Assembly (NCBI RefSeq): GCF_000145235.1
Contig: NC_014391.1
Span: 3,480,001 to 3,544,000 of the forward strand
Length of the DNA: 64,000 bases
Direction of reading: 5' to 3'
Source: Micromonospora aurantiaca ATCC 27029
GTDB taxonomy: Bacteria > Actinomycetota > Actinomycetes > Mycobacteriales > Micromonosporaceae
The first letter of the stretch is position 1, and the number at the start of each line of letters is the position of its first letter. The translations under genes were made by a program, and so were the position numbers. Shown piece after piece: positions 1-64,000 of this stretch. The notes below the pieces were generated by a model. That model was not told the DNA's origin and did no database searches. It saw nothing but the letters and a program-made list of their open reading frames with translations.

Positions 1-693
1 AGCGTCGACCGGATCGTGCGCACCGCGATCGAGATCGCCGACGCCGACGGCATCGACGCACTCACCATGCGCCGGGTCAGCGAGGCGCTCGGCGTGGGCA
101 CCATGTCCGTCTACACGTACGTGCCGGGTAAGGCGGAACTGCTCGACGTCATGGTGGACGCCGTCCTCGGTGACCTGCCGCGCCCGTCCGACGTGCCGGG
201 TGGCTGGCGGGGGCGGCTGGAACGCGTCGCGCGGGACAACCTCGCCCTCTACCGGGCCCACCCGTGGCTGCTGCGCGCCGAGACCACCCGGCCGGTGCTC
301 GGCCCGAACGTGCTCGCCAAGTACGACTACGAACTGCACGCCGTCGCGGACATCGGGCTGGACGACGTGGAGATGGACGCGGTGCTCACGCTCGTGCTGG
401 GGCACGCCAAGAATGCGGCCCGGGTCGCGCTGGACGTGGCTGAGCTGGAACGTGAGACTGGGATGACCGACGACCAGTGGTGGCAGACGCACGGGCCCTG
501 GCTGGAGAAGTTCATGACCGCCGGCAGTTTCCCGCTCGCCGCACGGGTCGGCACCGCGGCCGGCATGGCGCACGGCGCGGCGTACGGGCCGGACCACGCC
601 TTCGAGTTCGGTCTTCAGCGTGTGCTCGACGGCATCTCGGTGGTGGTGGCCGACCGTGCCGCTGGTGGGCCGGAGCCCGGGAAGACCTTGTAA
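1..693 (+). CDS. TetR/AcrR family transcriptional regulator (5' end outside window)
   Basis: A DNA-binding repressor of the TetR family. The frame is open from base 1, so the true start lies upstream and the first residues of the first helix are missing. The helix-turn-helix is visible near the start (LTMRRVSEALGVGTMSVYTY). The rest is a helical ligand-binding domain of the TetR_C type, with a central ALYRAHPWLL segment. It ends 68 bases before the flavin reductase gene on the same strand, which it may regulate. The ligand cannot be deduced. Confidence 0.85.
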   Translation, partial: SVDRIVRTAIEIADADGIDALTMRRVSEALGVGTMSVYTYVPGKAELLDVMVDAVLGDLPRPSDVPGGWRGRLERVARDNLALYRAHPWLLRAETTRPVLGPNVLAKYDYELHAVADIGLDDVEMDAVLTLVLGHAKNAARVALDVAELERETGMTDDQWWQTHGPWLEKFMTAGSFPLAARVGTAAGMAHGAAYGPDHAFEFGLQRVLDGISVVVADRAAGGPEPGKTL

Positions 694-761
694 TCCTACT
701 GGATGGGTAGGAAACTCTCCCTGGGGTCGACGATCCCCGTCGTACACCTTGGAGGAACACC

Positions 762-1295
762 GTGACCGAGCCTGCCGACACCCCGGTCGACGCCGACGCC
801 GACGCGCTGCGGACGCTGCTGCGGCACCAGGCCAGCACCGTCACAGTGGTCACCGCCGCCGGTCCGCCCGCGGCCGGGTTCACCGCCACCTCGTTCACCG
901 CGGTGTCGCTGCGGCCGCCGATCGTCTCGTTCTGCCTGGACCGGGGCTCGTCGAGCTGGCCGGTGGTGTCCCGGGCCCGGCACGTCGGCGTGCACCTGCT
1001 CGGGCACGGCCAGCACGAGATGGCCCGGACGTTCGCCACCAGCGGGATCGACCGGTTCGCCGAGCCGACCCGCTGGCGGCCCGGCCCGGAAGGGGTGCCG
1101 GTCCTCGACGACACGCTGGCCTGGCTGCTCTGCCGGGTGGTGGACCGGGTTGTCGTCGGGGACCACGCCGTCGTGCTGGCCGAACCGGAGCTGCTGCGGC
1201 ACGCCGACGTCGGCTCGCCGTTGCTCTACCACAGGGGGCGGTACGCCGGCCTGGCCGACACGACCGACCCCGGTGGCCGCCGCTCCGCCGCCTGA
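762..1295 (+). CDS. Flavin reductase-like FMN-binding domain protein
   Basis: A 177-residue protein of the flavin reductase/FMN-binding split-barrel family, which reduces flavin with NAD(P)H, often to supply a partner monooxygenase. Family signatures include LLRHQASTVTVVTA near residue 20, GFTATSFTAVSLRPPIVSFC near residue 45, the GVHLLGHGQHEMARTFA block and a C-terminal PLLYHRGRYAGL. The GTG start is supported by a GGAGG seven bases upstream. No oxygenase partner is adjacent, so the physiological acceptor is unknown. It lies directly after the TetR gene. Confidence 0.85.
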   Translation: MTEPADTPVDADADALRTLLRHQASTVTVVTAAGPPAAGFTATSFTAVSLRPPIVSFCLDRGSSSWPVVSRARHVGVHLLGHGQHEMARTFATSGIDRFAEPTRWRPGPEGVPVLDDTLAWLLCRVVDRVVVGDHAVVLAEPELLRHADVGSPLLYHRGRYAGLADTTDPGGRRSAA

Positions 1296-1318
1296 CCGGC
1301 CGCCGCTATCGTGGCCGC

Positions 1319-1492
1319 GTGATCACCTGCGTCGTGCACTACACGATCGACAGCCTGGCGGCGTACGAGCAGTACCGGGCCCGGTTCGGTGTGGACCCCG
1401 AGTTCGTCGCCGCCGACCGGATCCGCGAGGAGTCGGGCTGCGTCCTGCGGTACGAGCGCACGTTCATGCGCCCGCTCCTGCCCACCGACTGA
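1319..1492 (+). pseudogene. NIPSNAP-family protein with internal deletion (57 residues)
   Basis: The product starts like a NIPSNAP protein (VITCVVHYTID) and then jumps to what is normally the second half (SLAAYEQYRARFGVDPEF, ending ESGCVLRYERTFMRPL). Usual members are about 100-110 residues, so roughly 45-50 central codons appear to be missing, in frame. A TATCGT hexamer lies six bases before the GTG, so it may still be made from a leaderless transcript. Whether the product folds is doubtful: half of the dimeric alpha-beta barrel would be gone. The family assignment comes from memory of typical members, not from an alignment. Confidence 0.6.
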
Positions 1493-1509
1493 CGCCCCGG
1501 CCGGCCCGG

Positions 1510-2505
1510 CTACCGAGGCGGGCGCGGGCCCTCTGCCGCTGCGGCGTAGCGGCGGGCCAGACGGGCGAACGCCTCGCGCAGCTCCGGCGGCCCGACCACC
1601 TCGATGTCGGCGTCGTAGCGGCCGAGCACGGCGGCCAGCCCGGGCCACGACCAGGCGCCCAGCACCAGCCGGCAACGGTCCGGGCCCAGCGCCTCGACGA
1701 TCCCGTCGCGGGTCCACCCGGACACCACGCGGGCGGGCAGGTCGAGGATCACCTCGCCCCGGCAGGGCCAGTCACCCGGCCCGGTGGCGCCCTTGAACCG
1801 GCCGGCGACGTACGCGGCCACGTCCCCGCCGGGCAGCTCGCGGGGCGTGAACCGGGGGCCGGTGGGCGTACGCGGGCTGATCCGGTCGACCCGGAACGTG
1901 CGCCAGTCGTCGCGGTCGAGATCCCAGGCGACGAGGTACCAGCGCCCACCCCAGGTGACCAGGTGATGCGGCTGCACCCGGCGCGGCGGCCGGCCCGCGA
2001 CCGGCGGCGTCGTGGACACCGACTCGTAGTCGAAGCGCAGTTCCTCGCGGGCGTGCACGGCGGCGCTCAACGTCATCAGCAGCGCCGGTTCCACCCGGTG
2101 CCGGGAGGGCGTATCGGCGCGTTGCACGTCGACGACCCGCAGCGCGTCCACCCGGTGCCGCAGCCGCGCCGGCATCACCTGCCGCACAGTGGTCAGCGCC
2201 CGCGCCGCCGCCTCCTCGATGCCGGTCACGCCGCCGGCGGCGGTCTGCAACGCCACTGTGAGCGCGACCGCCTGCTCGTCGTCGAAGAGCAGCGGCGGGA
2301 GCGCCGAGCCGGCGCCCAGCCGGTAGCCGCCGTCCGGCCCCTTGGCGCTCTCGATCGGATAGCCCAGCTCGCGCAGCCGGTCGACGTCGCGACGCACGGT
2401 TCGCGGGCTGACCCGCAGCCGTTCGGCGAGCAGCGACCCGGGCCAGTCGCGTCGCGCCTGCAACAGGGACAGCAGGGAGAGCAGTCGGGCGGAAGTCTTC
2501 GGCAC
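1510..2505 (-). CDS. WYL-domain (YafY/DeoR-type) transcriptional regulator
   Basis: A 331-residue regulator with an N-terminal winged helix (LLSLLSLLQARRDWPGSLLAERLRVSPRTVRRDVDRLRELG, read as consecutive segments), a middle linker rich in short helices and a WYL ligand-sensing domain (LVTWGGRWYLVAWDLDRDDWRTFRVDRI region), then a C-terminal WCX-like part. I place the start at GTG 2505 because CAGAAT lies seven bases upstream and homologues begin with PKTSARLL; an in-frame ATG at 2514 is the alternative. It is divergent from the DinB gene, a common pairing that suggests it regulates that neighbour. Confidence 0.88.
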   Translation of the reverse strand: MPKTSARLLSLLSLLQARRDWPGSLLAERLRVSPRTVRRDVDRLRELGYPIESAKGPDGGYRLGAGSALPPLLFDDEQAVALTVALQTAAGGVTGIEEAAARALTTVRQVMPARLRHRVDALRVVDVQRADTPSRHRVEPALLMTLSAAVHAREELRFDYESVSTTPPVAGRPPRRVQPHHLVTWGGRWYLVAWDLDRDDWRTFRVDRISPRTPTGPRFTPRELPGGDVAAYVAGRFKGATGPGDWPCRGEVILDLPARVVSGWTRDGIVEALGPDRCRLVLGAWSWPGLAAVLGRYDADIEVVGPPELREAFARLARRYAAAAEGPRPPR

Positions 2506-2593
2506 GCCACGCATTCTGCCGCGAGAAGAGGACACTTCCTGACCGCTATGCCTGCGAGGGTGGACCCGTACCCGATCAGGACCGGAAGGAACG

Positions 2594-3178
2594 ATGACGA
2601 TGACCGGCACCACCACGACCCCCACCACCCTCGACGCCGAGCGGACCGACCTGCTGGCCGAGCTCGCCGAGGCCCGGAACATGCTGATCAACACGGTGCG
2701 CGGCCTCACCGACGAGCAGGCCGCGCAGAAGCCGACTGTCAGCGCGCTCTGCCTGGGCGGCCTGATCAAGCACGTCGCGTCCACCGAGGAGGCGTGGCTG
2801 CGGTTCGTGGTCGAGGGCCCTTCGGCGATGTCCTTCGCCATGCCCGAGGGCGTCACCTGGGAGGACTTCATGTCCGGGCAGGCCCGCGAGCTGCCGCAGT
2901 GGGCGATCGAGCGGGGACAGGACTTCCAGATGCTGCCCGAGGACACGCTGCCGGCCATCCTGGACCGGTACGCCCGCATCGCCGCCCGTACCGAGGAGAT
3001 CGTGGCCGACGTCGAGGACCTGTCGGCGACCTGGCCGGTGCCGGACGCGCCGTGGAACGAGCCCGGTTCGGTCCGCAGCATCCGGCGGGTGCTGATCCAC
3101 GTCATCGCCGAGACCACCCAGCACGCCGGGCACGCCGACATCCTGCGCGAGAGCATCGACGGGCAGACCACCACCTGA
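2594..3178 (+). CDS. DinB/DUF664 family protein
   Basis: A 194-residue four-helix-bundle protein of the DinB/YfiT-like metal-binding superfamily. It shows the typical AELAEARNMLINTVRGLTDE opening, the GGLIKHVASTEEAWLRF segment with the first metal-type histidine, and LIHVIAETTQHAGHADILRE near the end with the HxxxH-like ligands. GGAAGGA lies a few bases before the ATG. It diverges from the WYL regulator. Members are often thiol-transferase-like (mycothiol or bacillithiol related), but the substrate here is unknown. Confidence 0.87.
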   Translation: MTMTGTTTTPTTLDAERTDLLAELAEARNMLINTVRGLTDEQAAQKPTVSALCLGGLIKHVASTEEAWLRFVVEGPSAMSFAMPEGVTWEDFMSGQARELPQWAIERGQDFQMLPEDTLPAILDRYARIAARTEEIVADVEDLSATWPVPDAPWNEPGSVRSIRRVLIHVIAETTQHAGHADILRESIDGQTTT

Positions 3179-3198
3179 GCGGGCCGGAGACCGCAGCG

Positions 3199-4290
3199 AT
3201 GACAGTGCTCGACCAGCTGATGCTCAACCGGGCCACGCTCGCCCGGCAACTGCTGCTGGAGCGCGCCGACCTGCCGGTGGCGGACGCCGTGACGCACCTG
3301 TGCGGGTTGCAGGCCCAGGAGCCGCAGGAGCCGTACGTCGGGCTCTGGTCGCGGCTGCGGGCCTTCGACCCGGCGGTCCTGTCGGACCTGCTGGTGCGCC
3401 GCCGCCTGGTGCGTACCCACCTCATGCGCCGCACCGTGCACCTGCTCGCCGCGGACGACGTGCTGGCCTGGCGGTCCCGGCACGACGCGATGCTGCGGCA
3501 ACGGGTGCTGGGCGTCTACCGCGGCGAGTTCGACGGGGTCGACCTCGACGAACTCGCCGCGGCGGCCCGGAAGGTCCTCGCCGACGGCGAGCCGCGCACC
3601 ACCGCCGAGATCGTGGGGGCGCTAGCCGCGCGCTGGCCGGAGACCGACCGGCGGGCGCTCGGCGAGATCGTGCTCGCGCTGGTGCCGGCCGTGCAGGCCC
3701 CGCCGCGCGGACTGTGGCGGGCCACCGCCGGCGTCCGTACCGTCGCTCTGGCCCGGTGGCTGGGCCGCGACGCCGACCCGCCCGGCCCGGACGGCGACGA
3801 CCCGGCCGGGCGGGCGCTGGTGCGGCGCTACCTGGCCGCGTTCGGTCCGGCCGCGTCGGCGGACCTGCGCGCCTGGTGCGGCCTCGCCGGGCTGCCCGCG
3901 GCGGTGGCGGCGGTCCGCGACGAGCTGGTGGCCTTCCGGGACGCGCGCGGCCGCACGCTGCTGGACCTGCCCGGCGCGCCCCGGCCCGACCCGGACACCC
4001 CCGCGCCGGTACGGTTCCTGCCCGCCTTCGACAACGCTGTGCTCGGCTACCACGACCGCACCCGGATCATCGACGACGCCCACCGCAACCTCTCCGTCGC
4101 GGGTGCCCGGTTCGTGCTCGTCGACGGCCGGGTCGCCGCCACCTGGACGGTCGACGCGGGCGTCGTGGTGGTCACGCCGCTGCGCGCGTTCACCCGCGCC
4201 GAGCGCACGGCCGTCACCGCCGAGGGCGGCACCGTGGCGTCGTTCCTGTCCGAGGGCGACAACCAGGGGGTACGCGTCGTCGCCCGTTGA
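3199..4290 (+). CDS. Winged-helix DNA-binding protein of the AlkZ/YcaQ (HTH_42) family
   Basis: A 363-residue protein of the HTH_42 family. It opens with LNRATLARQLLLERADLPVADAV and carries LCGLQAQEPQEPY near residue 35; QAQ matches the Q-x-Q catalytic-type motif of AlkZ-like DNA glycosylases. Tandem winged helices follow, then the C-terminal FLPAFDNAVLGYHDRTRII block typical of the family. Well-studied relatives excise bulky or cross-linked bases, sometimes as self-resistance. No biosynthetic cluster lies next to it, so a general repair role is more likely. It starts 20 bases after the DinB gene and may share its transcript. Confidence 0.82.
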   Translation: MTVLDQLMLNRATLARQLLLERADLPVADAVTHLCGLQAQEPQEPYVGLWSRLRAFDPAVLSDLLVRRRLVRTHLMRRTVHLLAADDVLAWRSRHDAMLRQRVLGVYRGEFDGVDLDELAAAARKVLADGEPRTTAEIVGALAARWPETDRRALGEIVLALVPAVQAPPRGLWRATAGVRTVALARWLGRDADPPGPDGDDPAGRALVRRYLAAFGPAASADLRAWCGLAGLPAAVAAVRDELVAFRDARGRTLLDLPGAPRPDPDTPAPVRFLPAFDNAVLGYHDRTRIIDDAHRNLSVAGARFVLVDGRVAATWTVDAGVVVVTPLRAFTRAERTAVTAEGGTVASFLSEGDNQGVRVVAR

Positions 4291-4326
4291 GCCGCCGGTA
4301 AGGTGCGCGAGCGCGCTGGCCGCCGG

Positions 4327-5544
4327 TCAGGCGACCACCGCGCGGCCCATCCGGATGACCGCCTCGGTGAGCATGGCGGGGGAGGTGGCGAAGTTGAGCC
4401 GCACGAACCCGGCGCCACCGGAGCCGAAGACGTGCCCGGAGCTGAGCGCCACCCGGGCCCGGTCGAGGAACATCCGCGCCGGACCGGCCAGGTCGCTCGC
4501 CACGCCCGGTCCGTCGCCCGCCTCGGTGGGTACGCCGAGGCGCCGGCAGTCCAGCCAGGCCAGGTACGTGCCCTCCGGCGGCCGCGACGACACGGTCGGA
4601 AGGTGCTCGGCCAGCAGTGATCCGAGCAGCGCCCGGTTCGCGTCGAGGCCGTCGAGCAGCCGGTCCAGCCACGGCCCGCCGGCGCGGAACGCGGCGGTGT
4701 GCGCGAGCACCCCGAGGTGACTGGGACCGTGGCTGACCTCCTCCGGCATCCGCGCCAGGTCGTCCGCCGCGTCCGGCCCGGCGACCGCCAGCGCCGCCTT
4801 GAGCCCGGCCAGGTTCCACGCCTTCGACGCCGACACCAGCGCGAACGCGTTCTCCGCGCCCGGCACCGTCAGGTACGGCGTGAACCGCGCGCCGGGCAGC
4901 GCCAACGGCGCGTGGATCTCGTCGGCCACCACCCGTACGCCGTGCCGGGCGGCCAGCTCGGCGACGGTGGCCAGCTCGTCCGGCCGGTGCACCACACCCG
5001 TAGGGTTGTGCGGGTTGCAGAGCAGGAACGCCGGCCGCTCGCCGATCGCGCGGGCCCGGCGGAACGCCTCCTCCAGCGCGGCCGGGTCGAGCCGCAGGTC
5101 CGCGCCGAGCGGCGCCTCGAGGACCTGCCGGCCGGCGTTGGTGACGAACGCGTAGAACGGCGGGTAGACCGGGGGAGTGACCACCACCGCGTCGCCCGGG
5201 CCGGTGACCAGGCGCAGTACCTCGACCGTGCCCATCATCACGTCCGGCACCAGTGTGGTCCGGCCGACCGGGAAGTCGGCCCAGCCCCACCGCTGCGCGG
5301 CGAACCCGCCGACCGCCTCGGCGTACCCGGTGCCGAACGCGTAGCCGGTGTCGCCCAGCTCGACCGCCCGGCGCAGCGCCTCGGCCACCGGCGGCGCGAG
5401 CGGCACGTCCTGCTCGGCCACCCACAGCGGCAGCACGTCCGGCGGGTACAGCCGCCACTTCACGCTGGTGCGCTGCCGGAGCTGGTCGAGCGTGAGCTGG
5501 GTGAGCGGATTGCCCTCGTCGGCGGAAACGACCATGCGGCCCAC
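4327..5544 (-). CDS. PLP-dependent aminotransferase class I/II, MalY/PatB type
   Basis: A 405-residue fold-type I PLP enzyme related to MalY/PatB cystathionine beta-lyases. Visible are [16 protein letters not shown] (residues 39-54, the usual WVADMDF-like block), CNPHNPTG (176-183), DEIH (208-211, PLP nitrogen-binding Asp) and SASKAWN with the Schiff-base lysine K241. GTG 5544 is preferred over ATG 5535 because AGGAGG lies eight bases before the GTG. Either C-S lyase or aminotransferase activity is possible. The start region faces the GNAT gene, so the two promoters share 25 bases. Confidence 0.87.
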
Positions 5545-5569
5545 ACTAGGTACCTCCTACCATCGCCCG

Positions 5570-6139
5570 ATGACCCACCCGGCGTACCCGCTGCGCACGC
5601 CCCGGCTGCTGCTGCGCCCGGTCACGCTCGGCGACCTCGACGACGTGCACGCCTGGCAGCGCCGCCCGGACGTGGTCCGCTGGATGGCCGGCGCCGCGCC
5701 GCGTACCCGGGCGGAGTCCCTGTCGTCGGTGACCGCGATGGCCGGCGAGGACGCGCTGCGCGCGGAGGGCGACTGCCTGACGCTCGCCGTGGTGCGCGAC
5801 GCGCGGGTGATCGGCGCGGTCGAGCTGGTGTGGCGCAGTGCGGCGGACCGCACCGCCGAGCTGGGGTACGTGTTCCACCCCGGCCACGGCGGCCGGGGGC
5901 TGGCCACGGAGGCGGCCGGGGCGCTGCTGGACTGGGGTTTCGGCGGGTTCGGTCTGCACCGGGTGGTGGCCCGCTGCCACGCGGACAACGAGCCGTCGGC
6001 CCGCCTGATGGCCCGGCTCGGCATGCGGCGGGAGGCGCGGCACGTGCGCAGCTACCGGTTCCGGGACGGCTGGGCCGACCAGCTCGTCTACGCGATCCTG
6101 GCGGACGAGTGGCGGTCCCGGCCGGTCAGGCCGGGCTGA
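5570..6139 (+). CDS. GNAT family N-acetyltransferase (RimJ/RimL type)
   Basis: A 189-residue acetyltransferase. The first strand is the RimJ-type TPRLLLRPVTLGDLDDVHAW. The acetyl-CoA pyrophosphate loop appears as HPGHGGRGLATEA, and NEPSARLMARLGMRREARH gives the usual C-terminal helix that completes the acyl-CoA site. The acceptor could be a protein N-terminus or a small amine and cannot be told from sequence. ATG 5570 follows TACCAT by six bases and has no Shine-Dalgarno sequence, so the transcript is probably leaderless. Confidence 0.9.
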   Translation: MTHPAYPLRTPRLLLRPVTLGDLDDVHAWQRRPDVVRWMAGAAPRTRAESLSSVTAMAGEDALRAEGDCLTLAVVRDARVIGAVELVWRSAADRTAELGYVFHPGHGGRGLATEAAGALLDWGFGGFGLHRVVARCHADNEPSARLMARLGMRREARHVRSYRFRDGWADQLVYAILADEWRSRPVRPG

Positions 6140-6192
6140 CCGCGCTCAGCCCACCCGCCCCGGCGAGCAGCACGGTGTCGAACGGCGGGCGG

Positions 6193-7020
6193 TCATGTCG
6201 CCTCGCATTCGTCGCCGGCCCGGATCTCGCCGGTGGTCAGCGGGACCAGGCGGATGCCGAACCACGTCTTGCCGTCGTAGCGCCGGTGCCGGGCCAGCGT
6301 GCGGATCGGCTCCTTCCCGGTCGCGAGCGTCTCCGGGTCGATGAGCGTCACCGAGCAGCGGTCGCAGCGTTCGGACACCCGGAAGTCGACGGCGCCGATG
6401 CGTACCCGGCTCCAGCCGTCCTCGGCGAACGGTTCGAACGGCCCGTCCAGCACCACAGTCGGGCGGAACCGGGCCATCGCCGGCGGCTCCGGCGCGGGCT
6501 CGCCGCGTTCCAGCGCGCCCTCGACGATCCAGTCCCGCAGCCGCCGCAGCGACGGCGCCGTGGCGACCAGCAGCGGCCCGGCGTCGGACAGGTTCAGCGG
6601 ATCGCCGGGCCCACCGCCGTGCTCGGCCGACATCGGCCGGCGTCGCGGATCGTCCAGCCAGGCCAGCCGTACGGGCCGGCCCAGCCGCGCGGAGAGCCAG
6701 TCGTGGGCCTCGTCGGCGGCGAGCCGGACCGTGTCCAGCCGGGATACGTCCGTGACGACCGGCGGCCCGTCCACCGGCTCGGCGACCGTCAGCGACGACC
6801 CGTCGCGGGCGGTGAGCGTGATCGACCCGGAGCCGGGCGCGGCGGTCAGGCCGAGCAGTGCCGGCAGGGCGGTCGAGCCCAGTTTGCGGCCGTCCGGGCG
6901 CAGCACCAGCCAGCGGCGGTCGTGACGCAACCCCCACGGCTGGACATCGGCCCGGTCGACGTCGACGCCGCCGAGGGACTTGACCGGATACAGGTGTACC
7001 GAGGCGAGTCGCATCACCAC
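6193..7020 (-). CDS. MOSC-domain protein with MOSC N-terminal beta-barrel
   Basis: A 275-residue molybdenum-cofactor-sulfurase C-terminal (MOSC) protein of the YcbX/mARC group. The N-terminal barrel has LYPVKSLGGVDVDRADV (residues 10-26) and WGLRHDRRWLVL. The MOSC core has MARFRPTVVLDG and a cysteine-rich SERCDRCSVTLIDPETL; C219 or C222 is the expected molybdenum ligand. It lacks the C-terminal ferredoxin domain of YcbX, so an outside electron donor is needed. It sits five bases downstream of the AidB homologue on the same strand. Confidence 0.88.
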   Translation of the reverse strand: MVMRLASVHLYPVKSLGGVDVDRADVQPWGLRHDRRWLVLRPDGRKLGSTALPALLGLTAAPGSGSITLTARDGSSLTVAEPVDGPPVVTDVSRLDTVRLAADEAHDWLSARLGRPVRLAWLDDPRRRPMSAEHGGGPGDPLNLSDAGPLLVATAPSLRRLRDWIVEGALERGEPAPEPPAMARFRPTVVLDGPFEPFAEDGWSRVRIGAVDFRVSERCDRCSVTLIDPETLATGKEPIRTLARHRRYDGKTWFGIRLVPLTTGEIRAGDECEAT

Positions 7021-7025
7021 ACCCC

Positions 7026-8654
7026 TCAGCCGATCTTGGGAGTGGCGCGGTCGATGATCGCGGCGAGGTCCAGTCCGCCCGGCAGCGTCCCGTACGCCTG
7101 CCCGTGGTCGCCGTCGAGCCGGGACGCGCAGAACGCGTCAGCGACCGCCGGGTGGCCGTGGCGCACCAGCAGCGAGCCCTGGAGCACCAGCGCCAGCCGC
7201 TCGACCACCCGCCGGGCGCGCAGCTCAAGGTCGGTGTGGTCGGCCAGTTCGTCGCGCACCCGGCGCACCGCGGCGTCCAGCCGGACGTCCGCGCCGGCCG
7301 CGGCGGCCACCTCCGCCTCGTACGCGGCGAGCACCTGCGGTTCCCGGGTGAGCGCGCGCAGCACGTCGAGCGCGGCGACGTTGCCGGAGCCCTCCCAGAT
7401 CGAGTTCAGCGGCGACTCGCGGAACAGCCGCGGCATGCCGGACTCCTCCACGTAGCCGTTGCCGCCCAGGCACTCCAGCGCCTCGGCGGCGTGCCCCGGC
7501 CAGCGCTTGCACACCCAGTACTTGCCGACGGCGAGGGCGAGGCGCTTGAACGCCGTCTCGCCGTCGTCGCCGCGCGCGGACCGGTCGGTCGCGCCGGCCA
7601 GCCGGACCATCAGGACGGTGGCCGCCTCGGACTCCACCGCCAGGTCGGCCAGCACGTTGCGCATCAGCGGCTGGTCGGCCAGGTAGTCGCCGAACGCCCG
7701 CCGGTGGGTGGCGTGGTGCACGGCTGTGGTCACGCCGTGGCGCATCCCGGCCGCCGCGCCGATCACGCAGTCGAGCCGGGTCAGGTTGACCATGTCGATG
7801 ATGGTGCGCACGCCCCGGCCCTCGTCGCCGACGCGCCACGCCACCGCGTGCTCGTACTCGACCTCGGCGGAGGCGTTGGAGCGGTTGCCGAGCTTGTCCT
7901 TGAGCCGCATCAGCCGCATCGGGTTGCGGGTGCCGTCGGGCAGCACCCGGGGGACCAGGAAGCAGGTGAGGCCGCCGGGCGCCTGGGCGAGGGTGAGGAA
8001 CAGGTCGCACATGGGCGCCGAGGTGAACCACTTGTGCCCGACGAGCCGGTAGCTGCCGTCCGGCTCGGGCCGGGCCGTGGTGGTGTTGGCGCGGACGTCC
8101 GAGCCGCCCTGCTTCTCGGTCATCGACATGCCGGCGAGTAGGCCGCGCTTGGTCTGCGGCGGGCGCAGCCCGAAGTCGTACTCGCGGGTGGTGAGCAGCG
8201 GCTCGTACCGGGCGGCCAGGTCCGGGCTGTGCCGCAGCGCGGGCACCGCCGCGTAGGTCATCGAGATCGGGCAGCCGTGCCCGGCGTCGGGCCGCCACAG
8301 GTAGAAGCCGGCCGCGCGGGCCACGTGCGCGCCCGGCCGGTCGTCGGCCCACGGCGCGGCGTGCAGGCCGTGACCGACGGCGGTACGCATCAGCTCGTGC
8401 CAGGACGGGTGGAACTCCACCTCGTCGATGCGGTTGCCGTACCGGTCGTGGGTGCGCAGCACCGGCGGGTGCTCGTTGGCGAGCCGACCGTGCTCGGCTG
8501 CCTCCTCGCCACCGGCGAGCCGGCCCAGCTCGTGCAGCCCGGGCAGCGCCCAGCCGGCGCCCTCGCGGGCCACACCGTCGCGCAGCGCCGGGTCGTCGGC
8601 GGTGTCGTGGCCGACCATCGGCGGGACCTGGTTGACGACCTCGTGTGTGGTCAC
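7026..8654 (-). CDS. aidB: AidB-like acyl-CoA dehydrogenase-family flavoprotein
   Basis: A 542-residue protein, close to the 541 residues of E. coli AidB and sharing its marker stretches: ALRDGVAREGAGW near the start, LGRLANEHPPVL, FHPSWHELM, GLLAGMSMTEKQGGSDVR, LVGHKWFTSAP, LKDKLGNRSNAS, LGGNGYVEES and NSIWEGSGN. AidB binds FAD and DNA and is part of the adaptive response to alkylation. GTG 8654 has GGGAG eight bases upstream; reading frames starting earlier lack such a site. No Ada or AlkB gene is nearby. Fair confidence in the family; the protective role is taken from E. coli. Confidence 0.88.
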   Translation of the reverse strand: MTTHEVVNQVPPMVGHDTADDPALRDGVAREGAGWALPGLHELGRLAGGEEAAEHGRLANEHPPVLRTHDRYGNRIDEVEFHPSWHELMRTAVGHGLHAAPWADDRPGAHVARAAGFYLWRPDAGHGCPISMTYAAVPALRHSPDLAARYEPLLTTREYDFGLRPPQTKRGLLAGMSMTEKQGGSDVRANTTTARPEPDGSYRLVGHKWFTSAPMCDLFLTLAQAPGGLTCFLVPRVLPDGTRNPMRLMRLKDKLGNRSNASAEVEYEHAVAWRVGDEGRGVRTIIDMVNLTRLDCVIGAAAGMRHGVTTAVHHATHRRAFGDYLADQPLMRNVLADLAVESEAATVLMVRLAGATDRSARGDDGETAFKRLALAVGKYWVCKRWPGHAAEALECLGGNGYVEESGMPRLFRESPLNSIWEGSGNVAALDVLRALTREPQVLAAYEAEVAAAAGADVRLDAAVRRVRDELADHTDLELRARRVVERLALVLQGSLLVRHGHPAVADAFCASRLDGDHGQAYGTLPGGLDLAAIIDRATPKIG

Positions 8655-8832
8655 GGCGGCAACTCCCAGCGCTGGTGGCGGATCGGGTCGGGGCCCGGAT
8701 TGAACCACCGTTCACTCCGCACCGGCAAGCGGCGGCCGACCAGTCACTTTGGCGGTATTCGTTGACATCATCCCGCTCGGGGAGAAGACTCGCCGAAACT
8801 TTCTTTTGTCCGGGAAGTGGCTAGGGGGGCCT

Positions 8833-10371
8833 GTGTCCAGGAAAAAGCTCGGTGTGCTCGGTGCCGCACTCACACTGACCGTCGCCGTCCTGTCCGGATG
8901 CACCGGCGGCGAGGCGGTCGACGTCGGCGGCGGGGGGAACGCCGGCGGCGCAGGTGGTGTCCTCAACGCCGCGATCGGCGGCGAGCCGGACCAGCTCGAC
9001 CCGCACAAGACCTCGGCGTACTACAGCTTCCAGGTGCTGGAGAACGTCTACGACACGCTCGTCGAGCCGGACGCCGACCTGAAGATGGTGCCGTCGCTGG
9101 CGACGAAGTGGACCACCAGCGACGACCAGCTCACCTGGACGTTCACGCTGCGCGAGGGCGTCACGTTCTCCGACGGGTCGCCGCTGACCTCCGAGGACGT
9201 CGTCTACTCGTACGAGCGGATCATCAAGGAGAAGCTGAACAACGCGTACAAGTTCGCCACCGTCAAGTCGGTCACCGGGCCCGACCCGGCCACAGTGGTG
9301 GTGACGCTCAGCGCGCCCACGCCGAACCTGCTCGCCAACCTGGGCGGCTTCAAGGGCGTGGCGATCGTGGAGAAGTCCAACGTCGAGTCCGGCGCGGTGA
9401 AGACCGCGCCAGTCGGCAGCGGCCCGTTCAAGGTGGCCGGCTACACCTCCGGCGACAGCGTCAAGCTGGTCCGCAACGACTCGTACTGGGGCGATAAGCC
9501 GAAGCTGGACGGCGTCACGTTCACCTTCGTCAAGGACCCGACGGTGGCGCTGCAGAACCTGCGCAGCGGCCAGGTCCAGTGGACCGACAACCTGCCGCCC
9601 CAGCAGGTGAAGTCGTTGCAGGACGGCGACGACCCGGTGGTGAAGTCGGCGGCCTCCACCGACTACTGGTACGTGGCGCTCAACGAGGCCCGCAAGCCGT
9701 TCGACAACCCCGAGGTGCGGCGCGCCATCGGCTACGCGCTGGACCGCGAGGCGATCACCAAGGCGGCCAAGTTCGGCCTGGCCACCGTCAACCAGACCGC
9801 CATCCCGAAGGCCAGCGCGTTCTACTACGACTACGCGCCCTACAGCCACGACCCGGGCAAGGCGAAGCAGATGCTCGGCCAGGCCGGCGTGAGCAACCTG
9901 ACCATGGACCTGATGGTCACCAGCGAGTACCCGGAGACGGTCACCGCCGCGCAGGTCATCGCCGCGCAGCTCAAGGACGTCGGCATCACCGTCAAGATCC
10001 GTACGCTGGACTTCGCCCAGTGGCTCGACGAGCAGGCCAAGGGCAACTTCGACGGGTTCATGCTGGGCTGGCTCGGCAACATCGACCCGGACGAGTTCTA
10101 CTACGCCCAGCACCACAGCGGCGGCACGTTCAACTTCCACAAGTACAAGAACCCGGCGGTCGACAAGCTGCTCGACGACGCCCGTACCCAGACCGACCAG
10201 GGCGCCCGCAAGCAGGCGTACGAGCAGGCGGCGAAGCAGATCGTCGACGACGCCAGCTACCTCTACCTCTACAACCCGGACGTGGTGCAGGGCTGGTCGA
10301 AGAAGGTCTCCGGCTACGACGTGCGCACCGACCGGGCGATCCGGTTCCGGTCGGTCGCCCTGGCGAAGTGA
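8833..10371 (+). CDS. ABC transporter solute-binding lipoprotein, peptide/nickel family (SBP_bac_5)
   Basis: A 512-residue extracytoplasmic binding protein. The signal peptide ends in the lipobox VLSGC with the acylated cysteine at residue 23. Then come the family marks: GGEPDQLDPHKTSAYYSFQVLENVYDTL as consecutive segments, LATKWTTSDDQLTWTFTLREGVTFSDG, GSGPFKV and YWYVALNEARKPFDNPEVRRAI. The GTG at 8833 is chosen because it places the lipobox correctly and follows an AGGGGGG stretch. First gene of a five-gene importer operon; its stop codon overlaps the next start by one base. The ligand is likely a peptide or peptide-like compound. Confidence 0.9.
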   Translation: MSRKKLGVLGAALTLTVAVLSGCTGGEAVDVGGGGNAGGAGGVLNAAIGGEPDQLDPHKTSAYYSFQVLENVYDTLVEPDADLKMVPSLATKWTTSDDQLTWTFTLREGVTFSDGSPLTSEDVVYSYERIIKEKLNNAYKFATVKSVTGPDPATVVVTLSAPTPNLLANLGGFKGVAIVEKSNVESGAVKTAPVGSGPFKVAGYTSGDSVKLVRNDSYWGDKPKLDGVTFTFVKDPTVALQNLRSGQVQWTDNLPPQQVKSLQDGDDPVVKSAASTDYWYVALNEARKPFDNPEVRRAIGYALDREAITKAAKFGLATVNQTAIPKASAFYYDYAPYSHDPGKAKQMLGQAGVSNLTMDLMVTSEYPETVTAAQVIAAQLKDVGITVKIRTLDFAQWLDEQAKGNFDGFMLGWLGNIDPDEFYYAQHHSGGTFNFHKYKNPAVDKLLDDARTQTDQGARKQAYEQAAKQIVDDASYLYLYNPDVVQGWSKKVSGYDVRTDRAIRFRSVALAK

Positions 10372-11315
10372 TGGCCCGCTTCGTCCTGCGGCGGGTACTC
10401 CAGTCGGCGGTCGTCCTGCTCGGCGTGACGCTCGTGGTGTTCCTGCTGCTGCAACTGGTGCCGGGCGACCCGGTCCGGGTGGCGCTCGGCACCCGGTTCG
10501 ACCCGCAGACGTACGAGGCGCTGCGCGAACGCGCCGGCCTCGACCAGCCGCTACCGGTGCAGTACGCCAGCTACCTGGGGCACGCGCTCACCGGCGACCT
10601 GGGGGTCAGCTTCCGCACCGGCCAGCCGGTGAGCCAGATCGTGCTGGAACGGCTGCCCGCCACGCTGTCGCTCGCCGTCACCGCCGTGGTGTTCGCGCTG
10701 CTCGTCGCGTTCCCGCTGGGCATCGTCGCGGCGGTACGCAGCGGCTCCGCCGTCGACCACGCCGCCCGCGTGTTCAGCCAGTTCGGCGTCTCCGTGCCGG
10801 ACTTCTGGATGGGCATCATGGGCATCCTGCTGTTCGCCGGGGTGCTCGGCTGGCTGCCCCCGTCCGGTTACGTGGCGCTGACCGACGACCCCGGCAGGTG
10901 GGCCACCCACGTGGCGCTGCCGGCGGTGACCGTCGGCCTGGTCACCGCGTCGATCCTGACCCGGTTCATCCGCTCCTCCGTGCTGGAGGTGCTCTCCGCC
11001 GACTACGTGCGGACCGCCGAGGCGAAAGGGCTGCGCAACCGGGTGGTGATCGTGCGGCACGTGCTGCGCAACGCGCTCATCCCGGTGGTCACTGTGGTCG
11101 CGGTGCAGCTCGCCAGCCTGCTCGGCGGCGTCATCGTGATCGAGGTGCTGTTCGCCTGGCCCGGCATCGGCCGGCTCACCTTCGACGCCGTGCAGGCCCG
11201 TGACTATCCCGTCCTGCAGGGCGCGGTGCTGCTGGTGGCAGCCCTGTTCCTGCTGGTCAACCTGCTGGTGGACATCCTCTACGCCCGCCTCGACCCGAGG
11301 ATCACGGTCAAGTGA
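10371..11315 (+). CDS. ABC transporter permease, DppB/OppB type
   Basis: A 314-residue inner-membrane permease. The first helix is RRVLQSAVVLLGVTLVVFLL, followed by the LVPGDPVRVALG block typical of DppB. About six membrane segments are visible. The coupling loop that contacts the ATPases is EAKGLRNRVVIVRHVLRNALIPV (as consecutive segments). The C-terminus YARLDPRITVK is characteristic. Its start overlaps the solute-binding protein stop (TGATG) and its stop overlaps the next permease start (GTGA), pointing to translational coupling. Confidence 0.92.
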   Translation: MARFVLRRVLQSAVVLLGVTLVVFLLLQLVPGDPVRVALGTRFDPQTYEALRERAGLDQPLPVQYASYLGHALTGDLGVSFRTGQPVSQIVLERLPATLSLAVTAVVFALLVAFPLGIVAAVRSGSAVDHAARVFSQFGVSVPDFWMGIMGILLFAGVLGWLPPSGYVALTDDPGRWATHVALPAVTVGLVTASILTRFIRSSVLEVLSADYVRTAEAKGLRNRVVIVRHVLRNALIPVVTVVAVQLASLLGGVIVIEVLFAWPGIGRLTFDAVQARDYPVLQGAVLLVAALFLLVNLLVDILYARLDPRITVK

Positions 11316-12193
11316 GCACCACGACCGAGAGCACCGGACGCCGCGTCCTCGACGCGCTGCGCCGCGACCCGCTCGCCGTCGGCGGCACGATCGTGCTCGT
11401 ACTGCTGGTGGTGGTCGGTGTGGCCGGGCCGTGGCTGGCCCCGGCCGGCGTCAACGACGTCGACGTGGACCAGATGCTGCGCCCACCCAGCGGCGCGCAT
11501 CCGTTCGGCACCGACGAGCTGGGCCGCGACGTGCTCAGCCGGGTGCTCGTCGCGGCCCGCGTGTCACTGCAGGTCGGCGCGGTCAGCGTCGGCATCGCGC
11601 TGGTCGCCGGCGTGACGCTCGGACTGTTCGCCGGCTACTACCGGGGCTGGCTGGACAGCGTGCTCATGCGCTGCATGGACGTGCTGTTCGCGTTCCCGGT
11701 GCTGCTGCTGGCGGTCGCCATCGTGGCGGTGCTCGGCCCCGGCCTGCTCACCGCCATGGTCGCCATCGGCGTGGTCTACACGCCCATCTTCGCCCGGATC
11801 ACCCGCGCCGGCGTCCTGTCCGTACGCGAGCAGGTGTTCGTCCGGGCCGCCGTCTCCATCGGCGCGTCCGACCTGCGCATCATGCGCCGGCACGTGCTGC
11901 CGAACATCGCCGCGCCGCTGATCGTGCAGACGTCGCTGTCGCTGGCGTTCGCGATCCTCTCCGAGGCCGCGCTGTCCTTCCTCGGCCTCGGCATCCAGCC
12001 GCCCGCGCCGGCCTGGGGCCGGATGCTGTTCGACGGGCGCGGCTTCGTCACCGACGCGTGGTGGCTGGGCGTGTTCCCGGGCGCGGCGATCTTCCTCACC
12101 GTACTGGCGTTCAACCTGGTCGGCGACGCGCTGCGCGACGTGCTCGACCCGCGCCAGCTCACTCTGGGCGAGGCCCGCAGGAGCACCCCATGA
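11312..12193 (+). CDS. ABC transporter permease, DppC/OppC type
   Basis: A 293-residue permease with the N-terminal LRRDPLAVGGTIVLVLLVVVG helix, the HPFGTDELGRDVLSRVLVAAR block after a periplasmic segment, and the coupling loop RAAVSIGASDLRIMRRHVLPNI. It has about six membrane segments, and ends with GDALRDVLDPR as is usual for the family. It partners the DppB-type permease to form the pore. Start and stop each overlap the neighbouring gene by four bases. Confidence 0.92.
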   Translation: MSTTTESTGRRVLDALRRDPLAVGGTIVLVLLVVVGVAGPWLAPAGVNDVDVDQMLRPPSGAHPFGTDELGRDVLSRVLVAARVSLQVGAVSVGIALVAGVTLGLFAGYYRGWLDSVLMRCMDVLFAFPVLLLAVAIVAVLGPGLLTAMVAIGVVYTPIFARITRAGVLSVREQVFVRAAVSIGASDLRIMRRHVLPNIAAPLIVQTSLSLAFAILSEAALSFLGLGIQPPAPAWGRMLFDGRGFVTDAWWLGVFPGAAIFLTVLAFNLVGDALRDVLDPRQLTLGEARRSTP

Positions 12194-13212
12194 GCGAGCG
12201 CACCGAGCCCATGCCGAGCCAGCGCCGGCACCCCATGACCGACTCGACGGTGCTGTCAGTGGACGACCTCACCGTCACCGTCGGCACCCGCCGCGGCCCG
12301 GTCCGTGCCGTCGCCGGGGTGTCCTGGCAGGTGCGGCAGGGGGAGACGTTCGCGCTGGTCGGCGAGTCCGGCAGCGGCAAGAGCATGACCCTGCTCGCCG
12401 CCACCGGCCTCGCCCCGCGCGCCGCCACAGTCACCGGCCGGGTCCGGCTGCTCGACACGGAGCTGACCGCGCTGCCCGACGACCGCCGCCGCAAGGTACG
12501 CGGCCGGCACGTCGGGTTCGTCTTCCAGGACCCGATGACCTCGCTCAACCCGGTGCTGCCGGTGGGCCGGCAGGTCACCGAGGCGGCCGAGGAGCACCTG
12601 GGGCTGACCCGCCGCGCCGCCCGCGACCGGGCGGTGGAGCTGCTGGAACTGGTGGGCATCCCGTCGGCCGCGCGGCGCGTCGACGCGTACCCGCACCAGT
12701 TCTCCGGCGGCATGCGCCAGCGCGTCGCCATCGCCATGGCGCTCGCCTGCGAGCCGGACCTGCTGATCGCCGACGAGCCGACCACCGCGCTCGACGTCAC
12801 CACGCAGGCGCAGATCATCGAACTGGTCGCCGACCTCCAGGCACGGCTGGGCACCGCCGTCGTCTGGGTCACCCACGACCTGGGCGTGGTGGCAGGCATC
12901 GCGGACACCGTGGCGGTCATGTACGGCGGGCGGATCGTCGAGCAGGGCCCCGTCGACGCGGTGTTCGACACGCCCACCCATCCGTACACCCGGGCGCTGC
13001 TGGCGGCCCGGCCGGACCCGTCACGCCGCGGCGAGGACCTGGTCGCCATCCCCGGTTCGCCGCCGAGTCCGCTGGACCTGCCGCCCGGCTGCGCGTTCTG
13101 GCCGCGCTGCCCGGTACGCGCCGATCCCCGCTGCGAGCACGAGCTGCCCCCGCTGACGCCGGTCGGCGACGGGCACACGGTCCGCACCTTCTACCGTGGA
13201 GAGGCCGGATGA
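12190..13212 (+). CDS. ABC transporter ATP-binding protein, DppD/OppD type
   Basis: A 340-residue ATPase. Walker A is GESGSGKS near residue 58; the Q-loop is VFQDPMTSLNP; the ABC signature is SGGMRQR; Walker B is LLIADEPTTALD; the switch histidine is in WVTHDLG. The C-terminal oligopeptide-transporter extension has PPGCAFWPRCPVRADPRC, where the cysteines match those that bind an Fe-S cluster in some DppD proteins. ATG 12190 overlaps the permease stop; ATGs at 12211 and 12235 are possible alternatives. Confidence 0.9.
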   Translation: MSERTEPMPSQRRHPMTDSTVLSVDDLTVTVGTRRGPVRAVAGVSWQVRQGETFALVGESGSGKSMTLLAATGLAPRAATVTGRVRLLDTELTALPDDRRRKVRGRHVGFVFQDPMTSLNPVLPVGRQVTEAAEEHLGLTRRAARDRAVELLELVGIPSAARRVDAYPHQFSGGMRQRVAIAMALACEPDLLIADEPTTALDVTTQAQIIELVADLQARLGTAVVWVTHDLGVVAGIADTVAVMYGGRIVEQGPVDAVFDTPTHPYTRALLAARPDPSRRGEDLVAIPGSPPSPLDLPPGCAFWPRCPVRADPRCEHELPPLTPVGDGHTVRTFYRGEAG

Positions 13213-14243
13213 GCGCCGACACCCCGGACGTGGTCGCCGAGCTGGACGACCTGAAGGTGCACTTCCCGACCCCGGCCGGAACCGTCCGCGCCGTGGACGG
13301 CGTCAGCCTCGCCGTACGCCGGGGCGAGACGCTCGGGCTGGTCGGCGAGTCGGGCAGCGGCAAGTCCACGGCCGGCCTGGCGCTGCTGCGGCTGGTCGAC
13401 CCGACCGCCGGACGGGTCCGGGTGGCCGGCGCGGACGTGACCCGCTGGTCGCGCCGCCGCCTGCGCGCGACGCGCCGCCACGTCGCGATGGTCTTCCAGG
13501 ATCCGCAGGCGTCGCTCGATCCACGCCGGACGGTCGGCGACAGCATCGCCGAGCCGCTGATCGTGCACCGGCTCGCCACGTCCGCCGCCGCCCGGCGGGA
13601 CCGGGTCGCGGAGCTGCTGGACCTGGTCGGTCTGCGCGCCGACACCGCCGGCCGGTATCCGCACGAGCTGTCCGGCGGCCAGCGCCAGCGCGTCGGCGTG
13701 GCCCGGGCGCTGGCCGGCGAGCCGGACCTGATCGTCCTGGACGAGCCGATCGCCTCGCTGGACCTGAGCGTGCAGGCGCAGATCATGAACCTGCTCCGGC
13801 ACCTGCAACGCGACCTGGGGCTGACCTACCTGTTCATCGCGCACGACCTGGCCGCCGTCGAGCACATGAGCGACCGGATCGCGGTGATGTACCTGGGCCG
13901 CATCGTCGAGACCGGCCCACCCGAGCGGATCTACCGGCACCCGGCGCACCCCTACACGGCGGCTTTGCTGTCGGCGGTGCCGGTGGCCGACCCCCGCGTG
14001 GAGCGGGAGCGCCGCCGGATCGTGCTGACCGGCGACATCCCGAGCCCGGTGGACCCGCCGAGCGGTTGCCGCTTCCGTACCCGATGCCCCCAGGCCCGCC
14101 CCGCGTGCGCCGAGACCGATCCGGCGCTCGCCGAGGTCGGCACGGGCCACCACGCGGCGTGCCTGTTCCCGCTCGACGGCGACCGGGACGGCGGCGTGGG
14201 GGAGGCCGCGACGACGCACGCCGACGCCGCCGGCACGCCGTAG
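13209..14243 (+). CDS. ABC transporter ATP-binding protein, DppF/OppF type
   Basis: A 344-residue ATPase that would pair with the DppD-type subunit. Walker [11 protein letters not shown]-loop VFQDPQASLDPR, signature SGGQRQR, Walker B LIVLDEPIASLD and switch region FIAHDLAAVEHMS are all present. The C-terminus has PPSGCRFRTRCPQARPAC, the oligopeptide-family cysteine motif. It starts inside the previous stop (ATGA). Its TAG stop codon at 14241-14243 is also the start of a -10-like hexamer for the next gene. Confidence 0.91.
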   Translation: MSADTPDVVAELDDLKVHFPTPAGTVRAVDGVSLAVRRGETLGLVGESGSGKSTAGLALLRLVDPTAGRVRVAGADVTRWSRRRLRATRRHVAMVFQDPQASLDPRRTVGDSIAEPLIVHRLATSAAARRDRVAELLDLVGLRADTAGRYPHELSGGQRQRVGVARALAGEPDLIVLDEPIASLDLSVQAQIMNLLRHLQRDLGLTYLFIAHDLAAVEHMSDRIAVMYLGRIVETGPPERIYRHPAHPYTAALLSAVPVADPRVERERRRIVLTGDIPSPVDPPSGCRFRTRCPQARPACAETDPALAEVGTGHHAACLFPLDGDRDGGVGEAATTHADAAGTP

Positions 14244-14246
14244 GCT
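14241..14246 (+). promoter_or_regulatory. Candidate leaderless -10 (TAGGCT) for the gamma-glutamyltransferase gene
   Basis: TAGGCT ends seven bases before ATG 14254, the spacing expected when transcription starts at the start codon. The first three bases are the stop codon of the upstream ATPase gene. No Shine-Dalgarno sequence is present for the ATG. Confidence 0.55.
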
Positions 14247-14253
14247 CGCGCCC

Positions 14254-16041
14254 ATGGCGTTCACCACCCGGCCGACGTTGCGCGGCACGTTCGGCATGGT
14301 CTCCTCCACGCACTGGCTGGCCAGCCAGTCCGCGATGGGCGTGCTGGAACGCGGCGGCAACGCCTTCGACGCCGCGGTGGCCGCCGGGTTCGTGCTGCAC
14401 GTCGTGGAGCCGCACCTCAACGGGCCGGCCGGCGAGGTGCCCGCGGTCCTCGCCACCGCGACCGACCCCACCCCGCGGGTGCTGTGCGGTCAGGGCCCGG
14501 CCCCTGCGGCCGCGACGGTCGCCCACTTCCGGTCGCTCGGCCTGGACCTCGTGCCGGGCGCCGGTCCGCTCGCCGCCGTCGTGCCGGGCGCTGTCGACGC
14601 CTGGCTGTTGCTGCTGCGCGACCACGGCACCCGAACGCTCGCCGAGGTGCTGGAACCGGCGATCGGCTACGCCGCCGCAGGCCATCCGCTGGTCGGCCCG
14701 GCCGGGCAGACCGTCGCGCGGGTCCGTTCGCTGTTCACCGACCACTGGCCGACCTCCGCGCGCCTCTGGCTCCGCGACGGCCGCCCGCCCGCGCCGGGGG
14801 AGATGGTCACCAACCCGGCGTACGCGGACACGCTGCGCCGCCTCGTCGACGCGGGACGGGCCGCTGGTGCGGACCGGGAGGCGCAGATCGAGGCGGCCCG
14901 GCTCGCCTGGCGGGAGGGTTTCGTCGCCGAGGCGATCGACGCGTTCAGCCGGCTGCCGTTCCGCGACTCCAGCGGGCGTGCGCACGCCGGGCTGGTCACC
15001 GGCGACGACCTGGCCGGATGGTCGGCCACCTGGGAGGAACCGGTCACGCTGGACTGGCACGGGCACACGATCGCCAAGACCGGCTTCTGGGGCCAGGGCC
15101 CGGTGCTGCTCCAGACGCTCTCCATTCTGGACGCGCTCGACGACCCGCGTGTCCACGACCCGTCGAGCCTGGAGGGCATCCACGCGCAGGCCGAGGCGCT
15201 GAAGCTCGCGTTCGCCGACCGGGAGGCGTGGTACGGCGACACCGACGTGCCGGGCTCCGCGCTGCTGTCGGCCGGCTACGCCCGTGCGCGGGCCGCGTTG
15301 GTCGGCGACCGTGCCGACACGACGCTGCGCCCCGGAAGCCCGGCGGGCGAGCCGCCCCGGCTCCCGTCCCACCTGCACACCGACGTGGGTCGCGGGGCCG
15401 TCCCGCAGGATCCGAGCACCGGCGAACCCACGGTACGGGCGGACGGCGTGACCCGCGGCGACACCTGCCACGTCGACGTGGTGGACCGGTGGGGCAACAT
15501 CGTCTCTGCCACGCCCAGCGGTGGCTGGCTGCAGAGTTCACCTGTCATCCCGGAGCTGGGCTTCCCGCTCGGCAGCCGGTTGCAGATGTGCTGGCTGGAG
15601 GAGGGGCTCGCCTCCACGCTGCGGCCGGGGCGGCGTCCGCGTACCACGCTCAGCCCGACGCTCGTGCTCCGCGACGGCGAGCCGGTGATGGCCTGCGGGA
15701 CGCCCGGCGGCGACCAGCAGGACCAGTGGCAGTTGCTGTTCCTGCTGCGGCACCTGGCCGGCGGGCAGGAGTTGCAGGAGGCGATCGACGCGCCGACGTG
15801 GCACACGACGAGCTTCCCCGCGTCGTTCTATCCACGCGAGGTCGAGCCGGGCGTGTTGGTGCTGGAGGACCGGATCGACGGCGACGTGCTGGCGGGCCTG
15901 CGCGCAAGGGGCCACACCGTCCGCTTGTCCGACCCGTGGAGCCTGGGCCGCATGTGCGCGGTGGCACGCGACCCACGCACCGGTGTCCTCTCCGCCGCGG
16001 CGAACCCCCGAGGCGCCCAGGGCTACGCCACAGGCCGCTGA
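14254..16041 (+). CDS. Gamma-glutamyltransferase family protein
   Basis: A 595-residue Ntn-hydrolase that matures by self-cleavage before a catalytic threonine. The N-terminal LASQSAMGVLERGGNAFDAAVAAGF is the usual GGT opening. The expected nucleophile is T404 in GDTCHVDVVDRWGNIVS, and PGGDQQDQW with NPRGAQGYATGR closes the enzyme. There is no signal peptide, so it is probably cytoplasmic. Its position right behind a peptide-type importer suggests cleavage of imported gamma-glutamyl or related peptides, but it may have its own promoter. GGT, cephalosporin acylase and similar activities cannot be told apart by eye. Confidence 0.87.
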   Translation: MAFTTRPTLRGTFGMVSSTHWLASQSAMGVLERGGNAFDAAVAAGFVLHVVEPHLNGPAGEVPAVLATATDPTPRVLCGQGPAPAAATVAHFRSLGLDLVPGAGPLAAVVPGAVDAWLLLLRDHGTRTLAEVLEPAIGYAAAGHPLVGPAGQTVARVRSLFTDHWPTSARLWLRDGRPPAPGEMVTNPAYADTLRRLVDAGRAAGADREAQIEAARLAWREGFVAEAIDAFSRLPFRDSSGRAHAGLVTGDDLAGWSATWEEPVTLDWHGHTIAKTGFWGQGPVLLQTLSILDALDDPRVHDPSSLEGIHAQAEALKLAFADREAWYGDTDVPGSALLSAGYARARAALVGDRADTTLRPGSPAGEPPRLPSHLHTDVGRGAVPQDPSTGEPTVRADGVTRGDTCHVDVVDRWGNIVSATPSGGWLQSSPVIPELGFPLGSRLQMCWLEEGLASTLRPGRRPRTTLSPTLVLRDGEPVMACGTPGGDQQDQWQLLFLLRHLAGGQELQEAIDAPTWHTTSFPASFYPREVEPGVLVLEDRIDGDVLAGLRARGHTVRLSDPWSLGRMCAVARDPRTGVLSAAANPRGAQGYATGR

Positions 16042-16077
16042 CCCACCCTCCCCTGAGCGCGGCCGTGGGCGTACGGG

Positions 16078-16083
16078 CATGAT
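16078..16083 (+). promoter_or_regulatory. Candidate leaderless -10 (CATGAT)
   Basis: CATGAT ends six bases before GTG 16090 and there is no Shine-Dalgarno sequence. It fits the NANNNT hexamer repeated in front of many genes of this window. Confidence 0.4.
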
Positions 16084-16089
16084 GGGGCC

Positions 16090-16686
16090 GTGGCCGGGCC
16101 CTGTGTCGCAGTCCTGCTGCCCGATCCGTGGACCGCTTCGCATGTCGAACTGTTCCGGGTCTGGCTGGCGGAGGCGCTCACCAACCAGACCGGCGACTGG
16201 TGGCTGCTCCGAGAGCCGTCCCGCTTGGGCTGGCAGGCTGAGTCACCGGTTACCGGGCCGATGCTGGTCGAGCCGGATGACTGGGACGTGGAGGATCCGG
16301 ACGAGGCAACATTTCTGGCGCGCGCCGCCGGGTTCCGGCCCGCGACAGAGGTCGTTCTGGCCTCGGCGACGAACGGCGTGGACGACCACCGGTTCCTGGC
16401 GCATCTCGCGGTAGCGATAGCGCACCGGTACGGCGGCCTGATCGATCTCACCGGTCCACTACCGGTCCCACCTCCGGCGAGAGTCCGCGTCCTCGATGCC
16501 GTCGAGGCCGGTACCGGGATCGAGGAGTGGTGGGCCGGATCCCGGGAGACCCTCAGGATGCTCGGCGGGGCATGGCACGAGATCCCCTACGTGGCCGCCG
16601 GTGGCACCCGGCACATCTACCACGTCGTCGAGCCCGATCTCCTGACAGTTTGGTTGACGCATCCACAATTTCGCATGGTGAAGTAG
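16090..16686 (+). CDS. DUF6368-like hypothetical protein
   Basis: A 198-residue cytoplasmic protein without membrane segments. From memory it resembles DUF6368 proteins of actinomycetes: a start like AGPCVAVLLPDPW, a middle EVVLASATNGVDDHRFLAHLA, then AHRYGGLIDLTG and a C-terminal TRHIYHVVEPDLLTVWLTHPQFRMVK block (consecutive segments). Function unknown; related proteins often appear in polymorphic-toxin immunity-like settings, but no toxin gene is seen here. It converges on the sthA gene with 46 bases between. Confidence 0.65.
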   Translation: MAGPCVAVLLPDPWTASHVELFRVWLAEALTNQTGDWWLLREPSRLGWQAESPVTGPMLVEPDDWDVEDPDEATFLARAAGFRPATEVVLASATNGVDDHRFLAHLAVAIAHRYGGLIDLTGPLPVPPPARVRVLDAVEAGTGIEEWWAGSRETLRMLGGAWHEIPYVAAGGTRHIYHVVEPDLLTVWLTHPQFRMVK

Positions 16687-16732
16687 CGCGACGAGTCTGG
16701 CGACGTCGAGCCGGCCCAGGGAGAGGGCAGGG

Positions 16733-18136
16733 TCAGGTGTCGATCCGGGTGATGTTGCGGATCTTGTTGGCGGCGTCGAGGGCGGCCACCTTGTACGCCT
16801 CCGCCAGCGTCGGGTAGTTGAAGACGGCGTCCAGCAGGTAGTCGACGGTGCCGCCGCAACCCATCACGGCCTGCCCGATGTGGACGATCTCGGTGGCGCC
16901 CGTGCCGAACACGTGCACCCCGAGCAGCCGCCCGTCCTCGGGTGAGACCAGCAGTTTCAGCATGCCGTACGAGTCGCCGACGATCTGCCCCCGGGCCAGC
17001 TCCCGGTAGCGGGCGATGCCCACCTCGAACGGGACGGACGCATCCGTCAGCTCCTCCTCGGTCTTCCCGACGAAGCTGATCTCCGGAATGGTGTAGATGC
17101 CGATCGGTTGCAGGTCCGACATGCCGCGCGCCGGTTCGCCGCAGGCGTGCTGGGCGGCCAGCCGGCCCTGTTCCATCGAGGTGGACGCCAGCGCGGGGAA
17201 GCCGATCACGTCGCCGACGGCGTAGATGTTCTCGACGGTGGTGCGGTAGTCGGCGTCGACGGTGATCCGGCCCCGGTGGTCGGCGGTGAGCCCGGCCGCC
17301 TCCAGCGCGAGGTCGTCGGTCTGCCCCTGCCGCCCGGCCGAGTACATCACCGTGTCGGCGGCGATCTTCTTGCCGCTGCGCAGGACGCAGAGCGCAGCGC
17401 TGCGGTGCTTCTCCACGGCGGCCACCTCCTCGCCGAAGCGGAAGGTCACCGACAGGTCCCGCAGGTGGTACTTCAGGGATTCGACGATCTCCTCGTCGCA
17501 GAAGTCGAGCATCCGCGGGCGGCGCTCGACCACTGTCACCTTGGTGCCGAGCGCGGCGAACAGGGACGCGTACTCCATGCCGATCACCCCGGCGCCGACG
17601 ACGACCATGCTGCGCGGTACGGCCTGGAGGTTGATGACGCCGTCGGAGTCGACGATCGTCCGGTCGTCGAAGTCGACGCTGTCCGGGCGGGCCGGGCGGG
17701 TGCCGGCGGCGATGACCGCCTTGTCGAAGCTGACCCGGGTCTCCCGGCCGGAGCCGGCGTCGACCCAGACGGAGTGGGCGTCGGCGAACCGGCCGGTGCC
17801 GGTGATCAGCGAGACCTTGTTGCGGGCCAGCTGGTTGCGGATGACGTCGGTCTGCCGGGTGATCACGTGCTGGGTGCGGGCGGCCAGGTCCGCGACGGTG
17901 ATGTCCTCCTTGACCCGGTAGCTGCTGCCGTAGAGGTCGCGCTGACTCAGCCCGGTCAGGTAGAGGACCGCCTCGCGCAGCGTCTTGGACGGCACGGTGC
18001 CGGTGTTGATGCACACTCCGCCGAGCATGTCGCGGCGGTCCACGATCGCGACGCGGCGGCCCAGCTTCGCCGCGGCGATCGCCGCCTTCTGTCCACTCGG
18101 TCCGGAGCCCAGCACCAGCAGGTCGTAGTCATACAC
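16733..18136 (-). CDS. sthA: Si-specific NAD(P)+ transhydrogenase (soluble pyridine nucleotide transhydrogenase)
   Basis: A 467-residue FAD enzyme that moves hydride between NADPH and NAD+. The FAD site is [20 protein letters not shown], the second dinucleotide site [20 protein letters not shown], and [13 protein letters not shown] binds flavin near the middle. The redox centre reads [11 protein letters not shown]42 is kept but the second cysteine of the disulphide reductases is T47, as in SthA, which does not use a disulphide. GTG 18136 gives the normal length; longer frames have no homology upstream. GAGG lies nine bases before it. Confidence 0.88.
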
Positions 18137-18206
18137 GAGCGCCAGCCTCGCAGGGTCTCGCAACCCGCGCCAGCCGAGACGCCCCCACGAAGATCGATCA
18201 CTGCCG

Positions 18207-18212
18207 TAGGGT
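18207..18212 (+). promoter_or_regulatory. Candidate leaderless -10 (TAGGGT) for the M1 peptidase gene
   Basis: TAGGGT ends six bases before ATG 18219. It lies in the 82-base gap shared with the divergent sthA gene. Confidence 0.5.
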
Positions 18213-18218
18213 GCGCTG

Positions 18219-19697
18219 ATGCGCCGCCCCGTAACCCTGATCATGCTCCTCGTACCGTTGCTCGTCGCCGGGTGCACCACCGCTCCCGCCACCCCGGCCG
18301 CGACCCCCTCCGCCTCCACTTCGCCGAGCCCGACCGCGCCCGCCGTCGACTACGCCGCCTGGCAGGCGGGGCGGTCGACGCCGGTGGCCGACCCGGTCTA
18401 TCCGGCCCGGGGCACCGACGCGCTGGACGTCCTGCACTACGACCTCGCGCTGGAGTGGGCGCCGTCGACCACCACCCTCACCGGCACCGCCACGCTGCGG
18501 ATCCGGCCGGTGAAGGACGCGCCGAGCCTGGTTCTCGACTTCATGCCCTACCAGCTCGACAGCGTCACGCTGGACGGCGCTACGGTTCCCGGCGCGGTGG
18601 CGAAGGAGAAGCTGACCGTGTCCGCCCCGGTGGTGGCGGACGAGCCGGTGACCCTGGTGGTCACCTACCACGGCCGGCCGAAGACGACCCCGATGCCGTC
18701 GCACCGCAAGGACACCGAGGCCCTGGGTCTCACCGTCACCAAGGAGGGCGGCCTCTGGACCATGCAGGAGCCGTTCGGGGCGTTCACCTGGTACCCGGCG
18801 AACGACCAGCCGTCGGACGAGGCCCTCTACGACATCCGGGTGACAGTGCCGGCCGGCTGGTCCGCGATCGCCGGCGGCACGCCCGCCGGCCAGTCCGGCA
18901 CCACGTTCAGCTACCGGAGCACCGACCCGGTCGCGACCTACCTGACCACGCTCGCGGTGGGGAAGTACCAGAAGCTGACCGCGGCGGGGCCGCGCGGCGT
19001 GCCGCTGACCTACTGGTACCGCAAGGGCGCGGACGACAAGCTGCTGCCGTACCTGAAGAAGTCCCCGCAGTACCTGGCCTGGCTGGAGAAGAAGTTCGGT
19101 CCGTACCCGTTCCCCTCCGGCGGCGTCGTGGTGGTGGACTCGGCGTCGGGCATGGAGACCCAGCAGATGATCACGATGGGCCGGAAGATCGAGAACACCA
19201 CGGCCCGCCGGGACCGCTGGGGCAGCGACCTGCTGCACGAGTACGCCCACCAGTGGTTCGGCAACTCGGTCACGCCCACCACCTGGACGGACCTGTGGCT
19301 GAACGAGGGCTGGGCGAAGTACATCCAGGACCTGTACACCAAGGAGACGCTGAAGCTCAGCGAGGCCAGCCTGGACCGGTACCTGCGCGAGGGTGACGCC
19401 GTGCTGCGCAAGAAGCTGGGTCCGCCCGGCCGGCCCGACCCGAAGCGGTTCGCCGAGGGGAACGTCTACCTGTGCCCGGCGGCGATGCTGCGCGAGATCC
19501 ACCGGACGGTCGGCGACGCGGCGTTCTTCGCGCTGGCCCGCGCCTGGGTCCAGGAGCAGCGCAACACGCCGCAGGACCGGGCCTCGTTCATCGCCTTCGT
19601 CAACAAGCAGACGGGCCGCGACTTCACCGCGCTGATCAACGCCTGGCTGGACTCCCCGACCACGCCGAAGAAGATCACCCCGAAGAAGATCGGCTGA
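18219..19697 (+). CDS. M1-family zinc metallopeptidase lipoprotein
   Basis: A 492-residue secreted peptidase. The signal peptide ends in the lipobox LVAGC (cysteine 19), followed by a low-complexity Ala/Pro/Thr/Ser tether. A beta-sandwich N-domain precedes the catalytic domain. The zinc site is HEYAH (H340, E341, H344) with E363 eighteen residues on in WLNEGWA, the classic M1 pattern. The exopeptidase motif GAMEN is replaced by SGMET, so classical aminopeptidase specificity is uncertain. It is shorter than full M1 enzymes (about 850 residues), lacking most of the C-terminal helical domain. Confidence 0.88.
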
Positions 19698-19706
19698 CCC
19701 GGCGCA

Positions 19707-19731
19707 GGGCCCCGCCCGTCCGGCGGGGCCC
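19707..19731. terminator. Bidirectional hairpin between M1 peptidase and chitinase
   Basis: Perfect ten-base stem GGGCCCCGCC / GGCGGGGCCC with a five-base loop CGTCC. It sits between the stop codons of two convergent genes. No T-run follows, as is usual in this GC-rich DNA. Confidence 0.75.
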
Positions 19732-19742
19732 CGCGTCGTGTC

Positions 19743-21122
19743 TCAGCGGCCCTGGAGCGAGCGGACGTTGTCGGCGAACGTCCAGCCCTTCGAGCCGTCC
19801 CAGTTGACCGACCAGGTCATCAGGCCCTTGAGCCGGCCCTGGTAGGTGTTCCACGCCTGGGCCACCAGCGCCGGGCTCATGTAGCCGCCGCCGGCGCCGA
19901 CCTGCGCGGGCAGCCCGGGGACCTGCCGGTCGAGCGGTACGCGGATGGTGGTGCCCTGCACGACCAGGCCGGCGTCGAGGCAGTTGGTCTGCGCGACGAA
20001 ACCGGCCACGGTGCCGGCCGGGTACGAGTCACCGGCGCAGCCGTACATCGAGCCGTTGTAGTACTGCATGTTCAGCCACCACAGCCGCCCGTTGTCGGCG
20101 TACTTCTTGACGATCGGCAGGTACGCGCCCCAGATCGAGCCGTAGGTGACGCTGCCTCCGGTGACGTACGCGGTCTCCGGCGCCATGGTGAGCCCGAAGC
20201 CGGCCGGCATCTGGGCCAGCACCCCGTCGATGATCCGGATCAGGTTGGCCTGCGAGGGGGAGAGCTGGTTGATGTTCCCGCTGCCGGTCAGGCCGGTCTC
20301 GATGTCGATGTCGATGCCGTCGAAGTTGTGCCGCTTGAGGATCGGCACGACGGTGGCGACGAACCGGTCGGCGACCGCGCTGGAGCTGAGGTCGATCCCG
20401 GCGGTGGCGCCGCCGATGGACAGCAGCACTGTGAGCCCGGCGGCTTTGGCCTGGCACACCTGCGCCGGGGTGGGCACCTTGACGCCGGCGTCCATGCCGT
20501 CCTCCCAGAGCACGGTGCCGTCGGCGCGGATGACCGGGAACGCGGCGGTCACCACGTTGTAGCCGTGCCCGGTGATCCGGGAGTCGGTGATCGGGATCCA
20601 GCCGAGGCCGGGGTGTACGCCGTTCGCGGCGCCGTCCCAGTTCTCCCAGTAGCCCTGAAGCACCTTGCCGGACGGCCGGGACCGCAGCGCGCAGGTGTCT
20701 CCGCCCGGCGTGGTCGGGCTGGACGACACAGTGGGCGTGGGCGTCGGCGTCCGCGTGGGGGAAGCGGTCGGGGAAGGGGAGGCGGTGGGGGAGGGCGACG
20801 GCGGCCGGGTGGTGGGGCTCGGCGACGGCGTGCCGCCGGTGCAGGTGCCGAGGTCGGTCCAGAGCGCCGGTACGGCGGCCGGGTTCCAGCCCGCGCCGGC
20901 GGGCGGGGTGTGCGTGACGAGCGCCTGGTAGAGCCGGCCGTTATAGGTCACCCGGCTGCCGGCGGTCCAGGTGACGCCCTCGGCCCAGCCCGGCGCGTCA
21001 CAGGCGACGAGCGCGCCGACGGCGCGGGCCGGTGTGGCGGCGGTGGCGGGCAGGGCGGCAGCGGTGGCGGCGAGCAGCGCGACGCCACCGAGCAGAGCGG
21101 TCATCCCACGTCCGAGTCGCAT
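19743..21122 (-). CDS. Secreted GH18 chitinase with CBM5/12-like chitin-binding domain
   Basis: A 459-residue exported enzyme. Residues 1-32 form a signal peptide; about 40-95 is a chitin-binding domain (VTWTAGSRVTYNGRLYQAL with WTDLGTC at its end); about 98-140 is a Pro/Thr/Ser linker; the rest is a GH18 barrel. The catalytic motif DGIDIDIE (268-275) gives the acid E275, and MAPETAYV, LWWLNMQYYNGS and GLMTWSVNWD follow in order. ATG 21122 is chosen over 21137 because AGGAGG lies about six bases before it. A palindrome in the promoter region is shared with the divergent ROK gene. Confidence 0.92.
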   Translation of the reverse strand: MRLGRGMTALLGGVALLAATAAALPATAATPARAVGALVACDAPGWAEGVTWTAGSRVTYNGRLYQALVTHTPPAGAGWNPAAVPALWTDLGTCTGGTPSPSPTTRPPSPSPTASPSPTASPTRTPTPTPTVSSSPTTPGGDTCALRSRPSGKVLQGYWENWDGAANGVHPGLGWIPITDSRITGHGYNVVTAAFPVIRADGTVLWEDGMDAGVKVPTPAQVCQAKAAGLTVLLSIGGATAGIDLSSSAVADRFVATVVPILKRHNFDGIDIDIETGLTGSGNINQLSPSQANLIRIIDGVLAQMPAGFGLTMAPETAYVTGGSVTYGSIWGAYLPIVKKYADNGRLWWLNMQYYNGSMYGCAGDSYPAGTVAGFVAQTNCLDAGLVVQGTTIRVPLDRQVPGLPAQVGAGGGYMSPALVAQAWNTYQGRLKGLMTWSVNWDGSKGWTFADNVRSLQGR

Positions 21123-21155
21123 GACATACCTCCTCATCGATGCGCCGGAGGTTAT

Positions 21156-21174
21156 CAGTTAACTTTGTTAAGTG
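21156..21174. promoter_or_regulatory. Candidate operator palindrome between chitinase and ROK genes
   Basis: The site reads CAGTTAACTTTGTTAAGTG: half-sites TTAAC and GTTAA around TTT, with the outer CA/TG also pairing (seven of eight arm positions match). It is conspicuously AT-rich in this DNA and lies 34 bases before the chitinase start and 90 before the ROK start. A ROK operator is a reasonable guess. Confidence 0.5.
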
Positions 21175-21263
21175 TAAATGCGGCGTACCCTGTCACCACC
21201 CCGTTCAGGGTGTGAAGCAGGAACGAAAGCCGCCCGCGGGCGGCCGGGAAGGACGGCGGCGAC

Positions 21264-22508
21264 GTGGACGCCAGACGCACCACGGTGCGTGACATGCGCC
21301 GGGCCAACAGGTCGGTCCTGCTGACCCGGATCTGGCTGGACGGTCCGCTCAGCCGGCACGAGCTGGGCCAGTCCACGGCGCTCAGCCTGGCAAGCGTCAG
21401 CAACCTGGTCGGCGAGATGATCAACGAGGGCCTGGTCGAGGAGGCCGGCTCGGTCGAGTCCGACGGCGGCCGTCCCCGCGTGCTGCTGCGCGTCGCGCCC
21501 GGCTACGGCTACCTGGTCGGCGCCGACGTCGGCGAGACCCGGGTCCAGGTGGAGTTGTTCGACCTGAGCATGACCGCGCTGGCGAAGGCGGAGTACCCGA
21601 TCGCCGCGGCCGACCCAGACCCCGCGCAGGTCGCCGCGCACCTGCGGCACGGCCTCGCCGCTGTCACCGAGCAGGCGGGCGTCGACCCGGCCGCGGTCCT
21701 CGGCTTCGGCGTCGCCGTCGCCGGCACCGTCGAGCGCACCGCCGACGCCGTGGTGCACGCCCAGACGCTCGGCTGGGACGGCGTGCCGCTCGGCGCGATG
21801 CTGCGCGCCGGCACCGACGTACCGGTGCACGTGGACAACGGCGCGAAGACGCTCGGCCAGGCCGAGATGTGGTTCGGCGCCGGCCGCGGCGTCCGGCACG
21901 CGGTGGTCGCCCTGGTCGGCTCCGGCGTCGGTGCGAGCGTGGTCGCCGACGGCGTCGGCTACCGCGGCGCGCACAGCAGCGCCGGGGAGTGGGGCCACAC
22001 CACAATCGTGTACGGGGGCCGCCGCTGCCGCTGCGGCAACCTCGGCTGCCTGGAGGCGTACGTCGGGGCGGAGGCGGTGCTGGACCGGTTCCGCCAGGCC
22101 AACCGGGGACGCCCGGCACCCGGTGCGGACGAGGAGACCGCCTTCGGTGAGCTGCTGCGCTCCACCGGCAGCACCGCCGCGAAGGTGATCGACGAGACGG
22201 TCGGCTACCTGGGCGCCGGGGTGGCGAACCTGGTGAACCTGTTCAACCCGGAGCGGGTGGTGCTCGGCGGCTGGGCCGGGCTGGCCCTGGGCGAACGGCA
22301 CCTGCCCGCGATCCGCGAGGCCACCGCGCGGCACGCGCTGCGGCAGCCGTACGCGCAGACCTCGATCGAGCTGTGCCGGCTCGGACCGGACGCGGTCGCG
22401 ATGGGCGCGGCCACCCTGCCGATGACCCGGCTGCTGCGCGACGGCGGCGTGGCCCGCGACCCGGCCGCCCGCCCGGTTCCGGCGTGGGGGCAAGGCCGGC
22501 GTCACTGA
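21264..22508 (+). CDS. ROK family transcriptional regulator
   Basis: A 414-residue ROK protein with an N-terminal winged helix (SVLLTRIWLDGPLSRHELGQ, then STALSLASVSNLVGEMI). The sugar-kinase-like part has an ATP-like loop VGADVGETRVQVELFD, the GFGVAVAGTVE block, HVDNGAKTLGQAE, the H-x-x-GE motif in SSAGEWGHTT and the zinc motif CRCGNLGCLE. Such proteins usually repress sugar genes and are released by a sugar ligand. It diverges from the chitinase and converges on the beta-glucosidase operon, so a chitin or glucan signal is plausible. Confidence 0.9.
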   Translation: MDARRTTVRDMRRANRSVLLTRIWLDGPLSRHELGQSTALSLASVSNLVGEMINEGLVEEAGSVESDGGRPRVLLRVAPGYGYLVGADVGETRVQVELFDLSMTALAKAEYPIAAADPDPAQVAAHLRHGLAAVTEQAGVDPAAVLGFGVAVAGTVERTADAVVHAQTLGWDGVPLGAMLRAGTDVPVHVDNGAKTLGQAEMWFGAGRGVRHAVVALVGSGVGASVVADGVGYRGAHSSAGEWGHTTIVYGGRRCRCGNLGCLEAYVGAEAVLDRFRQANRGRPAPGADEETAFGELLRSTGSTAAKVIDETVGYLGAGVANLVNLFNPERVVLGGWAGLALGERHLPAIREATARHALRQPYAQTSIELCRLGPDAVAMGAATLPMTRLLRDGGVARDPAARPVPAWGQGRRH

Positions 22509-22532
22509 CCGGCCCGGCCCCACGCCGCGGCG

Positions 22533-23945
22533 TCAGCGCTGCCCGCGGACCCGCCGCACGGTGTCCCGGTACCACAGCGCGCTGCGCTTGGGGGTGCGGC
22601 GCTGCGTGTCGTAGTCGACCCGGACGATGCCGAACCGCTTGTCGTAGCCGTACGCCCACTCGAAGTTGTCCAGCAGCGACCAGGCGAAGTAGCCGCGCAC
22701 GTCGGCGCCGGCCGTCCGCGCCCGGGCCACCGCCCGCAGGTGCTCGGTGAGGTAGCCGACCCGGTCGTCGTCGGCGACGAACCCGTCGGCGTCCGGCGTG
22801 TCGTCGAACGCGGCGCCGTTCTCGGTGATCACCATGGGCGTGCCCGGGTAGTCGCGGTGCAGGCGCACCAGCAGGTCGGTGAAGGACTCCGGCACGATCT
22901 CCCAGTCCATCGCGGTACGCGGCAGGTCGCGGCGGACCACCCGGCGTACCGGCTTGCCGTCGTCGTCGCGGTCCCGGCCCTGCTCGTCCACGCCGGAGTG
23001 CAGCTGCCCGAAGTAGTAGTTGACCCCGAGCACGTCGATCGGGGTGGCGATGACGTCCAGGTCGCCGTCCTCGACGGGGATACGTACCCCCTCGGCGGCC
23101 AGGTCCGCGATCACGTCCTGCGGGTACGCCCCGCGCAGCACCGGGTCGAGGTAGAGCCGGTTGGCCAGCCCGTCGGCGGCCCGCGCGGCGTCCCGGTCCG
23201 CCGCGCTGTCGGTGGCCGGGTCGGCGGTGGACAGGTTCAGCGTCAGGCCCAGCTCGATCGGGGAGCGGGCCGCCTCGCGCAGCCGCCGCGTCGCCAGCCC
23301 GTGCCCGAGCAGCAGGTGGTGGGCCGCGGCGATGCCGTCGCCCAGGTTCCGCCGGCCCGGGGCGTGGTCGCCGTAGGCGTACCCGAGCATCGCCGAGCAC
23401 CACGGCTCGTTGAGCGTGGTCCAGGTGCGGACCCGGTCGCCGAGCGCGGCGAACACCAGCTCCGCGTAGTCGGCGAACCGGTACGCGGTGTCCCGGTTCG
23501 GCCAGCCGCCCGCGTCCTCCAGCTCCTGCGGCAGGTCCCAGTGGTACAGCGTCACCCACGGCTCGACGCCCCGGCCGAGCAGCTCGTCCACCAGCCGGTC
23601 GTAGAAGGCCAGCCCGGCCACGTTCGCCGGACCGCGCCCGCCCGGCTGCACCCGGGGCCAGGCCACCGAGAACCGGTACGTGTCCAGTCCCAGGTCGGCG
23701 ATGAGCGCGACGTCCTGCGGCATCCGGTGGTAGTGGTCGCACGCCACGTCGCCGTTGTCGCCGTTCGCCACAGCGCCCGGCACCCGGCAGAACGTGTCCC
23801 AGATGGACGGGGTGCGGCCGTCGGAGGCCACCGCGCCCTCGATCTGGTACGACGACGTCGCCACCCCCCACCGGAAGGTCGGCGGCAGCGTGTCGATCGG
23901 GTCCGCGTCGGCGACTGACGACGGGCGGGTGAGGTCGGTGTCCAT
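22533..23945 (-). CDS. GH1 family beta-glucosidase
   Basis: A 470-residue cytoplasmic glycoside hydrolase (no signal peptide). The family opening FRWGVATSSYQIEGAV is at residues 24-39. The acid/base E180 is in TLNEP and the nucleophile E375 in ITENGAAF. DLPQELEDAGGWPNRDT and GYFAWSLLDNFEWAYGY complete the active site. It is the last gene of the operon that starts with the LacI gene, 36 bases downstream of an ATPase gene, which implies that imported beta-glucosides are cleaved inside the cell. Confidence 0.93.
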   Translation of the reverse strand: MDTDLTRPSSVADADPIDTLPPTFRWGVATSSYQIEGAVASDGRTPSIWDTFCRVPGAVANGDNGDVACDHYHRMPQDVALIADLGLDTYRFSVAWPRVQPGGRGPANVAGLAFYDRLVDELLGRGVEPWVTLYHWDLPQELEDAGGWPNRDTAYRFADYAELVFAALGDRVRTWTTLNEPWCSAMLGYAYGDHAPGRRNLGDGIAAAHHLLLGHGLATRRLREAARSPIELGLTLNLSTADPATDSAADRDAARAADGLANRLYLDPVLRGAYPQDVIADLAAEGVRIPVEDGDLDVIATPIDVLGVNYYFGQLHSGVDEQGRDRDDDGKPVRRVVRRDLPRTAMDWEIVPESFTDLLVRLHRDYPGTPMVITENGAAFDDTPDADGFVADDDRVGYLTEHLRAVARARTAGADVRGYFAWSLLDNFEWAYGYDKRFGIVRVDYDTQRRTPKRSALWYRDTVRRVRGQR

Positions 23946-23981
23946 GGTTCTCCTCGCGGGTAGCGGGTGGTGTCGGGCGGG

Positions 23982-24985
<1,004 letters not shown>

Positions 24986-24989
<4 letters not shown>

Positions 24990-26068
24990 GCGCGCTTCCC
25001 TCTCTCGTCGGCGGGCGGCCTGACGGCGTCGGCGGGCGGCCGGCCGTCGGCGTCGCGCGGCTGCATCGGCACCGACGCGGTGACCGGCGCGAGCACCGGG
25101 GTGAACCCGACGCGCATCGCGACGACGCGACCGTCGGCGGTACGGATCCGGGTCCTGCCGCCGGTGCGCAGCCGCGGGCTCACGAACTCGTCGATGCCGA
25201 AGTTGATCAGCGCCAGCGCGGTGCCGAGCAGCGCGATGGCCAGCCCGGCCGGGACGAACCACCACCAGGCGCCCTGCGCCAGGGCCTGCTGTCCCTGCGC
25301 CCAGAACAGGATCGTGCCCCAGTTCCACGACGTCATCGACGAGATGCCGATGAACGCCAGGGTGATCTCCGACATCACCGCGAAGATGACGGTGCCGACG
25401 AAGCCGGAGGCGATGATCGCGGTCAGGTTCGGCAGGATCTCGAAGCCGATGATCCGCCAGGTCCGCTCGCCGGTGGCGCGGGCGGCCTCGACGTAGTCGC
25501 GGCGGCGCAACGACAGCGTCTGCGCGCGCAGCACCCGGGCGCCCCACGCCCACGAGGTGAGGCCGATGATGAGCGCCACGAGCATGTCGCCGGCCTGGTC
25601 GACCAGGGACGTGACGATGATGATCAGCGGCAGCGCCGGGATCACCAGGAACACGTTCGACACCGCCGACAGGCCCTCGTCGGCTGCGCCGCCCAGATAG
25701 CCGGAGGTCACGCCGATGAGGATGGACAGGATCGTGGCGAGCACGCCGGCGATCAGGCCCACCACCATGACGCTGCGCGCGCCGACCAGGATCTGGCTGA
25801 AGATGTCCTGCCCGAGGTGGGTGGTGCCGAACCAGTGCCGGGCCGAGGGCGCCTGGAGCACGTCGGCGCTGCGCGCGTCCGGGTCGTACGGCGCGATCCA
25901 CGGCCCGATCACCGCCAGGAGCACGTACACCCCGAGGACTGCCAGGCCGGTCGCGGCCTTGGCGTTGGCGACGAAGCGGAACCGGCGGCGGCGTGCCCGG
26001 GCCGACGGCTGCGCCATCGCCCCCTGGCCGGGGATGACCTGCTCGATGCTGGACGGGGAGAGTGTCAT
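24986..26068 (-). CDS. ABC transporter permease, DppC/OppC type (sugar operon)
   Basis: A 360-residue permease with a cytoplasmic Arg-rich N-terminus (ARARRRRFRFV), then a first membrane helix (VLGVYVLLAVIGPWIAPYDP). HWFGTTHLGQDIFSQILVGAR and the coupling loop EAARATGERTWRIIGFEILPNL are family hallmarks. The C-terminus runs about 50 residues past the last helix and is Pro/Arg-rich. Membership of the peptide-type class is clear; the substrate is inferred from operon context. Confidence 0.9.
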
Positions 26069-26071
26069 CGC

Positions 26072-27045
<974 letters not shown>

Positions 27046-27049
<4 letters not shown>

Positions 27050-28179
27050 CGGGCCGCCTCCGTTCCGGCCTGCTCAGCGTGCTCCGTGTTCGCCGGCTTC
27101 TCTGCTTTCGCCGGCTTCTCCGTGGCGACGGTGTCCGCGTCGTACAGCCAGCACGCCGCCCAGTGGCCCGGCGCGTCGTCGACCGGGATCGGCGGCGGCA
27201 GGTCGGTGGCGCAGCGCGGCATGGCCGCCGGGCAGCGCGGGTGGAACCGGCATCCGGCCGGCGGGCGGATCAGGCTGGGCGGCTCGCCGTGGCCCCGCTC
27301 GCCCGCCGCTGCGCCGTCGCCGCCCGCGCCGGTGATCCGCTCCGGGTCCGGCGCCGATTCGATGAGCAACCGGGTGTACGGGTGGGCCGGGCGCTGGGTG
27401 ACCGTCTCGCTGTCACCGCCCTCGACCATCCGCCCGGCGTACATGACGATCGTCTCGTCGGCGAAGTAGCGGGCCGAGGCGATGTCGTGGGTGATGTAGA
27501 GGATCGCCAGGTCGAGCCGGTCCTTGAGGTCCTGGAGCAGGTTGAGCACGCCGAGGCGGATCGACACGTCGAGCATGGACACCGGCTCGTCGGCGAGCAG
27601 CACCTCGGGGTCGGCGCCGAGCGCCCGCGCGATCGCGACGCGCTGGCGCTGCCCGCCGGACAGCTCGTGCGGGAACGCGTCGAGGTAGCGCTCCGGCGGG
27701 GTGAGCGCGACCCGGGTCAGCAGGCCGGCGAGCGCCTTCTCCAGCCCGTCCGGTCCGGTCCCGGCGTTGCCGTGGATGCGCAGCGACCGGGTCAGGTGGT
27801 AGCGGACCGTGTGCACGGGGTTCAGCGAGGCGAACGGGTCCTGGAGGATCAGCTGCACCCGGCGCACGTACGCCCGGATCCGGCGCCCGCCGCGTACCCG
27901 GGTCGAGCGGCCGTGCAGCCGGATGTCGCCGGCGGTACGCGGGTAGAGCTGGGCCAGCAGCCGGGCGACTGTGGACTTGCCGGAGCCGGACTCGCCGACG
28001 AGTGCCGTCACCCGGCCACGGCGCAGCGCGATCGATACGTCGTCGACGGCGTGCACCACCGCCGGGGTGCGGGAGAGGAGGTCACGCAGCCGCCGGCGGA
28101 CGGGGAAGTGCTTGGTCAGGCCGACGGCCTCCAGCACCACCTCGTCGGCCGGCGCCGGTGCGCTCTCGGTCAACGTCAT
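27046..28179 (-). CDS. ABC transporter ATP-binding protein, DppF/OppF type (sugar operon)
   Basis: A 377-residue ATPase. Walker [11 protein letters not shown]-loop [12 protein letters not shown], signature SGGQRQR, Walker [13 protein letters not shown] and switch [12 protein letters not shown] are present. The C-terminal [17 protein letters not shown] motif is followed by a charged tail with repeated EKPA units that is not part of the fold. AGGAA lies six bases before ATG 28179. A long stem-loop separates it from the solute-binding gene upstream in the operon. Confidence 0.9.
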
Positions 28180-28217
28180 GCCGCATTCCTGTCTCAGGGT
28201 TGCCGAAGAGAGGGGCG

Positions 28218-28265
28218 GGCGCCGCCGGCCCGGCCGGGCGATCATGGCCGGGCCGGGCCGGCGCC
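28218..28265 (-). terminator. GC-rich stem-loop between solute-binding gene and downstream transport genes
   Basis: Arms at 28218-28235 and 28246-28265 pair through GGCGCC and GGCCCGGCC blocks with one two-base offset and a ten-base loop. It begins three bases after the binding-protein stop codon. Such hairpins after a binding-protein gene often stabilise that part of the message or reduce read-through. Confidence 0.55.
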
Positions 28266-28268
28266 GGG

Positions 28269-29945
<1,677 letters not shown>

Positions 29946-30014
29946 GGAGGTCTCCCTCGGTGGTCCCGCAGTCCTCGGGCGGGATGTGGTGGATGGAGGT
30001 GTGCGGTGGTGCCA

Positions 30015-30034
30015 CCGGCGGGCGGGCCCGCCGG
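30015..30034 (-). terminator. Hairpin between LacI gene and solute-binding gene
   Basis: Perfect eight-base stem CCGGCGGG / CCCGCCGG with a four-base loop in the 115-base gap. It could separate regulator and transporter transcription. No T-run follows. Confidence 0.4.
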
Positions 30035-30060
30035 CGTGGTCGCCGGTACGGCGGGGTGGG

Positions 30061-31119
30061 TCAGGTGACGCGGGCACCCGCCGGCTCCCGCGCGCCTGTC
30101 GAGTCCGGTGCGGTCGGGTCGCTCGTGGTCGTCGAGTCGCGGGCGGTGAAGCCGGTCGGGATGACGGTCGGGGTGTCCGGCAGCGGGGTGCCGGCGAGGT
30201 GGCCGATGAGCAGGCGGGCCGCCGCCGTACCCATCTCCCGCAGGGGCTGGCGCACCGAGCTCAGCGGCGGGTGGGTGTGCCCGGCCAGCGGGAGGTCGTC
30301 GAAGCCGACCACCGCCACGTCCTGCGGGACGTGCCGCCCGGCGTCGCGCAGCGCCTGCAACGCCCCGGCGGCCGACAGGTCGTTGTGGGCGAAGACGGCG
30401 TCGAACGGTACGCCGTCGGCGAGTAGCCGCCGTACCGCCGCGCGCCCGCACTCGAAGGTGAAGTCGCCCTCCACCACCCGGTCCGGCTCGATCGGTACGC
30501 CCGCGTCGGCGTAGGCGCCGGCGAACCCGGCGAGCCGTTCCCGGGTGCAGCCGAACCGGCGCAGGCCGGTGACGACGAGCGGCCGCCGCCGGCCGAGCGC
30601 CAGCAGGTGCGTGGCGGCGGCCCGCGCGCCTTCCTCGTTCGTGGTCCGCACCGACGGGAAGCCGGGCTGGTGGCCCCGGTCGTCGATGAGGATGACCGGC
30701 AGGCCGCGCCGGTGCAGCTCGGTGATGTAGTCGAGCGTCCCCTCCGGTTCGACCACGAGCAGGCCGTCGAACGACTTGGCCGAGACCTGGGAGGCGAACC
30801 GGCGCATCGACTCGTCGCCGTGGGTGCAGGTGAACAGCAGCATGCCGTAGCCGGCGGCCTCGACCACGTCGGCCGCGCCCTGGAGCACCTCGCCCATCCA
30901 GGGCCAGGTCAGCGCCGGGACCAGCATCCCGACCACCCGGGTACGCCCCCGGGCGAGGCCGACCGCGCGGGCGCTCGGCACGTACCCGAGGTCGCTGATC
31001 ACGGCACGGACCCGGTCGGCGGTACGGACGTGCACCTCGCCCTTGCCGTTGAGCACCCGGGAGACCGTCGTCTTGCTCACCCCGGCGCGGGTGGCGACGT
31101 CGGCGATGGTGATCGGCAC
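30061..31119 (-). CDS. LacI family transcriptional regulator
   Basis: A 352-residue repressor. The helix-turn-helix and hinge are at the start ([20 protein letters not shown], then [17 protein letters not shown]). The sugar-binding domain follows: [49 protein letters not shown] and [20 protein letters not shown]. The GTG start at 31119 follows directly on the promoter/operator region. The gene lies upstream of, and in the same direction as, the binding-protein/permease/beta-glucosidase genes, so it most likely controls them and itself. Confidence 0.91.
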
Positions 31120-31157
31120 GTGACGCTCCCGGGTCGCAGGGATGAGCGGGGTGTTTC

Positions 31158-31181
31158 GGAACCGGTTGCGGAAGCGGTTCC
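31158..31181. promoter_or_regulatory. Tandem LacI-type operator half-palindromes
   Basis: GGAACCGGTTGC is followed directly by GGAAGCGGTTCC. Each 12-base unit resembles the GGAA-N-CG-N-TTCC type of LacI-family site, and the outer GGAACCG/CGGTTCC also form one larger inverted repeat. The site lies 39 bases before the LacI start, where it would block the promoter. Confidence 0.6.
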
Positions 31182-31347
31182 GTGGCAGTCAACCCAAGTG
31201 GCGCGGGTCACGTCAATCACAGACGGATAACGATGCACTGCTAAGTTCGAGGCTTGAAAAAAGTGCCCGGGCTGCGGCTCCGCCGATCACGGCGATGAGC
31301 AGGGTCGATGCCTCGTTCCTTCGTGCAGGGCGGTCCGAAGTGGACGC

Positions 31348-32112
31348 TCAGGGGCGGGCGTACACGTCGCCGGAGTTGGCCTCGTCCGGCAGCGTGCGCA
31401 GGTACGCGGCCACCTCGGCGGCCTGACGCCAGCCGGGCAGCGCGAACTCCATCTCGTCACCGATCGCCACAGTGAACCGGGTGAAACCGAGCGCGGCGAG
31501 CCGGTCCAGGCAGCGCGCCGCCGCCACCCGGGCGATGGTGGTGAACTCGAACGACAGCGCGGGGACCGGCCGGCTCAGCCCGGCCAGCACGGCGTCCTCG
31601 AAGCCCTCCACGTCGATCTTCACGAACGCCGGTACGCCGTGCGCGGCCACGAGCGCGTCCAGCGTGGTGCCCGGCACCTCGATCTGGGCGTCCCAGATCT
31701 CGCCCGTCCAGCCGGGCGCGCCGTCGGCGGCGCGGACGAACCCGGGGGAGGCGGTGGAGACGGTCGGGTTGGCCGAGTTCACGTGCAGTCGCACCGGCCC
31801 GGCTGTACGCCCGCACGCCGCCTCCACCACCGTCACGCCGTCGTCGTCCGTGTACATCTCGCGCAGCACCCGGGCGCACAGCGGCTGCGGCTCGACCGCC
31901 ACCACGCGCGCACCGAGACGGCGGAAGCTGCCGAGCCGGTCGCCCACGTGCGCGCCGACGTCGAAGACCAGGTCACCGGCGCGGACCAGCGGGGCGTAGA
32001 ACGCGTCGAGGGCGGCGTCGCGTGCCGGGTCGCCGTGGTAGAAGTCCAGCGACCGGCGCAGACCGGACATCGCCGGGTCCGCCTTGAGCGTCTCGATCAC
32101 CCCGTCCCGCAC
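31348..32112 (-). CDS. FkbM family methyltransferase
   Basis: A 254-residue SAM-dependent methyltransferase of the FkbM type, usually O-methylating sugars or polyketides. The SAM loop is LVFDVGAHVGDRLGSFRRLG, followed by ARVVAVEPQP; VPAFVKIDVEGFEDAVLAGL gives the catalytic KIDVEG block. GTG 32112 is preferred because TAGCGT lies seven bases before it. No glycosyltransferase or biosynthetic genes adjoin it, so its acceptor is unknown. The preceding frame is intergenic hairpin DNA. Confidence 0.85.
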   Translation of the reverse strand: MRDGVIETLKADPAMSGLRRSLDFYHGDPARDAALDAFYAPLVRAGDLVFDVGAHVGDRLGSFRRLGARVVAVEPQPLCARVLREMYTDDDGVTVVEAACGRTAGPVRLHVNSANPTVSTASPGFVRAADGAPGWTGEIWDAQIEVPGTTLDALVAAHGVPAFVKIDVEGFEDAVLAGLSRPVPALSFEFTTIARVAAARCLDRLAALGFTRFTVAIGDEMEFALPGWRQAAEVAAYLRTLPDEANSGDVYARP

Positions 32113-32119
32113 CCTCCCG

Positions 32120-32125
32120 ACGCTA
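32120..32125 (-). promoter_or_regulatory. Candidate leaderless -10 (TAGCGT) for the FkbM gene
   Basis: Read on the minus strand, TAGCGT ends seven bases before GTG 32112. It decides between several in-frame GTG codons. Confidence 0.5.
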
Positions 32126-32258
32126 GCCACCCGGGCGCACCCGCGAGCCCCATTCGCGTCCCTTGAGCAATCACCCCATCCTCCTAGGACGCCGTAGAGA
32201 TGGTGCGCTGCCCGCGCCCGCTCCGCATCTCCCCGCGAGCAGTCAACGACGACCAGCA

Positions 32259-32306
32259 GATCTTGGTACGAAACGGCCCCCATCAGGGCAGTTTCGTACC
32301 AAGATC
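32259..32306. repeat. Long hairpin A in the FkbM-YccF intergenic region
   Basis: The sixteen-base arm GATCTTGGTACGAAAC (32259-32274) is followed by its exact reverse complement GTTTCGTACCAAGATC (32291-32306). Inside the loop, GCCC and GGGC add four pairs after one mismatch. It is AT-richer than the surrounding DNA. It lies in a 414-base stretch without a gene. Confidence 0.85.
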
Positions 32307-32376
32307 GCCCGCAACCCCGCCGGAACTCGGATCCGCTCATCAGGAGTCGCACTCGTTGCCCGAGGAGTGCTAACCA

Positions 32377-32433
32377 CGGGTGGAACGTCATGGGTGTCTC
32401 CGCCCTCGTTTGACACCCATGACGTTCCACCCG
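32377..32433. repeat. Long hairpin B in the FkbM-YccF intergenic region
   Basis: A perfect 22-base inverted repeat: left arm 32377-32398 (core GGAACGTCATGGGTGTC), right arm 32412-32433, loop of 13 bases. Its sequence is unrelated to hairpin A, 70 bases away. Both arms lack coding sense. The rest of 32113-32526 shows no gene that I can support. Confidence 0.88.
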
Positions 32434-32526
32434 CTCGCGGGGCGCAGCGGACGCCAGGGAAGGGGCTGGGCACGGCGAGGGCCCGGCCCCGGCCCCGGCG
32501 GCGCGGGCGCCGGGGCCGGCATGTGG

Positions 32527-32910
32527 TTACGGGTTGTCGACGACCTCCTGGCCGAGCGGCCACAGCGCCGCCGGGACCAGCTTGAAGTTCGCCACCCCGA
32601 ACGGGATGCCGATGATCGTCACGCAGAGCGCGATGCCGGCGAGGATGTGCGACAGCGCCAGCCACCAGCCGGCCAGCACCACCCAGAGCACGTTCGCCAG
32701 GCCGGAGGGCAGACCGGCGCCCGGCTTGCGCACGATAGTGCGGCCGAACGGCCACAGCGAGTACGACGCCAGCCGCAGCGAGGCGACACCGAACGGGATG
32801 GTGACGACGAGGACGAAGCAGATCAGGGCGGCCACGCCGTAGCCCAGGGCCAGGACGAAGCCGCCGCCGAAGACGAGCCACAGCAGGTTCAGCAGAAAGC
32901 GGATCACCAC
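32527..32910 (-). CDS. YccF domain-containing membrane protein
   Basis: A 127-residue inner-membrane protein with two repeats of the YccF domain: IRFLLNLLWLVFGGGFVLAL then IPFGVASLRLASYSLWPFGR, and later NVLWVVLAGWWLALSHI then IPFGVANFKLVPAALWPLGQ. Each repeat has a membrane helix and the IPFG-x-x-x-x-(K/R)L motif. Function unknown. The last four residues end after a VVDNP tail. GTG 32910 or the next codon, also GTG, may be the start. Confidence 0.87.
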   Translation of the reverse strand: MVIRFLLNLLWLVFGGGFVLALGYGVAALICFVLVVTIPFGVASLRLASYSLWPFGRTIVRKPGAGLPSGLANVLWVVLAGWWLALSHILAGIALCVTIIGIPFGVANFKLVPAALWPLGQEVVDNP

Positions 32911-32948
32911 TCCATGGTCGCCTGCCCTCGCAAACCCGCCGACGTCGA

Positions 32949-35759
32949 TCAGTCCGCCAGCAGCGTCGCCACCGCATGAGCCGTCGCCGGGTGTGCGGCG
33001 AGCAGCACCGACGCCCCGTCACCCGGCGGCGTGCCGCCCTCGGCGAGCGGCTGCCAGCCGCCGGAGCAGCCGAGCAGCGCCGCCACCGCGTCGACCGCCT
33101 CCGGATGGGCTACCAGCAGACCGTGCACCGGACCGGTTCCCGGGGACGGCGCGAGTGGGGTGGACGGGGTGGGCGTGGCCGCCCACGGCGGTGTCCAGGC
33201 GTCCAGCGCGGGCAGCGTGGCGGGGAACGTGCGTTCCGCCTCGCGGACCAGCAGCGGCACCAGCTCCGGGCCGTGCTCGCGCAGTGTGGTGATCAGCGTC
33301 GGCAGCCAGGGCAGCAGCACCGGGTCGGGCAGCCCGGCGAAGGCGGACGACATGGTCTCCACCACGAACGGCGCGAGCCCCGGCACCGGTTCGAGCGCGT
33401 GCACGAAGCCGGACAGGTACTGCGGGAACGCGGGCACCACGAGCGGATTGGCGAGCAGCTCGGCGCACTGTTCGCGCAGTCGCGCCAGCGGCAGCAGGCC
33501 GAGCTGGTGGCGGGCGGCCCAGAGCAGCGCGAGCTTGGCCGGCGCCTCCGGGTGGGCCTGCGCGACGGCCAGTTCGAGCTGGGAGCGGTCGCACCCGAGC
33601 GACAACGCGAGGCTCTCCATGCTGAACAGGAAGCCGAGCATCGCGCCGACCTGCCGTACGCCGGTGGACTCGTCCACGAACGCGGTGGGCAGCAGCGTGC
33701 AGTAGTGGGCGTACCCGGTGGTGACGAACGTCCGGCACCACGCGGGCAGCGCCGGTGTGGTGGTGCGGTGGTGGGCGAGCAGCCGCCGGATGCGGCGCAG
33801 CACCTCCGGCGCGTCGTCCACCGTGCGTTCGGCGGCGAGCAGCTCCACCGCCCGCGCGCCGAGTTCGTCGACCAGGCGAGGGCTGTCCAGCAGCCGGATG
33901 GCGTCCTCGACGGCGGCGAGCGCGCGGGCGGCTGTCGCGTCGGGGCCGCGTACCGCCCGGCGCAGCCGCTGCTCCAGCACCTGTTCGACGGTGACGCCCT
34001 CGTAGCCCAGCTCGATCAGGGCGCGCTGGTTGCGGCCGAGCGCGAGGTCCCAGCTCTCCTGTTCGGAGCGGTGGCCGAGGCGGCGCTCACCCATGATCGG
34101 GCGGACCGCGTCGGCGGGCAGCAGATGCCGCAGCATCCACAGCAGGTCGGAGCAGGGTGCCAGCGCCGGGTCGGCGCGCAGGTCGAGCAGCGCCCGCTGC
34201 ACGGTGCGCCGTTCCAGGTCGAGGCCGAGGGGGCGCAGCCGGTCCAGGACGTCGCGGGCCAGCGGCGGCAGGGAGTCGTACCCGACCTGGCCGACGCGGT
34301 CGCCGCCGAGGAGGATCTCGCAGAGCCGGCGGACGTCGCGGCGGCTGGGCACCACGTCCTTCTCGATGCAGGTCACGGCGGCGTCGGCGAAGTCGTACGG
34401 CGTGGGCCGCGCGCGGTTGCGCATGGTGGCGAGCAGGATCGACGTCTCGAACACGGCGATCGCGTCGGCGGTGCTGGCGAGGTAGCCGTTGCGACGGGCG
34501 AGCCGGACGATGTCGACGCACCAGCCGCGCAGTTCGGCCTCGTCCAGCTCGTCGAGGACGGGCGGGGCGGCGAGGAATCCGCTGAGCCGGTCCGTGGCCG
34601 GGCCGGTCGTGGCCGGCGCGGCGGCGCGGGCCCGGCGGCCCTTCTTCCCGGTACGCTGCCCGGCCAGCCGGTACGGCGTGAGCCGGGTGCGGGCGACAGC
34701 GGCCGTCCAGTTCGCGGCGGCGATGGACACGGTGCCCGGGGCCAGCCCGAACTGCGCCTCGATGGCCGAGTGGCTGGACGGGATGAGGCCGTAACGCCAG
34801 CGGGTGCCGGTGCGCGGGCTGATCGGGAAGTCCGGTGCGGTCGAGTCGAGGCCGAACTGTTCGACCCGGCTGGCGGCGTGGAAGGCGCCGCAGACGTAGA
34901 GGCAGTCGGCCGGGTCGGCGCCGCTTTCGGCGAGGTGCTGTCGCATCCGGGTCCACATGTGGCGTTCGCGGTCCTCGTCGCGTTCGTCGCGGGCGGACCG
35001 GGACGGGCGCAGCCGCCGGAACAGGCTGCCGATCAGCACCATGACCTGGCGGTACGTGTCGTGGTCGGCGTCGGCGAGCGGCCGTTCGACGTACTGGTCC
35101 CACCATTCCGACCAGTGCCGCACCTTGCCGTGGTGCAGCAGGTGGGCCTCCAGTTCGGCGAACCGGGGGCGCAGGTCGCCGATCTCCACGCCGACCGCGT
35201 CGCCGTGCAGTGCCGTGTCGTCGTCGGCGGACGCGGGGGCGGAGTCCGGCCCCGGTGCGGGCCCGGTGTCGTCGCGGGGGGTCCACTGGAAGACGTGGTC
35301 GGTGGAGCGGTCCACGAGCACCAGCTCCACGCCGGGGGTGTCCAGCGCGTACGCGACGGCCTGGTATTCGGCGGACGCCTCGGTGATCGGGGCGACCACG
35401 CTCAGCGGGCTCCACTCGGCGGGGAAGCCGTCGAGTTCGGTGGCGAACGCCTGCACCGCCACCGGCAGCCGGCAGTTGCGCAGCTCGTCGAGCAGGGGGC
35501 GCAGGTCCTCGCAGAGCTCCAGGTAGATCACCTTGGGCGGGCGGGCACGCAGGCGGCGTGCCATGGCCAGCGCCGAGGCGGGGGAGTGGTGACAGACCGG
35601 GAAGATCTCCAGCCGTTCGCGCAGCGCCCTGTCGACGTCGTCGACCATGCCGGTGAGGATGCCGGCGAGCGCGTCCGGGGAGCCGGCGAACGCGGCGGCG
35701 GCGTCGGTGAGCTGGTCGCGCAGCGGACCGAACAGGCCGGTCGGTGCGGGCGCGGTCAT
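32949..35759 (-). CDS. DUF5682 family protein of the MoxR/VWA/SWIM system
   Basis: A 936-residue cytoplasmic protein, last gene of the five-gene unit. The N-terminal part has FPVCHHSPASALAMARRL (residues 53-70), VIYLELCEDLRPLLDEL (77-94), RERHMWTRMRQHL (264-276) and YVCGAFHAASR (288-298). This run of His, Glu, Arg-x-x-x-M and G-x-x-H features resembles the TIKI/TraB/EreA/ChaN-like hydrolase fold (inference). The remaining 600 residues are helical and unassigned. ATG 35759 overlaps the MoxR stop by four bases. Enzyme activity is not shown. Confidence 0.82.
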   Translation of the reverse strand: MTAPAPTGLFGPLRDQLTDAAAAFAGSPDALAGILTGMVDDVDRALRERLEIFPVCHHSPASALAMARRLRARPPKVIYLELCEDLRPLLDELRNCRLPVAVQAFATELDGFPAEWSPLSVVAPITEASAEYQAVAYALDTPGVELVLVDRSTDHVFQWTPRDDTGPAPGPDSAPASADDDTALHGDAVGVEIGDLRPRFAELEAHLLHHGKVRHWSEWWDQYVERPLADADHDTYRQVMVLIGSLFRRLRPSRSARDERDEDRERHMWTRMRQHLAESGADPADCLYVCGAFHAASRVEQFGLDSTAPDFPISPRTGTRWRYGLIPSSHSAIEAQFGLAPGTVSIAAANWTAAVARTRLTPYRLAGQRTGKKGRRARAAAPATTGPATDRLSGFLAAPPVLDELDEAELRGWCVDIVRLARRNGYLASTADAIAVFETSILLATMRNRARPTPYDFADAAVTCIEKDVVPSRRDVRRLCEILLGGDRVGQVGYDSLPPLARDVLDRLRPLGLDLERRTVQRALLDLRADPALAPCSDLLWMLRHLLPADAVRPIMGERRLGHRSEQESWDLALGRNQRALIELGYEGVTVEQVLEQRLRRAVRGPDATAARALAAVEDAIRLLDSPRLVDELGARAVELLAAERTVDDAPEVLRRIRRLLAHHRTTTPALPAWCRTFVTTGYAHYCTLLPTAFVDESTGVRQVGAMLGFLFSMESLALSLGCDRSQLELAVAQAHPEAPAKLALLWAARHQLGLLPLARLREQCAELLANPLVVPAFPQYLSGFVHALEPVPGLAPFVVETMSSAFAGLPDPVLLPWLPTLITTLREHGPELVPLLVREAERTFPATLPALDAWTPPWAATPTPSTPLAPSPGTGPVHGLLVAHPEAVDAVAALLGCSGGWQPLAEGGTPPGDGASVLLAAHPATAHAVATLLAD

Positions 35760-36868
35760 GACAGCGACGCGATCGCCTGGCGGCCGCCGTCGAGGAAGCC
35801 CTCCCAGTCGCCGCCGTCGGCCTTGGCGCGGGGCTCGACCACGCCGTGCAGGTACTTGTTGAGGATGGCCAGGTCCTCCGGGGCGCGGCGGGCCAGCGAG
35901 CCCATCAGTGAGCCGGCGAGCGTCTGCGCGCGCAGGGTGCGGTCGCCGAAGAACTGGCTGTGCAGGATCGCGTCCTCCAGCACGCCGATCTGCTCGGCGG
36001 TGGACAGCGCCGACTCCAGCTTCTCGTCGTCGCTGGTGGCGGCGGACGCGGCGGCGCGCAGGTCGGCGAAGCTCTGCAGCAGGATGTCGAGCAGGGTGGG
36101 CGGGACGTCCAGTTCGATGCGGTGCCGGCGCAGTAGCTCCTCGGTCCGGAAGCGGACGATCTCGGCCTCGCTGCGCTTGTTGGTGACCACCGGGATGCGG
36201 ATGAAGTTGAACCGCCGCTTGAGTGCGGAGGACAGGTCGTTGACGCCCCGGTCGCGGCTGTTGGCGGTGGCGATGACGGAGAAGCCGGGCTTGGCGAAGA
36301 CGATGTTGTCGTGGTCCAGTTCCGGGATCGAGACGTACTTCTCGGACAGGATCGAGATCAGCGCGTCCTGGACGTCGCTGGTGGAGCGGGTCAGCTCCTC
36401 GAACCGGCCGATCACGCCCTGCTCCATGGCGGTCATGATCGGCGAGGGGATCATCGACTCGCGCGACTGGCCCCGGGCGATGACCATGGAGACGTTCCAC
36501 GAGTACTTGATGTGGTCCTCGGTGGTGCCGGCGGTGCCCTGCACGACGAGCGTGGAGTTGCGGCAGACAGCGGCGGCGAGCAGCTCGGCGAGCCAGCTCT
36601 TGCCGGTGCCCGGGTCGCCGATGAGCAGCAGGCCGCGGTCGGAGGCGAGCGTGACGATGCTGCGTTCGACGAAGCTGCGGTCGCCGAACCACTTCTGCGG
36701 GATCGCCCGGTCGAGGCCGTCGGCGCGTTCGGAGCCGAGCACGAACAGCCGGACCATGCGAGGGCTCAGCCGCCAGGAGAACGGCTTCGGTCCGGTGTCG
36801 ACGGATTCGAGGTAGGCCAGCTCGTCGGCGTACTTGACCTCGGCGGGGGCGCGGAGCATGTCGGACAT
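35756..36868 (-). CDS. MoxR-type AAA+ ATPase
   Basis: A 370-residue ATPase. Walker A is GDPGTGKS (84-91). The Walker B position reads IGRFEELTR: the usual Asp-Glu is Glu-Glu (157-158). Sensor 1 is ATANSRDRGVNDL (N203) and the arginine finger region is LKRRFNF (R218/R219). MoxR ATPases act as chaperone-like motors on partners bearing VWA domains; the VWA gene is directly upstream. ATG 36868 has AGGAG about 11 bases before it, and a second ATG at 36859 is possible. It overlaps the DUF5682 gene by four bases. Confidence 0.9.
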   Translation of the reverse strand: MSDMLRAPAEVKYADELAYLESVDTGPKPFSWRLSPRMVRLFVLGSERADGLDRAIPQKWFGDRSFVERSIVTLASDRGLLLIGDPGTGKSWLAELLAAAVCRNSTLVVQGTAGTTEDHIKYSWNVSMVIARGQSRESMIPSPIMTAMEQGVIGRFEELTRSTSDVQDALISILSEKYVSIPELDHDNIVFAKPGFSVIATANSRDRGVNDLSSALKRRFNFIRIPVVTNKRSEAEIVRFRTEELLRRHRIELDVPPTLLDILLQSFADLRAAASAATSDDEKLESALSTAEQIGVLEDAILHSQFFGDRTLRAQTLAGSLMGSLARRAPEDLAILNKYLHGVVEPRAKADGGDWEGFLDGGRQAIASLS

Positions 36869-36882
36869 CAGGGGATGCTCTC

Positions 36883-38208
36883 CTAGGTGAGGAAGTTCTT
36901 CAGCTCGGCGACGAGCTTGCGGATGTGGCCGGAGATGACGGGGGTGCCGAGGTCCTTGAGGCGCTGCCGGAACCAGGGGTTGACGCTCTGGTTGCCGGAG
37001 CTGTTGACCGAGCCGACCGGGATGAACTTCACGCCGGAGCGGTGCACGGCCTCGATGCCGTCGAACAGCGGCTGGGACCTGTCGAACTCGTAGAAGTCGG
37101 AGATCCAGACCATGACCGTGTTCCGCGGCTCGACGATCTTGGGGCGGGCCAGGGCCATGGCGACCGGGCCGTCGTTGCCGCCGCCGAGCTTGGTGCGCAG
37201 CAGCACCTCGAACGGGTCGTGCACCCACGGGGTGAGGTCCAGCGCCCGGGTGTCGTACGCGATCAGGTGCACGTCGACCTTGGGCAGGCCGGCGAAGATC
37301 GAGGCGAGGATGGTGCAGTTGACCATCGAGTCGACCATCGAGCCGGACTGGTCGACCACCACGATCAGCCGCGACGGGGTGGTCCGCCGGGCGGTCTGCC
37401 GGTAGTAGAGCCGGTCGACGTAGAGGCGCTCGTCGTCCGGGCTCCAGTTGGTCAGGTTCTGCCAGATGGTGCGGTCCAGGTCGAGGTTGCGGAAGACCCG
37501 CTTGGGCGGCACGGACCGGTCGACGGCCCCGACGGTGGCCTGCGCGACCTGGGTACGCAGCACCTCGGCGACCTGGTCGACGTAGCGGCGGATCAGTGAC
37601 TTGGCGTTCGCGAGCGCCACCCCGGACAGGTTGGACTTGTCCCGCAGGAGCTGCTCGATCAGGGACATGCTCGGGGTCAGCCGGGCGGCGAGCGCCGGGT
37701 CGGCGAGCACTTCGCGCAGCCGCATCCGGGCCACCAGGTCACCCTCCAGCCCGGCGAGCGTGGCACCCAGGCCGGTGCCCTCGCGGCGCAGCTCACCGGG
37801 CTGCGCGCCGCACGCCTGCTCGAACCAGCCGGCGTCGGCCTGCCAGCGGGCGAGCTGCCCGGCGCTGACCTCGCCGCCGCCGGTGGCGAACACGTTGAGC
37901 AGCAGCTTGGACGCCAGCGCGGCGCGGCGTACCTCGGTCTCGGCCGGCTGGAACGGCCCGGCGGCGGCTGTGGTGTCGTCGCCGGGGGTGAGCAGGCCGC
38001 GCAGCTCGCCGGCGAGGGCGGGGAAGCGCTGCACGACGGTGTCGACGGAGACGGCCGGGTCCAGCAGGGCGGCCGGCAGGCCGAGGTCGTCGACGACGGT
38101 GACGCTCGCCGACTCCAGGCCGGGCTGCTCGTCGGGGTGGAACAGGCGGGCGAGCAGCCGCCAGTAGAGCACCTGGCGGCGGTTGGCGTGGGTGCGGTCC
38201 TCGGTCAT
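36883..38208 (-). CDS. VWA domain-containing protein (MoxR partner)
   Basis: A 441-residue cytoplasmic protein. Residues 1-270 are mostly helical. The C-terminal VWA domain starts at about 279 (SRLIVVVDQSGSMVDSMVN) with a complete DxSxS metal site (D286, S288, S290); a Thr usually coordinating from the next loop appears replaced within LGGGNDGPVAMALA, and MVWISDFYEF supplies the last Asp. In other MoxR systems this domain presents substrates to the ATPase. It overlaps the gene upstream by four bases and lies 14 bases before the MoxR start. Confidence 0.9.
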   Translation of the reverse strand: MTEDRTHANRRQVLYWRLLARLFHPDEQPGLESASVTVVDDLGLPAALLDPAVSVDTVVQRFPALAGELRGLLTPGDDTTAAAGPFQPAETEVRRAALASKLLLNVFATGGGEVSAGQLARWQADAGWFEQACGAQPGELRREGTGLGATLAGLEGDLVARMRLREVLADPALAARLTPSMSLIEQLLRDKSNLSGVALANAKSLIRRYVDQVAEVLRTQVAQATVGAVDRSVPPKRVFRNLDLDRTIWQNLTNWSPDDERLYVDRLYYRQTARRTTPSRLIVVVDQSGSMVDSMVNCTILASIFAGLPKVDVHLIAYDTRALDLTPWVHDPFEVLLRTKLGGGNDGPVAMALARPKIVEPRNTVMVWISDFYEFDRSQPLFDGIEAVHRSGVKFIPVGSVNSSGNQSVNPWFRQRLKDLGTPVISGHIRKLVAELKNFLT

Positions 38209-39602
38209 CGGCGCAGCAACCGTCCCGCGCGTTCGCGCAGCACCGCCACGGCGTCGCCCGCCTTGGCCTCGGCCTTGGCCGTCTTCGGGTCGGTGACGCC
38301 GCAGGCCCAGTCGCCGTTGTGCGCCTCGACCGTCTGCCGCTTGACGGTGGCCCGGACGGCGAGGGGTTGCAGCAGCCAGCGGTCGTCGTCCCAGCGGAGC
38401 AGGCCGAGGCAGGCGGTGGAGGCGGCGACGAGCGCGGGGGCGAGCGGACCGGCGGCGGGCAGCCGGTCGGTGGCCAGGTGCAGGGACCGGCCGTCGAGGT
38501 CGAGCGCCGGGACGCCGTCGTCGTCGCGGACGGTGTAGCCCTCGACCAGTACCGGTTCGGCGATCGCGGCGGGGTGGCGCAGCAGCGGTGGGGTCGCCGC
38601 CGCCGTGGCGCCGGCCAGCAGCACCCGGGCCGTGGCGAACGGGTCGGCCGGCTCGCCGAGGGCGGCCCGCTCCTCGGCCCAGCGCAGGTCCGCGCCGTGG
38701 GCGGTCAGATCGGTGACGGTGATCGCCCGCCGCTGGGCCAGGGCGTTGAGCAGGACCGGGTACGCCTCCAGCAGCCGCCAGCCGGCCGGGCCGACGATGG
38801 TGGCGACCTTCGCCGCGACCACTGTGACCCGGACGAGCCGGGGCGCGCCGCCCCCGGCCGGTTCGAGCAGTGCGTGCACCTGCGCCTGGAACGCGGTGTC
38901 GTGCTCGTGCAGGTCGACGCCGAGGGGCAGCAGCCGGCCGGACACCGGCTCGCCGGGCGCGGTCTCGCCGTGCGCGCCGAGGGTGAGCAGGACGGCGCGG
39001 GTCCACAGGTCGGCCCACCGGCGGGCGGGCACCTGTGGCAGCGACGCCACCGGCAGGGCGGCGCGCAGTTCGGCGGCGAGGCCGTCGAGGAGCACCGCGA
39101 CGCGGCGTGACGCCGGGTCGGCGAGTGCGGCCTCGACCGGCGCGGCGGCGGCGGAGAGCAGTTCGTGGTCGGTGCCGCGCCAGCCGGCGAGCGCCAGTTC
39201 GTGCAGCCAGGCCCGCGCGCCGGCCAGGGCGGGCGGGGAGACGGCGGTGTCGTCCGGTGCGGCGGTCCACGCCGCGCGGGGCCGGCCGAGCGCGGTGTCG
39301 AGGCGGTCGAGCAGGGCGTCGTGTGCCGCGCCGAGCAGCGCGGCACGGGCCCCGGCGAGGGCGGCCAGGTGGTCCTCGGCGAGCGCGCCGGTGCGCACCG
39401 CGCCGGCCGCCGCGCCCGCCCGTTCGGCCAGCGGCGTGCCGCCGACCGCGGCGGCCAGCGCGGCCCAGGCGGCGGCGCCGGGCTCGTCGGCGCGGGCCAG
39501 CCCGGCGGTGAGCGTGTCGTCGGCGCGGTCGACGACGGCGAGCGTCTCGGCCAGCCCGGGGATCGTCCCGTCGTGGAGCCGGGTCAGGTGCGCGGCGAGC
39601 AT
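38205..39602 (-). CDS. Unknown protein of the MoxR/VWA/SWIM system (465 residues)
   Basis: I do not recognise a named family. The protein is Ala/Leu-rich and mainly helical, with no signal or membrane segment. The middle has VPARRWADLWTRAVLLTLG and the second half changes to mixed beta character (VRVTVVAAKVATIVG, LVEGYTVRDDDGVPALDLDG, RWLLQPLAVRATVKRQTVE). It ends with a Lys/Arg-rich stretch (AKAEAKAGDAVAVLRERAG). Its one-base overlap with the SWIM gene and four-base overlap with the VWA gene show it is a fixed component. It could be an adaptor or the substrate of the ATPase. Confidence 0.75.
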   Translation of the reverse strand: MLAAHLTRLHDGTIPGLAETLAVVDRADDTLTAGLARADEPGAAAWAALAAAVGGTPLAERAGAAAGAVRTGALAEDHLAALAGARAALLGAAHDALLDRLDTALGRPRAAWTAAPDDTAVSPPALAGARAWLHELALAGWRGTDHELLSAAAAPVEAALADPASRRVAVLLDGLAAELRAALPVASLPQVPARRWADLWTRAVLLTLGAHGETAPGEPVSGRLLPLGVDLHEHDTAFQAQVHALLEPAGGGAPRLVRVTVVAAKVATIVGPAGWRLLEAYPVLLNALAQRRAITVTDLTAHGADLRWAEERAALGEPADPFATARVLLAGATAAATPPLLRHPAAIAEPVLVEGYTVRDDDGVPALDLDGRSLHLATDRLPAAGPLAPALVAASTACLGLLRWDDDRWLLQPLAVRATVKRQTVEAHNGDWACGVTDPKTAKAEAKAGDAVAVLRERAGRLLRR

Positions 39603-40111
39603 CAGCGCACCCCCGCCGTGGCCGGGAACCAGTGCAGCTCCGGCACCGCCGTGGTGGCGGCCGGGACCTCGAGGTAGGCCAGGTGGCGCAGGAAGCGGCT
39701 GAACACCACGGCGGCCGGGCCCGGCTCGTGCCGCGCGTCGGTGCGGGCCAGCAGGGCGGTGCCGTTGTCGACGCCGTCGCCCACGTCCACCCGCAGGTAG
39801 CGGGCGACCTGTGTGACGCCGTACTGCAGCACCGCCTCGTCGGCCAGCGCGTGCAGGTGCTTGCAGAGCATGGTGCCGCGCAGCCCGCCGCAGGGCCGGT
39901 TGTTGTTGGTGCTGCAGTTGACCGCGTGCGTGCCGGCGGTCACCGAGGAGACGTAGACGCGTTCCACGTCGGAGCCGCTGGACACCACCCCCTGCAACCG
40001 CCCGTCGGCCAGTTCCACGAAGGGCACCTTGGCGAGCTTGCGGGCCCGCGCGGGCGGCGCCACCCGCAGCACGCTGCGCCGTCGCCACGAGGCGTCGTTC
40101 GCCTCCGTCAT
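39602..40111 (-). CDS. SWIM zinc-finger protein (first gene of MoxR/VWA/DUF5682 unit)
   Basis: A 169-residue protein. The zinc site has C66, C74 and C83-K-H85 in segments NCSTNNNRPCGG and TMLCKHLHALA, fitting a SWIM-type C-x-n-C-x-H pattern with a long insertion. SWIM domains bind DNA or protein. The N-terminal part (RKLAKVPFVELADGRLQGVV) is typical of SWIM proteins. ATG 40111 is used; a longer frame from 40195 adds an Arg-rich leader with no support. The stop shares one base with the next start (TGATG). Confidence 0.83.
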   Translation of the reverse strand: MTEANDASWRRRSVLRVAPPARARKLAKVPFVELADGRLQGVVSSGSDVERVYVSSVTAGTHAVNCSTNNNRPCGGLRGTMLCKHLHALADEAVLQYGVTQVARYLRVDVGDGVDNGTALLARTDARHEPGPAAVVFSRFLRHLAYLEVPAATTAVPELHWFPATAGVR

Positions 40112-40330
40112 CTTCCCGACCTCCCCGCCGGCCGGCCGCCGCCGGGCACGCCGGGACGCCGTCGCCGGCCGTGATCCGTGCCGCTGTGACGACAAGGATC
40201 ATGGACCACGGGTACGACAGGAGCGCCGTCGCGGGCGGCGCCGGGAATACCGTGCGGCCCGGCGGGTAGAGGAGGGCGTGATCGAGCCCGAGCCGTCGTG
40301 CCCGCGATGCCCGGGCGGGCGGCCGGTGCC

Positions 40331-41458
40331 GTGACCCCCGTGGCTCCGGCGGCGCGCCGGGAGGTCCGGGAGGCGTACGAGCGGCTGCGCCGGTACTTCA
40401 TCGTGGCCCTCCAGGCCGGTCTGGCCGCCGGTCTGGCCTGGTACGTGGCCAGCACGCTGCTCAAGAATCCGCAGCCGCTGTTCGCGCCGGCGGCGGCGGT
40501 GGGCACCATCGCCGCGGCGATCGGCAACCGGATCCGGCGGACGGCCGAACTGCTGGGTGGCGTGATCCTCGGAGTGCTGGTCGGCGACCTGCTCATCAAG
40601 CTGATCGGGGCCGGTCCGGTGCAGACCGGCCTGGTGGTCGCGCTCGCCATCTCGCTGGCGGTGGTGATCCGGGGCAGCGGCGCCGTGATGGTGCAGGCCG
40701 GCAGCACCGCGGTCCTGCTGGGCACCGTGGAGCCCAACGCGCCCGACCTGGCGGTGCCGCGTACGGCGAACGCGCTGGTGGGCGGCGGGGTGGCGGTGGT
40801 GGTGGCGCTGCTGTTGTTGCCGCTGAATCCGGTCCGGGTGGTGCACCGCGCCGCCGGGCCCACGCTGGACCTGTTCGCCAACGAGCTGACGGCGGCGGCG
40901 AAGGCGCTCGCCGCCCGGGACGCCGGGGCGGCGGAGGCGTCGCTGGGCCGGCTGGAGGCGGCCGAGGTCGAGCGGAAGCAGACCACCGAGATCGTCGCGG
41001 CGGCCCGGGAGGTGACGTCGCTGTCGCCGTGGCGGTGGCGGCGCCGGGCCCAGTTGCGCCGCTACGAGAACGCCGCCGTCCACCTGGAGCTGGCGTACAC
41101 GAACAGCCGCAACATGGTCCGCCGGGTGGTCGCGTTGCTGGAGGCCCGGGAGCCGGTTCCCCCGGCCCTGCCGGCCGGGGTCGAGGCGTTCGGGCAGTCG
41201 CTGCGGCTGCTGCACCGTGACTTCCTGGCCGGGCGGCCGCCGGACATCGCCCGGGCGCGGGCACGGGAGGCCGCGCAGGATGCCGGCCGGGCGCGGGCGG
41301 CGGGGCTGGGCTTCTCCGGCACGATCGTGGCCTCGCAGCTGCTCATCGTGGTCGGCGAGTTGCTCCAGGCGTCCGGCATGACCAAGATCGAGGCGGACCG
41401 GACGGCCGGTGTCTGCGAGCATCGCCCGGACTCCCGCCCGGACCCAAACGACCGTTAA
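40331..41458 (+). CDS. FUSC/aromatic-acid-exporter-like membrane protein
   Basis: A 375-residue protein with an N-terminal half of about five or six membrane helices (YFIVALQAGLAAGLAWYVAS, then PAAAVGTIAAAIGNR, LLGGVILGVLVGDLLIKLIG, GLVVALAISLAVVIRG, ALVGGGVAVVVALLLLPLNP) and a cytoplasmic helical half. This matches the N-terminal FUSC/ArAE arrangement. The start is uncertain: GTG 40331 overlaps a short upstream frame by the GTGA pattern, and GTG 40298 lacks a ribosome-binding site. Its stop TAA is part of the next gene's -10 element. The substrate is unknown. Confidence 0.75.
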   Translation: MTPVAPAARREVREAYERLRRYFIVALQAGLAAGLAWYVASTLLKNPQPLFAPAAAVGTIAAAIGNRIRRTAELLGGVILGVLVGDLLIKLIGAGPVQTGLVVALAISLAVVIRGSGAVMVQAGSTAVLLGTVEPNAPDLAVPRTANALVGGGVAVVVALLLLPLNPVRVVHRAAGPTLDLFANELTAAAKALAARDAGAAEASLGRLEAAEVERKQTTEIVAAAREVTSLSPWRWRRRAQLRRYENAAVHLELAYTNSRNMVRRVVALLEAREPVPPALPAGVEAFGQSLRLLHRDFLAGRPPDIARARAREAAQDAGRARAAGLGFSGTIVASQLLIVVGELLQASGMTKIEADRTAGVCEHRPDSRPDPNDR

Positions 41459-41461
41459 GCT
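41456..41461 (+). promoter_or_regulatory. Candidate leaderless -10 (TAAGCT) for the M24 peptidase gene
   Basis: TAAGCT ends six bases before GTG 41468. Its first three bases are the stop codon of the FUSC-like gene. Confidence 0.55.
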
Positions 41462-41467
41462 TCGGGG

Positions 41468-42577
41468 GTGGGAATCGAGGAACTGTACCCCGCCGGGCGT
41501 CTCGTCGCGGCCCAGCGCGCCGCCGCCGCTGCGGGCCTGGACGCGCTGCTGCTCACCCCGGGTTCCGACCTGCGCTACCTGACCGGCTACGACGCCCGGG
41601 AGGGGGAGCGGCTGACCTGCCTGGTGCTGCCCGCCGAGGGTGAGCCGACGCTGATCGTGCCGGTGCTGGAGCGGCCGGACGCCGAGGCCGCGCCCGGCAC
41701 CGGGTACCGGATCGTCGACCACGCCGACGGCACCGACCCGTGGCCGCTGGTTCGCGCGGCGCTGCCCGGCCCGGTCCGCGCCGTCGGGCTGGCCGACCGG
41801 ATGTGGGCGCAGCAGGTCCTCGCGCTGCGCGACGCGCTGCCCGGCGCGGCCCAGCGACTCGCGTCCGACGTGCTGCGGGAGATGCGGATCCGCAAGTCGC
41901 CGGCCGAGGTGGCGGCGCTGGCCGAGGCGGGCGCCGCGATCGACGCGGTGCACCTGCGGATGGGGGAGTGGCTGCGCCCCGGCCGCACCGAGCGGGAGGT
42001 CGCCGCCGACCTCGCCGCCGCGATCCGGGCGGCCGGGCACGCCGCCGTCGACTTCGTCATCGTGGCCGCCGGCCCGAACGGCGCGAGCCCGCACCACGGC
42101 ACCTCGGACCGCCCGATCGGCGTGGGCGAGCCGGTCGTGGTCGACATCGGCGGCACCATGCCGTCGGGCTACCGCTCCGACTGCACCCGCACGTACGTCG
42201 CCGGCGGCCCCGCCCCGGCCGGGTTCGTGGACTACTACACGGTGCTGCGGGAGGCGCAGCGCGCCGCCGTGGCCGCCGTCGCGCCGGGCGTGACCGCCGA
42301 GGCCCTCGACGCGGTCGCCCGCGACGTCATCACCGCCGCCGGTTTCGGCGGCGCCTTCCTGCACCGCACCGGTCACGGCATCGGCCTCGACGGCCACGAG
42401 GAGCCGTACGTGGTGACCGGCAACCCCCGGCCCCTTCAGGCCGGCATGGCTTTCTCGGTCGAACCCGGGATCTACCTCGCCGGGCGGCACGGAGCCCGGA
42501 TCGAGGACATCGTCGTCTGCACGACGGACGGCGGGCAACGGCTCAACACCACCCCCACGGAGCTCATCGCGCTATGA
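41468..42577 (+). CDS. Xaa-Pro peptidase family (M24) metallopeptidase
   Basis: A 369-residue dimetal peptidase with an N-terminal creatinase-like domain (RLVAAQRAAAAAGLDALLLT, then YLTGYDAREGERL) and a C-terminal pita-bread domain. The five metal ligands are visible in order: VVVDIGG (Asp), YRSDCTRTY (Asp), HRTGHGIGLDGHEEP (His), SVEPGIY (Glu) and ARIEDI (Glu). It would remove an amino acid from an Xaa-Pro bond. It overlaps the acyl-CoA dehydrogenase gene by four bases, so the two are co-translated; why is unclear. Confidence 0.91.
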   Translation: MGIEELYPAGRLVAAQRAAAAAGLDALLLTPGSDLRYLTGYDAREGERLTCLVLPAEGEPTLIVPVLERPDAEAAPGTGYRIVDHADGTDPWPLVRAALPGPVRAVGLADRMWAQQVLALRDALPGAAQRLASDVLREMRIRKSPAEVAALAEAGAAIDAVHLRMGEWLRPGRTEREVAADLAAAIRAAGHAAVDFVIVAAGPNGASPHHGTSDRPIGVGEPVVVDIGGTMPSGYRSDCTRTYVAGGPAPAGFVDYYTVLREAQRAAVAAVAPGVTAEALDAVARDVITAAGFGGAFLHRTGHGIGLDGHEEPYVVTGNPRPLQAGMAFSVEPGIYLAGRHGARIEDIVVCTTDGGQRLNTTPTELIAL

Positions 42578-43716
42578 ACGTCGACCGGATCCTGCCCACC
42601 GACGAGGCCCACGACCTGCTGGACCTCGCCACCGAACTCGCCGACCGGGAGCTGGCCCCGGCCGCCGCCGGTTTCGAGGCCCGCGCCGAGTTCCCCCGGG
42701 AGGTGCTGCGCACCCTGGGCCGGGCCGGCCTGCTCGGCCTGCCGTACGCCGAGGAGCACGGCGGCGCCGCCCAGCCGTACGAGGTGTACCTCCAGGTGCT
42801 GGAGATCCTCGCCAGCAGGTGGCTGGCAGTGGCCGAGGCGGTCAGCGTGCACACGCTGTCCTGCTACCCGCTGGCCCAGTTCGGCACCGACGAGCAGCGC
42901 AAACTGCTGCCGGACATGATCGGCGGGGAGCTGCTCGGCGCGTACTGCCTCTCCGAGCCGCAGGGTGGTTCGGACGCGGCGGCGCTGACCACGCGGGCGG
43001 TGCGCGACGGCGACGCGTACGTGGTGACCGGCACCAAGGCGTGGATCACGCACGCCCGGGTGGCCGACTTCTACAACATCTTCTGCCGCACCGGCGGTCC
43101 GGGCCCGAAGGGCATCTCCTGCCTGCTCGCGGACCGGTCCACGGCGGGCATCCACCCGCAGGCCGCCGAGCGCACGATGGGTCTGCACGCCTCGCCGATC
43201 GCGCAGATCGCCTTCGACGACGCGCGGGTGCCGGCGGAGCGGCTGATCGGCGGCGAGGGCGCCGGGTTCACCATCGCGATGTCCGCGCTGGACTCCGGTC
43301 GCCTGGGCATCGCCGCGTGCGCGGTGGGCCTGGCCCAGGGCGCGCTGGACTACGCGGTCGGCTACGCCCGGGAACGCCGCCAGTTCGGCCGCGCGATCAT
43401 CGACTTCCAGGGGCTCGGGTTCAACCTGGCCGACGCCGCCACCCAGATCTCCGCGGCGCGGGCGCTCACGCTCGCCGCCGCGCGGCTGCGCGACGCCGGC
43501 CGCCCGTACTCGATCGAGGCGGCCAAGGCGAAGCTGTTCGCCACGGACGTGGCGATGCGGGTGACCACCGACGCGGTCCAGGTGCTCGGCGGCGCCGGTT
43601 ACGTCGCCGACCACCCGGTCGAGCGGTACATGCGGGAGGCCAAGGTGCTCCAGATCGTCGAGGGCACCAATCAGATCCAGCGGCTGGTCATCTCCCGCGC
43701 GCTGGCGAAGGGCTAG
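42574..43716 (+). CDS. Acyl-CoA dehydrogenase
   Basis: A 380-residue FAD enzyme that makes a double bond in an acyl-CoA. Family blocks: GLLGLPYAEEHGG, YCLSEPQGGSDAAALTTRA (flavin and substrate loop), VTGTKAWITHARVADFYNI, FDDARVPAERLIGGEGAGF, YARERRQFGRAIIDFQGL, VLGGAGYVADHPVERYMREA and EGTNQIQRLVISRAL with the probable catalytic Glu. ATG 42574 lies inside the M24 stop (ATGA). Its TAG stop is also the start of a -10 element for the DUF433 gene. Chain length preference cannot be told. Confidence 0.92.
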   Translation: MNVDRILPTDEAHDLLDLATELADRELAPAAAGFEARAEFPREVLRTLGRAGLLGLPYAEEHGGAAQPYEVYLQVLEILASRWLAVAEAVSVHTLSCYPLAQFGTDEQRKLLPDMIGGELLGAYCLSEPQGGSDAAALTTRAVRDGDAYVVTGTKAWITHARVADFYNIFCRTGGPGPKGISCLLADRSTAGIHPQAAERTMGLHASPIAQIAFDDARVPAERLIGGEGAGFTIAMSALDSGRLGIAACAVGLAQGALDYAVGYARERRQFGRAIIDFQGLGFNLADAATQISAARALTLAAARLRDAGRPYSIEAAKAKLFATDVAMRVTTDAVQVLGGAGYVADHPVERYMREAKVLQIVEGTNQIQRLVISRALAKG

Positions 43717-43719
43717 CCT
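43714..43719 (+). promoter_or_regulatory. Candidate leaderless -10 (TAGCCT) for the DUF433 gene
   Basis: TAGCCT ends six bases before GTG 43726. The first three bases are the stop codon of the acyl-CoA dehydrogenase gene. Confidence 0.55.
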
Positions 43720-43725
43720 GTCGCG

Positions 43726-43941
43726 GTGACCTTCCCCCGGATCACCGTGGACCCCGACGTCATGGGGGGTGCGCCCTGCGTACGGCAGTCGCGCATCCCC
43801 GTGGCCACCCTGCTGGCCATGATGGCCGAGGGCATGTCCGTCACGGACATCCTCACCGACCTGCCGTTCCTGGACGAGGAGGACATGGCGGAGGTGCTGA
43901 ACTACGCGGCGGACGCGGTGCGCGACCGGACGGCGCGCTGA
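43726..43941 (+). CDS. DUF433 domain-containing protein (orphan antitoxin-like)
   Basis: A 71-residue protein with the complete DUF433 pattern: ITVDPDVMGGAPCVRQSRIP, then VATLLAMMAEGMSVTDILTDLPFLDEEDM (consecutive segments). DUF433 proteins have a short helix-turn-helix and are usually antitoxins for PIN-like DUF5615 toxins. No toxin follows: the next gene is an Lrp regulator 59 bases on. It may act alone as a regulator or have lost its partner. Confidence 0.85.
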   Translation: MTFPRITVDPDVMGGAPCVRQSRIPVATLLAMMAEGMSVTDILTDLPFLDEEDMAEVLNYAADAVRDRTAR

Positions 43942-43987
43942 GCGTCACCGCGGCGGGCCGGGTGCGGCGTGGGAGCGCTTTTCCGGC

Positions 43988-43993
43988 TAGGGT
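43988..43993 (+). promoter_or_regulatory. Candidate leaderless -10 (TAGGGT) for the Lrp gene
   Basis: TAGGGT ends seven bases before GTG 44001, which favours this GTG over the one at 43992. Confidence 0.5.
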
Positions 43994-44000
43994 GCAGCGC

Positions 44001-44504
44001 GTGGAGGAGATCGACCGTGCCATCGTCGCCGCGCTGACCGGGGACGGTCGGCTGTCGTACACGGATCTGGCCGAGCGGGTGGGCCTGTCGGTGTCGGCCG
44101 TGCACCAGCGGGTCCGCCGGCTGGAGCAGCGTGGGGTGATCAAGGGGTACGCCGCCCGGGTGTCGTTCGAGGCGCTGGACCTGCCGCTGACCGCGTTCGT
44201 GGCGATCCGGCCGTTCGACCCGTCGCAGCCGGACGACGCGCCGGAGCGGCTGGCGCACCTGCCCGAGATCGACTCGTGTTACTCGGTGGCGGGGGAGGAC
44301 TTCTATCTCCTGCTGGTGCGGGTGGCCGGCCCGGCCGACCTGGAACGGGTGCTGCAGGAGATCCGTACCGCCGCGAACGTCACCACCCGCACGACAGTGG
44401 TGCTGTCCACGCCGTACGAGAACCGGCCGCCGAAGATCAATGGCGAGCTGACCGGTCGGGGACGTCCCCGACCGTCGGCGGAGCCGGCAGGTTCCACCGC
44501 CTGA
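44001..44504 (+). CDS. Lrp/AsnC family transcriptional regulator
   Basis: A 167-residue regulator. The helix-turn-helix is IDRAIVAALTGDGRLSYTDL then AERVGLSVSAVHQRVRRLEQ; the RAM effector domain covers about 60-145 (LTAFVAIRPFDPSQP, EIDSCYSVAGEDFYLLLVRV, TRTTVVLSTPYENRPP). Such proteins respond to amino acids. The last 22 codons (Arg/Pro/Ser-rich) overlap the 3' end of the convergent phosphatase gene by 68 bases. Its target is unknown, though a lysine-degradation cluster lies 3 kb away. Confidence 0.89.
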   Translation: MEEIDRAIVAALTGDGRLSYTDLAERVGLSVSAVHQRVRRLEQRGVIKGYAARVSFEALDLPLTAFVAIRPFDPSQPDDAPERLAHLPEIDSCYSVAGEDFYLLLVRVAGPADLERVLQEIRTAANVTTRTTVVLSTPYENRPPKINGELTGRGRPRPSAEPAGSTA

Positions 44505-45048
44505 TCACCCGCCGGCCGTGCTCGTGACCGAGCACGCTGAGCGTGGCGGTGTCCAGCCGCAGCAGCGCACCGGCCGAGGGCGGCAGCCCGATCCAGCGCG
44601 CCCCCAGCACCCGCAGGCTGTGCCCGTGCCCGACGAGCGCGACGTCACCCTCCTCCAGCAGCGGCGCGGCCCGGTCCAGCACGCGGTCCAGGCGGGCGCC
44701 CACCTGCTCCGGTGACTCGCCGCCGGGGCCGCCGTCGGTCCAGATCGACCAGCCGGGCCGTTCCCGCTGGATGTCCGCGGTGGTGCGGCCCTCGTACTCG
44801 CCGTAGTTCCACTCGGCCAGGTCCGGCTCGATCGCGTCCACTGTGAGCCCGGCCAGGGCGGCCGTGCGGGTGGCGCGCTGCCGAGGGCTGGACAGCACCC
44901 GGGCGAGGTGCCGGCCGGCCAGCAAAGGAGCCAGCGCGCGTGCCTGCCGCTCGCCGTCGGGCGTCAGGTCCAGGTCGGTGTACGAGGTGTGCCGGTGGGC
45001 GGCGCTCCAGGTGGTCTCGCCGTGCCGGATCAGCAGGATCTCGTTCAC
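44437..45048 (-). CDS. Histidine phosphatase family protein (phosphoglycerate-mutase-like)
   Basis: A 203-residue member of the PGM/SixA/CobC branch. The RHGE motif (LLIRHGETTWSA) carries the phosphohistidine, SSPRQRATRTAALAG the Arg, LAEWNYGEYEG the acid and VALVGHGHSLRVLGARW the second His. Substrates vary widely in this family. GTG 45048 puts the RHG motif close to the N-terminus; a rare TTG at 45060 is an alternative. The gene overlaps the end of the Lrp gene by 68 bases. Confidence 0.87.
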   Translation of the reverse strand: MNEILLIRHGETTWSAAHRHTSYTDLDLTPDGERQARALAPLLAGRHLARVLSSPRQRATRTAALAGLTVDAIEPDLAEWNYGEYEGRTTADIQRERPGWSIWTDGGPGGESPEQVGARLDRVLDRAAPLLEEGDVALVGHGHSLRVLGARWIGLPPSAGALLRLDTATLSVLGHEHGRRVIRRWNLPAPPTVGDVPDRSARH

Positions 45049-45103
45049 CGGCCCAGTCAACCACGGCGGGGCGGATCGGGCCCGCCGACGGTTTGCGCCG
45101 GCG

Positions 45104-46072
45104 CTACCGGGCCGCCGGCGCCGGTTCGGTGTCGCGCGCCGGTCCCGGTCGGCCGGCCGCCTGTTCCCGGCGGCGTACGCGGCCGGGGCGCAGTTGCAGG
45201 ACCGCGACGGAGGACAGCACCAGCGCGCCGCCGGCGAGCTGCGCGAGCGTCAGGGCCTCGCCGAGCGCGAGCGTGGCCAGCGCGGCGGTGACCACGGGTT
45301 CGAAGGTGGACAGGATGGCCGCGGTGGACGGACCGGTCCGCCTCAGGCCGGCGAAGAAGGCCAGCATCGCCACGACCGTGGAGACCACGGCGATGGCGGC
45401 CAGCCAGAACCATCCCCGCCACCCGAAGCTCAGGTCGACGCCGTCGGTGACCAGGGCGCGAGCGCCGAGGGTGCCGGCGGCACCGGTCATCACCAGCGCC
45501 GACAGCGCCACGGGTGCCAGCCGGTGCACGACGGTGTCGGAGACCAGGATGTAGACCGTGTAGGTGACGGCGGCGGCGAAGGCCAGCAGCGCCCCGAGCG
45601 GGTGGAAGCCCGCGCCACCGGCGCCGAGCAGGACCAGCAGCGTTCCGCCCGAGGCGGCCACCAGGGCCGCGCCGCGTCCCGGGGTGAGCCGGTCCCGGCC
45701 GAGCAGGACCGCGGCCACTGTCACCATGACCGGGTACGTGTAGAGGATCAGCGCCAGCAGTGACGCGTCCATCAGCTCCAGCGCGGAGAAGAACAGGCTC
45801 GCCTGCGTGGCGTACCCGATCGCGCCCAGCCCCAGGGCGACGGCCACCACCCGCCCACGCCTCGTCGCCGGCCGCCCACCGCCGGCGTCGCCCGGCGCCG
45901 CGCGGCGCAGGCCCGGCCGGGTGAGCAGGACGAGCCAGAGCAGTGCGGCGGCCAGCCCGAAACGCACCAGCAGCAGAGACGTCGGGGGGACACCGGCGTC
46001 GTACGCGAGCTTGCCGAAGACGGCCATCGCGCCGAAACAGGCGGCTGACAGGAGACACAGTGCGGCACCCAC
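45104..46072 (-). CDS. EamA/DMT family transporter
   Basis: A 322-residue membrane protein with ten likely helices in two EamA halves: GAALCLLSAACFGAMAVFGK then SLLLVRFGLAAALLWLVLL in the first, and GALLAFAAAVTYTVYILVSD then AILSTFEPVVTAALATLALG in the second. Members export amino acids, purines or drugs. The gene diverges from a LysR regulator across 73 bases, a classic regulator/exporter pair. The C-terminal tail is Arg-rich and cytoplasmic. Substrate not identified. Confidence 0.9.
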   Translation of the reverse strand: MGAALCLLSAACFGAMAVFGKLAYDAGVPPTSLLLVRFGLAAALLWLVLLTRPGLRRAAPGDAGGGRPATRRGRVVAVALGLGAIGYATQASLFFSALELMDASLLALILYTYPVMVTVAAVLLGRDRLTPGRGAALVAASGGTLLVLLGAGGAGFHPLGALLAFAAAVTYTVYILVSDTVVHRLAPVALSALVMTGAAGTLGARALVTDGVDLSFGWRGWFWLAAIAVVSTVVAMLAFFAGLRRTGPSTAAILSTFEPVVTAALATLALGEALTLAQLAGGALVLSSVAVLQLRPGRVRRREQAAGRPGPARDTEPAPAAR

Positions 46073-46133
46073 GCGCCAAGGATCACCGGCACCGACTGCC
46101 CAGGTCCAGCGATGAATTCCGCAGGTGAATCAT

Positions 46134-46139
46134 TAGGAT
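46134..46139 (+). promoter_or_regulatory. Candidate leaderless -10 (TAGGAT) for the LysR gene
   Basis: TAGGAT ends six bases before ATG 46146. It lies in the divergent EamA/LysR gap, which is AT-richer than its surroundings. Confidence 0.5.
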
Positions 46140-46145
46140 TTCCGC

Positions 46146-47063
46146 ATGATCGAGCTGGACCTGCGGCGGTTGCGCTTCCTGCGGGAGTTCGAGGAACGCG
46201 GCACGATGGCCGCTGTCGCCGCGGCTCTGGGCTACAGCCCGTCGACTGTCTCGCAGCAGCTGGCCCTGCTGGAGAAGGAGGCAGGTGTCCGGCTGCTAAG
46301 CAGGGCCGGCCGCGGCGTACGGCTCACCGAGGCCGGGCACGTGCTCGCTCGGCACGCCCGGGTGCTGCTGTCGGCGGCCGAGGCGGCGGAGGCCGACCTG
46401 GCCGCCCTCGACTGTGACGTCCGGGGGAGCGTCCGGGCGGGCGGCCTGCAGTCGGCGGCGCGCCGCCTGCTCGTGCCGGCCGTGGCCCGGATGAGAGCCG
46501 AGCACCCGCGGGTCCGGGTGGAGATCTTCGAGCTGGAACTCGAACAGTCCCTGCCGGGCCTGCGCCTGGGCACCGTCGACCTGGTCATCGGCGACGAGTA
46601 CGACAGCCAGCCCCGCCCCCGCCCGGCGGGGCTCCGTTTCACGCTCCTGCTCGAGGAGCCCTTGCGTCTCGTGCTTCCCGCCGCGCACCCGCTCGCCGGG
46701 CCCGGGGGACACGTCGCGGTCACCGACCTGCGGTCCGAGGTGTGGACCGCCTCCGCCGAGGGCACCGGGCACCACGCCATGGTGGTGGGGACGTGCCGTC
46801 GTCTCGGCGGCTACGAACCGGACCTGCGGCACCGTTCCAGCGACGCGGACGTCCAGCTGGAACTGGTCCGGGCCGGGGCGGCGGTCGCTCTGATGCCGGC
46901 CCTGACCCTGCCCGACGCCGACCCGGCGCTGGCGGTCCGGGGTATCGCCGAGACCGTCCTCCGGCGCCGCCTGGTCGCAGTCACCCGGGACACGCCGCCC
47001 GGGCCCGCCCTCACCGCGTTCCTGGCCGCCGTCACGGAGCGGGTCCGCGACCTCGGCCGGTAG
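46146..47063 (+). CDS. LysR family transcriptional regulator
   Basis: A 305-residue regulator. The winged helix is LDLRRLRFLREFEERGTMAA then VAAALGYSPSTVSQQLALLE. The effector domain has SVRAGGLQSAARRLLVPAVA and the usual two-lobed pattern (LGTVDLVIGDEYDSQP, LVRAGAAVALMPALTLPDAD). It likely controls the divergent EamA exporter. Confidence 0.9.
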   Translation: MIELDLRRLRFLREFEERGTMAAVAAALGYSPSTVSQQLALLEKEAGVRLLSRAGRGVRLTEAGHVLARHARVLLSAAEAAEADLAALDCDVRGSVRAGGLQSAARRLLVPAVARMRAEHPRVRVEIFELELEQSLPGLRLGTVDLVIGDEYDSQPRPRPAGLRFTLLLEEPLRLVLPAAHPLAGPGGHVAVTDLRSEVWTASAEGTGHHAMVVGTCRRLGGYEPDLRHRSSDADVQLELVRAGAAVALMPALTLPDADPALAVRGIAETVLRRRLVAVTRDTPPGPALTAFLAAVTERVRDLGR

Positions 47064-47186
47064 GCGCACACCTTCAACCTATTATCCTAGGACGCCTTAC
47101 GCGATGTACGCCGGTCAACAGCGTTTGCAGCGACACTCACCGGGGACGCGACAAGGGCAAGGCGTAGCCGGACGAGGGAGGGCGAC

Positions 47187-47381
47187 ATGAGCTTCACCGA
47201 CAAGGCGAAGAACAAGGCCCAGGAGATGAGCGGCATGGCCAAGGAGCGGATCGGCGACGTGACCGACAACGAGCGGTTGCGGGCCGAGGGCGCCTCCGAG
47301 CAGAGCACGGCGCGTGCCAAGCAGGCCGGGGAGCACGCCAAGCAGGCGGGCCGCGACGTCAAGGACGCCTTCAACAAGTGA
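47187..47381 (+). CDS. CsbD family stress protein
   Basis: A 64-residue, highly charged protein: SFTDKAKNKAQEMSGMAKER then IGDVTDNERLRAEG. CsbD proteins are small, abundant and induced under general stress; their function is unknown. A GGAGGG precedes the ATG at good spacing. A strong hairpin follows the stop, making this a single-gene unit. Confidence 0.88.
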   Translation: MSFTDKAKNKAQEMSGMAKERIGDVTDNERLRAEGASEQSTARAKQAGEHAKQAGRDVKDAFNK

Positions 47382-47389
47382 GTACGCGA

Positions 47390-47425
47390 ACGGCGGGCCA
47401 CCTCATCGCAGAGGTGGCCCGCCGT
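47390..47425. terminator. Bidirectional terminator between CsbD and KamA genes
   Basis: Perfect 15-base stem ACGGCGGGCCACCTC / GAGGTGGCCCGCCGT with a six-base loop. It serves two convergent genes. Flanking GTACG/CGTAC can extend the stem past a bulge. Confidence 0.85.
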
Positions 47426-47447
47426 CGTACGCCCTGAGGGCCGGGGG

Positions 47448-48854
47448 TCAGTCGTCGCGGTGCGCGAGCCACCAGGCCTGGCCGGCCTCGGGCAGCGTGT
47501 CGATCGGGTCGTAGTAGGCGTAGCGCTTGTTCAGCGCCTCCAGGTCGGCCGACTCGATCGAGGTGCGGTAGTTCTTGGTCCAGTACGAGATGCCGCGCTC
47601 ACGGTCGTAGTCGGTGAGCATGTGCACCCAGCGCTTGCCGACGAACGGCACGTCGCAGACGATCCGCGGGGTGGCGTAGCCGGGCAGGTAGCCCATGATG
47701 TCGTGCTGGAGCTGCTGGGCGTGCCAGACCGGGACGCGCCAGTGCTCGGCGTTGGGGATCATGTCGCACATGTAGAAGTAGTACGGCAGGATGCCCGCCT
47801 CGCCCTGGAGCGCGAAGCAGAGGTCGAGCAGGTCGGCGCTGGTGGCGTTGACGCCGCGCATGAGCACGCCCTGGTTGCGCACGTCGCGTACGCCGACGTC
47901 GAGCGCGGTCTGTGCGGCCTTGGCGACCAGCGGCGTCAGCGACTGGGCGTGGTTGACGTGGGTGTGGATGGCCAGGTTGACGCCGCGGCGGGCGGCGGTG
48001 CGGGCCACCCGTTCGAGGCCCTCGACCACGTCGGGCTGAAGCCAGTGCTGGGGCAGGCCCATGAGCGCCTTGGTGGCGAGCCGGATGTCGCGGATCGTCT
48101 CGATCTCCAGCAGGCGCATCAGGTACGACTCGAGGTTGCGCCACGGCACGTTGGCGACGTCACCGCCGGAGACGACCACGTCGCGTACGCCCGGGTGGGC
48201 CTTGAGGTAGGTGATGTGGGCGTCGTAGCGGTCGACCGGCTTGAGGGTGAGCTTGAGCTTGTCGACGGCAGGAGTGGAGTTGCCGACGAGGTCCATGCGG
48301 GTGCAGTGCCCGCAGTACTGCGGGCAGGTGGAGAGCAGCTCGGCGAGGACCTTGGTGGGGTAGCGGTGGGTGAGACCCTCGGCGACCCACATGTCGTGTT
48401 CGTGGAGGCTGTCGCGGCTGGCGTACGGGTGGGACGGCCAGTCGGTGCGCCGGTCGGAGGCGACCGGGATCATGTAGCGGCGGATCGGGTCGGCGAGCAG
48501 CGCCTCCGTGCTCATCGGTTGATGCGGCACCATGGTGTTGAGCATCTGCGGCGGCACCAGCATGGACATGGTGGCCAGCGCCTTCTGGTCGGCCTCCAGG
48601 TCGGCGTAGAAGGTCTCGTCGACGGTGTCGCCGAGGACGGCGCGCAGCTGCTTGATGTTCTTGACGCAGTTGACCCGTTGCCACTGGGCGCTCTCCCACT
48701 GGTCGCGGGTGATGTGGCGCCAGCCGGGGAAGCGGGTCCAGTCGGGTTCGACGAGGGGCGCGCGGCGGTATTCGTAGGGCTGTCCGGCGGTCGGAACGGC
48801 GACCGGCGCGGGGCGGGGCGTCGGGATGGTCTCCACCGGTTGGGTCTGGGTCAC
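47448..48854 (-). CDS. kamA: Lysine 2,3-aminomutase-like radical SAM enzyme (KamA family)
   Basis: A 468-residue radical-SAM, PLP enzyme expected to convert L-lysine to beta-lysine. The Fe-S site is CPQYCGHCTR (C177, C181, C184). Segments align with the clostridial enzyme: SGGDVANVPWRNLESYLMRL, TRYP-like LTHRYPTKVL, NQGVLMRGVN and PYYFYMCDMIP. D364 and D401 match the two Asp residues that bind the lysine side chain (D293 and D330 there), and K407 matches the PLP lysine (K337). The glycine-rich PLP motif and the zinc cysteines are changed. A GGAGG-type site precedes the GTG. It diverges from kdd. Confidence 0.85.
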   Translation of the reverse strand: MTQTQPVETIPTPRPAPVAVPTAGQPYEYRRAPLVEPDWTRFPGWRHITRDQWESAQWQRVNCVKNIKQLRAVLGDTVDETFYADLEADQKALATMSMLVPPQMLNTMVPHQPMSTEALLADPIRRYMIPVASDRRTDWPSHPYASRDSLHEHDMWVAEGLTHRYPTKVLAELLSTCPQYCGHCTRMDLVGNSTPAVDKLKLTLKPVDRYDAHITYLKAHPGVRDVVVSGGDVANVPWRNLESYLMRLLEIETIRDIRLATKALMGLPQHWLQPDVVEGLERVARTAARRGVNLAIHTHVNHAQSLTPLVAKAAQTALDVGVRDVRNQGVLMRGVNATSADLLDLCFALQGEAGILPYYFYMCDMIPNAEHWRVPVWHAQQLQHDIMGYLPGYATPRIVCDVPFVGKRWVHMLTDYDRERGISYWTKNYRTSIESADLEALNKRYAYYDPIDTLPEAGQAWWLAHRDD

Positions 48855-48903
48855 GGCCCCTCCTCGTCAGTGTGCGGGTTGATCAACGAATGCGTAGGCT
48901 ACT

Positions 48904-48945
48904 GGAAAATCTGCGGTGAAGAAATTAGTCTGCCGGAAGTTTTCC
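48904..48945. promoter_or_regulatory. Imperfect inverted repeat in the kamA-kdd divergent promoter region
   Basis: Arms GGAAAATCTGCGG (48904-48916) and CCGGAAGTTTTCC (48933-48945) pair at 10 of 13 positions, with a 16-base spacer. The stretch is unusually AT-rich. It lies about 50 bases from each start, so one bound regulator could control both directions. Confidence 0.45.
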
Positions 48946-48997
48946 CGCGACGCGAGCCCTGACCGGGGGTTCGGGCGGCTGGACATAGGGGGTCGGC

Positions 48998-50059
48998 GTG
49001 ACGTCACCGGTGGGTCTGCACCGAGTCGTGGAACCGGCGGGGGTGCTTCCGCAGGCGGCCTGGCGGCTGGACCCCGACCCGCGGATCGCGGCGAACGAGG
49101 TGCGGATCCGGGTCGAGCGGCTGAACCTGGACGCGGCGAGTTTCCGGCAGCTGGCGGAGAAGCACGGCGGCGACGGGGAGAAGGTCCGCGCCGAGGTGCT
49201 GGAGATCGTGTCGGCCCGGGGGAAGATGCAGAACCCGGTGACCGGTTCCGGCGGCATGCTGATCGGCACGGTCGAGGAGGCGGGCCGCCGCTCGCCGCTG
49301 GGGCTGAAGCCGGGTGACCGGGTGGCGACGCTCGTGTCGCTGACGCTGACGCCGCTGACGATCACCGACGGGCTGGCCCGCTGGGACGGGCGCAGCGAGC
49401 AGGTGCCGTGCGACGGGTACGCGATCCTGTTCGCCCGGTCGATCGCGGCGGTGCTGCCGCCGGACCTGCACCCCGAGTTGTCCCTGGCGGTGCTGGACGT
49501 GTGCGGGGCGCCGGCGTTGACGGCGCGGGTGGTGGCCGAGCAGGTGGCGCGCCGTTCGCGTGAGGGTGATCGGCGTCCGGTGTCGGTGGCGGTGATCGGC
49601 GGGGCGGGCAAGAGCGGGTCGTTGTCCCTCGCCGCGGCGCGGCGGGCGGGCGCCGCCCGTACCGTCGGGGTGGTTCCGGTGGCGTCGGAGCGGGACGCGC
49701 TGACGGCGGCCGGGCTGGCCGACGTGGTGGCGCTGGCCGACGCGCGGGATCCGGTGGGGCTGTCGACGGCGGTGACGACGGCGCTGGGTGTGCCGGCGGA
49801 CGTGACTGTGGTGTGCGTGGACGTGCCGGGGTGTGAGCACGGGGCGGTGCTGGCCACGGCGGACGGCGGTACGGTGATCTTCTTCTCGATGGCGACGAGC
49901 TTCGCGGCGGCGGCGCTGGGCGCGGAGGGCCTGGCGGCGGACGTGACGATGCTGGTGGGCAACGGGTACGTGCCGGGGCACGCGGCGCTGGCGTTGGATC
50001 TGTTGCGGGCCGAGCCAGGGGTGCGCGGTCTGTTCGAGGCTCGTCTGGCGGCAGACTGA
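48998..50059 (+). CDS. kdd: L-erythro-3,5-diaminohexanoate dehydrogenase
   Basis: A 353-residue NAD-dependent enzyme that oxidatively deaminates 3,5-diaminohexanoate, the product of KamDE, to 3-keto-5-aminohexanoate. The dinucleotide-binding loop is SVAVIGGAGKSGSLSLAAAR; family marks include LHRVVEPAGVLPQAAWRLD, RIRVERLNLDAASFRQL and TVIFFSMATSFAAAALGAEG. GTG 48998 is used. It is the first gene of a five-gene run with lysine 5,6-aminomutase, which supports the assignment. Confidence 0.88.
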   Translation: MTSPVGLHRVVEPAGVLPQAAWRLDPDPRIAANEVRIRVERLNLDAASFRQLAEKHGGDGEKVRAEVLEIVSARGKMQNPVTGSGGMLIGTVEEAGRRSPLGLKPGDRVATLVSLTLTPLTITDGLARWDGRSEQVPCDGYAILFARSIAAVLPPDLHPELSLAVLDVCGAPALTARVVAEQVARRSREGDRRPVSVAVIGGAGKSGSLSLAAARRAGAARTVGVVPVASERDALTAAGLADVVALADARDPVGLSTAVTTALGVPADVTVVCVDVPGCEHGAVLATADGGTVIFFSMATSFAAAALGAEGLAADVTMLVGNGYVPGHAALALDLLRAEPGVRGLFEARLAAD

Positions 50060-50063
50060 GGCC

Positions 50064-51635
50064 ATGACGAACCCCTCGACGCTGTATCGCGGTGGAGTGC
50101 TGCACTGTCCGGCGGACCCGAGCGCGACGGCGCTGCTGGTGCGCGACGGGCGGATCGCCTGGTTGGGTACGGACGCGGACGCGCCGCGGGCGGACCGGGT
50201 GGTGGAGCTGGGCGGTGCGCTGGTGACGCCGGCGTTCGTGGACGCGCACGTGCACGCGACGGATACCGGGTTGGCGTTGTCGGGGCTGGATCTGTCGGCG
50301 GTGCGGTCGGCGGGTGGGCTGCTGGAGGCGGTGTCGGCGTTCGCGGCGGGCCTGCCGGGTGACGCGGTGGTGCTGGGGCACGGCTGGGACGAGTCGGGCT
50401 GGGCGGATCCGGCGTTGCCGGACGCGGCGGCGCTGGATCGGGCGGCCGGTGGGCGGCGGGTGTATCTGTCGCAGGCGTCGATCCATTCGGCGCTGGTGTC
50501 GGCGGCGTTGCTGGCGGCGTGCCCGGAGGTGGTGTCGGCGGCCGGGTACGAGGCGTCGGGGTGGTTGCGGCGCGACGCGCATCATGTGGTGCGGGCGGCG
50601 GCGTTCGCGTCGGTGACGCGGGCGCAGCGGGTGGCGGCGCAGCGGCGGGCGCTGGAACACGCGGCGTCGCTGGGTATCGCGGCGGTGCACGAGTGCGGTG
50701 GTCCGGACATCTCCGACGAGGAGGACTTCACCGGGCTGCTGGCGATCTCGGGGGCCGGGGTGCCGGAGGTGTACGGGTACTGGGGTGAGCTGCTGGGTGC
50801 GGCGAAGGCCCGGGAGCTGGGTGCGGTGGGCGCGGGTGGTGACCTGTTCGCCGACGGGGCGCTGGGGTCGCGGACGGCGCACGTGTCGGCGGCGTACCTG
50901 GACGGTGAGGCGGGGGCGTGCGGGCACGGGTACGTGTCGGCGGAGCAGGTCCGTGATCATCTGCTGGACTGCGCGGCGCACGGGTTGCAGGGCGGGTTCC
51001 ACGCGATCGGGGACGCGGCGATCGGGACGGTGCTTGAGGGGTTCGGGCTGGCGGCGCGGTCGCTGGGTGTGGACCGGTTGCGGGCGGCCCGGCACCGGGT
51101 GGAGCACGCGGAGATCATGAGCAAGGCGTTGATCGCCGGGTTCGTGGAGTACGGGATCGTGGCGTCGATGCAGCCGGCGTTCGACAGGTTGTGGGGCGGC
51201 GCGGGCCGGATGTACGAGTCGCGGCTGGGGTTGGCCCGGTCGCTGGAGTCGAATCCGATGGGTGCGATGCACGGGGTCGGTGTGGCGTTGGCGTTCGGGT
51301 CGGATTCGCCGGTGACGCCGGTCGATCCGTGGGGGTCGGTGCGGGCGGCGGCGGCGCATCACAACCCGGCGCAGCGGATGAGTGTGCGGGCGGCGTTCGC
51401 GGCGCACACGCGCGGCGGGTGGCGGGCGGTGCACCTGGACAACGAGGGTGTGCTGGCGTTGGGGGCGCCGGCGACGTTCGCGGTCTGGGACACCCCGGCG
51501 GGCGTGGAGCGGGGGCTGCCTGTGGTGCTGGCGGAGGATCCGGAGTTGCGGGGTGCGGACGATCCGACGCCGCTGCCGGTGTGCCGGGCCACTGTGTTGC
51601 GCGGTGACGTGATCTATCAGGAAGGGTCTTCGTGA
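50064..51635 (+). CDS. Amidohydrolase family protein in the lysine cluster (YtcJ-like)
   Basis: A 523-residue metal-dependent hydrolase of the amidohydrolase_3/YtcJ type. The metal site starts with FVDAHVHATD, then GFHAIGDAAIG, HRVEHAEIMS and ALAFGSDSPVTPVDPWGSV. There is no signal peptide. It lies four bases after kdd and shares four bases with the kamD start, so it is part of the unit. No step of the known lysine fermentation path needs an amidohydrolase. It might remove N-acyl groups from a pathway intermediate, but this is a guess. Confidence 0.85.
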   Translation: MTNPSTLYRGGVLHCPADPSATALLVRDGRIAWLGTDADAPRADRVVELGGALVTPAFVDAHVHATDTGLALSGLDLSAVRSAGGLLEAVSAFAAGLPGDAVVLGHGWDESGWADPALPDAAALDRAAGGRRVYLSQASIHSALVSAALLAACPEVVSAAGYEASGWLRRDAHHVVRAAAFASVTRAQRVAAQRRALEHAASLGIAAVHECGGPDISDEEDFTGLLAISGAGVPEVYGYWGELLGAAKARELGAVGAGGDLFADGALGSRTAHVSAAYLDGEAGACGHGYVSAEQVRDHLLDCAAHGLQGGFHAIGDAAIGTVLEGFGLAARSLGVDRLRAARHRVEHAEIMSKALIAGFVEYGIVASMQPAFDRLWGGAGRMYESRLGLARSLESNPMGAMHGVGVALAFGSDSPVTPVDPWGSVRAAAAHHNPAQRMSVRAAFAAHTRGGWRAVHLDNEGVLALGAPATFAVWDTPAGVERGLPVVLAEDPELRGADDPTPLPVCRATVLRGDVIYQEGSS

Positions 51636-53191
51636 CAGGGAAGCTTGGGCTGGATCCGGCGCTGGTGGCGCGGGCGCGGGAGTTGGCGCGCCGGGCCGGG
51701 CAGCCGGTGGTGGATCTGGCGCGCAGCCACACCACTGTGTCGGTGGAGCGGGCGGTGCTGCGGCTGGCCGGGGTGACCGGCGCGGACCCGGACGGCATTC
51801 CGTGGGTGAACCGGCTCGTGGACGCGGTGGTCGCGGACGTGGGGCTGGGGCACGGGGTGGCGGCGCCGGTGTTCGACGCGCTGGCTCGTGAGGGCATCGC
51901 GGATGTGACGTTGCTGGCGCAGAAGGCGGCGGCCGGGTCGGTGCGGTTCGCGCAGCCGTCGGGGAAGGCGGCGACTGCGGCGCGGCGGGCGTCGCGTAAG
52001 GCGGTGGCGGCGGGGATCCGCAGCATCGACCGGCGGCGGGCGGAGCGGGACCGGCTGGTGAAGCGGTTCGGGGATCCGGAGCGGCGGCCGTGGATCTACC
52101 TGATCGTGGCGACTGGTGACATCTACGAGGACATCCCGCAGGCGCAGGCGGCGGCGCGGGCCGGCGCTGACGTGATCGCGGTGATCCGGTCGACGGGGCA
52201 GTCGCTGCTGGACTACGTGCCGGAGGGGGCGACCCGGGAGGGGTTCGCGGGCACGTACGCGACGCAGGAGAACTTCCGGCTGATGCGGGCGGCGCTGGAC
52301 GAGTCGTCGCGGGAGCTGGGCCGGTACGTGCGGTTGACGAACTACGCGTCGGGTCTGTGCATGCCGGAGATGGCGACGCTGGCCGGGTTGGAGCGTCTGG
52401 ACATGATGCTCAACGACTCGATGTACGGGATCCTGTTCCGTGACATCAACCCGATCCGCACGTTCGTGGACCAGCGGTTCTCGCGGCAGGTGCACGCGCG
52501 GGCGGGGATCATCATCAACACCGGTGAGGACAACTACCTGACCACCGCGGACGCGGTGGACGAGGCGCACACGGTGACGGTGTCGCAGCTGCTCAACGAG
52601 TTCTTCGCGCACGAGGCGGGGCTGGCGGACTGGCAGCTGGGGCTGGGGCACGCGTTCGAGATCAACCCGGATGTGCCGGAGTCGTTCCGGTTGGAGCTGG
52701 CGCACGCGTTGCTGGCGCGGGAGTTGTTCCCGGACGCGCCGTTGAAGTGGATGCCGCCGACGAAGCACATGACCGGTGACGTGTTCCGGGGCAACCTGCT
52801 GGACGGGTTCTTCAACCTGGTGGGCACGATGACCGGGCAGGGGATCCTGCTGGTGGGGATGATGACCGAGGCGGTGGTGACGCCGTGGCTGTCGGACCGG
52901 GACATCGCTCTGCAGAACGTGCGGTACGTGCTGGGCGCGGCGGGCGGGTTGCACGAGGACTTCGTGCCGGCGCCGGGCGGGTTCATCCAGGAGCGGGCGC
53001 ACCGGGTGCTCGGTGAGGCGGTGGACCTGCTGGAGCGCATCGGGGACCAGTCGTTGCTGACGGCGATCGCCGAGGGCACGTTCGGGATCATGAAGCGGCC
53101 GGCGGACCGGGGCAAGGGCCTGGACGGGGTAGCGCGGCACGAGGCGGACTACTACAACCCGGCCACGGAGATCCTGGAGCAACCCTCATGA
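51632..53191 (+). CDS. kamD: Lysine 5,6-aminomutase alpha subunit
   Basis: A 519-residue TIM-barrel subunit that carries out the 1,2-amino shift on beta-lysine or D-lysine with adenosylcobalamin and PLP from the beta subunit. Family marks: YLIVATGDIYEDIPQAQAAA, DVIAVIRSTGQSLLDYVPEG, TYATQENFRLMRAALDESS, LTNYASGLCMPEMA, GIIINTGEDNYLTT and WMPPTKHMTGD. ATG overlap: its GTG start sits in the amidohydrolase stop; its own stop overlaps kamE (ATGA). Confidence 0.92.
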   Translation: MTGKLGLDPALVARARELARRAGQPVVDLARSHTTVSVERAVLRLAGVTGADPDGIPWVNRLVDAVVADVGLGHGVAAPVFDALAREGIADVTLLAQKAAAGSVRFAQPSGKAATAARRASRKAVAAGIRSIDRRRAERDRLVKRFGDPERRPWIYLIVATGDIYEDIPQAQAAARAGADVIAVIRSTGQSLLDYVPEGATREGFAGTYATQENFRLMRAALDESSRELGRYVRLTNYASGLCMPEMATLAGLERLDMMLNDSMYGILFRDINPIRTFVDQRFSRQVHARAGIIINTGEDNYLTTADAVDEAHTVTVSQLLNEFFAHEAGLADWQLGLGHAFEINPDVPESFRLELAHALLARELFPDAPLKWMPPTKHMTGDVFRGNLLDGFFNLVGTMTGQGILLVGMMTEAVVTPWLSDRDIALQNVRYVLGAAGGLHEDFVPAPGGFIQERAHRVLGEAVDLLERIGDQSLLTAIAEGTFGIMKRPADRGKGLDGVARHEADYYNPATEILEQPS

Positions 53192-53940
53192 GTGAGAAGA
53201 CGGTCGTGCGGCCGTACGGGGACACCACCGGTGACGGCATGGTGCAGGTGTCGTTCACGTTGCCGGTGCCGCACGACAAGCGGGCCGAGGGCGCGGCGGT
53301 GCAGCTCGCAAACAAGATGGGCATGGACCCGGCGATGCTGGTGCACGCCAAGCCGATCGGTGACGGGTTCACGTTCTTCGTGGTGTACGGGCGGGTGAAC
53401 CACCTGGTGGACCTGTCGAAGGTGCAGGTGGTGGAGCGTGACTATCCGCTGCTGTCGGCCAAGGAGGTCAACGCGGTGGTGAAGCGGCGGCTGCGCCGCA
53501 AGCTGTCGGTGGTGGGCGCCTGCATCGGCACGGACGCGCACACCGTGGGCATCGACGCGATCCTCAACGTCAAGGGCATCGCCGGCGAGAAGGGCCTGGA
53601 GTACTACCGGGAGCTGAAGGTCACGAACCTGGGCGCGCAGGTGAGCGTCCCGGAGCTGGTCGAGGCGGCCCGGCGGGAACGCGCCGACGCGGTGCTGGTG
53701 TCGCAGGTGGTGACGCAGCGTGATGCGCACCTGCACAACACGCGGGAGATGTCGGCGGCGTTCCGGGAGGCGATGCCGGCCGGGAAGCGGCCGCTGCTGA
53801 TCGTCGGTGGGCCGCGGTTCGACGAGACGATGACCGGCGAGCTGGGCGTGGACCGGATCTTCGGCCGTGGCACCACTCCGGGCGAGGTCGCCAGTTACCT
53901 CGTCCACGCTTTGATCACCTCCAGGAAGGCGAACACCTGA
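53188..53940 (+). CDS. kamE: Lysine 5,6-aminomutase beta subunit (B12- and PLP-binding)
   Basis: A 250-residue cobalamin-binding subunit. The base-off B12 motif is IGTDAHTVGIDA with the axial ligand H118. K129 in ILNVKGIAGEKGLEYY matches the PLP-linked lysine known from the clostridial beta subunit. VTNLGAQVSVPELVEAAR, ADAVLVSQVVTQRDAHLHNT and LLIVGGPRF complete the Rossmann-like fold. Shares its start with the kamD stop and its stop with the kal start. Confidence 0.93.
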   Translation: MSEKTVVRPYGDTTGDGMVQVSFTLPVPHDKRAEGAAVQLANKMGMDPAMLVHAKPIGDGFTFFVVYGRVNHLVDLSKVQVVERDYPLLSAKEVNAVVKRRLRRKLSVVGACIGTDAHTVGIDAILNVKGIAGEKGLEYYRELKVTNLGAQVSVPELVEAARRERADAVLVSQVVTQRDAHLHNTREMSAAFREAMPAGKRPLLIVGGPRFDETMTGELGVDRIFGRGTTPGEVASYLVHALITSRKANT

Positions 53941-54332
53941 TGAGCGATCCCCGTGTCGGTCTGACAGTCACCCACCGCCGGTACGTGCCGTACTCCCACG
54001 CCCACTACGCGGGCAACCTGGTCGACGGGGCGTACGCGCTGGGCTTGTTCGGGGACGTGGCCACCGAGGTGTGCATCCGCACCGACGGCGACGAGGGGTT
54101 GTTCGCCTCGTACTCCGACGTGCAGTTCCGGGCGCCGATGAAGGCCGGTGACGTGCTGGAGGTGACGGCGACGGTGACCCGGGTGGGCACCCGCAGCCGC
54201 ACCGTCGACTTCGCCGCGACAGTGGTGTGCCGGGGCCGCCCGGACAAGGGCGAGTCGGCCGCCGAGGTGCTCGACGAGCCGATCGTGGCGGTCACCGCGA
54301 CCGGCACGGTGGTCGTGCCGCCAGCACCGTGA
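53940..54332 (+). CDS. kal: 3-aminobutyryl-CoA ammonia-lyase-like hotdog protein
   Basis: A 130-residue single hotdog domain with the Kal-like start VTHRRYVPYSHAHYAGNLVD and GLFASYSDVQFRAPMKAGDV, then VTATVTRVGTRSRTVDFAA. In lysine fermentation Kal turns 3-aminobutyryl-CoA into crotonyl-CoA and ammonia. A one-base overlap (TGATG) with kamE places it firmly in the operon. Thioesterase-like hotdogs look similar, so the assignment relies partly on context. Confidence 0.82.
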   Translation: MSDPRVGLTVTHRRYVPYSHAHYAGNLVDGAYALGLFGDVATEVCIRTDGDEGLFASYSDVQFRAPMKAGDVLEVTATVTRVGTRSRTVDFAATVVCRGRPDKGESAAEVLDEPIVAVTATGTVVVPPAP

Positions 54333-54390
54333 GCGCGAGGAGCGAGCCGGTGTTGCGAGCCCCGCAGTCGCGAACGAAGGACAGCCCGGC

Positions 54391-55734
54391 GTGAGCGCGA
54401 GGCCGGTCGTCGTCTGCGCCGACGTCGGGTCGACGTACACGAAGGCCGCGGTGGTGGACCTCGACGGCGGCCGTCTGGTCGCGGCGGCGTCGGCGCCCAC
54501 CACGGTGGGCACGGATGTGCTGCACGGCCTGGACGCCGCGGTCGGTGCGGCCACCGCGTCGGCCGGGGTCGCTGAGGTGCCCTGGTACGTGTGTTCGTCG
54601 GCGGGGGGTGGGCTGCGCCTGGCGGTGGTGGGTTACGAGCCGCTGGTGACCGCTCAGGCGGGCCGGCGGGTCGGTCTGTCGGCGGGTGCGAACGTGGTGC
54701 ACGTCGCGGCCGGGCGGCTCGGTGGGGTGGACGTGGCGGCGTTGCGGGCGGCCCGCCCGGACGTGGTGCTGCTGGTGGGCGGCACCGACGGCGGTGACGC
54801 CGAGACGGTGACGCACAACGCGACGCGGCTGGCGAAGGCCCGCTTCCGGGTGCCGGTGGTCCTCGCGGGCAACGCCGACGTGCGTGCCGACCTGCACGCG
54901 CTGCTGGCGGGCGCGGGTGTGCCGGTGACGGTGGCCGACAACGTGCTGCCGCGCATCGGGGTGCTGGAGCCGGCGTCGGCGCGGGCGGCGATCCGGGAGG
55001 TGTTCCTGCGGCACGTCATCGGCGGCAAGAAGCTGTCCCGGGGTACGCGGTTCGCGCGGCTGGTCCGCGCGGCCACCCCCGACGCGGTGCTCACCGGCGT
55101 AGAGGTGCTCGCTGGGACGCTGGGCGGTGACCTGGCAGTGGTGGACGTGGGCGGCGCGACCACCGACGTGTACTCGGTGCTCACCCCCGACGAGCGGGAC
55201 AGCGGCCCGAGTCAGGAGGTCGCCGGGACGCTGTGGCGGGCCCGTACCGTCGAGGGTGACCTGGGCATGCGGTGGAGCGCGCCGGGTGTGGTGCGCGCCG
55301 CGGTGGAGGAGCGGCTGCTCGACGCGGCCGAGGAGGCGGAGCTGACGGTCGCGGCGGCGGTACGGGCCGCCGACCCGGGGTTCCTGCCCGCCGGTGACGG
55401 CGAGCGGGCCGTGGACCGGCGTATCGCCTCGTTGGCGGCGACTGTGGCGTTGCGGCGGCACGCGCGGGGTGCGGCGACGGGGGAGCGGGCCGGGCGGGAC
55501 CTGCGGGAGGTGAAGCTGCTCGTCGGCTCCGGTGGGGTGCTGCGGCACGCCGAGCCGGGCGACGCGGCGGCGGTGCTCGACGCGGTGCTGACCGACCACG
55601 CGGGCGGGTGGGCGTTGCCGCGGGCGGCCCGGCCGGTCGTCGACGTGGACTACGTGCTGGCCGCCGCCGGGCTGCTCGCCGAGGAGCATCCGGGTGCGGC
55701 GGCGGCGATGCTGCGGCACCATCTCGGCGCCTGA
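54391..55734 (+). CDS. MutL/KamC-like actin-fold protein, probable aminomutase reactivation factor
   Basis: A 447-residue ASKHA ATPase of the glutamate mutase MutL family. Phosphate-1 loop DVGSTYTKAA (11-20), phosphate-2 loop VVDVGGATTDVYS (D252 region) and the adenosine motif KLLVGSGGVLRHAEPG are visible; LLVGGTDGGDAETVTHNA is also typical. Such proteins accompany B12 aminomutases and exchange damaged cobalamin. A 58-base gap separates it from kal; GAAGGA lies upstream of the GTG. It supports KamDE function in this cluster. Confidence 0.85.
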   Translation: MSARPVVVCADVGSTYTKAAVVDLDGGRLVAAASAPTTVGTDVLHGLDAAVGAATASAGVAEVPWYVCSSAGGGLRLAVVGYEPLVTAQAGRRVGLSAGANVVHVAAGRLGGVDVAALRAARPDVVLLVGGTDGGDAETVTHNATRLAKARFRVPVVLAGNADVRADLHALLAGAGVPVTVADNVLPRIGVLEPASARAAIREVFLRHVIGGKKLSRGTRFARLVRAATPDAVLTGVEVLAGTLGGDLAVVDVGGATTDVYSVLTPDERDSGPSQEVAGTLWRARTVEGDLGMRWSAPGVVRAAVEERLLDAAEEAELTVAAAVRAADPGFLPAGDGERAVDRRIASLAATVALRRHARGAATGERAGRDLREVKLLVGSGGVLRHAEPGDAAAVLDAVLTDHAGGWALPRAARPVVDVDYVLAAAGLLAEEHPGAAAAMLRHHLGA

Positions 55735-55813
55735 CGCACGCCGCGAACAGGGCGGAAATCGAGACGCGCCGACGCGACACGCCGTGTCGCAACACACGAC
55801 AGGCCCGGGTGGG

Positions 55814-55844
55814 TTGACAGCGGCGGGGGTCTACGCCGTACCGT
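55814..55844 (+). promoter_or_regulatory. Strong candidate promoter upstream of a possible ncRNA
   Basis: A perfect TTGACA (55814-55819) is followed after 19 bases by TACCGT (55839-55844). No coding frame with a ribosome-binding site starts downstream. Confidence 0.55.
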
Positions 55845-55850
55845 CTTTGA

Positions 55851-64000: not shown

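Follow-up and report, generated by a model that had tools for sequence, protein, structure and literature searches.

A five-gene operon of the soil actinomycete Micromonospora aurantiaca ATCC 27029 may encode one protein machine, a divergent YehLMPQ-like branch in which a MoxR/VWA remodelling motor would act on a DUF5682 protein under guidance from SWIM-like and OB-like partners. Homology and linkage are what we show; the mechanism is what we infer from them, and we propose the whole tentatively, at somewhat less than even confidence. The window, meaning the entire 64,000-nt stretch analysed, covers positions 3,480,001-3,544,000 of NC_014391.1 (NCBI RefSeq GCF_000145235.1). Its features are as follows, in window coordinates.

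40112-40297: divergent intergenic region of 186 bp between gene 1 and the plus-strand gene at 40298-41458; presumed site of the operon promoter
39602-40111, minus strand: gene 1, SWIM-like zinc-finger protein (169 aa, P0001), start of the operon; ORF open
39857-39916, minus strand: putative zinc ligands of gene 1, C66-x7-C74-x8-C83-x-H85, SWIM-like with the first CxC widened to C-x7-C
38205-39602, minus strand: gene 2, 465-aa protein without a known family (P0002); ORF open
38313-38960, minus strand: predicted tandem OB-like region of gene 2, residues 215-430, from the strand order in the model
36883-38208, minus strand: gene 3, VWA_CoxE domain protein (441 aa, P0003), YehP relative
37339-37353, minus strand: MIDAS DxSxS motif of gene 3, DQSGS, invariant in 74/74
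35756-36868, minus strand: gene 4, MoxR AAA+ ATPase (370 aa, P0004), YehL subfamily
36596-36619, minus strand: Walker A of gene 4, GDPGTGKS, invariant in 80/80
36395-36409, minus strand: Walker B region of gene 4, GRFEE, invariant in 80/80, with FEE as in YehL
32949-35759, minus strand: gene 5, DUF5682-family protein (936 aa, P0005), YehM relative
35580-35591, minus strand: HHSP motif of gene 5 (H57, H58, S59, P60), first active-site-like motif; H57, H58 and P60 invariant in all types
34878-34892, minus strand: CGAFH motif of gene 5, second conserved His motif; G291 and H294 invariant in all types

Conservation of the Operon

The original prediction described five genes on one strand, translated as one unit. 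All five ORFs are open at these coordinates, and from gene 1 to gene 5 the junctions are, as claimed, a 1-bp overlap, a 4-bp overlap, a 14-bp gap and a 4-bp overlap. We compared the best 80 loci in named actinomycete genomes. Wherever the upstream DNA of these loci was intact, all five genes were present, in the same order and on the same strand. The first junction was −1 bp in 69 of 75 loci, the second (gene 2/VWA) −4 bp in 49 of 71, and the last (MoxR/DUF5682) −4 bp in 59 of 79; the VWA-MoxR junction was typically about 12 bp. Because identical spacings recur across named loci, the junction pattern is not due to chance. The predicted co-translated unit is supported.

Across 395 evenly sampled genomes, searched for gene 5 with its N-terminal 350 aa, genes 1 and 5 occurred together in 35 of 36 carriers, their starts 4.3-6.7 kb apart. 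The set thus recurs in actinomycetes, as had been predicted, with five-gene loci kept across many genera, and the neighbourhood comparison found the genes linked rather than scattered elsewhere. Outside the five, no flanking gene was common to more than 12 of the 80 loci. A defence-island setting was considered and rejected, since PADLOC on 102 near and 102 far neighbours showed no enrichment. Phages yielded no DUF5682 relative and a single weak VWA match, on an unannotated faecal contig.

Protein Families of the Five Genes

Pfam assigned gene 3 to VWA_CoxE (6.8e-29) and gene 4 to AAA_5 (3.2e-36); the predicted MoxR/VWA motor is supported. The gene 3 family profile matched E. coli YehP at 2.6e-50. 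At the MIDAS position that normally holds Thr, the M. aurantiaca protein has Asn (N345); across the family this position is occupied by T in 39 of 74 members and by N in the other 35. The MoxR proteins include a subfamily named YehL (PMC3893208). The gene 4 family profile scored 272 bits on YehL and 273-347 bits on the MoxR proteins of the type I-III operons described below, against less than 12 bits on 14 other AAA_5 ATPases tested from the M. aurantiaca genome, and a tree placed RavA very far outside the YehL group. By these sequence comparisons, gene 4 belongs to the YehL subfamily.

The DUF5682 label of gene 5 is correct by homology. HMMER did not report PF18934 for the M. aurantiaca protein, yet of nine close orthologues five matched this family above the curated cut-off (best 2.2e-33), as did G012 and G273, and NCBI labels a relative 'DUF5682 family protein'. 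The protein combines an N-terminal alpha/beta domain with a helical-repeat C-terminus in a model that is confident only in parts. Across all four operon types and YehM, 22 residues of the N-domain are invariant, with two His motifs and several Glu, Asp and Arg among them. Haem-binding ChaN was the only family weakly matched by DUF5682 relatives, and the ChaN/Tiki matches of two relatives were sub-threshold (0.008 and 0.016). This motif pattern and these matches make a putative Tiki/ChaN-like metal hydrolase plausible. The N-domain, for which the model is mediocre, had no fold match in the PDB; its profile returned repeat-protein noise from PDB sequences, and Foldseek with the full model against PDB and viral libraries returned helical-repeat noise from the C-terminal half only.

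While the MoxR and VWA labels of the original prediction were borne out by Pfam and DUF5682 by homology, SWIM depends on a C/C/CxH pattern in gene 1. This protein is small and atypical as a SWIM-like protein and had no Pfam match, SWIM included. C66, C74, C83 and H85 are nevertheless invariant in a 77-member alignment (77/77), and in hhalign they aligned weakly (P=0.011) with the CxC...CxH of type II SWIM proteins. A finger for nucleic acid or protein is plausible. Gene 2 matched nothing in Pfam, NCBIfam or PDB sequences. Its AlphaFold2 model (pLDDT 91.6) predicts a helical N-terminal half followed by two OB-like beta domains or barrels. The top Foldseek matches were mostly OB proteins (HIN-200, CST, SSB, RPA) with weak scores and low TM; the best in the PDB was 8i6k, HIN-DNA (E 1.9e-3, probability 1.00, low TM-score). 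Against type II SWIM proteins, hhalign gave genes 1 and 2 a plausible collinear placement (P 0.011 and 0.1), while against YehQ no convincing alignment was obtained. Because the type II matches are non-significant, it remains a guess that genes 1 and 2 represent a split YehQ.

Relation to YehLMPQ and Other MoxR-VWA Systems

The original prediction presented the operon as the best candidate for an undescribed system, a description that does not hold for its core. E. coli has homologues of the MoxR, VWA and DUF5682 proteins in YehL, YehP and YehM, and M. aurantiaca carries a second, canonical yehI-yehLMPQ operon (type I) at C1:3862000-3881000, so the set is not wholly undescribed. E. coli yehL/M/P/Q is a gene set of the same kind. 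Type I has homologous MoxR, DUF5682 and VWA proteins in one operon with a SWIM protein but arranges them as MoxR-DUF5682-VWA-SWIM, with YehI/DUF4132 upstream, whereas the window operon runs SWIM-unknown-VWA-MoxR-DUF5682 and has no DUF4132 there. Type I also has one long SWIM protein (YehQ) in place of the small SWIM-like and OB-like proteins, and its MoxR is only about 40-45% identical to gene 4. Since the gene order differs and a single long YehQ is missing, we file the window operon as a variant rather than as YehLMPQ itself.

Four paralogous types are separable in actinomycetes, and the window operon is a distinct branch. Types II and III, both actinomycete, share the MoxR-DUF5682-VWA core, each with a MoxR in a clade apart from that of the window operon. 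Type II is accompanied, like type I, by a SWIM protein (PF04434), here a single gene with a classical CxC...CxH finger on the opposite strand or farther upstream. In type III, DUF5682 and VWA are fused in one chain (Pfam 8e-215 and 3e-64 in one frame), and no SWIM protein was located for it.

NorQ/NorD, CbbQ/CbbO and RavA/ViaA likewise each combine an AAA+ MoxR motor and a VWA protein. In NorQD this motor remodels its partner (PMC13036017), and the window operon likely shares the motor principle with all three pairs (PMC13036017). These pairs, however, belong to other MoxR subfamilies, have known or partly known clients and lack a DUF5682, SWIM-like or OB-like partner. The vWA-MoxR-VMAP and beta-propeller ternary conflict systems (PMC7159879) also place MoxR and VWA in a fixed operon, of which filamentous bacteria have several per genome. 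Their third component (VMAP, STAND/iSTAND, FtsH-like or beta-propeller) and effector-associated domains are absent from the five proteins, and bpMoxR matched at E 0.098 only. The mad8 component of MADS (methylation-associated defence), a MoxR-type ATPase, gave a weak match (5e-5); the remaining MADS models matched none of the five.

Proposed Mechanism and Alternatives

In the machine we propose, a MoxR hexamer would join the VWA protein in a remodelling motor driven by ATP, and the VWA protein would bind DUF5682 as its direct partner. The SWIM-like and helical/OB-like proteins would replace the single long SWIM protein of other types as a recognition module, probably nucleic-acid-directed. Target recognition would trigger ATP-driven remodelling, by which DUF5682 may be activated or released; its N-terminal HHSP...E...GxxH domain would supply the output activity as a metal-dependent hydrolase akin to Tiki, ChaN and erythromycin esterase. 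We count for this reading the linkage, order and coupling of the genes, the YehL-group MoxR, the DUF5682-VWA fusion in a sister type, the invariant N-domain residues, the sub-threshold ChaN/Tiki matches, SWIM proteins in types I and II, the OB-like gene 2, and the partner remodelling by NorQD. Counting against it are the missing PDB fold match and mediocre model of the DUF5682 N-domain, the weak Foldseek scores behind the OB assignment, the unconvincing alignments of genes 1 and 2 to YehQ and type II SWIM proteins, the failure to locate a SWIM protein for type III, and the Asn at the MIDAS Thr position of gene 3. A bolder version, an AAA+-driven hydrolase gated by nucleic acid, is unlikely; here the SWIM-like and OB-like proteins would sense nucleic-acid state and the motor would fire DUF5682, a new Tiki/ChaN-like branch.

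The alternative that competes best, though itself rather unlikely, is a cofactor-insertion chaperone, in which MoxR/VWA would mature DUF5682 or a remote target by inserting metal or haem and DUF5682 would not be the effector. The best-characterised MoxR-VWA pairs work in this way, NorQD inserting iron into nitric oxide reductase (PMC13036017, PMC9976466). The confinement of weak DUF5682-relative matches to haem-binding ChaN fits as well, as does the WGR-DUF4132 protein adjoining canonical type I, described as MolR-like (PMC8533742). Yet the flanks share no dedicated metalloenzyme gene, and this reading leaves the SWIM-like and OB-like proteins without a role. A stress or respiratory-complex chaperone like RavA-ViaA, its client encoded elsewhere, is less probable still and quite improbable overall: RavA is very distant from the YehL group, and RavA-ViaA has neither a DUF5682 nor a SWIM partner. 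In its favour, YehL and RavA are the two MoxR proteins of E. coli (PMC3893208), and yehI-yehQ is deleted in a genome-reduced E. coli (PMC10652928), so its role is accessory.

An anti-phage or conflict system resembling the vWA-MoxR ternary ones, with SWIM-OB sensing foreign nucleic acid and DUF5682 as toxic effector, is distinctly unlikely, falling between these two alternatives. It would suit the nucleic-acid-like domains and the patchy presence within the genus (12 of 25 Micromonospora genomes, M. aurantiaca itself counted and one copy decayed), the decay by transposases in one relative, occasional plasmid carriage and the several paralogous types that can sit in one genome. However, PADLOC gave no convincing match to the set, defence models are no more frequent among near neighbours than among distant genes, and the corresponding site in a relative holds iron (siderophore)-uptake genes. 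The five genes are also fixed, with no effector swapping, and MoxR and DUF5682 are well conserved between genera. The suggestion of a conflict-system motor in the original prediction thus found no positive support. That five functionally separate genes lie adjacent by chance is barely credible; nothing was found in its favour, and it is contradicted by the order, strand, junctions and co-occurrence kept across many genera.

Conclusions

Herein, the operon emerges as a real, testable gap and not as a brand-new kind of system. In the literature searched, we found no paper naming DUF5682 and none that studies what YehM, YehP or YehQ does. The YehL-type MoxR machine occurs in E. coli K-12 as well as in many actinomycetes, and a single genome may carry several copies. 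The four architectures, the DUF5682-VWA fusion and the fixed five-gene form define a complex that could be reconstituted and point to residues for mutation. A DUF5682 hydrolase under the control of the MoxR motor, if real, would give an orphan ATPase subfamily a defined output. Should that hydrolase prove to be gated by nucleic acid, it would represent a new class of machine for signalling or defence, with four architectures ranging from E. coli to mycelial actinomycetes.

Conservation of the Five-Gene Operon

Checking of the open reading frames (ORFs) and spacings placed the five genes at the positions, strand and junctions of the original prediction. Going from gene 1 to gene 5, the genes overlap by 1 bp at the first junction and by 4 bp at the second, stand 14 bp apart at the third, and overlap by 4 bp at the fourth.

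39602-40111, minus strand: gene 1, SWIM-like protein (ORF)
38205-39602, minus strand: gene 2, unknown protein (ORF)
36883-38208, minus strand: gene 3, VWA protein (ORF; VWA_CoxE in Pfam, 6.8e-29)
35756-36868, minus strand: gene 4, MoxR protein (ORF; AAA_5 in Pfam, 3.2e-36)
32949-35759, minus strand: gene 5, DUF5682 protein (ORF; family via orthologues)

A species-level genome collection was scanned for gene 5 relatives, giving at least 551 stretches. The best 80 of these loci, chosen by similarity, were examined and came from Micromonospora, Salinispora, Actinoplanes, Nonomuraea, Streptosporangium, Actinomadura and other genera. All those with upstream DNA present carried SWIM, unknown, VWA, MoxR and DUF5682 genes in one order on one strand, the exceptions being loci at contig ends. 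Junction geometry is conserved along with gene content: −1 bp between genes 1 and 2 (69/75), −4 bp between genes 2 and 3 (49/71), about 12 bp between VWA and MoxR, and −4 bp between MoxR and DUF5682 (59/79). Apart from the five genes, no flanking family was shared by more than 12 of the 80 loci. Because these loci were picked by similarity, 395 genomes sampled evenly across the class were searched as well. Of these, 36 carried gene 1 and 35 the gene 5 N-domain, all 35 of them together with gene 1, and the two matches were 4.3–6.7 kb apart; the sole genome with gene 1 but without an N-domain match was an 87%-complete draft. Fisher's test gave p = 2.3e-49, a value that overstates the case because kinship makes the genomes non-independent; the weight rests on the 35/36 concordance itself. 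The set thus recurs in actinomycetes as predicted, and the neighbourhood check, asking whether the genes separate elsewhere, found them together. The five genes are a real, discrete, conserved unit.

The window-type operon is accessory. Of 25 genomes from the genus, that of the window included, 12 have a gene 5 match. In genome G009, a close relative, both operon flanks are collinear with the window (82–90% identity), but the site that the operon occupies in the window is taken up by 8 kb of different DNA, which encodes siderophore uptake as well as a PucR-type regulator and an FAD enzyme (G009:C68:11500-24500, positions 2400-10378 of that stretch). Genome G013 holds a decayed copy (G013:C1:4563000-4576000) with genes 1–3 absent, gene 5 interrupted, MoxR truncated to residues 227-370, and transposases at both breaks.

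Relation to the E. coli Yeh Set

E. coli K-12 has the order yehI(DUF4132)-yehK-yehL(MoxR)-yehM-yehP(VWA)-yehQ(SWIM). YehL is listed among the MoxR subfamilies that bear a name (PMC3893208), and the E. coli DGF-298 deletions include yehI-yehQ (PMC10652928). A second, canonical yehI-yehLMPQ-type set is present in the window's genome (G000:C1:3862000-3881000), comprising WGR-DUF4132, MoxR, DUF5682 (PF18934, 6e-100), a VWA protein that shares 59% identity with YehP, and a SWIM protein resembling YehQ. This operon adjoins an FtsX-type permease. Actinomycete sets sort into four types: type I, this canonical set; type II, MoxR-DUF5682-VWA with a nearby SWIM PF04434 protein; type III, MoxR with a DUF5682-VWA_CoxE fusion in one frame of about 1350–1650 codons (loci L146 and L147; genomes G200 and G063); and the window type. 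The types separate in a MoxR tree, where a branch of roughly one change per column divides the window type from the others. Window-type MoxR and VWA profiles match all other types strongly, the DUF5682 profile does so weakly (7–51 bits), and the gene 1 and gene 2 profiles show no match to them. Salinispora pacifica (L036:9953-22261) and S. cortesiana (locus L040) carry tandem paralogous machines, with the window-type operon first and a type I operon behind it on that strand.

Protein Features

MoxR is invariant in 80/80 loci at Walker A (GDPGTGKS), FEE, the sensor Asn and an RR pair; FEE stands where Walker B usually has DE, as in YehL. In VWA, the DQSGS and SD motifs are invariant (n = 74 for the metal site, MIDAS), and the MIDAS Thr position is dimorphic, with Thr in 39/74 and Asn in 35/74, including the window (residue 345, 37174-37176). 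An unannotated human-faecal phage contig (MT835988.1, L183:3980-4816) codes for a VWA protein with 27% identity to that of gene 3.

Genes 1 and 2 had no match in Pfam, NCBIfam or PADLOC. Gene 1 has invariant C66, C74, C83 and H85 (77/77), with a SWIM-like spacing of C-x7-C-x7-10-C-x-H, whereas classical SWIM is CxC...CxH. The AlphaFold2 model of gene 2 (pLDDT 91.6) is helical in its N-terminal half; its C-terminal half is rich in beta structure, and we read this part as two OB-like barrels. Top Foldseek matches were HIN-200, CST, SSB and RPA, all with E of 1.9e-3 or worse and with low TM.

Window gene 5 gave no PF18934 match by HMMER. Five of nine close orthologues matched this DUF5682 family (best 2.2e-33), those of genomes G012 and G273 scored 97–105 bits, and a Streptomyces fungicidicus relative is annotated by NCBI as 'DUF5682 family protein'. 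Family searches can therefore miss window-type DUF5682, as the window protein is silent while an orthologue about 84% identical to it scores about 97 bits. Across all four types and YehM, 22 N-domain residues are invariant, including H57, H58, P60, E81, E131, D150, E225, R264, E265, G291 and H294. Conservation of these His, Glu and Arg residues suggests an enzymatic role for DUF5682. We take the pattern to resemble the Tiki/TraB/ChaN/EreA superfamily; two relatives matched ChaN (Pfam) below threshold (0.008 and 0.016), and no fold match or PDB sequence match supported membership. The gene 5 model (mean pLDDT 71) is confident in parts only, with a helical repeat in the C-terminal half.

Proposed Mechanism and Role

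MoxR ATPases usually act together with a VWA protein, and the metal site of that protein is believed to bind the substrate. In NorQD, a VWA-domain finger reaches into the pore of MoxR, and a linker is twisted as ATP is hydrolysed (PMC13036017). The MoxR and VWA proteins of the window operon would, by analogy, form a motor. DUF5682 is probably the direct VWA partner, because type III fuses the two. Most plausibly, the SWIM-like and OB-like proteins would find the target, and our best guess is that the motor activates DUF5682. The main rival is that the motor instead loads metal into DUF5682.

The suggestion of a conflict or defence-island system found little support. PADLOC gave a similar handful of matches whether run on the 102 neighbours closest to the operons or on 102 lying farther out, no DUF5682 relative of the window type turned up in phages, and plasmid carriage came to only five records, mostly giant replicons. 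Patchiness and domain flavour are all that speaks for defence.

The main text of an eLife survey covering vWA-MoxR conflict systems (PMC7159879) is silent on SWIM, YehL and DUF56xx. 'DUF5682' was absent from the literature searched, in which subscription papers were thinly covered, so a functional study could exist. Of the predicted undescribed system, the distinct conserved five-gene unit stands, as a novel variant of the YehLMPQ kind, itself known but uncharacterised. It is a good study target of moderate surprise.
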